Below, in pieces: positions 1-50,471 of a stretch of 50,471 nt of DNA (position 1 is its first letter; each line of letters begins with the position of its first letter). Origin of the DNA: Acidobacteriota bacterium (GTDB lineage: Bacteria; Acidobacteriota; Vicinamibacteria; Vicinamibacterales; UBA2999). Under the pieces are notes generated by a model. That model was not told the origin of the DNA, made no database searches, and saw nothing but the letters and a program-made list of their open reading frames with translations. The DNA lies in assembly GCA_022842985.1 (NCBI GenBank), contig JALHON010000003.1, positions 1-50,471 on the forward strand, read 5' to 3'. The position numbers and the translations under genes were made by a program.

Positions 1-385
1 CCCTACCCTGCGTGTCGCCCGCACTCCCGGCGCGAGTGTCGGCTTCTTGTGCGACGACGACTCATAGTCGCCGCCGGCCGGACCCCACGCCAACGCAACC
101 GCGCTGAGTGGCAGCGGCAGCCGCTGCTCACGCCAGGCGGGCGGCGGCGCGGGCCCTCCGGAGCAGGCCGCGCATGCGTGAGACGGCCAACGATGAGGCG
201 GCGCCGAGGTCCGCGTGGGGTGTTCAGGCACAGCGGCGACCCGGCACGGGTCGCGCAGCACCGCCCGGGGCCCCGCGCTTCCGGCCGACACTCGCCCCCG
301 AAATCGTTGGCCGGCCTGCGGAGGCGGGACCGCGACGACGCCCGCCTGGCGTGAGCAGCGGCGACAGCGTCCGCCGCAGTAGCGC
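1..385. repeat. non-coding stretch with diverged inverted repeats
   Basis: I see no credible gene here. The stretch holds a perfect 24-bp inverted repeat (120-143 against 339-362) and a 12-bp inverted repeat (32-43 against 284-295). The motif ATCGTTGGCC also appears at about 303-312 on plus and about 184-194 on minus. The motifs lie in a different order on the two arms, so this looks like several diverged copies of one repeat family and not one simple hairpin. It lies just downstream of the minus-strand gene that ends at 386. Confidence 0.6.
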
Positions 386-1201
386 TCAGCTCTTCGCGTC
401 CTTCGCCGCCTTCTCCGCATCCTTCACCGCGCGACTCGTGCGCAGGTAGTGCGGACTGAACTGCAGCCCGTAAGGCGAAGCCACCTTGTGCTCGCCCTTC
501 TCCTTGAAGAACGCCGCGATCGACGCCGAGAACGCCTTCTGCTCCTCGGTCGTGCCATCCACGAGGTTGATCTCCTCGCGCGGCACGAAGGCCACCTGGC
601 CGATCGGCAGCGTGTGGCTGAGGCTCATGCCCTCCCCCGGCTGCAGCACGTAGCGGAACTCGGTCTGGTGCGCGAACCAGTCGGTTTCGACGCGCACGAC
701 GAGCATCGGCGCGACGGGGCGCTCGATCATGTTGAAGATCGGCGTGTAGACCGAATCCCACCCCGGCGGCGTCTGGAAGTTCGTGGCGCCACAGAGTGAG
801 ATCGCGCCGGGCGGCGTACCCAGATCTTCCGGCACGATGAACGCCTTGGCCATGTTGATGGCGTTCTGATCGGTGAGCTCGGGCTTCTTGAACTCCACGA
901 ACTCGCTGATGGCGCCGATGCCGCCCATCGCAAGCTGGAACGCCACCGTGAACACTTTGTCCCACTTGGCGCCGCCGGCGGCGAGGAAGAAGCTCACGAG
1001 ATACCGGCCCTCGCCCTCGTAGGCGATGTGCGCGGCTTCGTTCGGTTCGAGCGGAGGAAACACCAGGAAACCCATCGCGCTGCCGGCTTCGAGCACCGGG
1101 CAGTGGCGGGCGTGCTGTGGCAGCAGCGGGCGCTGGCCCTCGCGACGCGGACGCTGGCCCACGCCGGGGCGCCCAGAGTTGGAGAAGATGCGGACGTCCA
1201 T
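386..1201 (-). CDS. conserved hypothetical protein
   Basis: A 271-residue soluble protein with no transmembrane segment or signal peptide that I can see. The N-terminal 40 residues are rich in Arg and Pro; the body is ordered, with a repeated aromatic/acidic pattern (FPPLEPNEAAHIAYEGEGRY near residue 48) and a Lys/Ala-rich C-terminus. It vaguely resembles DUF6065-type proteins, but I cannot confirm that. The start is the furthest upstream ATG; it has no clear ribosome binding site, so the true start could be inside. It is followed downstream by the repeat-rich stretch 1-385. Confidence 0.6.
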   Translation of the reverse strand: MDVRIFSNSGRPGVGQRPRREGQRPLLPQHARHCPVLEAGSAMGFLVFPPLEPNEAAHIAYEGEGRYLVSFFLAAGGAKWDKVFTVAFQLAMGGIGAISEFVEFKKPELTDQNAINMAKAFIVPEDLGTPPGAISLCGATNFQTPPGWDSVYTPIFNMIERPVAPMLVVRVETDWFAHQTEFRYVLQPGEGMSLSHTLPIGQVAFVPREEINLVDGTTEEQKAFSASIAAFFKEKGEHKVASPYGLQFSPHYLRTSRAVKDAEKAAKDAKS

Positions 1202-1227
1202 ACGCGTGCCGTCAGTCTCTCACGACG

Positions 1228-1884
1228 TCACCCCATCGGGTCTTCGTCGCCGCTGCCGTCATCGTCGCGCGGACGCGTGACGGGCACGTCGAAGCGCGCG
1301 GCGTAGCGGGCGCCCTCGACCGACGCCTCCACCTCGAGCGTCCAGCGGAGCGGATGGCCCGAGGCGCTTGCGGCCGCATCGATCGGGATGTCGAACGCGA
1401 CGGGAATGCCGTCGGTGTGCGAGCGCGGCGCCGTCACCATGTGCGCCGATTCCCACAGCAGGCGGTCGTCGTCGCGATAACCCTGACCGGCCGCGTCAGC
1501 CACCCGCCGATGTTCGTGGCACCGCAGGCACAGGCGGAAGCCATCGGCCGCCACGAGATCGCGCGCGGTCACGATGCGCCCGGCGAGCTGCTGCCCGGCG
1601 CGCACGGTGTGCTGGTGCATGTCGAAGGCCGACGCGCCGAAGCGGCGGGCGCCGCGCTGCGAGAACACCCACCGCCCGAGTTGCGCCGCCCCGTAGCCGG
1701 CCAGCACGAGCGGCACGGCGGTGAGCGGATTGAAGCCGGCGGCATTGAAGTCGAGCGTGCGCGGCAGGCCGAACATCGCGACGGACACGCCGGCGCCGGC
1801 CAGGCACAGGGCGCCCACTTTCCATTCCACCGCGGCCTGCTGCGGCGCCGCGTCTTCGATCCGGCGCGCGGGAGTTCCGGGCAT
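1228..1884 (-). CDS. hypothetical membrane protein (possibly DUF3592-like)
   Basis: A 218-residue protein. Two hydrophobic segments near residues 20-38 (VGALCLAGAGVSVAMFGL) and 50-65 (NPLTAVPLVLAGYGAAQLG) are followed by a hydrophilic domain with a CLRCHEH motif and a beta-rich C-terminal half, ending in an acidic tail. The arrangement recalls DUF3592-type membrane proteins but this is a weak match. I chose the internal ATG at 1884 because the upstream extension would overlap the gltX promoter and start. It is divergent from gltX. Confidence 0.55.
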   Translation of the reverse strand: MPGTPARRIEDAAPQQAAVEWKVGALCLAGAGVSVAMFGLPRTLDFNAAGFNPLTAVPLVLAGYGAAQLGRWVFSQRGARRFGASAFDMHQHTVRAGQQLAGRIVTARDLVAADGFRLCLRCHEHRRVADAAGQGYRDDDRLLWESAHMVTAPRSHTDGIPVAFDIPIDAAASASGHPLRWTLEVEASVEGARYAARFDVPVTRPRDDDGSGDEDPMG

Positions 1885-1959
1885 CCACACCTCGTCACGC
1901 GATTCTGGACGCCTGCCGGGGGAAGTCAAGCACTCGGTGAGCCCGCCGGCCGGGCAAGG

Positions 1960-1965
1960 TATCCT
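1960..1965 (+). promoter_or_regulatory. -10 box of gltX
   Basis: TATCCT lies 13 nt before the gltX ATG, and no Shine-Dalgarno sequence lies between them. The mRNA leader would be about 5-7 nt. This is one of several short-leader promoters in the window. Confidence 0.45.
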
Positions 1966-1978
1966 AGACGGCCCGCCC

Positions 1979-3448
1979 ATGTCGTCGACCGGCTCCACCA
2001 TCCCCCGCGTGCGCTTCGCGCCCTCGCCCACCGGCTACCTGCACGTGGGCGGCGCGCGCACGGCGCTCTTCAACTGGCTCTTCGCCCGCCGGATGGGCGG
2101 CGTGTTCGTGCTGCGCATCGAAGACACGGACGTGGAGCGCTCGTCGACCGACATGGTCACGGGCATCCTGGACGGACTCAGCTGGCTCGGGCTCGACTGG
2201 GATGAAGGTCCGGGCGTCGGGGGTCCGCACGCGCCGTACTTCCAGAGCGAACGCCTCGATCTCTATCGCGCCGCGGCGGCAGAACTCGTGGCCGCGGGCC
2301 GCGCCTACTACGATTTCGGCGGACCGTCGAAGCGCGGCGACGCCGTCGCGGAGGACGACGGCACCTACGAGCGCCGCTACGATCGCGACGCGTGCCTCGC
2401 GGTGCCGGCCGGCGAGGTGGCGCGCCGCCTCGCCGCCGGTGAGCCGTACGCCATCCGCTTCCTCGTGCCGCCGGGCGAAACGGTGTTCGCGGATCTGGTG
2501 CACGGCGACGTGCGGTTCGACAACGCGCACATCGAAGACTTCGTGGTGCTGCGCTCGGACGGGTACCCGACGTATCACCTCTCGGTGGTCGTGGACGACA
2601 TCGCCATGGCGATGACGCACGTGGTGCGCGGCGACGACCACATCTCGAACACGCCGAAGCAGGTGCTGCTCTACCAGGCCTTCGGGAAGCCGGTGCCGCA
2701 GTTCGCGCACGTGCCGCTCATCATGGGCGCCGACAAGAAGCGCCTCAGCAAGCGTCATGGCGCCACGTCGGTCATGGAGTACGAGCGGCAGGGCTACGTG
2801 CCCGAGGCGATGGTCAATTTCCTGGCGCTGCTCGGCTGGTCACCCGGCCAGGACCTGGAACTGCTGACGAAAGACGAGCTCGTCGCCCACTTCACGCTCG
2901 AAGGCATCAGCACGGGCAACGCCGTGTTCAACACGGAGAAGCTCGACTGGTTCAACCATCAGTACCTGCTCAAGCGGCCGGACGACGACCTCATCACCCT
3001 GCTCACGCCGTGGTTCGAACGCGCCGGGCTGTGGCAGGCGGATCTGGCAGGCGCGCGCCGTGGCTGGTTCGTGGAAGTGCTCACGCTGCTGCGGCCACGC
3101 GCCAAGCGGCTCGGGGAGTTCGTGGACGGCGCCCGGCCGTTCCTGGCCGCGCCCGACAGCTACGATCCGGACGGCGCCGCGAAGCACTTCGCCGCGCCGG
3201 ACATCGGCGCGCACCTGGCGGCGCTGCGCGACGCCTTCGCCGCGCTCGAGCCGTTCACCGAAGGTCCGCTCGAGCAGACGCTGCGCGCGGTGGCCGAGCA
3301 GCGCGGCCTCAAGGCCGGCGTGCTCATCCACGCCACGCGCCTTGCCATGACGGGGCGCACGGTGAGCCCGGGGCTGTTCGAAATGCTCGGGCTGCTGGGC
3401 CGCCCCGAGGTCGTTGCACGGCTGGATCAAGTCATCCGGTCGCGGTGA
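1979..3448 (+). CDS. gltX: glutamyl-tRNA synthetase
   Basis: Cytoplasmic class I aminoacyl-tRNA synthetase that charges tRNA-Glu, 489 residues, a normal full length. The Rossmann fold opens with VRFAPSPTGYLHVGGARTA, the HIGH-type signature, and the KMSKS-type loop is KKRLSKRHGATS near residue 258. The C-terminal helical anticodon-binding domain (about 340-489) is present. The ATG at 1979 is chosen because it sits directly before the conserved N-terminus. It is monocistronic, flanked by its own -10 box and the small PEP-CTERM gene. In organisms lacking GlnRS, a GluRS may also charge tRNA-Gln; the sequence alone does not decide discrimination here. Confidence 0.97.
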   Translation: MSSTGSTIPRVRFAPSPTGYLHVGGARTALFNWLFARRMGGVFVLRIEDTDVERSSTDMVTGILDGLSWLGLDWDEGPGVGGPHAPYFQSERLDLYRAAAAELVAAGRAYYDFGGPSKRGDAVAEDDGTYERRYDRDACLAVPAGEVARRLAAGEPYAIRFLVPPGETVFADLVHGDVRFDNAHIEDFVVLRSDGYPTYHLSVVVDDIAMAMTHVVRGDDHISNTPKQVLLYQAFGKPVPQFAHVPLIMGADKKRLSKRHGATSVMEYERQGYVPEAMVNFLALLGWSPGQDLELLTKDELVAHFTLEGISTGNAVFNTEKLDWFNHQYLLKRPDDDLITLLTPWFERAGLWQADLAGARRGWFVEVLTLLRPRAKRLGEFVDGARPFLAAPDSYDPDGAAKHFAAPDIGAHLAALRDAFAALEPFTEGPLEQTLRAVAEQRGLKAGVLIHATRLAMTGRTVSPGLFEMLGLLGRPEVVARLDQVIRSR

Positions 3449-3603
3449 CTCCTTGCCTCTCCTCTGGCTCCAGCCAGACTTTGTGACGCGGAGTGGCACC
3501 AGCGCATGGACCACACGCGTCAGTTTTGGCGCTTATCCGAGTGATGGTGCGCGAAATTACAAAGATGGCGCCGTTGGCCCGTCTCTTGCTGAACGAAGCG
3601 GGC

Positions 3604-3819
3604 ATGAAGAGTTCATTCCACCTCGCCGCCGCCCTGGGCGTCGTCGCGTTCGGCGTGGCTCTGGCGTCGAGTCCTCTCTCCGCGCGTGAGATGTCGAGCC
3701 TGGGCGGCTCGGCACTGCGGGCTGTCTCGGCCATCACCGAACCCGGCTCGTTGCTGCTGCTGGGCAGTGTGCTGGCAGGGCTCGCCCGTGTGATGCGACG
3801 TCCGTCGTCATCGAATTGA
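3604..3819 (+). CDS. mini PEP-CTERM protein
   Basis: A 71-residue protein that is almost only targeting signals. An N-terminal signal peptide (MKSSFHLAAALGVVAFGVAL, cut after SPLSA) is followed by about 20 polar residues and then a C-terminal sorting module ITEPGSLLLLGSVLAGLARVMRRP. That module has the PEP-CTERM layout: E-P motif, transmembrane helix, basic end. Such tails are recognised by exosortase and usually anchor exported proteins linked to exopolysaccharide. The motif reads TEP, not PEP. The start is the ATG directly before the signal peptide. The function of so short a mature part is unknown. Confidence 0.65.
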   Translation: MKSSFHLAAALGVVAFGVALASSPLSAREMSSLGGSALRAVSAITEPGSLLLLGSVLAGLARVMRRPSSSN

Positions 3820-3845
3820 CAGCCGGGCTCCCCCCGGCGTTCCCC

Positions 3846-3872
3846 CCGCCGCGTCGGTATACGACGCGGCGG
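3846..3872. terminator. bidirectional hairpin terminator
   Basis: A perfect 11-bp GC-rich stem (3846-3856 with 3862-3872) with a 5-nt loop, followed by TTCTCTGT. It lies between the convergent PEP-CTERM gene and the efflux-pump gene. Confidence 0.75.
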
Positions 3873-3888
3873 TTCTCTGTACGGGGGT

Positions 3889-5514
3889 CTACACCGGCTC
3901 GGGTGGCGGCGCGTGTTCGGCCTTGCCGCGCAGCGGCAGCTCCGGCAGCAGCAGGTTGAGCACGATCGAGAGCCCCATCACCAGCGACGCCAGCACGAAC
4001 ACGCGCTGCATGCCGGCGGCGAGACTCGCGCGCACGATGGCCTGCACGGCCGGCGGAATCTCGGGACGCGGCGACCCGTGCACGATGAGCCCGTGCTCGC
4101 CGTTCATCTGCAGCGGATTGTCGACCACGACACGCACGTCCGCGGGCGTGTCGGCCGGTAGCCCCGCGGCGAGGCCGTCGTGGTACATGCCGAGCAGCAG
4201 CGTGCCGAAGACCGCGACGCCGATCGTGCTGCCGATGGAGCGGAAGAACTGGCTCGTGGCCGTGGCCGCGCCAAGCTGCGTGCGCGGGGCGGCGTTCTGC
4301 ACGACGAGCGCGTAGACGGGCTGCGCGGCGCCGAAGCCGAAGCCGGCCACCACCAGGCACCACAGAATCGTGTTGGCGCTCGCCTCCGGGCCGAGCCGCG
4401 CGAGCAGGCCCATGCCGGTCGTGGCGAGCACGGCGCCGGCCACCGCCAGGAACTTGTAGCGGCCCGTGCGCGACACGATCTGCCCCGACGTCATGCTCGC
4501 GAAGATCATCGCGAAGACCATCGGCACGAAGAGCATCCCCGAAGCGGCGGCCGTCATCCCGAGCACGCCCTGCAGGAAGAGCGGCAGGTAGACGAACATC
4601 CCGAACATCGACATGCCCAGCACGAACACGCCGCATGAGGCGAGCGCGATCGTGCGGATGCCGAAGAGCGCCGGCGGCATGAGCGGCTCGGCCGCCCGCA
4701 TCTCGGCCCACACGAAGATCACGAACGAGACGACCGCCACGGCGAGCAGCGTACGCACGGTGGGATGGGTCCAGCCGAGTGCGGTCACGCGGCTGAGTGC
4801 CAGCAGCAGCGGCACGATCCAGCCCGAGAGCGACACGAGCCCCAGCCAGTCGATGCGCCGGCTGCTCGCGTGCGGCGGCACGAACGGGAACGTGCGGTAG
4901 AGCACGACCGCCGCGAGGATGCCGAGCGGCGCGTTCACGTAGAACGCCCAGCGCCACGACAGGTGATCCGTGATCCAGCCGCCGGCGAGCGGCCCGACGA
5001 TCGAGGCCAGGCCGAACACGGCGCCGAACATGCCCTGGTAGCGTCCGCGCTCGGCGGGCGCGAAGAGGTCGCCGATGATCGTGAAGGTCAGCCCCATCAC
5101 CGCGCCGCCGCCGATGCCCTGCAGACCGCGGAAGAAGATGAGCTGATTCATGCCGTCGAGCGGCACCGGCACATTGCCGGCCGCGCCGCACAGCCACGAC
5201 GACAGCACGAAGATGACGAGCCCGGTCATGTAGAGCCACTTGCGCCCGTACAGATCCGAGAGCTTGGCGAACACCGGCACCGAGATGGTGGAGGTGAGCA
5301 GGTAGGCCGTCGTGACCCAGGGGTAGCGATCGAAACCGTCGAGGTTCGAGACCACGCGCGGCATGGCGGTGCCCACGATGGTCTGGTCCATCGCGGCCAG
5401 GAGCAGGGTGAGCATCAGCCCTGCGACGGTGGCGAATCGCTGGCGCGCATCGAGGTGCGCGTAGCTCGTGACCTCGGGCGCGGCAGAGCCCGGAGGAGAG
5501 AGGGAGGCGGGCAT
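3889..5514 (-). CDS. DHA2-family (14-TM) MFS drug:H+ antiporter
   Basis: A 541-residue inner-membrane transporter of the major facilitator superfamily, EmrB/QacA (DHA2) branch, expected to expel drugs or toxic compounds using the proton gradient. Visible marks are AMDQTIVGTAMPRV in TM1 (motif D1), KLSDLYGRKW in the TM2-3 loop (motif A) and GGGAVMGLTFTIIGDLFAPAERGRYQG around TM4-5, followed by further hydrophobic segments to a charged Pro-rich tail. The length fits 14 helices. No membrane-fusion partner gene is adjacent. A TATCAT box lies about 15 nt before the ATG. The substrate cannot be told. Confidence 0.92.
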   Translation of the reverse strand: MPASLSPPGSAAPEVTSYAHLDARQRFATVAGLMLTLLLAAMDQTIVGTAMPRVVSNLDGFDRYPWVTTAYLLTSTISVPVFAKLSDLYGRKWLYMTGLVIFVLSSWLCGAAGNVPVPLDGMNQLIFFRGLQGIGGGAVMGLTFTIIGDLFAPAERGRYQGMFGAVFGLASIVGPLAGGWITDHLSWRWAFYVNAPLGILAAVVLYRTFPFVPPHASSRRIDWLGLVSLSGWIVPLLLALSRVTALGWTHPTVRTLLAVAVVSFVIFVWAEMRAAEPLMPPALFGIRTIALASCGVFVLGMSMFGMFVYLPLFLQGVLGMTAAASGMLFVPMVFAMIFASMTSGQIVSRTGRYKFLAVAGAVLATTGMGLLARLGPEASANTILWCLVVAGFGFGAAQPVYALVVQNAAPRTQLGAATATSQFFRSIGSTIGVAVFGTLLLGMYHDGLAAGLPADTPADVRVVVDNPLQMNGEHGLIVHGSPRPEIPPAVQAIVRASLAAGMQRVFVLASLVMGLSIVLNLLLPELPLRGKAEHAPPPEPV

Positions 5515-5597
5515 CAGGCGTGTGCAGTCATGATACCCCCCCGGCCCGGCCAGCGGGGCCGGTCGAGGGCCGCGGGACGCGGGCTGCGTGCAAGGTG

Positions 5598-5626
5598 TTG
5601 CCCCGGAGCGCCGCAGTCTCTATAAT
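5598..5626 (+). promoter_or_regulatory. sigma-70 promoter of tRNA-Gln
   Basis: TTGCCC (5598-5603), a 17-bp spacer and TATAAT (5621-5626), placed about 58 bp before the mature tRNA. Confidence 0.75.
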
Positions 5627-5683
5627 CGGAAGTTCCGGTGACGCCTCACGTTCGGTGTGAGAGACGTCCTCGGGCCTTCCTAC

Positions 5684-5757
5684 TGGGACGTCGTTCAACG
5701 GTAGGACACCACGCTCTGGACGTGGTTATCGGGGTTCGAATCCCTGCGTCCCAGCCA
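5684..5757 (+). tRNA. tRNA-Gln (anticodon CTG)
   Basis: A complete 74-nt cloverleaf with encoded CCA. The acceptor strands are TGGGACG and CGTCCCA, the anticodon loop is CTCTGGA giving CTG (reads CAG), and the T arm is GGGGTTCGAATCCCT-like. Its 3' half, from the anticodon loop to CCA, is repeated at 18975-19018, marking the insertion point of the island. The island integrase gene reads antisense into this tRNA. Confidence 0.97.
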
Positions 5758-7083
5758 ATCGCTTAAGTGCATCTCCTGCAAGGCCTTACCCTCGTCTGAG
5801 GGGCGCTGGCGCGGCGTGCGTGATCGCGTGGCCACAGGCCGATCTTGAAAGAATCTTGCAACTTTGACCACGGGCGGCGCGAACATCTGCCCGCGTTCGA
5901 GCTTCGCGGCCGCGATCTGCAGGTTGGCCACGGTCTGGTTGTCGTAGCGCTCCGTGGTCGTGATCGACGCGTGACCGAGCAGGTCGCGCACCTGCGCCAA
6001 GGGCACGCCGTGCTCCACGAGCCGCGACGCATATTCGTGCCGCAGGTCGTGCCAGCGCAGGTTGATGGCGCGGAACGCCTGCTGCGACTCGTCGGACAGG
6101 CCCTGGTAGTTGAGTCGAGCGCCCCACCTGGGCGTGTGGCCGTGCGCGCGTAGCACGAGCGTCTGCCACTGCCGGTGGAACACCCGGAGGGGCTGGCCCA
6201 CTTCGTTGCTGAACACCAGCGCGCCGTCGGCCTTGGGCTCGCCGTCCGCGTCGAGCCGCAGCCACGCCAGCACGGCACGCAGGCGCGCGGTTGCGATGGG
6301 CACCACGCGCGTCTTGCGGCTCTTGGTCGTTTCGCCTCGCAGCGTGAGCAGGCCGCGCTCCAGGTCCACGTCCGCGAAGCGCAGGGCCAGCATCTCGCCC
6401 TGGCGCATGCCGGTGTCGAGGGCCGCGATGATGAGCGCGCGCAGATGGGCCGTGGGGGCCGCTGCCAGCAGCGCGGCCTCCTCCGCGTCGTCGATGCGAC
6501 GGCGTCGCGTGTTGTCTTCCCGCAGCTTGGTGATGAGCATCTCGCTGCCGCGCTTGAACGGCGTCCGCTCGAGATACTCGCGGCCCACCGCCCAGTTGAG
6601 CATGTGGCGCAACAGGTCCACGATCCGGTTCACCGTGGCCGGGCGGCGCACGCGCAGCCCCGGCCGGCGCCCGATGACGCTCGGGGCCTGAAGATCTGCC
6701 ACGAAGTCTTGAACGTCGGCCGTGCGGATCTCCGTCAGCGGGCGGTCGCCGAAGCGGTCGAGGAACGGCCGGATCGACCAGTCGTAGTCGGCGGCAAGGG
6801 CCAGCCGCTTCGGGATGACATGCCGGGTGCGGTAGATCTCGGCGAACGCGCGAAACGTGAGCGGGGCCGGCCGCGTGGTGGCCGCGCTCTGCGGGATGAA
6901 GGTGCCCGCCCGCACGGCCTGTCGCAGCTCGTCGAGGGCGGCGGCAGCCTCGGTCTTCGACCGGACTTCGCGGTTGGTCCACTTCGCGAGGCTGACGCGC
7001 ACGCCGCGAAAGCTGCCCCACCACGGATGGTCGCAGCGATCGCGGCTCCGGCCTTCGTGCTCGCAGAGCTTGTAGAGTCCCAT
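5695..7083 (-). CDS. island tyrosine recombinase (integrase)
   Basis: Site-specific recombinase of 462 residues that would integrate and excise the island at tRNA-Gln. The N-terminus has an unusual Cys/His cluster (CEHEGRSRDRCDHPWW), followed by a SAM-like core-binding domain (about 90-190) and a C-terminal catalytic domain. Catalytic residues are visible: Arg in ALDTGMRQGEMLAL, HDLRHEYAS (H-x-x-R), LLGHASITTTERY (His and nucleophile Tyr). The last 20 codons (GRRDSNPDNHVQ onward) are antisense to tRNA-Gln and cross the att core, so the C-terminal five or six residues come from host DNA. The start at 7083 has GAGG upstream and precedes the conserved N-terminus. It lies 34 bp downstream of the Xis-like gene, probably one operon. 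Confidence 0.95.
   Translation of the reverse strand: MGLYKLCEHEGRSRDRCDHPWWGSFRGVRVSLAKWTNREVRSKTEAAAALDELRQAVRAGTFIPQSAATTRPAPLTFRAFAEIYRTRHVIPKRLALAADYDWSIRPFLDRFGDRPLTEIRTADVQDFVADLQAPSVIGRRPGLRVRRPATVNRIVDLLRHMLNWAVGREYLERTPFKRGSEMLITKLREDNTRRRRIDDAEEAALLAAAPTAHLRALIIAALDTGMRQGEMLALRFADVDLERGLLTLRGETTKSRKTRVVPIATARLRAVLAWLRLDADGEPKADGALVFSNEVGQPLRVFHRQWQTLVLRAHGHTPRWGARLNYQGLSDESQQAFRAINLRWHDLRHEYASRLVEHGVPLAQVRDLLGHASITTTERYDNQTVANLQIAAAKLERGQMFAPPVVKVARFFQDRPVATRSRTPRQRPSDEGKALQEMHLSDWLGRRDSNPDNHVQSVVSYR
5714..5757 (+). repeat. attL: 44-bp direct repeat, left end of island
   Basis: These 44 bases are identical to 18975-19018. They run from the anticodon loop through CCA of tRNA-Gln, the usual crossover segment for tRNA-targeting tyrosine integrases. 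The bases just outside differ on both sides. Confidence 0.95.
5840..5866 (+). repeat. 27-bp end repeat, left copy
   Basis: This matches 18846-18872 at 26 of 27 positions, in the same orientation, near both island ends. It lies inside the integrase coding region. It could be an arm-type binding site for the integrase; this is an inference. Confidence 0.7.
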
Positions 7084-7117
7084 CGCCGGCCTCAGAGAAA
7101 CCGTACGTCCACGACGA

Positions 7118-7327
7118 TCACGCGCGCGCCTCGTCCACCCGTGGCTGAACGGCCGCACGGGCGCCCCGTTCGTACCACTCGTCGATCCACTCGCGCTTGA
7201 GGCGGATGGACCGGCGTCCGCCGATGCGCACATGCCGAATCTCGCGCCGCTCGCAAGCGGTGTAGATGGTGTCGCGGCACACGCCTGCATACTCCGCGGC
7301 GTCGCCCACGGTGAGCCAGAGCTTCAT
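7118..7327 (-). CDS. AlpA/excisionase-like helix-turn-helix protein
   Basis: A 69-residue DNA-binding protein of the HTH_17 / AlpA-Xis type. The fold is seen in LTVGDAAEYAGVCRDTIYTA (winged-helix entry) followed by RHVRIGGRRSIRLKREWIDEW, the usual wing and final helix. Such proteins direct excision or activate the neighbouring integrase. The start is set by CAGGAG seven bases before the ATG. It is followed after 34 bp by the integrase gene in the same direction. Confidence 0.85.
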   Translation of the reverse strand: MKLWLTVGDAAEYAGVCRDTIYTACERREIRHVRIGGRRSIRLKREWIDEWYERGARAAVQPRVDEARA

Positions 7328-7782
7328 GGTGGTCTCCTGGTATCTGGAACGGATGGGCTCGACCCGCCAGAGGCTGTGCCCCTGACGTGGCGAGCGGTGT
7401 TCGGTCCAGTACGAGGAAAGTCCCGCCAGGTGCCCTGGAGGCACGCGCGCGAGAGGACGCCAGCGCGCGCTGAGACGCGCGCAGGGTGGACCGCGGGGCC
7501 GCGTCGCCGAGAGGCATCGCAACCCTTACTGATGGAACGCGCTTTCCGACCGGAATCTTGCGCTGCTGCCGAACCATGCCGAGGCCTGCCTGTTCCTCAC
7601 GACGGGAACACAACCAAGTGACGCCGGATGCGTCGGGGTCAGAGGAAGGAGGGCCGCGGCGGTGGTGACGTGCGCGGCGCGTGCAGGTGGGTGACCCGAC
7701 TGAGTCGCCAGCATAACGAGCCGGCTGCCGCTCCGTCAATGTGCGCGTCCGCCAGATAGCATGCTAGTCGTGCTATAGTGCC
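7328..7782. other. non-coding control region between xis-like gene and higBA
   Basis: 455 bp between divergent genes with no credible reading frame. It should hold the promoter of the xis-int operon on minus, though I see no strong -35/-10 pair. The right edge holds the higBA operator. Confidence 0.5.
7756..7779 (+). promoter_or_regulatory. higBA operator and -10 box
   Basis: An inverted repeat with 8-bp arms and one mismatch (ATAGCATG 7756-7763, CGTGCTAT 7769-7776). It overlaps a TATAGT box (7774-7779) only 3 nt before the higB ATG. The layout suits autorepression by HigA and a leaderless transcript. Confidence 0.6.
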
Positions 7783-8079
7783 ATGAGTGTGATTCGGACG
7801 TTCGCGGACGACACGACCCGGGACATCTGGAACGGCGTCAACAGCCGACCGGCCCGGCGAATTCCACGGGACCTGTGGCCAGTCGTGATTCGAAAGCTGG
7901 ATCAGATCGACGCGGTGACTCGGCTCGACAGCCTGAAGGTCCCACCGGGCAATCGGCTCCATGCGCTGACCGGCGACATGGCAGGATTTCACGCCATTCG
8001 CGTGAACGACCAGTACCGGATCGTCTTCAGATTCGAAGGCCAGGACGCGTGCGACGTGCAGTGCACGGACTACCACTGA
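7783..8079 (+). CDS. higB: HigB-family toxin (RelE superfamily mRNase)
   Basis: A 98-residue toxin of the HigB/RelE fold; known members cleave ribosome-bound mRNA. The family pattern is clear: IRTFADDTTRDIW at the start, then IPRDLWPVVIRKLDQIDAV, LDSLKVPPGNRLHALTGDMAG and the C-terminal HAIRVNDQYRIVFRFEG with the core strand Arg residues. It is followed after 9 bp by higA in the toxin-first order typical of this type. The pair may stabilise the island. The ATG directly follows the operator and there is no ribosome binding site. Confidence 0.93.
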   Translation: MSVIRTFADDTTRDIWNGVNSRPARRIPRDLWPVVIRKLDQIDAVTRLDSLKVPPGNRLHALTGDMAGFHAIRVNDQYRIVFRFEGQDACDVQCTDYH

Positions 8080-8088
8080 GAAGACACG

Positions 8089-8388
8089 ATGCTGCCCACC
8101 AACCGCCCTCCGACTCACCCAGGCGAGATGCTCTTGAAGGAGTTCCTCGAGCCGCTCGGCGTCTCTCAAGTAGAAGCCGCAACGCGGATGGACATTCCCT
8201 TCCAGCGCCTGAATGCCATCGTGAAGGGCCGCCGGGGTGTCAGTGCTGACACCGCGCTGCTGCTCGAAGCGCTCACCCGGTGGGACGCCGAAATCTGGCT
8301 CAGCCTGCAGGCGAAGTGGGACCTGTGGCACGCGCTGAAGAATCGCGGGCTGCGGCCCAAGGTACGGGCCCTGCCAAAGACCGCGTAG
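8089..8388 (+). CDS. higA: HigA-family antitoxin
   Basis: A 99-residue antitoxin with an XRE-type helix-turn-helix; it would bind and silence HigB and repress the operon. The family start NRPPTHPGEMLLKEFLEPLG, the HTH VSQVEAATRMDIPFQRLNAIVKGRRGVSADTALLLEAL and the end IWLSLQAKWDLWHA are all present, so it is full length. It begins 9 bp after higB. A remnant of a related HigA C-terminus lies outside the island at about 22165-22250. Confidence 0.93.
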   Translation: MLPTNRPPTHPGEMLLKEFLEPLGVSQVEAATRMDIPFQRLNAIVKGRRGVSADTALLLEALTRWDAEIWLSLQAKWDLWHALKNRGLRPKVRALPKTA

Positions 8389-8809
8389 GCTCTCCCCAGG
8401 ACATCACGTAACTGCCAGACCTGCGCGCGGCCGCGACGTCGTCAAGGCCGCGCGTGGATGGCCCCCCGCGCGCCTCGCGGAACGCGAGGGCGGAGCGCAG
8501 CGCAGCGCCTTGCACGACGACGTGATCGAGCGCACAGACTGGTCTACGTGATGGCGTCTCGCATGGACTCCTGTCAGACCTCGCGCGCGCTCTACCCGGA
8601 CACCACCACGTGGGGTGTGAGCGACCCCCAAGCGGCCATGCGGCGGGGCCGAAGGGCCGGGCCGTGGCGGGGGTCGCTCACACCCCACTCTGTGCCTGTC
8701 TCCACCTGGGCGCGCTCAGAAGACGGCACAAAGCGCCGCCTTCGCCAGGCAGTGCCGGGGACAACCTCCGTTTGCGAGGTCGTCCCGCCACGGTTCACCG
8801 CAGTCGCCG
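8389..8809. other. intergenic region with large hairpin
   Basis: 421 bp between convergent genes with no credible gene. Its main feature is the 20-bp inverted repeat at 8610-8688. Confidence 0.6.
8610..8688. repeat. perfect 20-bp inverted repeat with 39-nt loop
   Basis: The arms 8610-8629 and 8669-8688 are exact reverse complements, and the loop is itself GC-rich. It lies between higA (plus) and the minus-strand gene ending at 8810, so it may be a bidirectional terminator, although no T-tract follows. An origin or transfer site is the alternative. Confidence 0.75.
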
Positions 8810-9835
8810 CTACGCCGTGCCCACCAGATGCGCCAGATGCAGATACTGCCGTGTCATCGGCACGAACTCCACGGCGGCCTGCCCGCGCACGAACTGGTCG
8901 TTCAGGCCGTTGCAGTAGACGGTGGCCACCGCATACGCCACGTGCGTCCGCCAGGCCGTCTCGAGCGCCTCGAACCGGGGACCCCGATACCGGTCGGCCG
9001 CCTCGCGAGCCCGGGCATCGAGGGTGAACCCCGGCTCCTGTTCCGCCCGCTTCCGCTGCTCGAACAGCCACTCCAGATCCTTCCCATCAGACAGGCCCAA
9101 CGGCTGGCGCAATTGCTCCTGGAACGCGTGCCGATAGGCCTGTGTGGACGTGGCCAGCGGCGTCGGCACCAGCACGCGAAGGGTCCAGCGATTGAGCATG
9201 CGCCACATGTGGTGATGGCGCACGAGGAAGGTGCGGAAGTCGGCCGTGGACGCCCGCGTGACCAGGTAGGTGAACACGTAGCGATCCTCGAGCGCGTGAA
9301 TACCGATGGGAAGCTTGTCTGGGAACAGTCGGAGGGTCTGACGCGCCCCCGATCCGAACGCCAGATGGGGCAGCTCGTGGGGCCGGAAGCGGTATTCGGC
9401 GAGGCGCGTGAGGAAGTAGCGTGTCTTGTCGGCTTCGGTCCCGAGCCACACCATGTCGCGATCGTCGAGCACCGCGTCGAGCAGCATCAGCCGCTCGACC
9501 ATGCGGCTGCGTGGCGCCCGCCGCCGGTGCCGGTTGTTGGCCTGCCCGATGAGGGCATAGAGCCGCTTGTGGTGCACGTGGAAGTAGCGGCCGTGATGCA
9601 GCCGGCCGGGACGCTCTTCCCGCGCGAGCCCCTTCGCGACCAGACGGTGGATGAAGTCGTGGGACTTCTGCCCGTGTGCCACGCCGGCAAAGCGGCAGTA
9701 CTGGCGCTCCACGAACACGCCGGAGTGCGCCATCACCGTGGTGAGGAAGCGCGCCTGGCGCTCGGTGAAACCCTCGCCCTGAAGGCAATGACTCTGGGCC
9801 GCCACGACGTCCTGGAAGTTGAGGTGTTCATACAT
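8810..9835 (-). CDS. island hypothetical protein (replication-relaxation-like?)
   Basis: A 341-residue soluble protein. The N-terminal 100 residues look like a winged helix: FTERQARFLTTVMAHSGVFVERQYCRFAG, then HDFIHRLVAKGLAREERPGR and the wing HHGRYFHVHHKRLYALIG. The rest is alpha/beta with many His and Arg (VRHHHMWRMLNRWTLRVLVP) and no transmembrane helix. This recalls proteins next to relaxase or transfer genes in integrative elements, but I cannot name the family securely. The ATG at 9835 lies 4 bp after the stop of the upstream gene, so the two are co-transcribed. Confidence 0.7.
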   Translation of the reverse strand: MYEHLNFQDVVAAQSHCLQGEGFTERQARFLTTVMAHSGVFVERQYCRFAGVAHGQKSHDFIHRLVAKGLAREERPGRLHHGRYFHVHHKRLYALIGQANNRHRRRAPRSRMVERLMLLDAVLDDRDMVWLGTEADKTRYFLTRLAEYRFRPHELPHLAFGSGARQTLRLFPDKLPIGIHALEDRYVFTYLVTRASTADFRTFLVRHHHMWRMLNRWTLRVLVPTPLATSTQAYRHAFQEQLRQPLGLSDGKDLEWLFEQRKRAEQEPGFTLDARAREAADRYRGPRFEALETAWRTHVAYAVATVYCNGLNDQFVRGQAAVEFVPMTRQYLHLAHLVGTA

Positions 9836-9839
9836 CGCG

Positions 9840-10766
9840 TCACCCCAGCAGTTCGTCGGCCAGTCCGCCCCGGCGGGCGCGGGAACCCCGGCCACCGCCA
9901 CCGCCGCGCCCCGAGAAGCCGGCGCCGTAACGACGGAATCCAGACCGCGCGGCCCCGGCCGCATGGGCGCCGCGATAGTGCGGCGTCACCACCTCGATGT
10001 CTTCGTGCCGCGGGTCGGACGCGGCGTTCTCATACTCGATACGTGCGTCGGGGAAATGCACGGCGCCGTCGAAGTACGGCAGGTCGTGCTGCCGGGCCCA
10101 CGCGGCGACTTCTTCAGCCGTCCGGTCGGGTCGGCCGTCGCTATCGGCCCGGCCCCGATTGCGCGCCTGCAGGAAGCGCTGGTAGTCGCGCTTCAGCTCG
10201 TAGTCGAGCACGACGCGGCGCACGCGGCCGCCCTGGTCGCGAATCCGCGCCTCGGCACGTTGGAAGGCGCGGTAGACCTGGGCGTCGTGTGACAACTCGC
10301 GAGGCTTCTTCAGGCCGGCGTAGAACGTCTGGCTGCGGGCATCGTCGCGCGGCAACCGATGGCCATCCAGCAGATCGCGGCCACGGTCGGTCAGCACGAC
10401 CACGTCGCGCCCGGGGCCATCCAGCGGGATGCGGTCGAGCAGGCCGGCCTCCTGCAAGCGGCCGAGGCGGGCGCGCGTGTGACCAGCCTCGACCCCGTCG
10501 CGCAGGTCCGCTTCCTGCACCACGCGGAACGCGCCGATCGTGGCCAGGGCATCCACGTCAACGCCGTCGAGGTCGTAGTCGCGACGGCGACTCTGCACGC
10601 GCTCGCGAGCGTCGCCATGCGGCAGGTCGAGGTGGCGCGCGAACGGGCTGCGCGCCTCGTGATCGGGCGCGTGCTCGGCATCCCGGCCAGAGCGACCGCC
10701 CCAGTCGCGGTCAGCGGATCGATCGGAGTCGCGGTCGTCTGCCCAGCGTGGATCAAAACGGTTCAT
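9840..10766 (-). CDS. island hypothetical protein with winged-helix core
   Basis: A 308-residue protein. The first 60 residues are very rich in Arg and Asp (likely disordered), followed by a MarR/replication-relaxation-like winged helix: FRVVQEADLRDGVEAGHTRARLGRLQEAGLLDRIPL, then a beta hairpin VVVLTDRGRDLLDGH. A middle part (HDAQVYRAFQRAEARI...RRVVLDYELKRDYQRFL) resembles a restriction-fold-like strand set. The end is Gly/Arg-rich. The start at 10766 has GGGAGG six bases upstream. It is the first gene of a two-gene unit with 8810-9835. I infer a role in DNA processing of the island. Confidence 0.7.
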   Translation of the reverse strand: MNRFDPRWADDRDSDRSADRDWGGRSGRDAEHAPDHEARSPFARHLDLPHGDARERVQSRRRDYDLDGVDVDALATIGAFRVVQEADLRDGVEAGHTRARLGRLQEAGLLDRIPLDGPGRDVVVLTDRGRDLLDGHRLPRDDARSQTFYAGLKKPRELSHDAQVYRAFQRAEARIRDQGGRVRRVVLDYELKRDYQRFLQARNRGRADSDGRPDRTAEEVAAWARQHDLPYFDGAVHFPDARIEYENAASDPRHEDIEVVTPHYRGAHAAGAARSGFRRYGAGFSGRGGGGGRGSRARRGGLADELLG

Positions 10767-10854
10767 CACGGCCTCCCGCCGGCGAGTATTGGGAGGCACG
10801 TGCCTGGCCGCAACTCAGCGTCGGGCCGTGACGGACCGTCAGGAGTCGAGTCGG

Positions 10855-10880
10855 GTGGCGCGGCGGAGTGCCCGCGCCAC
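10855..10880. terminator. hairpin downstream of intI
   Basis: A 9-bp GC-rich stem (10855-10863 with 10872-10880) and an 8-nt loop, located just past the stop of the minus-strand integron integrase. There is no T-tract. Confidence 0.5.
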
Positions 10881-10884
10881 ATCC

Positions 10885-12176
10885 CTACGGCGTCGCGCGA
10901 GCGTGCAGGATGTCGAGCGGGCTTCGCGGCGGGTTCCGGAATTCCTTCACGACGTGGGTGTAGATCATCGTCGTCTCCACATTCGTGTGGCCGAGGTATT
11001 CCTGGATCTGGCGGATGTCGACGCCATTCAGCAGCAGGTGTGTGGCGAAGCTGTGCCGCGGGGTGTGCACCGACACGGGCTTGTGGATGCGTGCGGCCGC
11101 CGCGGCCACCTTCACGGCCTTCTGCACCACCGAGTCGCTCATGTGGTGACGGCGCACGATGCCCGCCCGGGGATCGGTAGACAGCGTCTGGCTGGGAAAC
11201 ACCCAGAACCAGCCGAACTCCTTCCCGGCATTCGGATACTTGCGGTCGAGCGCCTCGGGCATCCACACGCCCCCAGCGTGGTCTGGCGATCGGCACGGTG
11301 CAGCGCTTCGACCTTCGCGAGGTGCGCCCGCACCTGGTCGCGCCCCGCTTCGGCCAGCAGCGTCGCACGGTCTTTGTCGCCCTTGCCGCTCCGGACGAAC
11401 ACGAGGCCCTGATCGAAGTCGAGATCCTTGACGCGCAGTTCGCAGCACTCCGACACGCGTAGGCCGCCGCCATAGATGAGCGTGGCAATCAGCCGCGGCG
11501 TGCCTGTCATGGCGCCGAGCAACGCCGCCGTCTCCGGCATGCTGAGCACGACCGGCAGGCGCTCACCGCGCTTCGCCTTGACGCCCGAGGAGACGCCGTC
11601 CAACGAGACGCCAAGCACCTCACGGCACAGAAACAGAATGGCGCTGAACGCCTGGTTCTGCGTGCTGGCTGACACGCGCTGATGCACGGCCAGATGGGTC
11701 AGATAATCTCGCACCCCCTCAGCGTCGACGCGCGGGTGCGGCACGCCCTGCCGGGTCGCCGCGTACTCGAGGAACCGCCGGACCCAGTCCACGTAGGTGC
11801 ACTCCGTGCGGTAGGCGTAGTGACGCGTCCGCAGGCGCGTACGCAGCAGGTCGAGCGCTGCCAGCGGACTGGACGGAGCGAGCGGGTCCGCCGCCCCCTC
11901 GGTGCGCCGGTGCCAGTCTGGGCGCTTGAGGAAGTTGACGAAGTAGATGCGCAGCGCCTGATCGGCCTGACGCACCTGCCACTCCGCCACGCTGCCGTGC
12001 TGTGTGAGCTCCTCACAGAAGAGGCGGACCTGGTCGACGAGGGGATCGTTCGTCGCCGGCCGTGCCAGGAAGCGCCGGACCCAGCGCACGGCGTAGGGGG
12101 CGGCGTTCGGCCGCACCAGCTGCGCCTTCAGGAGATATTCACCGAAGGCCTGAAGCGACGATTCGAGTTCGCGCAT
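10885..12176 (-). pseudogene. intI: integron integrase IntI, frameshifted
   Basis: Tyrosine recombinase of the integron class, which exchanges cassettes between attI and attC. The N-terminal and first catalytic part read from 12176 ([45 protein letters not shown] with catalytic Arg). Reading then shifts by one base at a run of five C on plus (11270-11274). The second part continues with [20 protein letters not shown] and [11 protein letters not shown], the extra patch found only in IntI proteins, then [27 protein letters not shown] with the nucleophile Tyr. One added G in the run restores a continuous protein of about 430 residues, longer than class 1 IntI because of an N-terminal extension. 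It is either a true loss of function or a homopolymer read error. It is divergent from the cassettes, as in all integrons. Confidence 0.92.
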
Positions 12177-12508
12177 GCGTCACCTTGCACTGCCGTGGGG
12201 CAAGGCGCGTTCCAGAACCGACCCTGTAGGTCTCTGTTGGTTTTTCGCGGGTGCTACGCCAGGCCGTCGTTCGGGCGGGCAACGCGGGTTGCAGTGGAGG
12301 CAACCACGGTGGCCGGTTCCGATACTTCGCCGCCCTCCACCTAAACCCGCCGGGCGCACAGAATGGCACTGGCACCAATTGCTGGGTCGAGCTGCATCCG
12401 CGGCGCGGAGTCGTTGAGTCCGTGAGGCTTGTTCGGGATGCCAAGGACGGGCACAATGCCGGCAGTGGTAGGCAGGGGGCGCCGTATCCTGAGCTGCACC
12501 GGCAGCTG

Positions 12509-12538
12509 TTTCCAGGAATGGTCCCTTCTGCCTATATA
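12509..12538 (+). promoter_or_regulatory. candidate cassette promoter Pc
   Basis: TTTCCA (12509-12514), an 18-bp spacer and TATATA (12533-12538) point towards the cassettes and overlap the attI-like site. Confidence 0.45.
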
Positions 12539-12550
12539 AAGTTAGGCAGA
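12524..12550 (+). other. attI-like recombination site
   Basis: The core AAAGTTAGGC (12538-12547) equals the core of attI1, and GTTAGGC fits GTTRRRY. It sits in an inverted repeat (TCTGCCTA and TAGGCAGA, 8-bp arms). The first cassette gene begins 10 bp after the core. Crossover would be after the G at 12541. Confidence 0.75.
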
Positions 12551-12556
12551 ACAACG

Positions 12557-13036
12557 ATGCCCTCAACTCGCGTGCTTCGAGGCGTCGTGCACAACGCGTT
12601 GGAGACCTACGTCAGTCGCTACTCGTCGTTCGACGGCTACTGGCTCTTCGGGTTTCTCATTGGCCAGCTCGATCATCTTGAGTTCGACCTGCTCGCTCCT
12701 CTGGGGGAGAGTGGCACGCCGATCGAGGCGGCTCAGCTCCGGGCGGGTCAGGTGCTTCGCGAGCAACTCGCCAAAGCGGGGCTCGGCATCGAGCGCGTTC
12801 GCAGGGCCGTACTCACACTTCGGCGGGGCCAGAGTGCCGACGTCGTGGGCGAGCAGTTCTTCACTCGCGGCTGGGAGCTACATGCGAGTCTTCAGGCCGA
12901 GGCGGTGACCGGCCGTGTGTTTCACGCCGAGCAACTGGTCCGCGTCGCCGTGCACAATCCTCAGGTTGAGCGGCGCGGTGCCGTGAACGGCGGTTGGGCG
13001 CTGTGGCATCATGCGGGCATCACCCGCCGCGGCTGA
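12557..13036 (+). CDS. cassette 1: conserved unknown, SRYSxxDGYWLFGF family
   Basis: A 159-residue protein. Its N-terminal pattern VLRGVVHNALETYVSRYSSFDGYWLFGFLIG followed by LEFDLL is, to my knowledge, that of a widespread uncharacterised family found in proteobacteria and integron cassettes. No catalytic motif, signal peptide or membrane span is visible. The last 15 codons (GWALWHHAGITRRG) are translated attC, and the stop TGA lies in the L' box, so the C-terminus is a product of the recombination site. The start ATG lies 10 bp after the attI core; AACAACG takes the place of a ribosome binding site. Confidence 0.85.
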   Translation: MPSTRVLRGVVHNALETYVSRYSSFDGYWLFGFLIGQLDHLEFDLLAPLGESGTPIEAAQLRAGQVLREQLAKAGLGIERVRRAVLTLRRGQSADVVGEQFFTRGWELHASLQAEAVTGRVFHAEQLVRVAVHNPQVERRGAVNGGWALWHHAGITRRG

Positions 13037-13052
13037 ACCGCGGTCGTTAGCC
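12978..13052 (+). other. attC1
   Basis: R' is GTTAGCC at 13046-13052 and the L'-like box is GGCTGAA. Pairing arms are GCGGTT with AACCGC, and an inner hairpin GCGGG-CATCA-CCCGC is visible. The motif GCTGTGGCATC is at 13000-13010. The left limit is approximate. Confidence 0.7.
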
Positions 13053-13069
13053 CGACGTCGAGAAGGATC

Positions 13070-13450
13070 ATGGAGACCGAGCGCTGGTACATCGCGGTTC
13101 TAGTGGTTGCGTCGCAGGTCGACGGCGAGTCCGCTGAACCGCTTCTGGATCTTCAGCTGCGCTTGATCCGAGCAGTCGACGACGAGCAGGCGTACCAACG
13201 GGCGATTGAGGTCGGCGACCAGGCAACGCACTCGTATCGCAATGCCGATGGGGCCTTGGTTTCTTGGCAGTGCCTCGGGTTGAACGACCTCCGAGAGCTC
13301 CTCGAGCAAGAGCTGGCTCACGGCGTGGAGGTGTTCAGTCAGCTTACGCGGCGGCCAGCCACTGAGGTCCTGGTTGCGAAGGAGCAGTTGACCTGCTTTT
13401 GGGCTGAAGCCAACAAGGAGAGGACGGCTCGTGAGATTTTCGGCGAGTAG
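13070..13450 (+). CDS. cassette 2: DUF4288 family protein
   Basis: A 126-residue soluble protein. The pattern WYIAVLVVASQVDGE, LLDLQLRLIRAVDDEQAYQRAIEVGDQATHSYRNADG, VSWQCLGLNDLRELLEQELAHGVEVFSQ is that of DUF4288, a family of small proteins without known function. It begins 24 bp after the cassette boundary, with AGAAGGA nearby as a possible ribosome binding site. It is followed by its attC. No motif reveals a role. Confidence 0.8.
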   Translation: METERWYIAVLVVASQVDGESAEPLLDLQLRLIRAVDDEQAYQRAIEVGDQATHSYRNADGALVSWQCLGLNDLRELLEQELAHGVEVFSQLTRRPATEVLVAKEQLTCFWAEANKERTAREIFGE

Positions 13451-13546
13451 AGCGCTAGCCAAGGTCCGCGTTAAGCCTGTGGCGTTCACGAGCTGTGGCA
13501 TCATCCGCGCTCGGTGCCGCCGCGGCCTACGCTGAGTTCGTTAGCC
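13451..13546 (+). other. attC2
   Basis: R' is GTTAGCC at 13540-13546. The GCTGTGGCATC motif (13492-13502) is shared with attC1, attC8 and attC9. The left limit is approximate. Confidence 0.65.
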
Positions 13547-13562
13547 CGACCGGGGAGACAGC

Positions 13563-13901
13563 GTGAACGACATCGACACAGCGATCGCCAGAGCCGAGTC
13601 GATCCTACCGGGGGTGGAGGCGCCTGACGGTGTGGAAGAAGACCCGCGGTGGCAGGCGATCATTGACATCGAGAATCACATCGAATCGGCTCCGGAGCCG
13701 ATCTGGCGGTTTATCTGCCGCTGGGGGTCGCCTTACTTTCCACTGGTCGAGGAACGCGCTGGCTCCGACGGGCTCTTCGCTTCTACGTTCTGCATGTGCT
13801 CGAAGTTCGGCCAGTCCGCAGCGCCTCAGAACGCACTCCGGTTCGACGCGCTGGAGACCCGGTTGCGAGGTTGGTCGATCAGCGGGCTGGCCAGCGCATG
13901 A
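13563..13901 (+). CDS. cassette 3: unknown protein, shortened paralogue of cassette 10
   Basis: A 112-residue acidic protein starting with GTG. It shares two blocks with the cassette-10 product: DPRWQAIIDIENHIESAPEPIWRF near residue 28 and SKFGQSAAPQNALRFDALETRL near residue 82. Between them about 25 residues found in cassette 10 are missing (CRWGS joins directly to PYFP). The length difference is in frame, so it could still fold. The family has no function I know; the constant PEPIW and SKFGQS motifs define it. Confidence 0.8.
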   Translation: MNDIDTAIARAESILPGVEAPDGVEEDPRWQAIIDIENHIESAPEPIWRFICRWGSPYFPLVEERAGSDGLFASTFCMCSKFGQSAAPQNALRFDALETRLRGWSISGLASA

Positions 13902-13974
13902 ACCCGACGGCGGCCGGCTTCCGTGCATCATCTGGGGCATTCGAGCGCCGCGGGTTGTACGCCGTCCGCTAGGC
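13902..13974 (+). other. attC3
   Basis: R' is a variant, GCTAGGC, at 13968-13974. It is preceded by a GC-rich stem region. It shares CATCAT-type sequence but not the full motif of attC1. The left limit is approximate. Confidence 0.5.
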
Positions 13975-13981
13975 GTCGCAA

Positions 13982-14425
13982 ATGAGGCCCTTCTCACTCC
14001 GAATCCGCGAAGAAGTCTTGGGCACCTTTCCAGAATGGGAGCAGTACGCAGCAGAGGAAGCCTGGAAGGACAGCGATCCCTACCTCGTGGTGACGGTACC
14101 TGCTCCGAAGAGCGCAGACACCGATCTACCACTGCGGATAAGCACGTGGGATGACGAAGTAACGGTCGAGTTCGACTACTACCACACGCACTTTGACCGC
14201 TGGGCTGCCGTACCCGGAGACACGAGACACCAGTCGGCGCAGCTCTATGTGCAGGAGTTGCTCGCTGAGAAGTTCGCTGTTGCTTCATGGTGGCAAGAGA
14301 ACCACTGCAAAGTCTGCGGGCAGGTTGAGCCCGGTCAGGCACTCACGCCGTCGCTGAACATCGCGTACACCAGAGTCCGCGTCCGCTCATGGAACGGCAC
14401 CCACAATGCCGCAGGCGACGCCTAA
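13982..14425 (+). CDS. cassette 4: hypothetical protein
   Basis: A 147-residue protein of unknown function starting 8 bp after the core site. The middle is rich in aromatic and acidic residues (LRISTWDDEVTVEFDYYHTHFDRW), followed by a helix SAQLYVQELLAEKFAVASWW and a CKVCG pair that could bind metal with only two Cys. The RISTW motif also occurs in the next cassette product (MIRISTWRREAEL), so the two may be distantly related. The stop TAA is inside the R'' box of attC4. Confidence 0.75.
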   Translation: MRPFSLRIREEVLGTFPEWEQYAAEEAWKDSDPYLVVTVPAPKSADTDLPLRISTWDDEVTVEFDYYHTHFDRWAAVPGDTRHQSAQLYVQELLAEKFAVASWWQENHCKVCGQVEPGQALTPSLNIAYTRVRVRSWNGTHNAAGDA

Positions 14426-14462
14426 CCCCTCGCTCAAGCGGCGCTTAGCTCGAACGTTGGGC
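14420..14462 (+). other. attC4 (compact, well formed)
   Basis: R'' is GCCTAAC (14420-14426) and R' is GTTGGGC (14456-14462). Inner boxes CTCAAGC and GCTTAGC are separated by three bases. Only 43 bp long, it is the clearest attC in the array. Confidence 0.85.
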
Positions 14463-14491
14463 GCACTCACTCGAACCGAAGGTGGCGACCC

Positions 14492-15163
14492 GTGACCCGA
14501 ACGAAGAGAGCAGCCGTCCTGGCGCTTCAGCGTCGTCGTTTCATCGCACGAACCCTGGTCGATGGCCCGCACTCTTTCCATCCACCCAAGAACGCGAAAA
14601 CGTACGGGTGGCTGGAGCCGACGCTGCGATTCGTCGTTGGTGACTATCCCGCGGATACGCGATCCTTCGCGTTGTACTGCGACGACTCCATGAACAAGTA
14701 CTCTCACTTGTTCACACCCATGATCCGGATCTCAACGTGGCGGCGAGAGGCTGAGCTGAATAACCGCGGCCAATGGCCGCTCGTTGACGTCAGATGGGCT
14801 TACCTACGACGGGGGAGAGGCCGGGTAGACCAGCACATTCGCCGGCTCGTGGGGGCGCTGACGCGCCTGAAGCTGGGCGAATCTGGAATCTATGACAGGC
14901 GACAGGCCGCACCGGCCAGCGATGGCCAGACGCTCGGCTTCGGCCTCATGGTTCGCACTGGTGTGCACTACCTAGAACTCTCCGGAAGCGCGCCTCGAAA
15001 TGACTCCCTAGCGAAAATCGTCATGGCCGGATGCGCCCTGCTCGAAGAAGTGGCTTCTCCAGTGCCCCTTCGTGGTTGGACCGAATGCTACGATCAGGAC
15101 CTCACTGCGAAACAGTTGATGGCTCGTCGGCATTGGAGATGGGCTCCAAGACGGGAGTTATAG
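14492..15163 (+). CDS. cassette 5: hypothetical protein
   Basis: A 223-residue basic protein starting with GTG, in the largest cassette. It is alpha/beta with a Tyr-rich first half (TLRFVVGDYPADTRSFALYCDDS, MIRISTWRREAEL) and a later helical part (QHIRRLVGALTRLKLG, DSLAKIVMAGCALLEEVA). There is no signal peptide, membrane span or recognised catalytic motif. Shared RISTW wording with cassette 4 is noted. Function unknown. Confidence 0.7.
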   Translation: MTRTKRAAVLALQRRRFIARTLVDGPHSFHPPKNAKTYGWLEPTLRFVVGDYPADTRSFALYCDDSMNKYSHLFTPMIRISTWRREAELNNRGQWPLVDVRWAYLRRGRGRVDQHIRRLVGALTRLKLGESGIYDRRQAAPASDGQTLGFGLMVRTGVHYLELSGSAPRNDSLAKIVMAGCALLEEVASPVPLRGWTECYDQDLTAKQLMARRHWRWAPRREL

Positions 15164-15220
15164 CCAACGAACGGAGCTGACGCGCACAGAGCGGGCGCGG
15201 CTCATTCGTGCTCGCTAGGC
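15162..15220 (+). other. attC5
   Basis: The R''-like box is AGCCAAC (15162-15168) and the R' variant is GCTAGGC (15214-15220). Inner pairing is GAGCTGACGCGC with GCGCGGCTC. 59 bp. Confidence 0.65.
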
Positions 15221-15232
15221 GTCTGAACACAC

Positions 15233-15769
15233 ATGGCCGAATGGTGGGACGCTAGAAACACACGCTGGCACGAGCTGTTCGAAGCCGCCGTGGAAAGCGT
15301 GTCGTCGAGACGCCTCTCCGAGGCTCTGAGCCGGCTCGACCGTGTGGGCAGCTGGCAACGTCGCCAGACCCGACACGGCACGGAGAACCACTTCTGGCAC
15401 GACGCGGAGGTGCTCTGGCTTCGCGGCGTGGCCTTGGAGCGTGCTCGCAGACGTGCGTTAGCCCGAGCAACGTGGACTCGACTCGCGAGGCTCTACGCGA
15501 AGTCGGTCCGACGACCGATCTCCTCGTTTGAGCCCTACTGCCTTTGTTGTGGGGAGCGTGAGCTCAGCTTTTCTCCGAACTGGGCGGCCGCCGCAAGAAT
15601 GCTTCGCGAAGTGACCGATCGCGACGAGCGCGCGATTGCTGCCGCTCTGTCGAGCTACGCTCAACCATCGTCGAGCCTTGGACGATGCGATCAGGCGCTC
15701 AAGCAGCGGTTGCAGCCTGCGACGCGCGGTGGCAACCTGAGCGCGCCGCGGCTGAACCGCGGGCGCTAG
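15233..15769 (+). CDS. cassette 6: hypothetical helical protein
   Basis: A 178-residue Arg-rich protein that seems all-helical: WHELFEAAVESVSSRRLSEALSRLDRV, LWLRGVALERARRRALARATWTRLARLYAKS, MLREVTDRDERAIAAAL. A CLCCGERE motif lies in the middle. The helix pairs are similar to TPR-like repeats but too few to be sure. The stop TAG is part of the R' core of its own attC, so the last residues are attC-encoded. Confidence 0.65.
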   Translation: MAEWWDARNTRWHELFEAAVESVSSRRLSEALSRLDRVGSWQRRQTRHGTENHFWHDAEVLWLRGVALERARRRALARATWTRLARLYAKSVRRPISSFEPYCLCCGERELSFSPNWAAAARMLREVTDRDERAIAAALSSYAQPSSSLGRCDQALKQRLQPATRGGNLSAPRLNRGR

Positions 15770-15771
15770 AC
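15685..15771 (+). other. attC6
   Basis: R' is GCTAGAC at 15765-15771. Nested inverted repeats (GGCGCTC with GAGCGC, GGTTGC with GCAACC) lie upstream, and the same GCGGCTGAACCGCGG right arm as in attC1 and attC9 is present. The left limit is approximate. Confidence 0.6.
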
Positions 15772-15779
15772 GGCAGCCG

Positions 15780-16106
15780 ATGTCATCTCCCGAACAGAAG
15801 GCGCGCAAGAGCGCCGCGAAAGTGCGAATCCGCCTGGTCGAGGACATCCTGCGCCGGTGGGACCCCATTGGAGTCGGGCCGGGAACGATGGCGCCGGCCG
15901 ATGAGTACGACCGTTACGCTCCGCACATGGTCTCGATGGTAGAGGGCGGCTGCACAGTTGAGGAACTTGCGACGCACCTCGATGAACTCTCGACTACAAC
16001 CATTGGGGTCGGCTCGAATCCGAAGGCAAGCGCTTCATTTGCCGCACAGATCATCGAAGCGCTAAGGCCGTCTGGCGTATCGCTGGAGCGGGCGCGTGAG
16101 GAATAG
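15780..16106 (+). CDS. cassette 7: DUF1871-like small protein
   Basis: A 108-residue protein. The pattern IRLVEDILRRWDPIGVGPG, then DEYDRYAPHMVSMVEGGCTVEELATHLDEL and a late GVG, resembles the DUF1871/YugE type (WDPIGV...DEYD), often found in cassettes and phage regions; no function is known. The start is 8 bp after the core site. The likeness is by eye only. Confidence 0.7.
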   Translation: MSSPEQKARKSAAKVRIRLVEDILRRWDPIGVGPGTMAPADEYDRYAPHMVSMVEGGCTVEELATHLDELSTTTIGVGSNPKASASFAAQIIEALRPSGVSLERAREE

Positions 16107-16114
16107 GGTGCCAG

Positions 16115-16155
16115 GCCCAGACAACACCGCGCGCGGCCCAGCTCAACCGTTAGAC
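16115..16155 (+). other. attC7
   Basis: R' is GTTAGAC (16149-16155), a full GTTRRRY match. CAGACAAC upstream acts as an R''-like box, and a central GCGCGC stem is present. It is a compact site. Confidence 0.65.
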
Positions 16156-16172
16156 AGTATGAGGCCACGCGT

Positions 16173-16646
16173 ATGGCGCTGGTAACCGGTGGGCCAGAGT
16201 TCGACCTAGACTGGGATGACCGCACAAACGCGTGTCTCTTGCTCCTCCGCGAAGCGGCAGATCGGGTGGCTAAGGGCGGTGCCGGTGCGTTGCCGTCACA
16301 GGCGATCGTTGATGCGATTTTCTGGGCCCTAGCAACGCCCCTTCCGCCGTACCCCCTTCGGGCGGGCGAAGTGCGATTCCAGTCGAGATTCTTTGACAGC
16401 GACTGCGCGCCGAGACCCGCGGCGCACGACTCGTGCGCTCTGCTTCGGAACGGTAGCGCAAGGCCCAGGGACATTGAGGCGATTCGCGGCGTCGTCCAGA
16501 TCATTGAGTTATCGACACAGCAATGGGCAGAAGGGAACCCTGAAGAGCCGGACACGCGGAGCGTGTTCAGGCGTGTAATGCAGTTGTTGTGGTCAAGCCA
16601 CTTGGCCCGTAGACCTCCGGGCTTGGACTATCCGCATGGGCTGTAA
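16173..16646 (+). CDS. cassette 8: hypothetical protein
   Basis: A 157-residue mainly helical protein: TNACLLLLREAADRVAKGGAGALPSQAIVDAIFWAL, then a loop rich in Pro and Cys, then DIEAIRGVVQIIELSTQQW and SVFRRVMQLLWSS. There is no signal peptide or metal motif. The start ATG is 17 bp after the core site. I do not recognise the family. Confidence 0.65.
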   Translation: MALVTGGPEFDLDWDDRTNACLLLLREAADRVAKGGAGALPSQAIVDAIFWALATPLPPYPLRAGEVRFQSRFFDSDCAPRPAAHDSCALLRNGSARPRDIEAIRGVVQIIELSTQQWAEGNPEEPDTRSVFRRVMQLLWSSHLARRPPGLDYPHGL

Positions 16647-16744
16647 GCTGGCCAAGTTCACCAGCGCATGCAGCCTGCGGCCGGCAGCGCTGTGGCATCG
16701 TGCGGCTCATCCGACCGCTGCTGCTGATTGCGCGGTCGTTAGAT
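16647..16744 (+). other. attC8
   Basis: R' is GTTAGAT (16738-16744), a full consensus match. GCTGTGGCATC is at 16689-16699. The left limit is approximate. Confidence 0.65.
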
Positions 16745-16754
16745 TGACAGAGAC

Positions 16755-17341
16755 ATAAGCGACGATCCCTATTCAAAGCTTCGTCCCCAGCCGGCCACGC
16801 CACCGGAGGAGATCTGCGCGTGCACGCCGGGTGGTCCAATCGTGTTGCAGGTGCACTTGGCGCCCATTCCTCTGTCGTGCGCGTGCTGCAATCTCGAAGT
16901 GCCTCCAGAACGCATCGGGCTCGACCCGCCACTCGTTGAGGCCGTTGCATCGTGGCGCGCCTTGTACCAGGCGTTTGACACATTGTGGCTTGACTCAGGC
17001 GAGCACGAAGACTGGGCGGCGTCACACCTCCGCAACCCCAACAGTCCCGTTAACCTGCGGGGCTTGGCGCTCGTGCGCCGGCTCAACGAGCGCCGACGCA
17101 CTTTTTCTCTGGTGGTTCTGGCCTGCTGATGAGGGCGGTGAGGTTGCCGTGCCCACAGGGTGCCCTCGCTGCTCGCAGGCTCTTGAAACGCGTTTCTCAG
17201 GCGAACGACCGCAGGGCGGCAGCTTGCTCGTGTGCGACGCCTGCTCGATCGCGATAGCCGTCCAACCAACGGCTGCCGCCGACGGCGGTCAGACGCTGTG
17301 GCATCATGCGGGGCAGCAACCGCTGCGGCTGAACCGCGGGC
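16755..17341 (+). pseudogene. cassette 9: decayed DUF2310-like zinc-ribbon protein
   Basis: The frame from 16755 reads ISDDPYSKL and on to LSCACCNLEVPP, SWRALYQAFDTLWLDSGEHEDWA, NSPVNLRGLALVRRLNE. It then shifts by one base at a T run (about 17101-17105) into LWWFWPADEGGEVAVPTGCPRCSQAL and LLVCDACSIAI. This is the layout of DUF2310, Zn-ribbon proteins thought to bind nucleic acid. Three defects are visible: ATA where the ATG is expected (an internal GTG is at 16842), the frameshift, and loss of the stop in the attC so the frame runs into cassette 10. It is not likely to work as it stands. Confidence 0.75.
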
Positions 17342-17348
17342 GTGAGCC
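17260..17348 (+). other. attC9, degenerate core
   Basis: The R''-like box is GTCCAAC (17260-17266), GCTGTGGCATC is at 17295-17305 and the L' region is GCGGCTGAACC. R' is GTGAGCC (17342-17348) where the sister sites have GTTAGCC. The change at 17344 damages the crossover triplet. Confidence 0.7.
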
Positions 17349-17361
17349 CGACTCGACCAAC

Positions 17362-17757
17362 ATGGGGGACATCTACCAGGCCATTCGGGAAGCCGAGGAG
17401 CTGCTTCCGGGGCATGCCGCACCCGACGACGAGGATGATCCTCGCTGGGCGGCGATCATCAAGGTCTCGGAGTATCTCTGGGAGGAGACTGACCCCGAAC
17501 CGATCTGGGCCTTCGTCGTTCGGTGGTCAACCGACGCGGACGAAGATCTTCAGCAGGCGCTTGGCAAATGCGTTCTTGAGCACCTGTTGCAGCACTATTT
17601 CGCCGAATACTTCCCTCGAGTCGAGCATCAGGCGCGTCACGATGCCGGCTTCGCCCGCGTCTTCCGCGCGTCCAGCAAGTTTGGGCAATCCGAGGAGCCG
17701 GCAAACGCGGCCAGGTTCGACGCGCTCAAACGTGAGCTGGGGGACTTGGTATGGTGA
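17362..17757 (+). CDS. cassette 10: unknown protein, full-length paralogue of cassette 3
   Basis: A 131-residue acidic protein. It shares DPRWAAIIKVSEYLWEETDPEPIWAF and SKFGQSEEPANAARFDALKREL with the cassette-3 product, and carries an extra helix (DEDLQQALGKCVLEHLLQHYFAEYFP) that cassette 3 lacks. The family is unknown to me; the leading acidic and amphipathic character suggests a small soluble helical protein. The ATG at 17362 lies in the same frame as the decayed cassette 9, with no stop between, so a fused product is possible if cassette 9 is translated. Confidence 0.8.
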   Translation: MGDIYQAIREAEELLPGHAAPDDEDDPRWAAIIKVSEYLWEETDPEPIWAFVVRWSTDADEDLQQALGKCVLEHLLQHYFAEYFPRVEHQARHDAGFARVFRASSKFGQSEEPANAARFDALKRELGDLVW

Positions 17758-17784
17758 ATTGGGCGGGCTAACATCCAACTAGCC
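17758..17784 (+). other. attC10 remnant
   Basis: GGGCTAAC is followed after a few bases by ACTAGCC. These resemble R'' and R' boxes with the stem nearly absent. Probably a truncated site. Confidence 0.4.
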
Positions 17785-17793
17785 AGACAAAAA

Positions 17794-18375
17794 ATGCCAA
17801 ACGAACAACAGGCGTGGAAACGGCTGCTCAAGGCCTGTGAGTCCGGGCCAGCCTGCGCCGTTGAAGAGGCGCGGTGGCACGTCGAGGCGTTCCCGCGCAG
17901 TGTTCGCGCCTGGCTGTTGTTCGCCGACGTCTTGGCAGAGCTGGCTCTTTACTCAGAAGCTGCGGCCGCGATTCGACGGGCCGGACAGCTGTCGTCGGGC
18001 AAGGCCGCGGTTCGTGTCTGGATTCAGTGGGGCTTCCTCTACCGCGAGAAGCAGGATCTGCGCCGCGCCGAGCGTTGGTTTCGTCGGGCACTCTCGGCCG
18101 AGCGAAGCACGGCGCATCACATTCTCTTGGGTGCCACGCTCGCGAGGCAGGGCCGGCTCAGCGAGGCTCTCAGAGAGTACCGCTCTGCGATCCTTCGGCG
18201 CACGCCGGGCGAAGCGGTTGATGAGGCGCACCTAAATGCGGCGTTGGTGCTCCGAGCACTGGGCCGCTATCGACAGGCGCGAGTCCACCTCGTTAAGGCA
18301 CTGTCGCTAGATCCGAACTACGCGTTGGCTAGACGCACCATGACCGACATCGACCGCGTGTTGGCGCGATCATGA
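17794..18375 (+). CDS. cassette 11 (probable): TPR-repeat protein
   Basis: A 193-residue cytoplasmic protein built of tetratricopeptide repeats, which bind other proteins. About four to five repeats are visible: RAWLLFADVLAELALYSEAAAAIRRAGQL, VRVWIQWGFLYREKQDLRRAERWFRRALSA, HHILLGATLARQGRLSEALREYRSAILR and LNAALVLRALGRYRQARVHLVKALSLDPNYALA. There is no signal peptide. It starts 9 bp after the degenerate attC10. Partner unknown. Confidence 0.85.
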   Translation: MPNEQQAWKRLLKACESGPACAVEEARWHVEAFPRSVRAWLLFADVLAELALYSEAAAAIRRAGQLSSGKAAVRVWIQWGFLYREKQDLRRAERWFRRALSAERSTAHHILLGATLARQGRLSEALREYRSAILRRTPGEAVDEAHLNAALVLRALGRYRQARVHLVKALSLDPNYALARRTMTDIDRVLARS

Positions 18376-18470
18376 CAGGCTGTCTGAGTTCAAGCCCGAA
18401 CTGCAACACTGACGTCGTCCCGGTCCCCTGGCGGGCGCCGCTGGGCGCAAGATTGGTCTTCGGAGGCAAC

Positions 18471-18725
18471 ATGCCACTTCCAGACGGCCTCGATCACGAC
18501 AAACTCGCGGAGGCCGCCCTGGCGATTCTCGCGCTCACCGCATTCAGCAGCAGACACGAATCGCGCGCGTGGAAGGGGCTGGACTGGGACGTCCTGGACC
18601 TTCTGTACCGGCGGGGATGGATCGAAGATCCGGTGGGCAAAGCCAGGTCCGTGGTGCTGACCGAGGCCGGCGAACGCCTTGCGCCTGCCCTTATGGCGCG
18701 CCACTTTTCGAAGGCTCGGCCATGA
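18471..18725 (+). CDS. DUF6429-like small protein
   Basis: An 84-residue protein: DHDKLAEAALAILALTAF, then SRAWKGLDWDVLDLLYRRGWIEDPVGKARSVVLTEAGERLA. The RAWKG-DWD-LH-G-I-DP-GKA-SV-LT-G pattern is that of DUF6429, small winged-helix-like proteins of unknown role. The start ATG has GGAGG six bases upstream, a better ribosome binding site than the cassettes have. A GCTGGGC box at about 18441-18447 may be the boundary of a last cassette. Confidence 0.75.
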   Translation: MPLPDGLDHDKLAEAALAILALTAFSSRHESRAWKGLDWDVLDLLYRRGWIEDPVGKARSVVLTEAGERLAPALMARHFSKARP

Positions 18726-18974
18726 CTGCGACCGCTCGGACGTCGTCACCCGCCGCGCATGGTAGTGCTGCGAGCGACGCGGAAGCTGCTGGCGAGCCTG
18801 CCGGTCACCACACCCGAGCTGCTGCGCGCCAAGTGGTAGGTCAATCGATCTTGAAAGAATCTTGAAACTTTGTCCCCGAAACCACCCACTTGAAACTTTG
18901 TCCACCGGAAGGTCGATCCCGTAAACCATTGAGAACACTAGATCTTCCGAGACCGTCCGACCCGCCATGACCCT
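18726..18974. other. right end of island, non-coding
   Basis: No gene is seen. It contains the right copy of the 27-bp end repeat and a second copy of its last 15 bases, plausible recombinase or accessory-factor binding sites. Confidence 0.55.
18846..18903 (+). repeat. right-end repeats (27-bp copy plus 15-bp copy)
   Basis: 18846-18872 matches 5840-5866 at 26 of 27 bases. The segment CTTGAAACTTTGTCC occurs at 18861-18875 and again at 18889-18903, 28 bp apart. Confidence 0.7.
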
Positions 18975-19018
18975 CTCTGGACGTGGTTATCGGGGTTCGA
19001 ATCCCTGCGTCCCAGCCA
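18975..19018 (+). repeat. attR: 44-bp copy of the tRNA-Gln 3' half
   Basis: Identical to 5714-5757. There is no tRNA 5' half, so it is not a functional tRNA. It marks the right end of the island. Confidence 0.95.
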
Positions 19019-19229
19019 GACTTCGCTCGGCTTCGCCGAGCTTCGTCTAGGGCGCCTTTGGCGCCCAAGCCAAGCGAGAATCCGACGGGCGAAGTCTGTC
19101 TCGCCGAAGCGATGCCTCGCCGAAGCGGCGGCGGGCGCGAAGGCGGGCGCACCTGCGCCGATACGGCGTCACAATTCGGCCGAATCTCGCGAACGTCCGT
19201 CATGGCCCGGAACCTGCGCTACCGAGCGC
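19019..19229. terminator. hairpin-rich region once downstream of tRNA-Gln
   Basis: Two hairpins (CTCGG-CTTCG-CCGAG at 19026-19040; GGGCGCC-TTT-GGCGCCC at 19050-19066) would have followed the tRNA before the island entered, probably as its terminator. A repeat also found near 39945 lies at about 19112-19150. No gene is seen. Confidence 0.5.
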
Positions 19230-19415
19230 ATGGACTCACGACGGTTCGTCTACATCCTGCGGAGCGATCCACAACCCGATCGCCACTACGTCGGCCTCAC
19301 GAGTGACGTGACGCGACGTCTCGTCTGGCACAACTCGGCGCCGTCCGGCGTCACCGTCCACCATCGGCCGTGGTCAGTTGTCGTCGCGCTCGAGTTTGCA
19401 GACCGCCTGGCCGTG
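19230..19415 (+). pseudogene. truncated GIY-YIG nuclease
   Basis: The first 60 residues match small GIY-YIG (UvrC N-terminal-like) nucleases: FVYILRSDPQPDRHYVGLTSDVTRRLVWHN, then HHRPWSVVVALEFAD. After about 19415 the similarity ends, and the expected conserved C-terminus (the FExYLKSGSG-type block) is missing. The frame continues without homology to 19748 and overlaps the next gene. Broken copy; probably inactive. Confidence 0.7.
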
Positions 19416-19548
19416 CTCGCATTGGCCATCGGCGGGGTCGGAGCCGCCGGGGCACAGGCGCAGATGCGCGTGGGTCAGGGCCGTGCTACTCTGCGCCGCG
19501 CGTCGCCCCCTCGCAGTGCCGGCTTCCTCTGCCCACGGAGTCCTGACC

Positions 19549-20076
19549 ATGACCCGCATCGCAGTCTCGCTGGCTCTCGCGGCACTCGTCGCTGGCGCCG
19601 GGCCGGCCCTCGCGCAGGCTCCGTCGGCCGACGAAGCCGCCATCCTGGGCGTGATCGACCAGTTCATGCACGCGGTGACGTCGGGCGACCCCGCCGCGAT
19701 GGCGCGCATCCGGCTGGAGGGCACCACGACGACCATCGAACGTCCTGAGCCGGCGGGCGGCACCGTGGTGCAGCGCCGGCCGTTCCCCACGGGCACGCCT
19801 GCCGCCACGAGTGCGGCGCCGTCATCGGCGCCGGCCAGCGCCGTTCGCGAGCGCTACTGGGACCCGGTCGTCCACGTGCGTGGCCGCCTGGCCGTGGTGT
19901 GGACGCCGTACGAGTTCTGGCGCGACGGCAAGACCAGCCACTGCGGCGTCGACGTGTTCGAGCTCACGAAGCAGACCGGCGCCTGGAAGATCGGCAACGT
20001 GATGTACACGGTCGAGCCCGACGCCTGCCCGGCCATGCGACCGAAGGATCCGGGCCGGGTCCGTCCGGCGCCGTGA
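19549..20076 (+). CDS. secreted NTF2/SnoaL-like protein
   Basis: A 175-residue exported protein. The signal peptide MTRIAVSLALAALVAGAGPALAQA is followed by a DUF4440-type fold: AAILGVIDQFMHAVTSGDPAAMARI, an insert rich in Ala and Ser (residues 80-98), then WDPVVHVRGRLAVVWTPYEFWRDGKTSHCGVDVFELTKQTGAWKIGNVMYTVEP. Such proteins bind small ligands or act as isomerases; no catalytic set is clear. GGAG lies about 10 bases before the ATG. It is followed by the nuclease gene after 50 bp. Confidence 0.82.
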   Translation: MTRIAVSLALAALVAGAGPALAQAPSADEAAILGVIDQFMHAVTSGDPAAMARIRLEGTTTTIERPEPAGGTVVQRRPFPTGTPAATSAAPSSAPASAVRERYWDPVVHVRGRLAVVWTPYEFWRDGKTSHCGVDVFELTKQTGAWKIGNVMYTVEPDACPAMRPKDPGRVRPAP

Positions 20077-20114
20077 CGTTGGTCCCGGATACCCAGTCCC
20101 TGGCCCGAGGGCAT

Positions 20115-20120
20115 TACACT
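20115..20120 (+). promoter_or_regulatory. -10 box directly before nuclease gene
   Basis: TACACT lies 6 nt before the ATG at 20127, which would give a leaderless mRNA. Confidence 0.4.
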
Positions 20121-20126
20121 GCGCGG

Positions 20127-22022
20127 ATGGTCCGCCTGCTGCTGAGGCTCAGGTCGACGCCACGCCGTCTGGCTGCCGCCGGTGCCGTCTGCCTCATGGC
20201 CGCGCTGTTGTCAGCGGGCCGCGACGAGCTGCGCGCGCAGAGTCGCGCGCTCGTCATCAGCGAGATTCAGGGCGACGGGCCGCGGTCGCGCTACGAGGGT
20301 GCGACCGTGACGACAACCGGCGTAGTCACCGGCCGGAAGTCGAACGGCGTCTTCATCCAGACGCCCGCCGGCGCCGACGACGGCAATCCGGCGACGTCGG
20401 AAGGGCTGTTCGTCTTCACCATCACGGCGCCAGCGGCGACGCTCACGGCCGGCACCGTGGTGGAGGTGTCGGGCCGCGTCGTCGAGTTCGTGCCGGCCGC
20501 CGATCCCTCGAGCCCGCCGCTGACCGAGCTTGTCGAGCCGACGTTCTCCGTGCGCGGTGCGGGGCTGTCGCTGCCCGCCGCGATCGAGATCGGGCCAGGC
20601 ACCGTGGCCGCCTCGCCCTCCGGCATCCATCCGCTCGAACGGCTCGAAGGCATGCGCGTGCGCGTGGCCTCGCTCACCACCGTGAGCGGCACGCTCGGGT
20701 CGGTCAACGAAGCCAACGCGACCGGCGCCTCGAATGGCGTGTTCTACGGTGTGGTGGCCGGGGCGCCACGGCCGTTCCGCCAGCCCGGGATCGTCGCCGG
20801 CGATCCCCTGCCGGCCGACGCGCCGTGCTGCGTGCCGCGTTACGCGCCTCCCGTCGGCCTGCTGCGCGTCGACAGCGACGGCCAGCCGGGCGCCCCGGCC
20901 CTCAACCTCGCCACCGACGCCCGTGTGCAACAGCTCGTCGGGCCGCTCGACTTCGGCATCCGTGCCTACACGATCCTGCCCGACCCCTCGTCGCCGCCAC
21001 TGGTCGCGCCGGCGCCCGACCTGCCGCTCATCCGCGAGGCCGGCGCGGACGAGTTCGCGGTGGCGTCGTTCAACCTGCAGCGCTTCTTCGACACCACCGA
21101 CGATCCGGGTGTCGGTGACGCGGTGCTCACGGCGGCGGCCTACGAGACGCGGCTCCGCAAGGCGTCGCTCTACGTCCGCCGGCTGATGCGTCTGCCGCAC
21201 ATCATCGGCGTGCAGGAAGTGGAGAACCTGGCGACGCTGCAGGCACTGGCCGCCCGCCTCAACCGCGACGCCCGCGAGGCCCGCGAGCTCAAGACGCGCT
21301 ACGAGGCCTATCTCGAAGAGGGCAACGACCCGGGGGGCATCGACGTCGGCCTGCTGGTCGATCGGGCGCGCGTCGAGGTGCTGCAGGTGGTGCAGGAAGG
21401 GCGCGGCGAGCAGTTCCGGGCGCCCAGCGGGCAACTCGACGTCGTGCACGACCGTCCGCCGCTCATCATGCAGGCGCGCGTCACGTGGCCGGCAGTGTCG
21501 TCGCGGCCGCTGACCGTCGTGGTCGCCCACATGCGGTCGCTCATCGACATCGACTCGCCGACCAGCGGCGCCCGCGTGCGCGCGAAACGCGCGGCTCAAG
21601 CCGAGTCGCTGGCCCTGATGGTCGATCGGCGGCTGTCGTCGGATACTGCAGCGCCGCTCGTCGTCATCGGCGACATGAACGCGTTCGAGTTCAGCGACGG
21701 CTACGTCGATGTCGTCGGCACCGTCGGCGGTCACCCCGCGCCTCGCGAGCAGGTCGTGCAGCCGACGCGGGACCTGTTGACGCCCGACCTCATCAACCTG
21801 GTCGACGGCGTGCCGGCGGCTGACCGCTACTCGTACGTATTCGATGGCGTGGCGCAGACGCTCGACCACATGCTCGTCTCGCCAGGGCTGCTCACTGCGG
21901 TCACGGGGTTCGGGCACGTGCGCGGCAACGCCGATGCCCCAGAGGTCTGGCGGTCGGATGCCACGCGTCCCGAGCGCATCTCCGACCACGATCCCGCGCT
22001 GGTCTACCTGCGCGTGCGCTAG
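20127..22022 (+). CDS. secreted endonuclease/exonuclease/phosphatase family protein
   Basis: A 631-residue exported protein of the ExeM/NucH type. The signal segment (residues 10-35) is followed by an OB-fold-like region (ALVISEIQGDGPRSRYEGATVTTTGVVTGRKSNGVFIQTP) and a C-terminal EEP domain: FNLQRFFDTTDD, GVQEVEN with the metal-binding Glu, GDMNAFEFSDGY and the final SDHDPALVY with catalytic Asp and His. It probably degrades extracellular DNA or sugar-phosphate substrates. No lipoprotein or PEP-CTERM tail is present. Confidence 0.9.
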   Translation: MVRLLLRLRSTPRRLAAAGAVCLMAALLSAGRDELRAQSRALVISEIQGDGPRSRYEGATVTTTGVVTGRKSNGVFIQTPAGADDGNPATSEGLFVFTITAPAATLTAGTVVEVSGRVVEFVPAADPSSPPLTELVEPTFSVRGAGLSLPAAIEIGPGTVAASPSGIHPLERLEGMRVRVASLTTVSGTLGSVNEANATGASNGVFYGVVAGAPRPFRQPGIVAGDPLPADAPCCVPRYAPPVGLLRVDSDGQPGAPALNLATDARVQQLVGPLDFGIRAYTILPDPSSPPLVAPAPDLPLIREAGADEFAVASFNLQRFFDTTDDPGVGDAVLTAAAYETRLRKASLYVRRLMRLPHIIGVQEVENLATLQALAARLNRDAREARELKTRYEAYLEEGNDPGGIDVGLLVDRARVEVLQVVQEGRGEQFRAPSGQLDVVHDRPPLIMQARVTWPAVSSRPLTVVVAHMRSLIDIDSPTSGARVRAKRAAQAESLALMVDRRLSSDTAAPLVVIGDMNAFEFSDGYVDVVGTVGGHPAPREQVVQPTRDLLTPDLINLVDGVPAADRYSYVFDGVAQTLDHMLVSPGLLTAVTGFGHVRGNADAPEVWRSDATRPERISDHDPALVYLRVR

Positions 22023-22039
22023 TCGCCGCCTGCGGGCGC

Positions 22040-22288
22040 CGGATGCGGCCGACGGGCGCGATATCCACAACCGGGGTCACGGGACATATCTGTTCCGGCG
22101 CATCAACGGAACCTGGAAGGTCGTGCACACGCAGTCTGCCAGCTCGCCGGTCAAGGCGAGCTGAGGATCTCCGGCTGCCCTGGGACGCCGCGATCTGGCT
22201 GCGGCTCCAGGCCAGGTGGGACCTGTGGCATGCGGTGCAGGCGCGAGGGAAATCGAGGCTTTCGTTTTGGGTCTCGTGTGACGCATGA
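22040..22288 (+). pseudogene. two gene 3' remnants: SnoaL-like end and HigA-like end
   Basis: One frame ending at 22164 gives HNRGHGTYLFRRINGTWKVVH, the end of a SnoaL/DUF4440-type protein. Another frame from about 22165 gives WDAAIWLRLQARWDLWHAVQ, close to the end of the island HigA (WDAEIWLSLQAKWDLWHA). Neither has an N-terminal part. They fill the 324-bp gap between the nuclease and the ABC operon and look like scars of lost genes. Confidence 0.6.
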
Positions 22289-22346
22289 TGACCACTCACT
22301 GGCGGGCAAGTGCCACCGTGCGGCGCCGCCCCGCCCAGCCGGAACG

Positions 22347-23441
22347 ATGATGACGCGAACGGACCGTGGAACCGGGCCGTGGCTCGCGGCCCTGGCCGTC
22401 GCCGCGACGATGGCGGCCTGCGGGGGGGCACCTTCGGCCACCACCGAAATCACGCTGCTCGGCTATCAGACCGGCGGCTTCCGGGAGCAATACATTAAGG
22501 CCGTCATCGAGCCGTTCGAACGCGCGCACCCGGGCGCGCGCGTCAACTTCTACGGCGTGCGCAACTCGGCCACCGAACTGGCCGTGCTGCGCGGCCACAA
22601 GGGCCAGGACTCGCCGCCGCCGGCCGACGTCACGATCATCGATCTGTCGGTGGCCACGATCGCCCGCGACGAAGGCCTGCTCGACGAAGTGCGCCTCGAT
22701 CGCGTGCCGAACGCGAAGCTGCTGCAGGGGCTCGGCGCCGAGCTCGGCGCCTTCGGCCTGCCCGTCACCTACGACACGCTCGCTCTCGTCTACGACACCC
22801 GCGCGGTCGTGCCGCCGCCGACGAGCTGGAACGCCCTGTGGGACCCGGCCCACACGGGCCGCGTGGTAATTCCCGCCGAGGGCGGCGGCGACATCCAGGC
22901 CATCGCCCTCACCATCGTCGCCAACCGGCTCGCCGGCAACGACGACTACGCCCACGACGTCACGCCGGGCGTCGAGCGCCTCACCGCGCTGGCGCCGCTC
23001 GTGCAGACCTGGGAGCCCAAGCCCGACGCCTACACGCTCGTCGCCAGCGGCAGCGCCGACGTGGCCATCGGCTGGAACGCGCGCAGCCAGTTCCACGTGA
23101 ACGAATCGGGCGGGCGGCTCGGATCGGTGCTGCCGGCCGACGGCACCGTCTCGCAGGTGAACGTGATCGGCGCCGTGAAGGGCACGCGGCAACGCGACCT
23201 GGTCGAGACCTTCATCGATTACGCGCTCGGCGCCGAGGCGCAGGCGCGCTTCTCGGCGGCGATGTACTACGCGCCCACCAACACCGCCGTGCAGCTCGAC
23301 GCGGCCACCCGCCAGCGCATTCCGCTGCTCGACGCGGCCAACCGCGCCCGGCTCATTCCGGTGGACTGGCTGCAGGTGGGGGCCATGCGAGAGCGGATCC
23401 TGGAACCGTGGCGGCGCACGATCATTCCGGCCAGCCGATGA
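22347..23441 (+). CDS. ABC transporter substrate-binding lipoprotein (PotD-like)
   Basis: A 364-residue extracytoplasmic binding protein. The N-terminus has a lipoprotein signal (WLAALAVAATMAACGG, Cys at about 26). The mature part has the family-1/PotD-type fold: ITLLGYQTGGFREQYIKAVIEPFERAHPGARV, GLPVTYDTLALVYDT, SWNALWDPAHTGRVVIPAEG and a C-terminal APTNTAVQLDAATRQRIP. The ligand may be a polyamine-like or other small organic compound. It overlaps the ATPase start by 4 bp (ATGA), so the four transporter genes form one operon. Confidence 0.9.
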   Translation: MMTRTDRGTGPWLAALAVAATMAACGGAPSATTEITLLGYQTGGFREQYIKAVIEPFERAHPGARVNFYGVRNSATELAVLRGHKGQDSPPPADVTIIDLSVATIARDEGLLDEVRLDRVPNAKLLQGLGAELGAFGLPVTYDTLALVYDTRAVVPPPTSWNALWDPAHTGRVVIPAEGGGDIQAIALTIVANRLAGNDDYAHDVTPGVERLTALAPLVQTWEPKPDAYTLVASGSADVAIGWNARSQFHVNESGGRLGSVLPADGTVSQVNVIGAVKGTRQRDLVETFIDYALGAEAQARFSAAMYYAPTNTAVQLDAATRQRIPLLDAANRARLIPVDWLQVGAMRERILEPWRRTIIPASR

Positions 23442-24499
23442 CGCGGTCGGCGGCGCTGACGCTGCGCGGCGTCACCAAGCACTTCGGCGCGGCGGTGGCC
23501 GTCGACGGCGTGAGCCTGGACGTGGCGCCAGGCTCGATGCTGGGCCTGCTCGGCCCGTCGGGCTGCGGCAAGACGACCGTGCTGCGCGCGATCGCCGGGC
23601 TGGTGCCGGTCACCGCCGGCACCATCACGGTGGACGGCGAGGACATCACCGCGCGTCCGCCGCACGGCCGCGACATCGGCCTGGTGTTCCAGCAATACGC
23701 GCTCTTCCCGCACCTGTCGGTGGCGGCGAATGTCGGCTTCGGCCTCGAGATGCGCGGCGTGGCCGCGGCCGAGCGGCGGACGCGCGTGGCCGAGGCCCTG
23801 GCCATGGTGCAGCTCTCGGGATTGGATGGCAGGCGCCCACGCGAGCTGTCGGGCGGCCAGCAGCAGCGCGTGGCTCTCGCCCGCGCGCTCGTCATCCGCC
23901 CGCGCATCCTGCTGCTCGACGAGCCGCTCTCGAACCTCGACGCGCGCCTGCGCGACGAGCTGCGCGTCGAAATCCGCAGGATCCAGCAGCGCCTCCGCAT
24001 CACGACCGTGTTCGTCACGCACGACCAGGCCGAGGCGCTGGCCATGTGCGACGTCGTCGGCGTGATGTCGCAGGGCCGGGTGGCGCAGATCGGCCCGCCG
24101 GCCGAGATCTACGAGCGGCCGGTGTCGCGGATGGTGGCCGAGTTCGTCGGCCGGCTCAACACCTGGCCGTGCGAGGTGGTGGCTCCGGGACGCATTCGTC
24201 TCGACGGCCGCGAGATGCCGGCGGCCACCGACGGCGTGGCGAATGGCGCGGCACTCGCCACGATCCGGCCGCACCGCCTGCTGCTCGGCGGGGCGGCGCC
24301 GGCCGGCGCCCTGAACCACGTCACCGGGCAGGTGACGCACGTGGCCTACGTCGGCGACCTCGTGCAGTATCACGTCGCCGCCGGCGCCCTGCAGCTCAGG
24401 GTCGAGGCGCACGCCGCCCGTCATGCCGAGACGCACCGCGTCGGTGATGTCGTGGAGTGCCGCTGGTGGCCCGACGATCTGCGGGTGTTCGGGGCGTAG
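23438..24499 (+). CDS. ABC transporter ATPase (PotA-like)
   Basis: A 353-residue ATPase of the spermidine/putrescine-iron type that powers import. Walker A is GPSGCGKTT, the Q-loop is VFQQYALFPHLSV, the signature is LSGGQQQRVALARAL, Walker B is ILLLDEPLSNLDA and the switch His is in VTHDQAEAL. The C-terminal TOBE domain (about 270-353) is present. Overlaps the upstream gene by 4 bp; the first permease follows after 3 bp. Confidence 0.96.
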   Translation: MTRSAALTLRGVTKHFGAAVAVDGVSLDVAPGSMLGLLGPSGCGKTTVLRAIAGLVPVTAGTITVDGEDITARPPHGRDIGLVFQQYALFPHLSVAANVGFGLEMRGVAAAERRTRVAEALAMVQLSGLDGRRPRELSGGQQQRVALARALVIRPRILLLDEPLSNLDARLRDELRVEIRRIQQRLRITTVFVTHDQAEALAMCDVVGVMSQGRVAQIGPPAEIYERPVSRMVAEFVGRLNTWPCEVVAPGRIRLDGREMPAATDGVANGAALATIRPHRLLLGGAAPAGALNHVTGQVTHVAYVGDLVQYHVAAGALQLRVEAHAARHAETHRVGDVVECRWWPDDLRVFGA

Positions 24500-24502
24500 G
24501 CG

Positions 24503-25345
24503 ATGACCGTCACCGCCCGCCGCGCCGTGCTGCTGCTCACGCCGATCATGGCGCTCATCGCCGCGGCCTTCGTCTGGCCGGCGCTGCGCCTGGGCCGGAT
24601 CTCGCTCGTCCAGGCCAGTGCGAGCGGCGCCATGACCGACGCGGTCACCGTCGCCAACTACACGACCTTCTTCACCGAGCCGGCCAATCTCGAGCTGGCC
24701 GCCAACTCGCTGCTCCTGAGCCTCGTCGTCACGCTGGCAACGCTCGTCTGCGCCTATCCGCTGGCCATCGTCCTGCACCGCGCATCGTCACGCTGGCAGC
24801 CGCTGCTCTTCGCGCTCACCATCTCGCCGCTGCTCGTCAGCAGCGTCGTGCGCACCTACGGCTGGATGGCCCTGCTGGGTGATCGCGGGCCGGTCAACGC
24901 GCTGCTCGTCGCCGCCGGCATCGTTCCCGAGCCGGTGCGGCTGGTGAACAACGCCCTCGGCGTGGCCATCGGCCTGGTCGAGATCCTGATGCCCTACATG
25001 ACGCTGTCGCTGGTTGCCGGCTTCGGCCGCCTCGACGTGGCCTACGAGGAGGCCGCCGCGTCGCTCGGTGCCGGTCCGGTGCAGCGCTTCCGCCGCGTCG
25101 TGCTGCCGCTGACGCTGCCCGGCGTGGCGCTCGGCTGCGGGCTGGTGTTCGTGCTGACGATGAGTTCGTTCATCACGCCGAAGCTGCTCGGCGGCGGCCG
25201 CGTGTTCCTGCTCGCCACCGAGATCTACGACCTGGCGATCGTGCGGCTGCAGTGGCCCACCGCGGCCACGCTCGCCATGGTGGTGCTGGCCGTGCTCGGC
25301 CTGACGACGGCGTGGTTCCCGCGCCTGACGCGGAGGTTCGACTGA
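24503..25345 (+). CDS. ABC transporter permease 1 (PotB-like)
   Basis: A 280-residue inner-membrane permease with about six helices. The EAA loop that docks on the ATPase is EEAAASLGAGPVQRFRRVVLPL. A large periplasmic loop follows helix 1 (LGRISLVQASASGAMTDAV...), as in PotB. It overlaps the next permease by one base (TGATG). Confidence 0.95.
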   Translation: MTVTARRAVLLLTPIMALIAAAFVWPALRLGRISLVQASASGAMTDAVTVANYTTFFTEPANLELAANSLLLSLVVTLATLVCAYPLAIVLHRASSRWQPLLFALTISPLLVSSVVRTYGWMALLGDRGPVNALLVAAGIVPEPVRLVNNALGVAIGLVEILMPYMTLSLVAGFGRLDVAYEEAAASLGAGPVQRFRRVVLPLTLPGVALGCGLVFVLTMSSFITPKLLGGGRVFLLATEIYDLAIVRLQWPTAATLAMVVLAVLGLTTAWFPRLTRRFD

Positions 25346-26136
25346 TGGTCGGCACCTCGCGCTACGGCGCCGGCGCCGTCGTCGTGGCGCTCTACCTGTT
25401 CCTGCTGGCGCCGATCGCGATCGTGCTGCCGCTGTCGTTCAGCGGCGACAGCTACCTGTCGTTTCCGCCGGCGTCGTGGAGCCTGCGCTGGTACGTCGCC
25501 CTGCTGTCGCACGACGGCCTGACCGGCGCCTTCAAGGTCAGCGTGGCCCTGGCGTCGGTGGTGACGGCGCTGGCGCTGCTGTGCGGCACGACGGCGGCCT
25601 ACGCGCTGGCCCGCGGCACGTTTCGCGGCCGCGACGCGCTGCTGGCGCTCTTCACGGCGCCGCTGCTGCTGCCCTCGGTCATCCTCGGTCTGGCCCTGCT
25701 GCTGACGTTCTCGTCGTGGGGCCTGCTCGGCACCTATCCGGGCGTCGTGCTCGCGCATCTGGTGCTGTGCACGCCCTACGTCGTGCGCATCATGACCACG
25801 GCGCTCGCCACGCTGCCGCCCGGTGTCGAGGACGCCGCCGCCACGCTGGGCGCCGCGCCGGGCGTCGTCTTCCGCCGCGTCACGCTGCCGCTGCTGCTGC
25901 CGGCCGTGACGGCCAGCGCGGTCCTGAGCTTCCTCATCTCGTTCGACGAGGTGGTGGTGTCGCTCTTCGTCACCGGCCCGCGCCTCGTCACGCTGCCGGT
26001 CGAGATCTTCAACTACGTGGACACGCGCACCGACCCGCTCATTGCCGCCGTGTCGGTGGTGCTGGTGGCGGGTACCCTGGCCGGCGTCGTGCTCATCGAG
26101 CGCGCCGTCGGACTGCGGCGGGCCGTGGGCGGCTGA
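25345..26136 (+). CDS. ABC transporter permease 2 (PotC-like)
   Basis: A 263-residue inner-membrane permease, partner of the preceding gene. About six helices, with the EAA loop EDAAATLGAAPGVVFRRVTLPLLLP. The motif VSLFVTGPRLVTLPVEIFNY is typical of PotC. The ATG at 25345 shares a base with the previous stop. It ends 17 bp before the aldolase gene, which has its own -10 box. Confidence 0.95.
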   Translation: MVGTSRYGAGAVVVALYLFLLAPIAIVLPLSFSGDSYLSFPPASWSLRWYVALLSHDGLTGAFKVSVALASVVTALALLCGTTAAYALARGTFRGRDALLALFTAPLLLPSVILGLALLLTFSSWGLLGTYPGVVLAHLVLCTPYVVRIMTTALATLPPGVEDAAATLGAAPGVVFRRVTLPLLLPAVTASAVLSFLISFDEVVVSLFVTGPRLVTLPVEIFNYVDTRTDPLIAAVSVVLVAGTLAGVVLIERAVGLRRAVGG

Positions 26137-26140
26137 TAGA

Positions 26141-26146
26141 TAGAAT
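26141..26146 (+). promoter_or_regulatory. -10 box of the aldolase gene
   Basis: TAGAAT lies 7 nt before the ATG at 26154, supporting that start over the ATG at 26145. Confidence 0.4.
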
Positions 26147-26153
26147 GGCGGCC

Positions 26154-26900
26154 ATGCCCGACTCGCTCGACCGTATCTCGTTCTGGCTGTCGCACCCGCA
26201 GGTGCCCTACGTCGAGGTGCTGCACGCCATGGGCGCGCGCCACCTGCTCATCGACCTGGAGCACGGCGCCTTCGACCTGACCGTCCTCGATCAGTTCCTG
26301 GCGCTCGTGAAGGCCCTGGGCTTCACGGTGCTGGTGAAGACGCTGGCGCCGACCACCGAGGCCATCCAGCAGGTGCTCGACTTCGGCGCCGACGGCGCCG
26401 TCGTGCCGCACCTGGGCGACCTGGCCCACGCCCGCGGCGTGCTGGCGGCGGGCAAGTTCCCGCCGCTCGGCCTGCGCAGCTACTCGGGCGGCCGGTCGGC
26501 CGGCTACCAGCGCGCCACCGGCACGTACTTCGACGACACGAACCGGCGGGTGAAGACCTACGCGATGATCGAGACGGCCGAAAGCCTGGCCGCGGTGGAG
26601 GCCATTGCGGCGCTCGACACGGTAGACGGGTTGTTTCCCGGGCCGAGCGACCTGGCCCTGGCGCGCGGCCGCGGCGCCTACACCTTTACGGCTGACGATC
26701 GGGCCGACCTCACGCGGGTGGCCGCGGCGGCGCGGGCCGCCGGCAAACCGTGGATCATGCCCGGCTGGACGCCGGCCGAGCGGATTTTCGCCGTCGAGCA
26801 GGGCGCCGAGCGTATCGTAGTGGCCAGTCAGCACGGCGTGGTCCGGGCCGGCGTGACCGCCACGCTCGACGCGCTGCGCAAGGACGCCATCATCGAGTGA
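26154..26900 (+). CDS. HpcH/HpaI-type aldolase
   Basis: A 248-residue TIM-barrel class II aldolase of the HpcH/HpaI family, which cleaves or forms 2-keto-3-deoxy-type acids with a divalent metal. Visible parts are IDLEHGAFDL with the catalytic His, DGAVVPHLGD, the metal Glu in MIETAESLAAVEAI and the metal Asp in GLFPGPSDLALARG. It is cytoplasmic. An in-frame ATG at 26145 is an alternative start. It is in one direction with the transporter and the next two enzymes, which suggests it acts on the imported compound. Confidence 0.9.
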   Translation: MPDSLDRISFWLSHPQVPYVEVLHAMGARHLLIDLEHGAFDLTVLDQFLALVKALGFTVLVKTLAPTTEAIQQVLDFGADGAVVPHLGDLAHARGVLAAGKFPPLGLRSYSGGRSAGYQRATGTYFDDTNRRVKTYAMIETAESLAAVEAIAALDTVDGLFPGPSDLALARGRGAYTFTADDRADLTRVAAAARAAGKPWIMPGWTPAERIFAVEQGAERIVVASQHGVVRAGVTATLDALRKDAIIE

Positions 26901-26937
26901 TGCGTTCGGCTCAACCCGTACGCCAGGAGCAGCGCCC

Positions 26938-27774
26938 GTGAAGGCCACCCTCATCCAGAACAACGCCGGCACCGACCGGGCCAGGAACCTGCGCGACGTC
27001 GAGGCGCTCATCACGCGCGCTGTCGACGTCGACCGGCCCGACCTGGTCGTTCTGCCCGAGTACTTCGAGCTCTACGGCGGGCCCGCGGGCCACCGCGTGA
27101 CCGCCGCCGAGCCGCTGCCGGGCGGCGCCGCCTATGCCGCCATGCAGGCCGTGGCCAGGACCCATCGCATCTGGGTGCACGCCGGCAGCATGATCGAGCG
27201 CATCCCCGGCGAGCCGCGCGTCCACAACACGACCGTCGTCTTCAATCGCGACGGCCGCGAGGTGGCGCGCTACCGCAAGATGCACCTGTTCGACATCATC
27301 GCCCCCGATGGCCACGCGCACCGCGAGTCGGCCACGGTGAAGCCGGGCGACGACATCGTGCTCTACGACCTCGAGGGCCTGACGATCGGCTGCACGATCT
27401 GCTACGACCTGCGCTTCAGCGAGCTCTACGTGGCGCTGGCAAAGGCCGGCGCCGACATCATCGTGGTGCCGGCGGCGTTCGCGCTGCTCACCGGCAAGGA
27501 CCACTGGGAAGTGCTGCTGCGCGCCCGCGCCATCGAGACACAGACCTACGTGCTGGCCGCCGGCCAGTGCGGCAACTACGACGCCGGCGGCACCACGCGG
27601 CAGACCTACGGACACTCGCTCGTCTGCGATCCGTGGGGACACGTCATCGCACGCGCCTCCGACGGCGTCGGTTTCGTGACGGCGCGGATCGAGCCGTCCG
27701 AGATCGCGCGCGTGCGCGGCCTCATCCCCATGCGCGAGCACCGCCGCCTGGGCCTTGCCGCCCCCGTATCGTGA
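26938..27774 (+). CDS. carbon-nitrogen hydrolase (nitrilase superfamily amidase)
   Basis: A 278-residue amidase. The Glu-Lys-Cys triad is seen in LPEYFELY, YRKMHLFD and GCTICYDLRFSELY. The closest known groups are omega-amidase, Nit1/Nit2 and N-carbamoylputrescine amidase; the exact substrate cannot be told. The GTG start has AGGAG about 8 bases upstream. It overlaps the next gene by 4 bases (GTGA), so the two are translationally coupled. It probably frees ammonia from an imported amide. Confidence 0.93.
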   Translation: MKATLIQNNAGTDRARNLRDVEALITRAVDVDRPDLVVLPEYFELYGGPAGHRVTAAEPLPGGAAYAAMQAVARTHRIWVHAGSMIERIPGEPRVHNTTVVFNRDGREVARYRKMHLFDIIAPDGHAHRESATVKPGDDIVLYDLEGLTIGCTICYDLRFSELYVALAKAGADIIVVPAAFALLTGKDHWEVLLRARAIETQTYVLAAGQCGNYDAGGTTRQTYGHSLVCDPWGHVIARASDGVGFVTARIEPSEIARVRGLIPMREHRRLGLAAPVS

Positions 27775-28445
27775 CGCCCTACACGATTCACGACATGCCG
27801 CTGCCAGTGCCGCCGGCGGCGCTGGCCGCACTGGCGCAGTGCGAGACGGCCACCATCGGCCACTGGCGGCATCTCGGCTTCATGCACCGCGCCATTCAGT
27901 CGCTGCTGCGCGGCCGGCGCGTCGTCGGCACCGCCGTCACTCTGGCCATCCCGGGGCCGGATTCGACCCTGCTGCACCATGCGCTCGGCCTGCTGCGGCC
28001 GGGCGACATCCTGGTCATCGATCGCCTGGGCGACGACCGCCATGCGTGCTGGGGCGGCGCGGTGACGCTGGCGGCGAAGGCCGCCGGCGCGGCGGCCGGC
28101 ATCGTCGACGGCCCGTGCACCGACCTGGCCGAGATCGAGGCGTCGGAGTTCCCGGTGTGGGCACGCGGCATCGCGCCCATCACCACGCGGCTCTACGACC
28201 TGGGCGGCTACATGAACGTGCCGGTCTCGTGCGGCGGTGCGGTGGTGCATCCGGGCGACGCCGTGCTGGCCGACGACAGCGGTGTCGTCGTGCTGCCGCC
28301 GGCCGACCTGGCCGCCGTCACAAAGGAGGCGCTGGCCAGGCAGGCCATGAGCGCCGAACGCGAGCGCGCCATTCGCGAGGACGGGGCACGCCTCGGTGAT
28401 CTCACGGGCGCGTCTGCCAAGGTTCGCGCCCGCCTCGCCCCGTAG
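27771..28445 (+). CDS. RraA-like aldolase/decarboxylase
   Basis: A 224-residue protein of the RraA/HMG-aldolase family (4-hydroxy-4-methyl-2-oxoglutarate aldolase and oxaloacetate decarboxylase members). Family marks are GTAVTLAIPGPD, LRPGDILVIDRLGD, WGGAVTLAAKAAGAAAGIVDG and HPGDAVLADDSGVVVLP. The usual VDGxxRD reads VDGPCTD, so the conserved Arg is replaced, which may alter catalysis or substrate. GTG overlaps the previous stop; an in-frame ATG at 27795 is the alternative. The 3' end overlaps the convergent M50 gene by 44 bp. Confidence 0.88.
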   Translation: MTPYTIHDMPLPVPPAALAALAQCETATIGHWRHLGFMHRAIQSLLRGRRVVGTAVTLAIPGPDSTLLHHALGLLRPGDILVIDRLGDDRHACWGGAVTLAAKAAGAAAGIVDGPCTDLAEIEASEFPVWARGIAPITTRLYDLGGYMNVPVSCGGAVVHPGDAVLADDSGVVVLPPADLAAVTKEALARQAMSAERERAIREDGARLGDLTGASAKVRARLAP

Positions 28446-29607
28446 GCGCCGGCCGGGTCGGTGAGACGCACGTGCGACCCGCGCCTTCGCACGCCTCGCC
28501 GATCGACGCCCGCGTCATGCGTTCGAGCAGGGGCGTGGCGCCGCCCATCTCTTCGGTGGCCAACGCGGCCAGGGCCTCGTCCACTGTCTTCCTGGCCTCG
28601 TCGTGCGCGCCCCGGCGCCAGAGCACTGCCGCCCACGCGCGCAGACGTGTACTCTCGGACATGATCGGCGCCTCGGCGGCGGCTGCGTACTCGCGTTCGG
28701 CCTGCGCCAGATCTCCGCCCTGCACCGCCAGCCACCACGCGTATTCGAGCTGCACTGCCGCGCGAAGCATCGGCGGGTGCACCGCGGCCGCCGTCCGGGC
28801 GCGCATCAACACGGTCTCTGCCTCGTCGACGGCGTCGCGATCGAGGCACCAGAAATAGACCGACAGCAGGCCCGGCACCTCCTGCGGGTAGGCGGCCGGC
28901 TCGGCGAGAATCGCCTGCATGATCGCGGCGTCCCAAGTGGACGGACGCCGCCCGGCGCTCATCGCGCTCGCGATCGCCATCATGCGGCATTCGCGCGCGC
29001 TCGCCGTCCCGCCGCGCCACAGGTCGAGCAAGCGTGCGCCGTCGCTCCGCATGCCGCCCATGTTGGTGGGCAGGCTCGTGGCGACGCCGATGAGGAGCGA
29101 GGTCACGGCCACGAGGATCCACGGATCACCTCCGGGGCGCCGGGCCGCGGCCCACGCGGCGGCGGCGAGTGCCAGCGAGGCGAGCGGACCCGCAGCAATT
29201 GTCCACGCCAACCGCCGTGGCAGATCGTGATCGCCGTCCGGCAGGAGCATCACCGCGCCGCCCCGGAGCTGCGGCAGCCGGTTCCAGCCAGGGCGCAGCC
29301 GTCCGTGTTGCCGTGTGATCCGCAGGGGGCCAAGCGTCATCCACTTGAACTGGAAGCCGAGCACGCGGCCGGCCGCCACGTGACCACACTCGTGCACCAC
29401 GATGGGCACGATCAGACTGGCGAGCACCGCCACGGCGAGCCACGGCGACGGCCTGAGGCGGGCCTCGTGTCCCAACGCGAAGCCCGCGAGCCCGGCGAGG
29501 AAGCCGAGCAGGGCTGCCACCAGCACCACACCCACCAGTCGCCACGCACGCGCGCGGTTGGTGCGTGGCACGGCTGCTGACAGGCGATCGGACGACACGA
29601 CGGCCAT
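28402..29607 (-). CDS. M50-family membrane metalloprotease with C-terminal helical repeats
   Basis: A 401-residue integral membrane protein. After a TM segment (VGVVLVAALLGFLAGLAGFAL) comes LIVPIVVHECGHVAAGRVLGF, where HECGH is the zinc motif HExxH of site-2 proteases. More TM segments follow to about residue 190. The soluble C-terminal 200 residues look like TPR-type helix pairs (AVDEAETVLMRARTAAAV, LAQAEREYAAAAEAP, HDEARKTVDEALAAL). The site-2 second metal motif could be LPTNMGGMRSDGARLLD near residue 170 (NxxG..DG). Its substrate is unknown. Confidence 0.85.
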   Translation of the reverse strand: MAVVSSDRLSAAVPRTNRARAWRLVGVVLVAALLGFLAGLAGFALGHEARLRPSPWLAVAVLASLIVPIVVHECGHVAAGRVLGFQFKWMTLGPLRITRQHGRLRPGWNRLPQLRGGAVMLLPDGDHDLPRRLAWTIAAGPLASLALAAAAWAAARRPGGDPWILVAVTSLLIGVATSLPTNMGGMRSDGARLLDLWRGGTASARECRMMAIASAMSAGRRPSTWDAAIMQAILAEPAAYPQEVPGLLSVYFWCLDRDAVDEAETVLMRARTAAAVHPPMLRAAVQLEYAWWLAVQGGDLAQAEREYAAAAEAPIMSESTRLRAWAAVLWRRGAHDEARKTVDEALAALATEEMGGATPLLERMTRASIGEACEGAGRTCVSPTRPAPTGRGGREPWQTRP

Positions 29608-29617
29608 GGCGCGCCAG

Positions 29618-30316
29618 CTATGCGGAATGTGCCGGATCCGCGGGCGAGGTCCCGGCCGGCGGCACCTTGTGCGGGTCGTGGCGCCACACCCAGTACGAGT
29701 ACGCCATCGACCACACGGCCATGCCGACCGATCCGCCGATGACGAGCACCGGAAGTGCGCGGCGGCCGGCGAACGGCGCCGCGGCCATCACGACGAGGCC
29801 GAGCGCGACCATCAGCCAGCCGCCAACGCGGTGCGTGCGCGTCCAGGCGGCCTTGCTCGACAGCGTCCACGGCGTGCGGATGCCGACGAACCAGTTCGGC
29901 CGCAGCTTGCCGAAGCTGTTGCCCAGCACGACGAAGAGACCGCCGAGCAGGATCGGCAGCACCAGCGCGACGTCGACGTGTCGGCCGCGAATCGTGACGT
30001 GCAGCATGGCGTAAACGGCAGCGAGCAGCACGAGCACCGCCAGTCGCACGCTGTCGTAGGTGCCCTGGAACGAGGCGTAGTTCGCGCGGCCAGGATCGGC
30101 AAGCGGCAGGACGCGGAGCAAAACGTACTGCGCCAGCGCCAGGCACGGCAGCACGAGCAGCGCCTCGAACTTGCCACCGTAACCGTCGGCGTCGCCGGCG
30201 GCGTTCCAGTGGATGGGCAGACGATCGGGCGCCGACGGCCACGTCACGGCCGCGGCCAGGAACATGCCGCCGAGAATCGTCAGGTGCAGTGCGTCGATGC
30301 GGCCAGTGGCCTTCAT
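29618..30316 (-). CDS. sdpI: SdpI-family membrane protein
   Basis: A 232-residue inner-membrane protein with about six helices. DUF1648 (LPIHWNAAGDADGYGGK) is at the N-terminus and the SdpI domain (GNSFGKLRPNWFVGIRTPWTLSSKAAWTRTHRVGG) in the second half. In Bacillus, SdpI gives immunity to the SDP toxin and binds the repressor SdpR. Here it follows the sdpR-like gene after one base, so the same pairing is kept, but no sdpC toxin gene is nearby. Confidence 0.92.
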   Translation of the reverse strand: MKATGRIDALHLTILGGMFLAAAVTWPSAPDRLPIHWNAAGDADGYGGKFEALLVLPCLALAQYVLLRVLPLADPGRANYASFQGTYDSVRLAVLVLLAAVYAMLHVTIRGRHVDVALVLPILLGGLFVVLGNSFGKLRPNWFVGIRTPWTLSSKAAWTRTHRVGGWLMVALGLVVMAAAPFAGRRALPVLVIGGSVGMAVWSMAYSYWVWRHDPHKVPPAGTSPADPAHSA

Positions 30317-30317
30317 G

Positions 30318-30605
30318 TCAGCGCCTCTTCCCGCGTGTGCCCACGCCCAGGGCCTGCAGCATCACGCCGAGCGCCTCCTCGGCCACCGATGTGTTCAGGC
30401 TGTACACGATCGACGTCCCCTGGCGCTCCGTGACGACGAGGCCCGCGTCGCGCAGCACCTTGCAATGGCCCGAGATGGTCGAGAACGCCAGAGGGAAACG
30501 CTCGGCCAGTTCACCCGCCGTCAGATCGCGGGTACGCAGCAGCCCGAGGATCTCTCGTCGCGTCGGATCGGCGAGCGCCTTGAAGACGCCGTCGAGATCG
30601 CCCAT
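30318..30605 (-). CDS. sdpR: ArsR-family repressor (SdpR-like)
   Basis: A 95-residue winged-helix regulator. FKALADPTRREILGLLRTRDLTAGELAERFPLAFSTISGHCKVLRDAGLVVTERQGTSIVYSLN is a complete ArsR domain; the metal-binding Cys pair of metal sensors is not present, as in SdpR. It would repress its own operon, with relief when SdpI binds it at the membrane. The palindrome next to its start is the probable operator. Confidence 0.93.
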   Translation of the reverse strand: MGDLDGVFKALADPTRREILGLLRTRDLTAGELAERFPLAFSTISGHCKVLRDAGLVVTERQGTSIVYSLNTSVAEEALGVMLQALGVGTRGKRR

Positions 30606-30637
30606 GGCCTTATTTCGTTATACGCCGAAATATGGCC
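30606..30637 (-). promoter_or_regulatory. operator of sdpR-sdpI
   Basis: Inverted repeat with perfect 7-bp arms (TATTTCG 30611-30617, CGAAATA 30626-30632); the outer GGCC bases also match. It directly precedes the ATG (30605) and includes a minus-strand TATAAC box. This is the usual type of ArsR site. Confidence 0.75.
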
Positions 30638-30910
30638 AGCCGCGGCGGCGGGACATGCGAACGCAGTGACGAGCGTGGGGACGGGCGGTCAGGTGCAACC
30701 GGCCCGGGGCACCCTGGAGCCCCTCAGCTGCTGTCGCGATCACTTCGTGGAGCTGACGCTGCTCTGGTCGACAACGTCGATGCCGGCGCCCCCGGGACGC
30801 GCAGCTTCGGGCAGCCTCGTTGGCTTCCAGGCGATTCGGCCAGACGCGACAATCGCCTGTTGGTGCAGTGCTGCAGCGCCAGCTGAGCGCAATGCCCTCT
30901 GCCGCATGGC

Positions 30911-31264
30911 TCAGCGCAGGAGCTCGGATTCCCGGTAGTACACCGCGGCGCCCGGGTGCAGGGGAATCGGCGCGGCCGGCAGCTCCTGCAGCGGCACGAG
31001 GTTCCAGCGTCCCGCCCGCGCCAGCTCCTGCAGGGCGTCGACGAGTGCTGAAGTCAACCGCCGGCCGAGGGCGTCGTCGATGCCGCGATGGCAGACGAGC
31101 ACGCTCTCGAGTGCGCCACCCGACTCATCCGTGACGGTGCCGTCGATACTCGAGGAACTCAGATTCTGTGCGCGTGCGGGCGCCACGAGCAGCCCACTGG
31201 CCAGGACGACGACCAGGGCGAGGACAGCCGTTCGCGTAATGGGCGACCCAACTCGATTCCCCAT
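30911..31264 (-). pseudogene. chimeric scar: TonB-receptor start joined to TAXI receptor end
   Basis: A 117-residue frame. Residues 1-50 (AVLALVVVLASGLLVAPARA, then SSSSIDGTVTDESGGALESV) look like the signal peptide and carboxypeptidase-regulatory-like start of an Oar-type TonB-dependent receptor. Residues 55-117 (DDALGRRLTSALVDALQELA, IPLHPGAAVYYRESE) look like the end of a TRAP-TAXI solute receptor. A deletion most likely fused two unrelated genes. The frame is open, so a secreted short product is possible but unlikely to be functional. Confidence 0.65.
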
Positions 31265-31374
31265 GCCACACTCCCTCGGGGCGGGGCCCCGTTGTGTGGC
31301 GGGACTATAGGCATCGGCTCAGCAGCCTATTGTCCCAAGTTGTCCCAGCGCTGCGGACGGGCGCGGCACCCGAA
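31265..31374. other. short intergenic region with repeats
   Basis: It contains an inverted repeat GCCACAC/GTGTGGC (within about 31265-31303) and a tandem TTGTCCCA pair at 31330-31337 and 31340-31347, 10 bp apart, that could bind a regulator on one face of the helix. Confidence 0.4.
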
Positions 31375-32271
31375 TCAGAGGGAACGGTCTGGGAGGACTT
31401 GCAGTCGAAGGGTGACGCCCGCCGGATCGGTGCCGACCAGATCGCCGGTCTGCGTGTCTTCGTTGAGGCGCATCCGGGCGCCGGCGAACGTGGCCACGTC
31501 AGGGGTCTGCAGCCAGTAGCTGAGCAGCCGCGCCGAGTTGGCGGGGGCGGGCCTGGCTCCCGGCCCGGCCCAGATGTTCATCGCCAGCCGGTGGGTATAA
31601 GACGCGCCGGCGCCCATGTCGGCCATGCCGAAGTCGGGCAGGTGCAGGTTGCGGGCGAAACCGAGGCCTTCGAACCACGTGAGGGCCGGATCGAGAGCGG
31701 GCACATGCAAGTGCAGGTGTGCGACTGTGGCGTCGCGGTGCAGGGCCAGCGCGGGATCGGTGCCGTCGGCCTGCGCCAGTTCGGCCTCGACATCCAGTCG
31801 CTCGCGTCCGCTGTGGACGCGCCCCTCCGCGTCGAACATGGCAAAGGGGCCACCCTCATCGCTGAACCGGCCAAAGCGTTCGGGCGTCTCCCAGGCGATC
31901 TCGATGCCATGGCCATCGGGATCGGACACATAGAGCGCCTTCGACATCAGGTGATCGACCGGCGAGAAGACGAGGCCGCGGTCGAGGAACCGCCGCATCC
32001 GGCGCGAGAACTCGGCCTGGCTCGGCATGCGGAAGGCCACGTGATACATGCCGGCATGGCCCCTCGCGACGGGGCCGGTGGCACCGGGAGTCAGCACGAC
32101 CAACGTGCGGTCCGGGGTGCCGAGCGCGAAGCCCGGTCCTTCGGCGGGGCGGCGGACGAAGCCCAGGAACCCGGTCCAGAACGCTTCGGCGCGGTTCAGA
32201 TCGGTCACGGACAAGGTCACTGGACCCCAGATCAGCCGTTCGGGAAGGTGTTGGGCCGTCGTGCACGTCAT
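31375..32271 (-). CDS. VOC-family dioxygenase/glyoxalase, two-domain
   Basis: A 298-residue cytoplasmic protein with two vicinal-oxygen-chelate modules, the CatE/extradiol ring-cleavage type. Module 1: LIWGPVTLSVTDLNRAEAFWTGFLGF, HVAFRMPSQAEFSRRMRRFLDRG, YVSDPDGHGIEIAWE. Module 2: HLHLHVPALDPALTWFEGLGF. His and Glu ligands fit a Fe- or Mn-dependent enzyme; hydroquinone or catechol cleavage is likely but not proven. The ATG overlaps the doxX stop by 4 bp, so the two are translationally coupled, divergent from the LysR gene. Confidence 0.9.
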   Translation of the reverse strand: MTCTTAQHLPERLIWGPVTLSVTDLNRAEAFWTGFLGFVRRPAEGPGFALGTPDRTLVVLTPGATGPVARGHAGMYHVAFRMPSQAEFSRRMRRFLDRGLVFSPVDHLMSKALYVSDPDGHGIEIAWETPERFGRFSDEGGPFAMFDAEGRVHSGRERLDVEAELAQADGTDPALALHRDATVAHLHLHVPALDPALTWFEGLGFARNLHLPDFGMADMGAGASYTHRLAMNIWAGPGARPAPANSARLLSYWLQTPDVATFAGARMRLNEDTQTGDLVGTDPAGVTLRLQVLPDRSL

Positions 32272-32702
32272 CCGCGCGGCGCAATCGGCGCGCGGCGCCG
32301 TCCCCACGCGACGAACGCCGCCAGGCCAGCCAGAACGAGCGTCACGGGCACCATCGCGAACTCGCCGCGGACGATGTGCGTGCCCGTGGCGCCGAGCATG
32401 ATCGCCGCAAGGCCCGCCGCGGCCAGCGGCGTCAGCCCCGGCTGGATGCGCAGGGCTGCCGGTGCCAGCAGGCCAATGGCCCCGAGGACCTCGGCGAACC
32501 CGATGTAGCGCACCGCGCCGCCGAGCCCGCCGGCCACCCAGGCCATCTGGGTCTGCAGCGTCTCGATCGGCGCCGTGAGCTTCGTGCCACCTGCCATGAG
32601 GAACATGGCCGCGAGCAGCACCTGCACCACCCACAGGCTGAGATGCAGGGCGCGGGGAGCGGCAGCGGTCGGGGTGGCAGGCAGCGAGTGGGCGTGAGTC
32701 AT
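32268..32702 (-). CDS. DoxX-family membrane protein
   Basis: A 144-residue inner-membrane protein with four helices. LSLWVVQVLLAAMFLMAGGTKL and VRYIGFAEVLGAIGLLAPA are the usual DoxX marks. DoxX proteins accompany quinone or redox enzymes; here it is coupled to a VOC dioxygenase. It is the first gene of a two-gene unit under the LysR-type regulator to its right. Confidence 0.93.
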   Translation of the reverse strand: MTHAHSLPATPTAAAPRALHLSLWVVQVLLAAMFLMAGGTKLTAPIETLQTQMAWVAGGLGGAVRYIGFAEVLGAIGLLAPAALRIQPGLTPLAAAGLAAIMLGATGTHIVRGEFAMVPVTLVLAGLAAFVAWGRRRAPIAPRG

Positions 32703-32734
32703 GTCGACGGTCCTCCTGCCGTGCAGTGTCCAAC

Positions 32735-32779
32735 TGTTGCCGATTGCCAACAAGACCAAGAAATTCGAACATAGTGTTC
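32735..32779. promoter_or_regulatory. intergenic control site with two palindromes
   Basis: Between doxX and the lysR gene lie TGTTG-N8-CAACA (32735-32752), of the T-N11-A kind that LysR proteins bind, and GAACA-TAG-TGTTC (32767-32779), which ends two bases before the lysR ATG and may serve autoregulation. Confidence 0.6.
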
Positions 32780-32780
32780 C

Positions 32781-33668
32781 ATGAGCGCAACAATCCAGGA
32801 CGTCGCACTCGAACGGCTGCGGGTCTTCGCCGCCGTCGCGGACCACACGAGCTTTTCGAAGGCCGCCAAGGCGCTCGGCGTGAGCAAAGGCACCGTGAGC
32901 CGCGCCATCACCGCACTGGAATCGCAGCTCGAGATGGAACTGCTCCACCGCTCGACGCGGCACGTGGCGCTCTCGACGGCGGGCGTCGCCCTGCACGAGC
33001 GCATCAGGCACCACCTCGCCGCCCTGCAGAAAGCGGTCGTGGATCTGCCCGAGCGTGACGAGGCCCCGTCGGGACTGCTGCGCATGACGGCGCCGATCGA
33101 CTTCGGCGCCATCGTGCTGCCGCCGGTGCTGGCGGCCTTCACGCGTCGCTACCCTGCCGTGCGATTCGACGTGCGCCTCACCGAGGGCCGCGTGGATCTC
33201 GTACGCGATGGCTACGACCTGGCGGTGCGGGCCGCGGCCGGCCCGATGAAGGACTCCGCGCTCATCGTGCGTCGGTTGGGCGGCGAACACGGCGCCTTCT
33301 ACGCCGCGCCGGCGTACCTGGCCCGCCGCGGACGACCGCGCTCGCTCGGCGACGACCGGCACACCTGGGCGATGCATCCGTCGGCGCTGAAGCTGCTGCG
33401 TGTCCCCGCCGAGGCGGTCCACTTCCTCGTCGACGACTTCATGCTGGCGCGTCAGCTGCTTCGCGAGGGCGCGGCCATCGGCCTGCTGCCGGCGTTCGTG
33501 GCGCGGCCGGACGTACGTGACGGCGTGCTCGAGGAAGTGCCCGTGCCGGGCTACTCACCGGTGGCTGGCCAGGTGGTGCTGGTGTATCCGTCGAGCGGCC
33601 AGGTGCCGCGCAAGGTCGCGGCATTCCGTGACTTCCTCGTCGAGGCGATGCGGCACGGCGCCCGCTGA
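32781..33668 (+). CDS. LysR-family transcriptional regulator
   Basis: A 295-residue regulator. Winged helix at residues 9-66 (LERLRVFAAVADHTSFSKAAKALGVSKGTVSRAITALESQLEMELLHRSTR), then a periplasmic-binding-like effector domain (LLRMTAPIDFGAIVLPPVLAAF, FDVRLTEGRVDLVRDGYDLAVR). The sequence is close to the CrgA/DntR-like group that senses aromatic compounds. It is divergent from doxX and the VOC gene, so it most likely controls them. Confidence 0.95.
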   Translation: MSATIQDVALERLRVFAAVADHTSFSKAAKALGVSKGTVSRAITALESQLEMELLHRSTRHVALSTAGVALHERIRHHLAALQKAVVDLPERDEAPSGLLRMTAPIDFGAIVLPPVLAAFTRRYPAVRFDVRLTEGRVDLVRDGYDLAVRAAAGPMKDSALIVRRLGGEHGAFYAAPAYLARRGRPRSLGDDRHTWAMHPSALKLLRVPAEAVHFLVDDFMLARQLLREGAAIGLLPAFVARPDVRDGVLEEVPVPGYSPVAGQVVLVYPSSGQVPRKVAAFRDFLVEAMRHGAR

Positions 33669-33744
33669 CGCCAGCCGGTGCGCCGCCGGGGCAGGCGCGC
33701 GAGGCTCAGGACGCGAAAGAACCCCCGCATCGCGATGGCCGCGC

Positions 33745-35907
33745 TCACCACCAGCCGAGCACGGAATGGCCGAGGCTCCATCGCGGTGCGCGCACCGCCT
33801 GCGCGCGTCCACGTATCCAGTAGTCGCCGGCGCTGGCGAACTGACCGGCGCCGCGCGCCACCTCGATCCACGCGTTCACCGCCTCGCGCAGCGTATCGGC
33901 GCCCATCGGCAATCCGTAGGCGGCCACCGTGCGGTAGGTCGAGTCGTCGGGCACGACGGCGGCCAGGGCCGGCTGCATCCGGCTGGCATAGACCGCCTGC
34001 GCGAGCGGCAGCACCATTGCCTCCACGCCGTCGAGGCGTCCGGACGCCAGCACCGCGGGGAGCGGCGCTTCCTTCACGGTGGCCAAGGGCAGCAACCGGC
34101 GCACCGGCCGGGCCAGCCGTTCCGAGGGTGTGCCGAGCGGGAGCGCCGAGGCTTGCAGCCCGGTGAGGCTGGTGAATTGCGCCCGCCGATAGTCGGGCAC
34201 CAGGAAGGCCAGCGGTTCCTCGTGATACGGCGTCGAGAACGCGATCGCCGTGGACGAGGCCACGGTGACGACCAGCCCCGACATCACGATGTCGCACACG
34301 CCGCGGTCGAGCATCTCCGGCAGGCGGTCGCGATCGACCACGACGAACTCCGCGCGCACGCCCAGGGCGCGGGCCAGCGCCTGCCCCATCTCCACGTCGT
34401 ATCCCACGAGCGCGCCGGCCACGTTCGTGAAGGTGAAGGGCACGCCGTCCGCGAAGACGCCGATGCGCAGCGACCCACGCGCCTGCAGACGCGTGAGGCG
34501 GCCGGCAGGCGGCAGCGTCTCGGCCGCCGGATCCTGTGGAACGACCACCGCGGCTGGCTGCCCGTTGCGCAGCGTGAAGCCGTCGAGGGCCGCGAGCCCC
34601 GTCGGCGCGGGCGGGATCATCACCGCGAGCCACGCACGCGTGCCGGCGAAGAGCAGCGCCACCACGCAGAGCGCCGTCACCCCCGCGCGCAGCAGCACGC
34701 GCGGCCGCAGGCGGAACACGCCCCCCGCCATCGCGGCCAGCACGAGCGATAACCCCGCGGTGTGCACCACCGCCACGAGCGCATTGAAGCGCGCGTTCAC
34801 CACGCCCGACACGTTGAACAACGGGAACAGATCCGCTGGCAGATGCAGCTGGTCGAGCAGGAAGATCACGCCGGCATTGATGCTGCCGAACACGCTCGGC
34901 ACGCCAGCCGCCGTCAGCGTCATCCACTGCCCCGGCGCGAGCTCGCTGCCCACGTACCACGCCGCGAACGGGAAGAAGGCCAGACTCAGCACCTTCCCGG
35001 CATCAGGAAAGTTGTAGAGCAGCGGCACGGCCACGGCGGCCGTGCCCTCGACCACCGGCGGCGCCACGCCGCGTTCCTCGAGCAGCGCGCGGTTGGCGGC
35101 CGTGATCATCGGCAGCACGACGAAGTAGTCGCCGGCGGCGAACGCGGTCACGAGCGCCGTGCGCAACTGACGGACGAACGCCGCGCGCTCCACCGGCGTG
35201 ACGATGGCCACGAGCGACGGCAACAGCCACAACGCCACGACGAGCGACGAGCCGATGTAGACGACGAACCACGCCTGCATGCGCACGAGCTCGTCGCCGC
35301 GCAGCGTGCCGGCGGCCACACCTGCCATGGCGAAGAGCCCGAGCGGCGTGAAGCGCACGATGGCGCTGCTCACGCGGCCCATCGCGTCGTTGAAGGCGGC
35401 GAGCACGGCGAGCAGGGGCGCCTTCGAGGCCTCGGCCATGCCGGTGATGGCGACGCCGACGAGCAGGCTGAACACCACCACCGCCGGCATGAAGTTGTTG
35501 GCCAGCGCCTTGAACACATTCGCCGGGACGTAGACGTCGAGCCAGTCGCCCGCGACTGGCGCGGCCGTGTCGGCGGCAACGAGCACGCTGCCGGTGGAGG
35601 CCGGATACGCGAAGGTGGACGCGCCGACCCACACCAGCATCAGCCCCCACACCACCACCAGCAGCAGGCCGCCGCGGCGCGCCAGCACCGCGGCATCATC
35701 GGCGCGGCTCGCGCCGATGCCGACGATGATCGACCCGACCACGTAGGGCAGCACGGTGACCTGCAGCAGCTTGATGAAGACCGTGCCAACCAGGTCGAGC
35801 GGCGCGATCGCCTCGCCAAGGAACAGGCCGGCGGCCACGCCGGCCGCGAGGCCGATGAGCACGCGCCGGAAGAAGGGGTCGCTGGTGCCGCGGGCAGTCG
35901 CTGTCAC
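33745..35907 (-). CDS. DAACS symporter fused to a solute-binding domain
   Basis: A 720-residue membrane protein. Residues 10-410 are a dicarboxylate/amino acid:cation symporter (SDF/GltP): VFIKLLQVTVLPYVVGSIIVGIG, NNFMPAVVVFSLLVGVAITG, and a late FGSINAGVIFLLDQLHLPADLFPLFN. After a TM segment at about 420-440, residues 470-700 form a family-3 periplasmic solute-binding domain: LQARGSLRIGVFADGVPFTFTNVAGALVGYDVEMGQALARALG. The usual N-A-R-F-type substrate motif may be VVNARFNALV. The GTG start at 35907 is preferred because TATCAT lies 6 nt upstream; 35949 is the longer option. Confidence 0.88.
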   Translation of the reverse strand: MTATARGTSDPFFRRVLIGLAAGVAAGLFLGEAIAPLDLVGTVFIKLLQVTVLPYVVGSIIVGIGASRADDAAVLARRGGLLLVVVWGLMLVWVGASTFAYPASTGSVLVAADTAAPVAGDWLDVYVPANVFKALANNFMPAVVVFSLLVGVAITGMAEASKAPLLAVLAAFNDAMGRVSSAIVRFTPLGLFAMAGVAAGTLRGDELVRMQAWFVVYIGSSLVVALWLLPSLVAIVTPVERAAFVRQLRTALVTAFAAGDYFVVLPMITAANRALLEERGVAPPVVEGTAAVAVPLLYNFPDAGKVLSLAFFPFAAWYVGSELAPGQWMTLTAAGVPSVFGSINAGVIFLLDQLHLPADLFPLFNVSGVVNARFNALVAVVHTAGLSLVLAAMAGGVFRLRPRVLLRAGVTALCVVALLFAGTRAWLAVMIPPAPTGLAALDGFTLRNGQPAAVVVPQDPAAETLPPAGRLTRLQARGSLRIGVFADGVPFTFTNVAGALVGYDVEMGQALARALGVRAEFVVVDRDRLPEMLDRGVCDIVMSGLVVTVASSTAIAFSTPYHEEPLAFLVPDYRRAQFTSLTGLQASALPLGTPSERLARPVRRLLPLATVKEAPLPAVLASGRLDGVEAMVLPLAQAVYASRMQPALAAVVPDDSTYRTVAAYGLPMGADTLREAVNAWIEVARGAGQFASAGDYWIRGRAQAVRAPRWSLGHSVLGWW

Positions 35908-35970
35908 GCCGGGATGATACGGCGGCCGGGACGCGGCCGGGGCAACCACGCGTCCACGGCCCGGCGCGTG

Positions 35971-35976
35971 TACGAT
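35971..35976 (+). promoter_or_regulatory. -10 box of the RCC1 gene
   Basis: TACGAT lies 8 nt before the ATG, with no Shine-Dalgarno sequence; the leader would be very short. Confidence 0.4.
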
Positions 35977-35984
35977 GGCGCCCC

Positions 35985-37238
35985 ATGCGCTCAGTCGGAT
36001 CGTGGGTCCTTGTCCTCTGTGGGTGCCTGGCCGTGTCGCCCGCCGGTCTGCATTCGCAGGCCGCGCCGGCGGCGGCGCCGCGCGTCGTCAAGATCGTCGG
36101 CGAAACGCACAAGCTGCTGCTCGACGAAGACGGGCGCGTGTTCGGCTGGGGCACCTTCGGCGGCGGACAGCTGGGTCCGACAGCCGGCGCCGAGCGTCTC
36201 GAGGGCGGAGGCAGCCTGCCGGTGGCGATCGCGTTGCCCGAGAAGGCCATCGACATCGCGGCCGCAAATGCCACGTCCTATGCCGTCCTCGCCAGCGGCG
36301 TCGTGGTCGCCTGGGGCCTCAGCGGCAAGGGCGAGCTCGGAAATGGGGAAATCCGGTACGTCGACAACAGTAAGCCGTGGGCCAACGGGCAGCCGGCGCC
36401 CGTCCGGGTGTCGGGCCTGGAAGGCGTCACCGCCATCGCCGCGGGCGGCGAGAACGCATTGGCACTGCTGGCCGACGGCAGCGTGATGGCCTGGGGCAGC
36501 AGAGAGCAGGGCCTCATCGGCGATGGCCGGGGCAGAAAGACGCACGCCGATCGCCCGGCTGAGCCGGCGCGCACGCCGGTGCGCATCCCCGGCCTCGCCG
36601 ACATCGTGGCCGTGGCCACGTACGGCGAGCACGCGGTCGCCCTGCGCCGCGACGGGCACGTCCTGGCCTGGGGCTCGAACGCCGCCGGGGCGCTCGGCCG
36701 CGCGCCGCGCCAGGAGATTCCCATCGACGCGGCGGCCGAGGTGCCCGGCCTCACCGATGGCGCCGCCGTCGCGACTGGCCTCGGGGTGTCGTTCGTGCTG
36801 AAGCGCGACGGCACGGTGTGGGTGTGGGGCGCCAACTACCAGGGGCTCTTCGGCAACGGCGACCGGACCGACCCTCCCGGCGTCGGCTACGGCTACGAGC
36901 TCACGCCGCAGCGCGTGCCTGGCATCGCCAACGCGGTGGCCCTGACGGTGGGCTTCACCGGCCGCCATGCGTTGGTGCTGCTGAAGGACGGAACACTGCG
37001 CGGCTGGGGGAACACGGACTGGGGTCAGCTTGGCGTCGGCGTGGCGGGCCGGTTTCAGTTGACGCCGGCCACGCCGAAGATCGCGGGCGTGGTGCGGGTG
37101 ATCGCCGCAGGGAACCATTCGTTCGCCGTGCGCAGCGACGGCTCCCTGTGGGCCTGGGGGCTCGGCGACCGCGACAACCACCCCTTCAAGGCCAACGTGA
37201 AGGTGCCGCAGCCGGTCGATCTGGCGCTGCCCCGCTGA
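35985..37238 (+). CDS. secreted RCC1-repeat beta-propeller
   Basis: A 417-residue exported protein. Signal peptide (residues 1-26, VLVLCGCLAVSPAGLHSQA), then about seven RCC1-type blades, each with the signature WG.n..GqLG and H..AL...G: FGWGTFGGGQLGP, VAWGLSGKGELGNG, MAWGSREQGLIGDG, LAWGSNAAGALGRA, WVWGANYQGLFGNG, RGWGNTDWGQLGVG, WAWGLGDRDNHPF. A single propeller would be filled. Function is unknown; such proteins bind others or carbohydrate. Confidence 0.93.
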   Translation: MRSVGSWVLVLCGCLAVSPAGLHSQAAPAAAPRVVKIVGETHKLLLDEDGRVFGWGTFGGGQLGPTAGAERLEGGGSLPVAIALPEKAIDIAAANATSYAVLASGVVVAWGLSGKGELGNGEIRYVDNSKPWANGQPAPVRVSGLEGVTAIAAGGENALALLADGSVMAWGSREQGLIGDGRGRKTHADRPAEPARTPVRIPGLADIVAVATYGEHAVALRRDGHVLAWGSNAAGALGRAPRQEIPIDAAAEVPGLTDGAAVATGLGVSFVLKRDGTVWVWGANYQGLFGNGDRTDPPGVGYGYELTPQRVPGIANAVALTVGFTGRHALVLLKDGTLRGWGNTDWGQLGVGVAGRFQLTPATPKIAGVVRVIAAGNHSFAVRSDGSLWAWGLGDRDNHPFKANVKVPQPVDLALPR

Positions 37239-37260
37239 GGAGTGAGGTAGGGTTACCGCC

Positions 37261-38199
37261 ATGCGCGCCCATCCTGCCCGCCTCGCTCTCGCCTGCCTGC
37301 TGTGCCTGTCTGCCACCCGCGCCGTCAACGCGCAGCGTGTGGCACCGGAACCGCCCGGCGGCTGGCCGGTGGTGACCGTGCACGGCGAGACGTGGAACCA
37401 GCAGCAACTGCTGCAGCGCAACCTCGGCGGACGCGACGACCAGACCACGCAGTTCCCACCGCATCGTGTCGTCGGCAACATCTACTACGTCGGCTCGAAC
37501 AGCCTGGCGTCGTATCTCATCGCGACGCCGCAGGGCCTCATCCTCATCAACAGCTCCTACGAGCGCAGCGTGCCGCTCATCCAGAAGTCGGTGGAGGCGC
37601 TCGGCTTCAAGTTCTCCGACATCAAGATCCTGCTCGGCAGCCACGCCCACGGCGATCATATGGAGGGCGACGCCGCCGTGAAGGCGCTGACCGGCGCGCA
37701 GGTGGTGGCGATGGCCGAAGACGTGCCGGCGCTCGAGCGCATCACGCCGGGCGGCAAGCCGCACCCGATCGACCGCGTGATTCACGACGGCGACACCGTC
37801 ACGCTGGGCGGCACGACGCTCGTCGCGCACCTCACACCGGGCCACTCGCGCGGCTGCACGACGTGGACGCTCAAGGTCCCCGATGGCGGCCGCGTGCTCG
37901 ATGTGGTCATCGTCGGCAGCCTGGGCGTGAATCCCGGCTTCCAGCTCGTGAACAACAAGGAGGCTCCGGCGATCGCCGACGAGTTCCGCCGCGCATTCAA
38001 GGTGTCGCGCGCGTTGCCGTGCGACGTACCGCTGGCGTCGCACCCGGCGATGTACAAGATGGCCGAGAAGCACGCACGGCTCGCGGCTGGCGGCCCGAAT
38101 CCGTTCATCGATCCCGCCGGCTACGTGAAGGAACTGGACCTCACCGAGGCGATGTTCGAGGCGGTGCTGGCGGCGCAGACGAAGCTGGCCGGCAAGTGA
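37261..38199 (+). CDS. subclass B3-type metallo-beta-lactamase
   Basis: A 312-residue exported metallo-hydrolase. Signal peptide (about 1-24), then the B3 layout: VVGNIYYVGSNSLASYLIATPQGLILINSSYE, ILLGSHAHGDHMEGDAAVK (HxHxDH, about residues 127-132), LTPGHSRGCTTWT (third His, about 194) and ASHPAMY (about 261). All zinc ligands of site 1 and site 2 are present, so it may hydrolyse beta-lactams, but many B3-like proteins act on other substrates. TAGGGT lies 7 nt before the ATG. It stands 22 bp after the RCC1 gene. Confidence 0.9.
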   Translation: MRAHPARLALACLLCLSATRAVNAQRVAPEPPGGWPVVTVHGETWNQQQLLQRNLGGRDDQTTQFPPHRVVGNIYYVGSNSLASYLIATPQGLILINSSYERSVPLIQKSVEALGFKFSDIKILLGSHAHGDHMEGDAAVKALTGAQVVAMAEDVPALERITPGGKPHPIDRVIHDGDTVTLGGTTLVAHLTPGHSRGCTTWTLKVPDGGRVLDVVIVGSLGVNPGFQLVNNKEAPAIADEFRRAFKVSRALPCDVPLASHPAMYKMAEKHARLAAGGPNPFIDPAGYVKELDLTEAMFEAVLAAQTKLAGK

Positions 38200-38227
38200 C
38201 GTTCTGCGGCCGGCGCGCTGGTCGCGA

Positions 38228-39103
38228 CTAGGCCGATCGCGGCGGCCGCGGGACGAGCGGCGGCGTGCGATCCCGATAGGCGCGGTACGCCGGATCGCTG
38301 CCCCACTTTTCCTCGGCCCGGGCCTCGAGCAGCGGGATGCCGCTGACGCGCGTAAGCAGCAGATAGACGAAGAGCGGCGACACCAGCGTCACGTACTGCC
38401 AGCCGCTGAGCACGGGTAGCGCCAGCAGCGCGACACCCGTCCACAGGGTGATCTCCCCGAAGTAGTTCGGGTGCCGCGACCACGCCCACAGGCCCGTCGT
38501 GATGAAGCGGCCGCGGTTGCCGGGCTGCCGCCGGAACACACGCTTCTGGCGATCGGCCACCACCTCGATCCCGAACCCGATCGCCCACACCGCCAGGCCC
38601 ACCGCAGCAAAGAGATCCAGCGGGCGTGGCTGCAGCGTGGTCATGGCCGCAAGCGCGGGCGCGAGCGTGATGAGCACCCACACGGCCTGCAGGGTCCAGG
38701 TCAGCAGAAAGCGCGGCAGGCTGGGCTTGATTTCATCGAAGCGGCCATCGCGGCCATCCTGCCGGATGCGCGCGAACAGGAAGCTGCCCAGTCGTCCGGC
38801 CCAGACCACGACCAACGCGGCGAGCAGCAGCGTGCGGGCATCCGTCGCGCCGCCGAGCACGAGCGCCGTCACCACCAGCGTGATGTAGGTGAGGCTGCCG
38901 GTGAGGTCGAAGTAGTGCTCGGTCTGCCGGATGAACGACGGCACGAACACGAGCCAGTTGATCGCGAACGACAGCGCCGCGCACACGGCGAACACAGGCC
39001 AGCCGGCCACGGTCACGCCGCGATGGCTGCCTGCGAGGGCCACGGCCGCACCAATGGTCACCCCCACGAAAAGGGCCACAAAGGCTCGCTGCTCGCGTGT
39101 CAT
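38228..39103 (-). CDS. DUF1295 membrane protein (steroid-reductase-like)
   Basis: A 291-residue inner-membrane protein with 7-8 helices. The C-terminal half has the DUF1295/isoprenylcysteine methyltransferase-like pattern: GFGIEVVADRQKRVFR, FITTGLWAWSRHPNYFGEITLWTGVAL and GIPLLEARAEEKWGSDPAYRAYRDRTP. That motif binds a nucleotide cofactor in related reductases. Substrate unknown. TAGGCT lies 6 nt before the ATG. Confidence 0.92.
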   Translation of the reverse strand: MTREQRAFVALFVGVTIGAAVALAGSHRGVTVAGWPVFAVCAALSFAINWLVFVPSFIRQTEHYFDLTGSLTYITLVVTALVLGGATDARTLLLAALVVVWAGRLGSFLFARIRQDGRDGRFDEIKPSLPRFLLTWTLQAVWVLITLAPALAAMTTLQPRPLDLFAAVGLAVWAIGFGIEVVADRQKRVFRRQPGNRGRFITTGLWAWSRHPNYFGEITLWTGVALLALPVLSGWQYVTLVSPLFVYLLLTRVSGIPLLEARAEEKWGSDPAYRAYRDRTPPLVPRPPRSA

Positions 39104-39127
39104 GGCGATAGCCTAGTCCAGGACGGG

Positions 39128-39133
39128 TATACT
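39128..39133 (+). promoter_or_regulatory. -10 box of the creatininase gene
   Basis: TATACT lies 10 nt before the ATG at 39144, giving a leader of only a few bases. Confidence 0.45.
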
Positions 39134-39143
39134 CCGCGGCACC

Positions 39144-39938
39144 ATGCCGAAGCTCACGTCGCTTGCCGCCCTGCTCGTCCTGCTGGCCGTTCCGCCCGTC
39201 GTGCACGCCCAGGCCAATTCCGTGTTCATCGAAGACCTGACCTGGGTCGAGGTGGATGCGGCGATCAAGGCCGGCAAGACCACCGCGCTCATCTACACCG
39301 GCGGCGCGGAACAGAACGGCCCGCATCTGGCGTTCGGCAAGCACAACGCCGTGGCGCGGTATCTCTCGGAACGTATCGCGAAGGAACTCGGCAACGCGCT
39401 GGTCTATCCGGTGCTGCCGTATACGCCGGCGGGCGACCCCTCGAAGAAGGAAGGCCAGTTCGCGTTCCCCGGCACGAGCGGCATCACCGACGAAACCTAC
39501 GGCATGGTGCTGCGGGATCTCGTGCTCGGCGCCGCGACGGCCGGCTTCAAGGACATCATCCTGATTGGTGACCACGGCGGCGGCCAGGAAGTGCTGAAGC
39601 AGACGGCCGCCACGCTCGATGCCAGGCTGAAAGCCTCCGGCGCGCGCGTGTTCTACTGCGACGATCTGTACTTCAAGTCACGCGACGAGTTTTCCCAGTA
39701 CCTGAAGGAGCACAAGGTGGGCGGGGAAGGCCACGCGGGCGTGGAGGACACGTCGGCGATCCTGTACGTGAAGCCGGAATGGGTCCGCAAGGACAAGATC
39801 GCCGGCAAGGATCCCGCGAAGGGCGTCGAGGGCGACCCGCGCAACGGCAGGGCGGAGCTCGGCAAGGTGCAGCAGGATCTGAAGGTCAAGGTGGCCGTGG
39901 CCCAGATCCGCGCGCAGGTCGCCAGCCACGGCAAGTAG
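39144..39938 (+). CDS. secreted creatininase-family hydrolase
   Basis: A 264-residue exported protein. Signal peptide MPKLTSLAALLVLLAVPPVVHAQA, then the creatininase fold: LIYTGGAEQNGPHLAFGKHN (metal-binding Glu and His), FPGTSGITDETYG, ILIGDHGGGQEVL (metal Asp-His) and GHAGVEDTSAIL with the catalytic Glu. Most family members are cytoplasmic amidohydrolases acting on cyclic amides; export is less usual. A dispersed repeat follows the stop. Confidence 0.9.
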   Translation: MPKLTSLAALLVLLAVPPVVHAQANSVFIEDLTWVEVDAAIKAGKTTALIYTGGAEQNGPHLAFGKHNAVARYLSERIAKELGNALVYPVLPYTPAGDPSKKEGQFAFPGTSGITDETYGMVLRDLVLGAATAGFKDIILIGDHGGGQEVLKQTAATLDARLKASGARVFYCDDLYFKSRDEFSQYLKEHKVGGEGHAGVEDTSAILYVKPEWVRKDKIAGKDPAKGVEGDPRNGRAELGKVQQDLKVKVAVAQIRAQVASHGK

Positions 39939-39942
39939 CGCG

Positions 39943-39983
39943 ACGCCTCGCCGAAGCGGCACAGCCGCGAAGGCGGGCGCCCG
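39943..39983 (+). repeat. dispersed repeat, second copy
   Basis: GCCTCGCCGAAGCGGC and GCGAAGGCGGGCGC blocks match those at about 19112-19150, with a few changed bases between. It fills the gap between the creatininase and BLUF genes. Confidence 0.6.
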
Positions 39984-40457
39984 CTAGAGCTCGGCACCGC
40001 GCGGCGAACGACTCACTTGCCTGAGGATCTCGGCGGCCGAGGTGGGCGCCGTCGCACTGAACGCACGCAACAGTTCGAGGAGCTTCACCCGGCTGGGTTT
40101 GCGCGACGAGGCGATGTCGTGCAGCGATCGCAGCAGCCCCGCCTGTCCGGTGGACGCCCTGGCGTCGTCGACGCTCCCCATTTGCCAATGTGGGAAGAAG
40201 CGCTGGGCGCCCTCTTCCTCGAACTCGAACAGCACGTCGATCTGACGGTGGCGCGGGTCGCGTGCGATCCGGGCGAACGTGGCCAGTACGTCGTGCCGAT
40301 TCCCTTCCAGTAACTGGAAGAAGGTTCCGGACCGGAGCAGCAGCAGGCCCGTCACGTCGGCCTCAGCGTTCTTCAGGCGTGCATTCTCGAGAATGCCCTG
40401 CAGCTCTTCCCCGGAGATGTGCGCGCAGGCGCGGCTCACGTAGGTCAGGAAGTACAT
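39984..40457 (-). CDS. BLUF-domain blue-light photoreceptor
   Basis: A 157-residue cytoplasmic protein; BLUF domains bind FAD and sense blue light. All key residues are seen: Tyr6 in FLTYVSRA, Asn in ARLKNAEADVTGLLL (about 30), Gln in FFQLLEGN (about 49), and Trp and Met in FFPHWQMGS. No output domain follows; the last 50 residues are helical (LLRSLHDIA, VKLLELLRAFSA). It is therefore a short BLUF protein that must act by protein contact. Confidence 0.93.
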   Translation of the reverse strand: MYFLTYVSRACAHISGEELQGILENARLKNAEADVTGLLLLRSGTFFQLLEGNRHDVLATFARIARDPRHRQIDVLFEFEEEGAQRFFPHWQMGSVDDARASTGQAGLLRSLHDIASSRKPSRVKLLELLRAFSATAPTSAAEILRQVSRSPRGAEL

Positions 40458-40554
40458 GTCGCCTCAGCAGCCGGGTAATCGACACGCGGAGGCGGTTCTT
40501 GAGCACCTGCAGGGGTTGCAGGCCTGAGACGCCGCCCCCCGGGTGGGAGGCTCC

Positions 40555-41316
40555 CTAGAAGGCCGCCAGCCCGAGCACCAGGTGACACGACACCGCGCCG
40601 TCGCCGTAGCGCGACGGCAGGTGCTGGATCTCGATGCGCTGGCGTTCCGACAGGGCGACGCGCTGCCCGGCGCTCATCTGGACGCCGCTGCTGATCTCGT
40701 GGTGCGCCATGCTCGCCACGAGGTTCAGCAGGTCGGGCGGACGCCACTGCGTGTCGTGCACCTCGAGGTTCAGCAGGCCGAACACGTCCATGCCCGTCGA
40801 ATAGGCCGAGAGGCCGACGCTGTCGGGCACGAGGTGCAGGCCGAGCCACAGGAGGATCGGCAGGGCCTCGCGCGAGGCGTTGCGCGCCTCGGCGGCATAG
40901 CGGGCCGGTTCGATCACGATCGACGCATGCGGGTTGAAGACCGCCACGGCATCGGGCCGGGTCGCCAGCACGCTCGCCACGCCGCCGACGACCTGCAGGT
41001 TGATCTCGAGGGCGGGCAGCACGTCGGATTCCGCGAACACCACGACGTGCGCCTGGTGCGCCCGCAGTTCGGCCTCGGCCGCCGGCCAGTGCCACGCCGC
41101 CTTCACCGCCCATTCGAGATCGTCCCAGGGCATCGGGGCGGGCGTGAACATGAAGCCCAGCACACCACCGGGAATCGGCAGCGTGGCCGCCGCGGGCGGC
41201 GTGCTGTCGGGGTCGAGGGCCAGTGCGGCGGGGTCGACGCCGAAGGCGGCCGCAATCCGCGGCCAGTCGGGCGGGTCGGTGGCACCGAGCGCCACCATCG
41301 CGAGAATGCGCGTCAT
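40555..41316 (-). CDS. DUF4261-domain protein
   Basis: A 253-residue cytoplasmic protein. N-terminal GGVLGFMFTPAPMPWDDLEWAVKAAWHWPAAEAELRAHQAHVVVF and later FGLLNLEVHDTQWRPPDLLNLVASMAHHEISSGVQMSAGQ correspond to DUF4261, whose role is not known. The internal ATG at 41316 is chosen because GGAA precedes it by 6 bases; a longer start at 41355 is possible. No motif shows catalysis. Confidence 0.85.
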   Translation of the reverse strand: MTRILAMVALGATDPPDWPRIAAAFGVDPAALALDPDSTPPAAATLPIPGGVLGFMFTPAPMPWDDLEWAVKAAWHWPAAEAELRAHQAHVVVFAESDVLPALEINLQVVGGVASVLATRPDAVAVFNPHASIVIEPARYAAEARNASREALPILLWLGLHLVPDSVGLSAYSTGMDVFGLLNLEVHDTQWRPPDLLNLVASMAHHEISSGVQMSAGQRVALSERQRIEIQHLPSRYGDGAVSCHLVLGLAAF

Positions 41317-41371
41317 CAGTGTTCCGTCGCTGTCGGGGTGCGTCGAGTATCGCACGCCCCCGCGCGGCGTC

Positions 41372-42424
41372 TCATCGAGCCGCCGTCGGCACGCGCACCG
41401 TTCCGGTGCGTGGATCGATCACGAACAGGCCGTCCGGCAGCAACAGCACCAGTGCGGTGCCGGCCGCCTGCAGTTGCAGCCGCGGATCCGCACCGTCCGG
41501 CACGGGAATCGGCGGGACAAGCTCGATCGGGCCAAGGCTCGCGCCCTGGTGATTGAACCGCTGCAGCCGGCGCAGCGACAGATCACGCGGGCGATACTCC
41601 ACGGCGTAGAATCCGCCGTCGATCGCGGCAAGCCCGGTGACGGGCATGTCGCGCAGCTCCGCCGGCAGGCGCCGCCACGCCGCGGTGGCCGGGTCGAAGC
41701 GGTAGAAGCGGGTCTCGACGTGCGAGGTCATCACCACCACCTCGCCAGCGGCCGCGTCGAATGCCACGCCCTGCGGCCACGAGAACTCGAGCGCCGGGTC
41801 GACGGCGACGGCGGTGAAGCGGCCGCTGCCAGCGTCGATGGCGCCGAAGTCCTGCGCGGTGAGCCCCCAGTAGCGAGGCCCGGACGGATCGACGGCCAGA
41901 TGACGCAGGCGCCGATCCGTGTCGCGCGCCGACGCCGCATCGAGTGCCGCCCCGGTGAAGCGGGCGACGGCGGCAGACGCCGGCTCGGGGAACGCGGACA
42001 CCAGGTGCAGGGCATGGAACTCCGCCACCTCGGCGGCCGGAATCGCGCCCGGGCGGAACGCCGCGTCAACCGCCTGTTGCTCCTGACGCCGCTGCTCGGC
42101 CCGTTCCGTCGCGCCCATGCCGGCGCCCGTCAACAGCGCGGCGATGCTCGGCACGAGCACGGCGAGGACGCCGCCCACGGTCAGGAACGTCGTCCAGCGG
42201 AGCAGGCGCGACCGGGTGACGAACGCCCCGTAGACGATGCTGCCGAGGCCCCACGTGACGACCAGCAGCGCGATGGCGACGATCTTCTCGGCACGCGTCC
42301 GCCGCGAGAACGCGCAGTCGAGAATGGCCCACCACGGCAGGAGCAGCAGGATCAGGAAGCCGAAGACGGCGGCGAGCAGGATGCCGACGAGGCCGAGCCC
42401 GCCGAGGAGTGCACTCATCGCCAC
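41372..42424 (-). CDS. membrane protein with propeller-like C-terminus
   Basis: A 350-residue protein. Three N-terminal hydrophobic segments (LGLVGILLAAVFGFLILLLLPWWAILDCAFS, AIALLVVTWGLGSIVYG, WTTFLTVGGVLAVLVPSIAAL) resemble a PLD-nuclease N-terminal/superinfection-immunity-type membrane unit. The rest is soluble and beta-rich (FSWPQGVAFDAAAGEVVVM, FYRFDPATAAWRRLPAE, GLAAIDGGFYAVEYRPRDL, LFVIDPRTGTVRVP), like a small WD/NHL propeller. Function unknown. Confidence 0.75.
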   Translation of the reverse strand: MAMSALLGGLGLVGILLAAVFGFLILLLLPWWAILDCAFSRRTRAEKIVAIALLVVTWGLGSIVYGAFVTRSRLLRWTTFLTVGGVLAVLVPSIAALLTGAGMGATERAEQRRQEQQAVDAAFRPGAIPAAEVAEFHALHLVSAFPEPASAAVARFTGAALDAASARDTDRRLRHLAVDPSGPRYWGLTAQDFGAIDAGSGRFTAVAVDPALEFSWPQGVAFDAAAGEVVVMTSHVETRFYRFDPATAAWRRLPAELRDMPVTGLAAIDGGFYAVEYRPRDLSLRRLQRFNHQGASLGPIELVPPIPVPDGADPRLQLQAAGTALVLLLPDGLFVIDPRTGTVRVPTAAR

Positions 42425-42571
42425 GAGTCCCGCGTCACGGCCGTCTTATCGAGAACATCAGGCGGCGGCAGTAGGCGGCGATCTCCTTCGCCGCGTCTTC
42501 GCTGCGCGCGAGGCCCCACGGCCGGAGGGTGGGGGTAGAATCGTGGCGTTTCGCAGTCAGTCGGAGCCTAC

Positions 42572-44293
42572 ATGACACGTCATCCCTATCCGCGCGCGCT
42601 GGTCGCGACGGCAACAGTGCTTCTGGCCACGATCGTCGTTGGCGCGTCACAAGACGGCCCGCCGCCTGGTCAGGCCGGCACCCGGGCGACGATCCCGGCG
42701 CCGGTGGTCGCGGCCGCGGAGAAGATCGCCACCGATCCGCAGGTCATGGCGCTCGTCAAGGACCAGAGCACGGATGCCGCCGCCAAGGCGCGCTGGAATC
42801 AGTTCCTGGAACTGGTGCGCATCCCCTCGCCGCCGCGCCAGGAACATCTGAAGGCGGCGGAGATCCACCGCCGGCTCGTGAACGAGCTGGGCTTCACGCC
42901 GGACGAAGTGATGACGCGCGCCGACGGCGTCATTCCCGCAAGCGACACCAACATCGTGGATGGCCTGCCGGTCTACAACGCCTGCGTCGTGATCAAGGGT
43001 TCGTACGCGGGCCGCGCCGACGCGCAGCACTACAAGGGCCAGTTTCCCAAGGTGCTCGTCGAAGGCCATATCGACGTCGTCAACCCGGAGGAACTGCCGA
43101 AGTCGGGCGACCCCTCCATCCGCATCAAGCTCCAGCCGTACGCGCAGCCGGTGGTCGCCACCCCGGAGGAACTCGCCGCGATTCCGGATGAGCTGTCGTT
43201 CGATGCGCGCGGCCGGGTCATCGAAAACGACAAGTACGCCACGGCCAGCAAGGTGTTCGCCAACGCCAGGGAGGCCGAAGCCGGCGGCGGCGTGCGCATC
43301 TACGTGCCCGGCTACGGCGACATGATGCCGAGCTCGTCGAACGCCTTCGTGCTGGCGGCGGCGATGAAGAAGCACAAGATCAAGCCCGTCTACGACATCT
43401 GGATTTGCGGCACCGCCGGTGAAGAGGGCAAGGGCAACCTGGCCGGCGTGAAGCAGCTCTACGGCTTCGACCAGAAGGCCGGCACCGGCTCCAATCCCCT
43501 CAACATCGTCGCCAACTTCGGTCTCGAAGGCGGCGGCATCGTCAACTTCGTCGGCAGCTACCGGTTCGAGATGAAGTTCAAGGCGCCGTTCGCGCGCCCG
43601 AACGGGCCGAGTGCGCCGGCGGCCATGGCCGCGGCGATCGCGAAGATCGCCGAGGTGAAGACGCCGACGGACCTCAAGCCCGGCGCGCCGAAGACCACCT
43701 ACACCGTGGGCCGCGCCAGCTGCGAGCCGCCGCCCCGCCCGGGCATGGGTGTGCCGAGCTGCTCGCTCGAAGTGGACATGCGGTCGACGCGCAAGGAGAC
43801 GCTCGAGGACATCCGCAACGCCATCGAGCCGGCGTTCCAGGCCGGCGCGTCCGCGGAGAACGCGCGGCATGGCCGCAAGGACGGCAGCGCGGAAGGCATC
43901 ACCCTCGAGCTGATGTGGTACGGCTTGCGGCCGGCCTACGTGGCCGAGAGCGTCGACAACGTCGCCGTGCACGCCGGACTGCAGTCGGGCATCCAGCTCG
44001 GGGCGATCAATGCGCCCTTCGTCAGCGATGGTTCCGGCAGCCTGAACGACAACGTCCCCGCGCACACGGGTGTGCCGACCTACCAGTTCACCCTGGCCTC
44101 GTCGGCGGCCGGCGCCGGCGGTCACGCGTTCTGGGAATGGGGCACGCGCGGTGCGCCCGCCATCGAAGTGGCCCGCATGCATCGTGTGCTCACGGCGGCG
44201 CTCATCGTGTCGGGCTTCCACGCGGCCGATGGCACCGTGGTGCCGCCCGCCGTGGGACCGATTGGCAAGCGGACGCGGGACACCGTCCGATAA
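42572..44293 (+). CDS. secreted M20-family metallopeptidase
   Basis: A 573-residue exported zinc peptidase. Signal peptide (about 1-25), then VLVEGHIDVVNPEE (first zinc His/Asp), WICGTAGEEGKGNLAG (Glu-Glu catalytic and ligand) and a late GAGGHAFWEWGTRGAPAIEV with the last His. The lid (dimerisation) part in the middle, after NFVGSYRFEMKFKAPFARPNG, differs from the usual GxGGHS pattern. The start has GGAGCC before it and a TAGAAT box about 30 nt upstream. The small lid-like gene follows in 17 bp. Confidence 0.9.
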   Translation: MTRHPYPRALVATATVLLATIVVGASQDGPPPGQAGTRATIPAPVVAAAEKIATDPQVMALVKDQSTDAAAKARWNQFLELVRIPSPPRQEHLKAAEIHRRLVNELGFTPDEVMTRADGVIPASDTNIVDGLPVYNACVVIKGSYAGRADAQHYKGQFPKVLVEGHIDVVNPEELPKSGDPSIRIKLQPYAQPVVATPEELAAIPDELSFDARGRVIENDKYATASKVFANAREAEAGGGVRIYVPGYGDMMPSSSNAFVLAAAMKKHKIKPVYDIWICGTAGEEGKGNLAGVKQLYGFDQKAGTGSNPLNIVANFGLEGGGIVNFVGSYRFEMKFKAPFARPNGPSAPAAMAAAIAKIAEVKTPTDLKPGAPKTTYTVGRASCEPPPRPGMGVPSCSLEVDMRSTRKETLEDIRNAIEPAFQAGASAENARHGRKDGSAEGITLELMWYGLRPAYVAESVDNVAVHAGLQSGIQLGAINAPFVSDGSGSLNDNVPAHTGVPTYQFTLASSAAGAGGHAFWEWGTRGAPAIEVARMHRVLTAALIVSGFHAADGTVVPPAVGPIGKRTRDTVR

Positions 44294-44310
44294 CCGTGGA
44301 GCAGCCGATC

Positions 44311-44742
44311 ATGAAGCGCCTGATTCTTACGCTCGCGTTCGTCGTCGCCGCGGCCGGCACACCCGCCTTCGGCCAGCAATCCACCGGTGTGCGCGTCGAG
44401 TTCCAGGGCCCCGGCGGTCACAGCTTCGGCGCCTATGGACGCGTGAGCGCCCTGCATGCCGCCGCCCGCACCGTGATCCTGCTGCAGAAGGCGCTGCCCG
44501 CCGGCAGTTATCAGATCACGAACCTGACCGGCGGTAACTCGGTGAACGCTATCGCATCCGACGGCATCATCGAACTGAAGCTGACGGCGCGCAACGCCAA
44601 GGCGTACGACGCGCTCGTGGCGGCGGTGACGAAGGCCGCGGAGGAGGGCGCCGCCGCCGAGAACGCGTTCCGTGGCGTGAAGGCCGGAGACCTGACGGCC
44701 GGCGCCCCGGCGACGGTGCGATCGATCGTCACGCGCTTCTGA
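44311..44742 (+). CDS. secreted stand-alone M20 lid-domain-like protein
   Basis: A 143-residue exported protein. Signal peptide MKRLILTLAFVVAAAGTPAFGQ, then VRVEFQGPGGHSFGAYGRVSALHAAARTVILL, YQITNLTGGNSVNAIASDGIIELKLTARN. This is the GPGGHS dimerisation domain of M20 peptidases without a catalytic domain. It comes 17 bp after the M20 gene, and its product may complex with that enzyme. GTGGAG precedes the ATG. It could also be what is left after loss of a catalytic part. Confidence 0.8.
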   Translation: MKRLILTLAFVVAAAGTPAFGQQSTGVRVEFQGPGGHSFGAYGRVSALHAAARTVILLQKALPAGSYQITNLTGGNSVNAIASDGIIELKLTARNAKAYDALVAAVTKAAEEGAAAENAFRGVKAGDLTAGAPATVRSIVTRF

Positions 44743-44786
44743 CGCGGGTCACGGTCGAGGCACACTCCACATCGACGGGTGGCGTG

Positions 44787-45626
44787 ATGGTGGACCGGGT
44801 GGTCGAACACCGCGGCTGTCGGCTCGCCTACTCGGTCGCGGGCAGTGGCCCCGCGGTGCTGTTCATTCAGGGGGCAGGTGTTCAGGGGGCCGGCTGGCGG
44901 CCGCAGATCGCCGACCTGGCGACCGACTACACCTGCCTGTGGTTCGACAACCGTGGCATGGGCCGCAGCCAGCCAGTCGGGGCCGAGATCACCGTGGCCC
45001 AGATGGCCGCCGACGCGCGGGCGGTGCTCGACGCCGAACGGATCGCGGACGCGCACGTGGTGGGGCACTCGCTCGGTGGCCCGGTCGCGCTGCAACTGGC
45101 GCTCGACGCCCGGGAACGCGTCCGCAGCCTGGCGCTGCTGTGCACGTTCACCGGCAGCCAGACCGCCGCCCCGCTCAGTTGGCGGCTGGCCTGGTTCGGC
45201 CTGCGATCGCGGGTCGGCACCCGGCCGATGCGACGCCGCGGCTTTCTCCGGCTGGTGGTGCCGCCGGGGGCGACGGCCGACGCCGGCGCGCTGGCGGAGT
45301 TGTTCGGCCACGATCTGGCGGACCAGCCGCCGGTGGTCGCCGCGCAGTTGCGCGCGATGCGCGCGGTCGATCTGACCAGCCGGCTGACGGAGTTGACCGG
45401 CCTTCCGGCCCTCGTCGTGACCGCCGCTCACGACCCGATCGCGCCGCCGAGCGCGGGACGGGCGTTGCGGGACGGGCTGCCGCACGGGCGGTACGTCGAG
45501 GTCGCCGATGCCTCGCACGGCTTGCCGATCACTCACGCCGTCCTGGTGAATCAGCTCCTGCGACAGCACCTGGCGGCCGTCGGGCCGGCGCGTCCGCGGT
45601 TCGAACGCCCGGACGCCGAGGCATAA
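44787..45626 (+). CDS. alpha/beta-hydrolase
   Basis: A 279-residue cytoplasmic enzyme of the alpha/beta-hydrolase fold. Nucleophile Ser in VVGHSLGGPVALQL (about residue 95), acid in VTAAHDPIAPP (about 216), His in ADASHGLPITHAV (about 243), oxyanion region FIQGAGVQGAGW. The lid is Arg-rich. A GTG at 44784 is another possible start. The TetR gene follows after 15 bp, so the two are co-transcribed. Confidence 0.9.
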   Translation: MVDRVVEHRGCRLAYSVAGSGPAVLFIQGAGVQGAGWRPQIADLATDYTCLWFDNRGMGRSQPVGAEITVAQMAADARAVLDAERIADAHVVGHSLGGPVALQLALDARERVRSLALLCTFTGSQTAAPLSWRLAWFGLRSRVGTRPMRRRGFLRLVVPPGATADAGALAELFGHDLADQPPVVAAQLRAMRAVDLTSRLTELTGLPALVVTAAHDPIAPPSAGRALRDGLPHGRYVEVADASHGLPITHAVLVNQLLRQHLAAVGPARPRFERPDAEA

Positions 45627-45641
45627 TCCGGCAGCCCGCGC

Positions 45642-46319
45642 ATGAGCCGCCCCCGATCCGACCATCCCGCCCGCCGGGCCGCGCTCGCCGACGCCGCCGC
45701 GGCGATCATGGCGTCTCAGGGCGGCGAGCACGTGTCGATGCGCACCATCGCCGCGGCCCTCGGCGTCACCACCGGCGTGCTCACGCACTACTTTCCCTCG
45801 AAGCAGGCGCTGCTCAAGCTGACCAAGGAGCGGGCGTTCGATCGCGCCTTCGACCGCGCGCACGCCGCCGCCGCTCTGGCACATGGCCGCGAGCGCATCC
45901 TCGCGGTGGTCGATGCGCTGCTGCCGCTCGACGTCGAACGGCGCCTGCTCTGGCGGCTGCTGGCCGGCTATCTGGCCGATGCCGCCGCGACGTCCGCGCT
46001 CCGCCAGGCGCAGGCCCGGCGCATGCGCAGGTGGTGGACGCTGCATGCCACGCTCGTGGCGGAGGCGCAGCGCGCCGGCGAGGTCGATCCCGCCCTCGAC
46101 CCCGAGGCCACCGGCCTGGCGATCGCGACGTTCGTCGAAGGGCTGGCGCTGCAGGCGGTGACCACCACGCTGCCGCCGCTGCCCGGCGGCCTGGACGCGT
46201 TCGCCCGCACACACGTCGACCGCCTGCTCGGCCCACGTCCCGGCGAAGGGCGCCGGCGCGGCCTCAGCGCACGCGTCGCGCGGGCCGTTCGAGAAACCGG
46301 CCCGGCAGCGCCGCGGTGA
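45642..46319 (+). CDS. TetR-family regulator
   Basis: A 225-residue repressor-type protein. Helix-turn-helix in the first 50 residues: AALADAAAAIMASQGGEHVSMRTIAAALGVTTGVLTHYFPSKQALLKL. The rest is a helical ligand domain (RLLWRLLAGYLADAAATSALRQAQARRMRRWW), of the BetI/YcdC-like TetR_C type. It is the second gene of a pair with the alpha/beta-hydrolase. Its 3' end overlaps the convergent amidohydrolase gene by 56 bp. Confidence 0.92.
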   Translation: MSRPRSDHPARRAALADAAAAIMASQGGEHVSMRTIAAALGVTTGVLTHYFPSKQALLKLTKERAFDRAFDRAHAAAALAHGRERILAVVDALLPLDVERRLLWRLLAGYLADAAATSALRQAQARRMRRWWTLHATLVAEAQRAGEVDPALDPEATGLAIATFVEGLALQAVTTTLPPLPGGLDAFARTHVDRLLGPRPGEGRRRGLSARVARAVRETGPAAPR

Positions 46320-47862
46320 GCACGCCGCGATCGATCACGAACTCACCGTTCACGACGACGTCACGGATGCCGTCCGGGAAGTGGTGCGGGTCGGTGTAGG
46401 CCGCGCGATCGGCGACGCGTTCCGGGTCGAACACCACCACGTCGGCCCGCGCACCCACCGTCAGGCGTCCACGATCCGTCTGGCCCCACCAGTCGGCGGC
46501 CTGCGCGGTCATCTTGTGCACGGCCTGCTCCAGCGTTAGCACCTTGCGCTCGCGCACGTAGCGGCCGAGCACCCGCGGGAACGAGCCCAGACTGCGCGGA
46601 TGCGGATAGCCCTTGCCGATCTCGATGAGATCGCCGTCGGTCTCGAACATCGACAGCGGGTGGCGCATGACGCGTTCGACATCGGCCTCGTCCATCGCAT
46701 GGAAGATGCCGATGAAGCCCCCCTTCAGCTGCAGCTCGATGAGGGCGTCCACCGCGTCGTCAAGCGTCGTGCCACGCCCCTGTCGCGTGAGGTAGTCCTC
46801 CAGCGTGCGTCCCGTGAGCGACGGGTCGAAGTCCACGTCGCGGAACTGGATGCTGACCGGCGTGGCGCCCGCCTGCTGCGGGAAGATCCGCCGCATGTCC
46901 TGCACCAGGCGCGCGCGCGTCGCCGGATCGGCCACCCGGGCGGCGAACGCCTCCTTGCCATCGGCGAGCGCCCAGGCGGGAAACATCAGGTCGGCATAGG
47001 TGCTGAACGCCGTGTAGGGGTAGAGATCGTGCGCCACGCGCTGACCGGCGGCATTGGCGGCATCGATGAGCGCGATCGACTTCGCCGTCCAGCCGAACTG
47101 GGCCGCCCCGGTGGCCTTGTGGTGGTTGATGAGCACGGGCACCCCGGCCTCGCGGCCGATGCGGATGGCATCGCTGACCGAGTCGAGCAGGCCCGGGCCT
47201 TCGTCCTTCATGTGCGTCACGTAGTAGCCGCCGTACGGCGCCACCATCTTCGCGAGCGCGATCACTTCGTCGATGGCGGCGAAGCTGGCGGGCACGTACT
47301 CGAGGCCGGTCGCGAGGCCGAGCGCACCGCCGGCGGCCATGGTCGTGTCGACCATGCCGCGCATCTCGTCGAGCTCCGCGGCGGTGGGCGCGCGACTCGC
47401 GAGCTGCATCACCCGCTTGCGCGTCCATGTGTGGCCCGCGAAGAGTCCCACGTTGGGCGCCATCTTCACGCGCGCGCGGTAGTCGTTCATGGGCCACGGC
47501 TGGTCCTGGCTGTGGAGCGACGCCATGATGGTGGTGATGCCCTGGCGCAGGAAGTTCTCCGCATGCGGGAACTTCTCGAGCGTGACCAGGTGTGCGTGGT
47601 TGTCGATGAACCCGGGCGCCACGACATGGCCGGTGGCGTCGATGACGCGGGCGGCGCTCGCCGCGGCGAGGCCGGGGCCGACCGCCACGATGCGATCGCC
47701 GGTGATGGCGACATCGGCCCGCAGACGCGGCGCACCGGTGCCGTCGATGACCGTGCCGTTCGCGATGAGCAGGTCGTAGCGCGGCTGGGCGGCACGTCCC
47801 GCCGGCAGGGTCACGGCGAGCAGCGCGCCAGCGATGATCGCGGCAACCGCGGCGCGGCGCAT
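46264..47862 (-). CDS. secreted N-acyl-D-amino-acid deacylase-like amidohydrolase
   Basis: A 532-residue exported metallo-hydrolase. Signal peptide (about 1-25), then the D-aminoacylase/amidohydrolase-3 layout: IANGTVIDGTGAPRLRADVAITGDRIVAVG, VVAPGFIDNHAHLVTLEKFPHAENFLRQGITTIM (HxH), THMKDEG, LINHHKATG, FHAMDEADVERVMRHP and GLLTVG-like RGRLTVGARADVVVFDPE. Likely removes acyl groups from D-amino acids or processes dipeptides. The ATG shares its A with the stop of the upstream gene (TAATG), so the two are translationally coupled. Confidence 0.9.
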   Translation of the reverse strand: MRRAAVAAIIAGALLAVTLPAGRAAQPRYDLLIANGTVIDGTGAPRLRADVAITGDRIVAVGPGLAAASAARVIDATGHVVAPGFIDNHAHLVTLEKFPHAENFLRQGITTIMASLHSQDQPWPMNDYRARVKMAPNVGLFAGHTWTRKRVMQLASRAPTAAELDEMRGMVDTTMAAGGALGLATGLEYVPASFAAIDEVIALAKMVAPYGGYYVTHMKDEGPGLLDSVSDAIRIGREAGVPVLINHHKATGAAQFGWTAKSIALIDAANAAGQRVAHDLYPYTAFSTYADLMFPAWALADGKEAFAARVADPATRARLVQDMRRIFPQQAGATPVSIQFRDVDFDPSLTGRTLEDYLTRQGRGTTLDDAVDALIELQLKGGFIGIFHAMDEADVERVMRHPLSMFETDGDLIEIGKGYPHPRSLGSFPRVLGRYVRERKVLTLEQAVHKMTAQAADWWGQTDRGRLTVGARADVVVFDPERVADRAAYTDPHHFPDGIRDVVVNGEFVIDRGVLTAALPGRFLERPARRVR

Positions 47863-50471
47863 TACTCGACCCTCCGGATGAGCAGGCCGGTGAGCCTGCC
47901 GCCCGGTCCCAGCTTCACCTGCACACTCGCGCCGCCCTGCGCGAAGCGCGCGCGATACGTGTAGACGCGATCGTCGCCTTCCTCGCTGCGGCTCATCGGG
48001 TCGAGCGTCTGGATGCCGCCGAGCGGCTTCAGCAGCGCGGCATAGGCGGCGCTCATGCGGCCCACGATGGTCTGGCGGATGAACTCGAAGTCGGCGAGCG
48101 CGAGTTCACCGCGCTGAGTCTTCTCGAGCACCTGCCGGACGTAGGTGGTGACCGCGGCGTCCACGCCGGCCAGCGGCGTCGCCGGCGGCGGTGGCGGTGC
48201 GAGCGCGGGATCGATGGCCGCACCGAGACGGCTCGCGATGGCGAGCGGGTCGGCGGTGCGCGCGTTGGCCAGCACGATCACGGTGAGGTCGCTGCCCGCG
48301 AAATAGGAGAACTGCGTCCTGAAGCCCTGCCACGACCCGCCGTGCTGCAGGTACGGTTGTCCGTGCAGCGTCTCCACGAACCAGCCCATCCCATAGGGGT
48401 ACGGTTTGCCGCTGTTGAGGGTGACGGCCGACTGCACGCGCCGCCAGCTCTCGGGTGCGATCACCGCGCGCGCCCGCACCGTGCGCGCCCACGCCACCAT
48501 GTCGTCGAGCGACACCAGCAACGAGCCATCCGCGGTCGTGTTGGTGAGCGGCGCCACCCAGTTCTGGTTCGTGTACTGCCCCTTCGCGTCCACCAGGTAG
48601 CCGGCGGACCGGTGCGCCACGACGTCCGACTCGGAGATGATGCGCGCCGTGGGCATGCCGGCCGGCGTGAAGAGCCGCTCGCGCAGATAGTCCCAATAAG
48701 GCTTGCCCGTGACCTTGCTCAGGATGACCCCGAGCATCACGTAGCCCGTGTTCGAGTAGTTCCAGCGCTGACCGGCCGGGAATTCCAGCGTGAGCGCGTA
48801 GGCCATCCGCGTGAGGTCGGCCTCGGTGTAGTCCTTGCGGTAGTCGAACGTGTCGCCGGTGTAGTCGGGAATGCCCGAAGTATGGGAGAGCAGGTGGCGC
48901 AGCCGGATCGCGCTCCACGACGGTGGCGCGTCTGGCAGATACCGGCTGACAGGCGCCTCGAGGTCGAGCGTGCCGCGTTCGACGAGCGCCATCACGGCGG
49001 CCGCGGTGAACATCTTGCCCATCGACCCCGACTCGAACATCGTCTGCGGCGTCACCGGCACCTGGTGCTCGAGGTTGGCGAAGCCGTAGCCCTTCGCGAG
49101 CACGACGCGGTCGCCCTTCAGCACCGCCACCGCCAGGCCCGGAATGCGCTGCCGGTCCATCTCCTCGCGGGCAATCGCGTCGACCTGCGACACGTCGGCG
49201 CCCTGGACGGCGGGGGCGGCATTGCCGCTCGTGGCCCACCAGCGCGCCGGCGGCGGCGCCTCGGCCGGCCAGATGGTGGCGAGCGTGTCGGCATCGTAGA
49301 GCACGCCGTTCTTCATCACGCGGCGAATCGACGTCGAATGCCGGATGTCGTCGAGCGGGTTGCGATCGAGCACGAGGAGGTCGGCGAGCTTCCCCGCCTC
49401 GAGGCTGCCGAGGTCCTGCTCGAGCCCGAGGGCACGCGCGCCTTCGATGGTCGCCACCCGCAGCACGTCGTGCCGCGGCAGCCCGCTCTGGGCCAGCAGG
49501 CGCATCTCCCAGTGGTTCTGCATGCCCTGCAGCTCGCCGTGGCCACCGAGCGCCACGTGTCCGCCCGCCCGCAGCACCGCCGCCGCTCCGGCGCCGGCCG
49601 CGCGGTCGTTGTAGTCCTCGTCGGGAAACGCCAGCAGGCGTGTCTGCGTGCGGTCGAACAACGCATCGGGCGGGAAGAAGCGCCGGAGGCGCGCGTCGTC
49701 GATCGGCCGTTCCTGCAGGTGCTCGCGGTAGATCGGCAGGGCGCCGCCAAAGGCAACGAGCAGCGTGGGCGTGTAGGTGATGCCGCTCGTCGCGAGCAGC
49801 TGCACGACGTCCTTGTAGATGGGCGCGGCCGGCAGGGCGTGCTCGTTGCCGCTGTAGCCGTCCATCGCGTGCGTCAGGTCCTCCTTGTCGTCGGCGCTGC
49901 CCTCGGTCGTGGCGATGAGCCCGAGGTCACGGCTGACATCGGCGATCCAGCGGCGCTGGCGCCGCGAACCGGCGAGGTACGACTTCAGGTAGCGCGTGCC
50001 GTAGTCGTCCGTGTAGCGCGTGAGGAACGCGCGCACCTCGTCCGGCGACTGGAAGTCGGTGTCGGCGAACACGCCCGGGCCGGTCGAGAAGATGCGCGGG
50101 CTGGGCATGTCACCCGCATCGGCCATGTCGCTGTAGGCGAAGATGTCGGGCACTGATTGCGGGTCCCGCACGGTGGTCGTGCCGAACGCGAGATTGGCGT
50201 AGGCGTTGGTGCCATCGGGCTCGATCACCTCGCGCCGGACGTTCCAGTGCGCGTGGATATCGACGAGGCCGGGCATGATCGTGCGGCCGGCGACGTCGAT
50301 CACGCGGGCGCCAGCCGGCACGGCCACGGCGCCGCGCGCGCCCACGGCAGCGATGCGATTACCGGTCACGACGAGGTCGGCGTCGTCGAGCACCTCCCCG
50401 CCGCGCATGGTGACGACGCGTGCCCCGCGCAGCACGACACTGCCCGACGGCGCGGCGCGCGGCACGACCGC
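47862..50471 (-). CDS. amidohydrolase fused to serine beta-lactamase-like domain (5' end off window)
   Basis: The frame is open to the edge, at least 867 residues. First domain: LRGARVVTMRGGEVLDDADLVV, AGRTIMPGLVDIHAHWN (HxH metal site), ALGLEQDLGSLEAGKLADLLVLDRNPL. Second domain from about residue 430 (counted from 50465): MFESGSMGKMFTAAAVMALVE (Ser-x-x-Lys), WNYSNTGYVMLG (Tyr-x-Asn) and LQHGGSWQGFRTQF (His-Gly-Gly), as in class C-type penicillin-binding esterases. A C-terminal 100-residue domain follows. Relatives have an N-terminal TolB-like propeller, which would lie beyond the window; this is an inference. Probably exported. Confidence 0.88.
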   Translation of the reverse strand, partial: AVVPRAAPSGSVVLRGARVVTMRGGEVLDDADLVVTGNRIAAVGARGAVAVPAGARVIDVAGRTIMPGLVDIHAHWNVRREVIEPDGTNAYANLAFGTTTVRDPQSVPDIFAYSDMADAGDMPSPRIFSTGPGVFADTDFQSPDEVRAFLTRYTDDYGTRYLKSYLAGSRRQRRWIADVSRDLGLIATTEGSADDKEDLTHAMDGYSGNEHALPAAPIYKDVVQLLATSGITYTPTLLVAFGGALPIYREHLQERPIDDARLRRFFPPDALFDRTQTRLLAFPDEDYNDRAAGAGAAAVLRAGGHVALGGHGELQGMQNHWEMRLLAQSGLPRHDVLRVATIEGARALGLEQDLGSLEAGKLADLLVLDRNPLDDIRHSTSIRRVMKNGVLYDADTLATIWPAEAPPPARWWATSGNAAPAVQGADVSQVDAIAREEMDRQRIPGLAVAVLKGDRVVLAKGYGFANLEHQVPVTPQTMFESGSMGKMFTAAAVMALVERGTLDLEAPVSRYLPDAPPSWSAIRLRHLLSHTSGIPDYTGDTFDYRKDYTEADLTRMAYALTLEFPAGQRWNYSNTGYVMLGVILSKVTGKPYWDYLRERLFTPAGMPTARIISESDVVAHRSAGYLVDAKGQYTNQNWVAPLTNTTADGSLLVSLDDMVAWARTVRARAVIAPESWRRVQSAVTLNSGKPYPYGMGWFVETLHGQPYLQHGGSWQGFRTQFSYFAGSDLTVIVLANARTADPLAIASRLGAAIDPALAPPPPPATPLAGVDAAVTTYVRQVLEKTQRGELALADFEFIRQTIVGRMSAAYAALLKPLGGIQTLDPMSRSEEGDDRVYTYRARFAQGGASVQVKLGPGGRLTGLLIRRVE

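Follow-up and report, generated by a model that had tools for sequence, protein, structure and literature searches.

What is the run of small genes in this stretch of DNA, and how did it come to lie beside a tRNA gene? The window, by which we mean the whole 50,471-nt stretch analyzed, carries on its + strand a run of ten open cassettes, with attC sites of a type specific to the genus, from an attI-like GTTAGGC (12541) to ~17784, beside a divergent integron integrase (Table 1). This agrees with a sequence-only reading of the window, which had counted at least ten cassettes at 12541-17784. Those limits hold for the array, but the unit to which it belongs was not seen by that reading and reaches further, from 5714 to 19018. 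Judged from its sequence, the region is very probably the cassette array of an integron that rides in a small integrative island with a specific insertion site.

Table 1. Features of the island and its integron, in window coordinates.
Feature	Position	Strand	Details
tRNA-Gln (CTG), integration target	5684-5757	+	ARAGORN; Rfam RF00005
Island tyrosine recombinase	5695-7083	-	PF00589 E 3.9e-26; frame ends inside tRNA gene
attL, 3' half of tRNA-Gln	5714-5757	+	44-bp direct repeat, 44/44 with 18975-19018
Arm-like direct repeat just inside attL	5840-5866	+	27 bp; 26/27 with 18846-18872
HTH_17 protein, candidate directionality factor (excisionase-like)	7118-7330	-	PF12728 E 2.8e-12
HigB-like/HigA-like pair	7783-8388	+	Island backbone, not cassette; PF05015 E 1.1e-15; PF01381 E 3.4e-7
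Two-gene island module	8810-10799	-	8810-9964; 9840-10799 (weakly Replic_Relax-like)
intI with N-terminal extension	10909-12176	-	Frameshift near 11270-11280
Putative attI core GTTAGGC	12541-12547	+	First-cassette insertion point, at array start; from sequence
Cassette 1	12542-13046	+	ORF 12557-13036; no family; homologue in sister G002, 50% identity
attC 1	12952-13052	+	Decayed; R' GTTAGCC; 15.4 bits, E 0.11; genus-type loop GCTGTGGCATCATG
Cassette 2	13047-13540	+	ORF 13070-13450; DUF4288, PF14119 E 6.9e-19
attC 2	13457-13546	+	Very weak; R' GTTAGCC; 9.1 bits, E 5.4; genus-type loop
Cassette 3	13541-13967	+	ORF 13563-13901; cassette 10 paralogue, in-frame gap ~24 residues
attC 3	13885-13974	+	R' GCTAGGC, GTT lost; 40.5 bits, E 1.5e-8
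Cassette 4	13968-14455	+	ORF 13982-14425; no family
attC 4	14420-14462	+	Sole strict canonical (GCCTAAC...GTTGGGC), very short; 18.9 bits, E 0.012
Cassette 5	14456-15213	+	ORF 14492-15163; no family above cut-off
attC 5	15157-15220	+	R' GCTAGGC, GTT lost; 21.4 bits, E 0.0024
Cassette 6	15214-15764	+	ORF 15233-15769; no family above cut-off
attC 6	15698-15771	+	R' GCTAGAC, GTT lost; overlaps ORF end; 43.7 bits, E 2e-9
Cassette 7	15765-16148	+	ORF 15780-16106; no Pfam family
attC 7	16070-16155	+	Weak; R' GTTAGAC; 13.9 bits, E 0.27
Cassette 8	16149-16737	+	ORF 16173-16646; no family above cut-off
attC 8	16655-16744	+	R' GTTAGAT; 21.4 bits, E 0.0024
Cassette 9	16738-17341	+	DUF2310-like zinc-ribbon gene, frameshifted; weak PF10071 E 2.9e-5
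attC 9	17260-17348	+	R' GTGAGCC, GTT lost; 41.6 bits, E 7.5e-9
Cassette 10	17342-17778	+	ORF 17362-17757; DUF6869-like, PF21746 E 7.5e-6, below cut-off
attC 10 remnant	17757-17784	+	GGGCTAAC...ACTAGCC; read from sequence
TPR protein after last attC remnant	17794-18375	+	PF07719 E 3.5e-16
Gene near island right end	18372-18725	+	PF20008 E 9.9e-24
Arm-like direct repeat just inside attR	18846-18872	+	27 bp
attR, displaced 3' half of tRNA-Gln	18975-19018	+	44-bp perfect repeat; island right end

We trained an attC covariance model on 35 attC sites from related genomes, with the window excluded, and searched the window with filters off. The structure of the training set covaries, with 95.9% of cells paired vs. 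17-47% in slid controls. Smaller sets of nine and six sites, aligned with MAFFT, had misaligned stems and were dropped in favor of the set of 35. The model recovered eight of the ten expected cassette ends, on the + strand as predicted and three of them at E 2e-9 to 1.5e-8. Eight of the 12 top matches fell on the + strand of the array, which makes up 5% of the search space (simple binomial ~2e-8), and one off-array match (29654-29729, - strand) scored 23 bits. The claim that each gene is followed by an attC-like site was borne out for these eight ends but not for attC 2, which lacked significance, or for attC 10, whose remnant had no covariance-model match; two further sites were marginal.

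A strict search for the R''/R' pattern returned attC 4 as the single canonical site, because the pattern is too narrow and not because sites are missing. This single match, together with the near-background scores of several sites, could be taken to mean that the region is not an integron at all and consists of small genes that have nothing to do with one another, separated by GC-rich hairpins that arose by chance. We find this scarcely credible, given that the three strongest matches came from a model blind to the window, that a 14-nt loop common to four of the sites is seen again in the attC sites of sister species, and that an integron integrase adjoins them.

Loss of the GTT cleavage triplet is an established sign of attC decay. 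The triplet is kept at five of the ten R' boxes and gone at the other five, a loss not gaugeable against the training sites, which were chosen with GTT present. Across the decayed series the 3' half is mostly retained and the 5' half mostly altered, and the series offers natural material for testing which attC parts are required.

The gene beside the array encodes a tyrosine recombinase with the IntI-specific domain. TIGR02249 matched it in two pieces, an N-terminal one at 11268-11855 (model positions 2-194, E 1e-56) and a C-terminal one at 10909-11280 (191-314, E 5.8e-53), which together cover 2-314 of 315 positions. The reading frame is not intact, and an assembly error is possible at the shift. 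Within IntI, the integrase groups in a distinct clade marked by an N-terminal extension; a second IntI, with an intact frame, lies at G000:C315. The predicted structure of the N-extended IntI was poor overall (pLDDT 50), with the extension alone modeled as four helices (pLDDT ~75). We found no account of an N-terminally extended IntI, and no description of integrons of Vicinamibacter, in the open-access literature.

Small, soluble accessory proteins of unassigned activity are the most likely products of the cassettes. DUF4288 in cassette 2 alone passed a curated cut-off, the DUF2310 and DUF6869 matches being weak, and no cassette fell in the curated NCBIfam resistance families. Both results agree with the sequence-only reading, which had described mostly uncharacterized products and no known resistance gene. 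The frameshifted gene of cassette 9 has its upstream part at 16842-17129, the zinc ribbon going on in the frame of ORF 16831, with a YnfU zinc-ribbon match (E 1.8e-4) in the other frame. In a plasmid search the whole array and the proteins of cassettes 4 and 10 were unmatched, and single proteins gave distant matches only, for cassettes 1, 2, and 7. The homologues of cassette 7 (~34%) lie on mostly proteobacterial plasmids and are annotated as hypothetical or unannotated. The DUF4288 cassette had no match among viral contigs. No PDB entry matched the all-helical predicted structure of cassette 10 (pLDDT 82) at an E value under 0.86.

Among 162 genomes of the order, cassette 1 was found in two, cassette 10 in four, and cassette 4 in one, being absent from every other. 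The three cassettes searched are thus patchy and not conserved in the same order as normal chromosomal genes would be; together with the attC structure recovered by covariance search, this supports their description as integron cassettes of unknown function. The cassette 10 gene is 76% identical to a gene of sister G002 that lies beside a genus-type attC; the cassette 1 homologue in the same genome had no attC inside the fetched locus. A comparison of cassette 10 between two species gave dN ~0.15 vs. dS ~1.1, and its family is kept under selection. The GC content of the array is 63.1%, vs. at least 69.2% in equal-length stretches of the right flank. The TPR gene that follows the last attC remnant is possibly a former cassette.

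Toxin-antitoxin or phage-defence functions, which had been proposed for such an array, found no support. PADLOC-DB gave nothing significant for the cassettes, the one weak match being that of the DUF4288 cassette to JetB1 (E 0.014); PHROGs gave nothing, and no cassette matched a toxin-antitoxin family. A metagenome survey found an excess of genes assigned to defence mechanisms in integrons (odds ratio 6.46; PMC7370490), and a HigB/HigA pair lies within the island, both of which would suit a defence or toxin-antitoxin island with cassettes acting against phages. We nevertheless consider this unlikely: no cassette rose above threshold to a known defence, toxin-antitoxin, or phage family, the HigB/HigA pair is the sole one of its kind and sits in the island backbone outside the array, and approximately two thirds of the integron genes in the same survey are without known function (PMC7370490).

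The integron part now appears largely inactive, with a frameshifted IntI, decayed attC sites, and one broken cassette. The single frameshifts could be assembly errors because the assembly is a metagenome bin. The decay of the attC sites is independent of any such error. The cassettes had also been called good candidates for screening, a value that is weakened by the decay seen in the frameshifted intI, the frameshifted cassette 9, and the in-frame gap in cassette 3.

The integron is enclosed in a 13.26-kb island within the tRNA-Gln gene, with intI and array wholly between attL and attR, next to the two-gene island module. Homologues of the first module gene (8810-9964) occur in 58 of the 162 genomes of the order and lie beside the second gene in nearly all of those read. 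The island recombinase is 26-37% identical to those of the islands compared and has no close relative there. In sister G004, one contig (C239) carries an attC array, an 84% identical DUF6429 gene, the arm repeat, and the tRNA-Gln repeat in the same order; the 27-bp arm repeat lies 129 bp ahead of the tRNA repeat in which this cassette contig ends. Sister G003 has a nearly empty site that bears a 21-bp scar; the right flank resumes ~210 bp after tRNA-Gln, and ~445 bp to the right of the window attR are missing there. A genome of another genus, G025, carries an island in tRNA-Arg that is bounded by a 51-bp repeat and shares the two-gene module; its intI is intact, and one attC scores 83.9 bits. 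This tRNA-Arg island is independent of the tRNA-Gln island.

These loci bear on whether the integron is an ordinary sedentary chromosomal one, the tRNA repeat belonging to an older, unrelated island that encloses resident cassettes by chance. Chromosomal integrons are common in the order, with intI over the family cut-off in 27 of 59 relatives, and most attC arrays detected lay on contigs that did not carry the island module. Against this stand the position of intI and array inside the attachment sites and beside the module, the identical order in G004, an integrase unlike the usual Vicinamibacterales IntI types, and the same arrangement at a different tRNA in G025, and we regard a sedentary origin as quite improbable.

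If the integron is island cargo, as we favor, IntI would have taken up single genes one by one, through recombination of attI with attC sites folded as single-stranded hairpins. The island tyrosine recombinase, perhaps aided by the HTH_17 protein, would have put the whole 13-kb unit into tRNA-Gln, and the insertion would have restored the tRNA at its left end. More tentatively, and with some doubt on our part, small tRNA-integrating elements with a tyrosine recombinase, an HTH gene, and the 8810/9840 module might be a standing integron vehicle in Vicinamibacterales and nearby orders. Whole integrons, not just single cassettes, would then move between tRNA sites and species, and the N-extended IntI clade would be one such traveling lineage.

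It is unusual for an environmental integron to be carried by a tRNA-gene island. Integrons of non-pathogens are usually called sedentary, and a review names five classes mobilized via insertion into conjugative elements (PMC8618304). A small tRNA-targeting island that carries a non-clinical integron, together with the further instance at a different tRNA in another genus, offers a concrete route, open to testing, along which environmental integrons could themselves be moved. Chromosomal integrons of Acidobacteriota are a known group, for which a taxon-specific Acidobacteria attC model has been published (PMC8352920). The present integron resembles them in the IntI-specific domain, the R'' L'' L' R' pairing, the small unknown cassettes, and the lineage-conserved sites, but differs in lying in a tRNA-integrated island, in its decayed attC sites and intI, in its N-terminally extended IntI, and in an array divergent from intI. 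In being carried by a mobile element the present integron is like those described from phage genomes (PMC9892861), although phage structural genes were not found among the island genes examined.

The regenerated tRNA at one end, the displaced 3' fragment at the other, and the tyrosine integrase by the tRNA are features of islands mapped by Islander (PMC4383910), from which the present case differs in its integron cargo and its host, a little-studied genus of Acidobacteriota. SGI1-related elements with class 1 integrons are likewise integrative islands with their own tyrosine recombinase, an excisionase-type gene, and integron cargo (PMC9035990). SGI1 elements, however, occupy the 3' end of trmE and have a backbone of 26-28 ORFs and usually a multidrug resistance region (PMC9035990), whereas this island targets tRNA-Gln, has a small backbone, and carries no resistance genes. 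Tandem accretion at one site, known in SGI1-related elements (PMC9035990), is seemingly present in G004 as well.

Beside a tyrosine recombinase gene lie ten divergently oriented plus-strand open reading frames of 95-223 amino acids, in line with the sequence-only reading of at least ten cassettes. Its family match identifies the recombinase as an integron integrase, with TIGR02249 hitting the longer piece at E 1e-56. In a whole-genome scan the TIGR02249 match is split between 11268-11855 and 10909-11280, which overlap but are read in different frames, so intI carries one frameshift. The window makes up the entire contig C3, one of 469 in an assembly of 4.97 Mb that is taken to be a metagenome bin, like its named relatives. 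In four relatives from the order (L019, L020, L031, and L033), IntI runs in the same direction as the cassettes (the inverted type), as opposed to the divergent layout of the IntI with an N-terminal extension.

An Rfam gathering search returned only tRNA and no attC, and a strict pattern search found one canonical attC (14420-14462); attC sites were therefore gathered from relatives. The lineage form CTAAC-N4/9-GCAGCCGNCGGCG was present in 26 of 59 genomes, and the genus loop GCTGTGGCATCATGCGG was seen both in attC sites of three sister species and in the window, where four cassette ends have it. Our attC model has 22 base pairs and was trained on 35 sites from relatives; the window contributed none. 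The pairing in these training sites is genuine: 95.9% of cells are paired, and the covariation score of 0.159 compares with 0.016-0.037 in slid controls. With filters off, eight of the ten expected sites were within the model's twelve best matches in the window (binomial ~2e-8), and for three the E-value lay between 2e-9 and 1.5e-8. An attC-like site had been proposed after every gene; attC structure was recovered by covariance search at eight of ten, while the site after cassette 2 reached only 9.1 bits and that after cassette 10 had no match in this search.

The sites in the window score 9-44 bits, compared with ~51-84 for the listed best sites of relatives; the genus-type attC of the sister species G004 score 49.5-66 bits. 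In the alignments the 3' half (L', R') is mostly kept and the 5' half is changed. GTT is needed at the attC cleavage point, and on this basis we read its loss: five R' boxes begin with GTT, and the other five have GCT, GTG, or ACT in its place. Training sites were chosen with GTT required, and this comparison is not based on that set. In cassette 9, a DUF2310-like gene, the zinc ribbon runs on in another frame, and cassette 3, which is paralogous to cassette 10, is ~24 residues short. Taken with the intI frameshift, these changes point to an array that integron activity assembled and that decayed afterwards. The same genome also encodes an intact IntI of another type (G000:C315:869-1813, L093), for which the decayed array is a conceivable substrate; no attC was found on its 4.9-kb contig.

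The expectation of mostly unknown functions held, as only cassette 2 exceeded the Pfam cut-off (DUF4288, E 6.9e-19), cassettes 9 (DUF2310) and 10 (DUF6869) fell slightly under it, and NCBIfam gave no resistance family. The suggested toxin-antitoxin or phage-defence roles found no backing in PADLOC (nothing significant, best E 0.014) or PHROGs (no match). Three cassettes were searched across 162 genomes of the order and occurred in two (cassette 1), one (cassette 4), and four (cassette 10), a patchy spread that is cassette-like rather than core-gene-like, and not the same-order conservation of chromosomal genes. Cassette 10 shares 76% amino-acid identity with its counterpart in the sister species G002, and dN of 0.148 against dS of 1.135 (NG86) indicates that it was retained as a protein. 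Its predicted structure is all-helical, with no PDB match.

The window IntI has ~105 additional N-terminal residues (11853-12176), common to close relatives and also present in IntI of Thermodesulfobacteriota, Nitrospirota, Kiritimatiellota, and others. Extended members include L164, L165, L166, L167, L168, and L171. In a tree of 61 IntI, built without the window's own broken protein, 23 of 24 labelled as extended fell on one branch (100/100 support), joined by two rows that contig ends cut short; for the exception, L192, the extension is doubtful. IntI of the usual Vicinamibacterales types fall elsewhere. Placement of the window IntI in this clade rests on 63-74% identity to extended relatives and the common extension. 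The integrase's named close relatives are mostly Acidobacteriota, Vicinamibacterales among them, which makes the latter the probable order of the window's genome. The extension weakly resembles a SAM-like core-binding domain (PF13495, E 0.008; hhalign probability 28%) and may be a second core-binding domain.

Features of the island and its integron
Feature	Position	Strand
tRNA-Gln	5684-5757	
Exact copy of last 44 bases of tRNA-Gln	18975-19018	
27-bp repeat	just inside each island end	
HigB/HigA-like pair	7783-8388	
Two-gene module	8810-9964, 9840-10799	-
intI	10909-12176	-
Cassette array	12541-17784	+

From the tRNA inward, the genes are a tyrosine recombinase, an HTH_17 gene, the HigB/HigA pair, the two-gene module, intI, and the array. 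The tRNA repeat, the arm repeat, and this gene order argue that the 13.26-kb unit is a tRNA-integrated island that carries the integron as cargo. The array has a GC content of 63.1%, below the 69.2-72.3% of right-flank stretches of equal length. The first module gene has homologues in 58 of the 162 genomes, usually adjoined by the second; many integrons of the order are unlinked to the module. The recombinase reading frame terminates within the tRNA-Gln gene (5695-5757). The HigB/HigA-like backbone pair has 77-86% identical homologues in the sister species G003, where they lie at a different location (L117:6609-7237).

At the corresponding G003 site, a 21-bp scar comes after the tRNA, and sequence matching the window's right flank follows. 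That site lacks the ~445 bp (19019-19463) that adjoin attR on its right in the window and have a weak GIY-YIG match. In G004, contig C239 (L085) has genus-type attC oriented as in the window, a DUF6429 protein with 84% identity, and the arm repeat, and its last 34 bases belong to the tRNA-Gln repeat; C310 (L119) starts with the same junction, followed by another recombinase and a homologue of the first module gene. This is consistent with a tandem pair of elements at tRNA-Gln whose recombinases differ. In G025, from another genus of the family, tRNA-Arg has a 51-bp repeat 13.0 kb apart (C472, L157, 2045-15140), enclosing a recombinase, an intact intI, an 83.9-bit attC, and both module genes. 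This is a second, independent integron-bearing island with a different tRNA and IntI type. A tRNA-Gln island in a different genus (L247, G005:C52, 333-4810) combines a recombinase and an HTH_17 gene with the module; its contig stops too early to show whether an integron follows.

Acidobacteria integrons and taxon-specific attC sites are already published (PMC8352920), almost a third of intI genes in an early survey were pseudogenes (PMC2426708), and cassettes as a rule have no known function (PMC7370490). We found no tRNA-integrated island with an environmental integron in Acidobacteriota in the open-access literature, which is weak evidence of absence. Islands bearing clinical integrons are known from the SGI1 family (PMC9035990).
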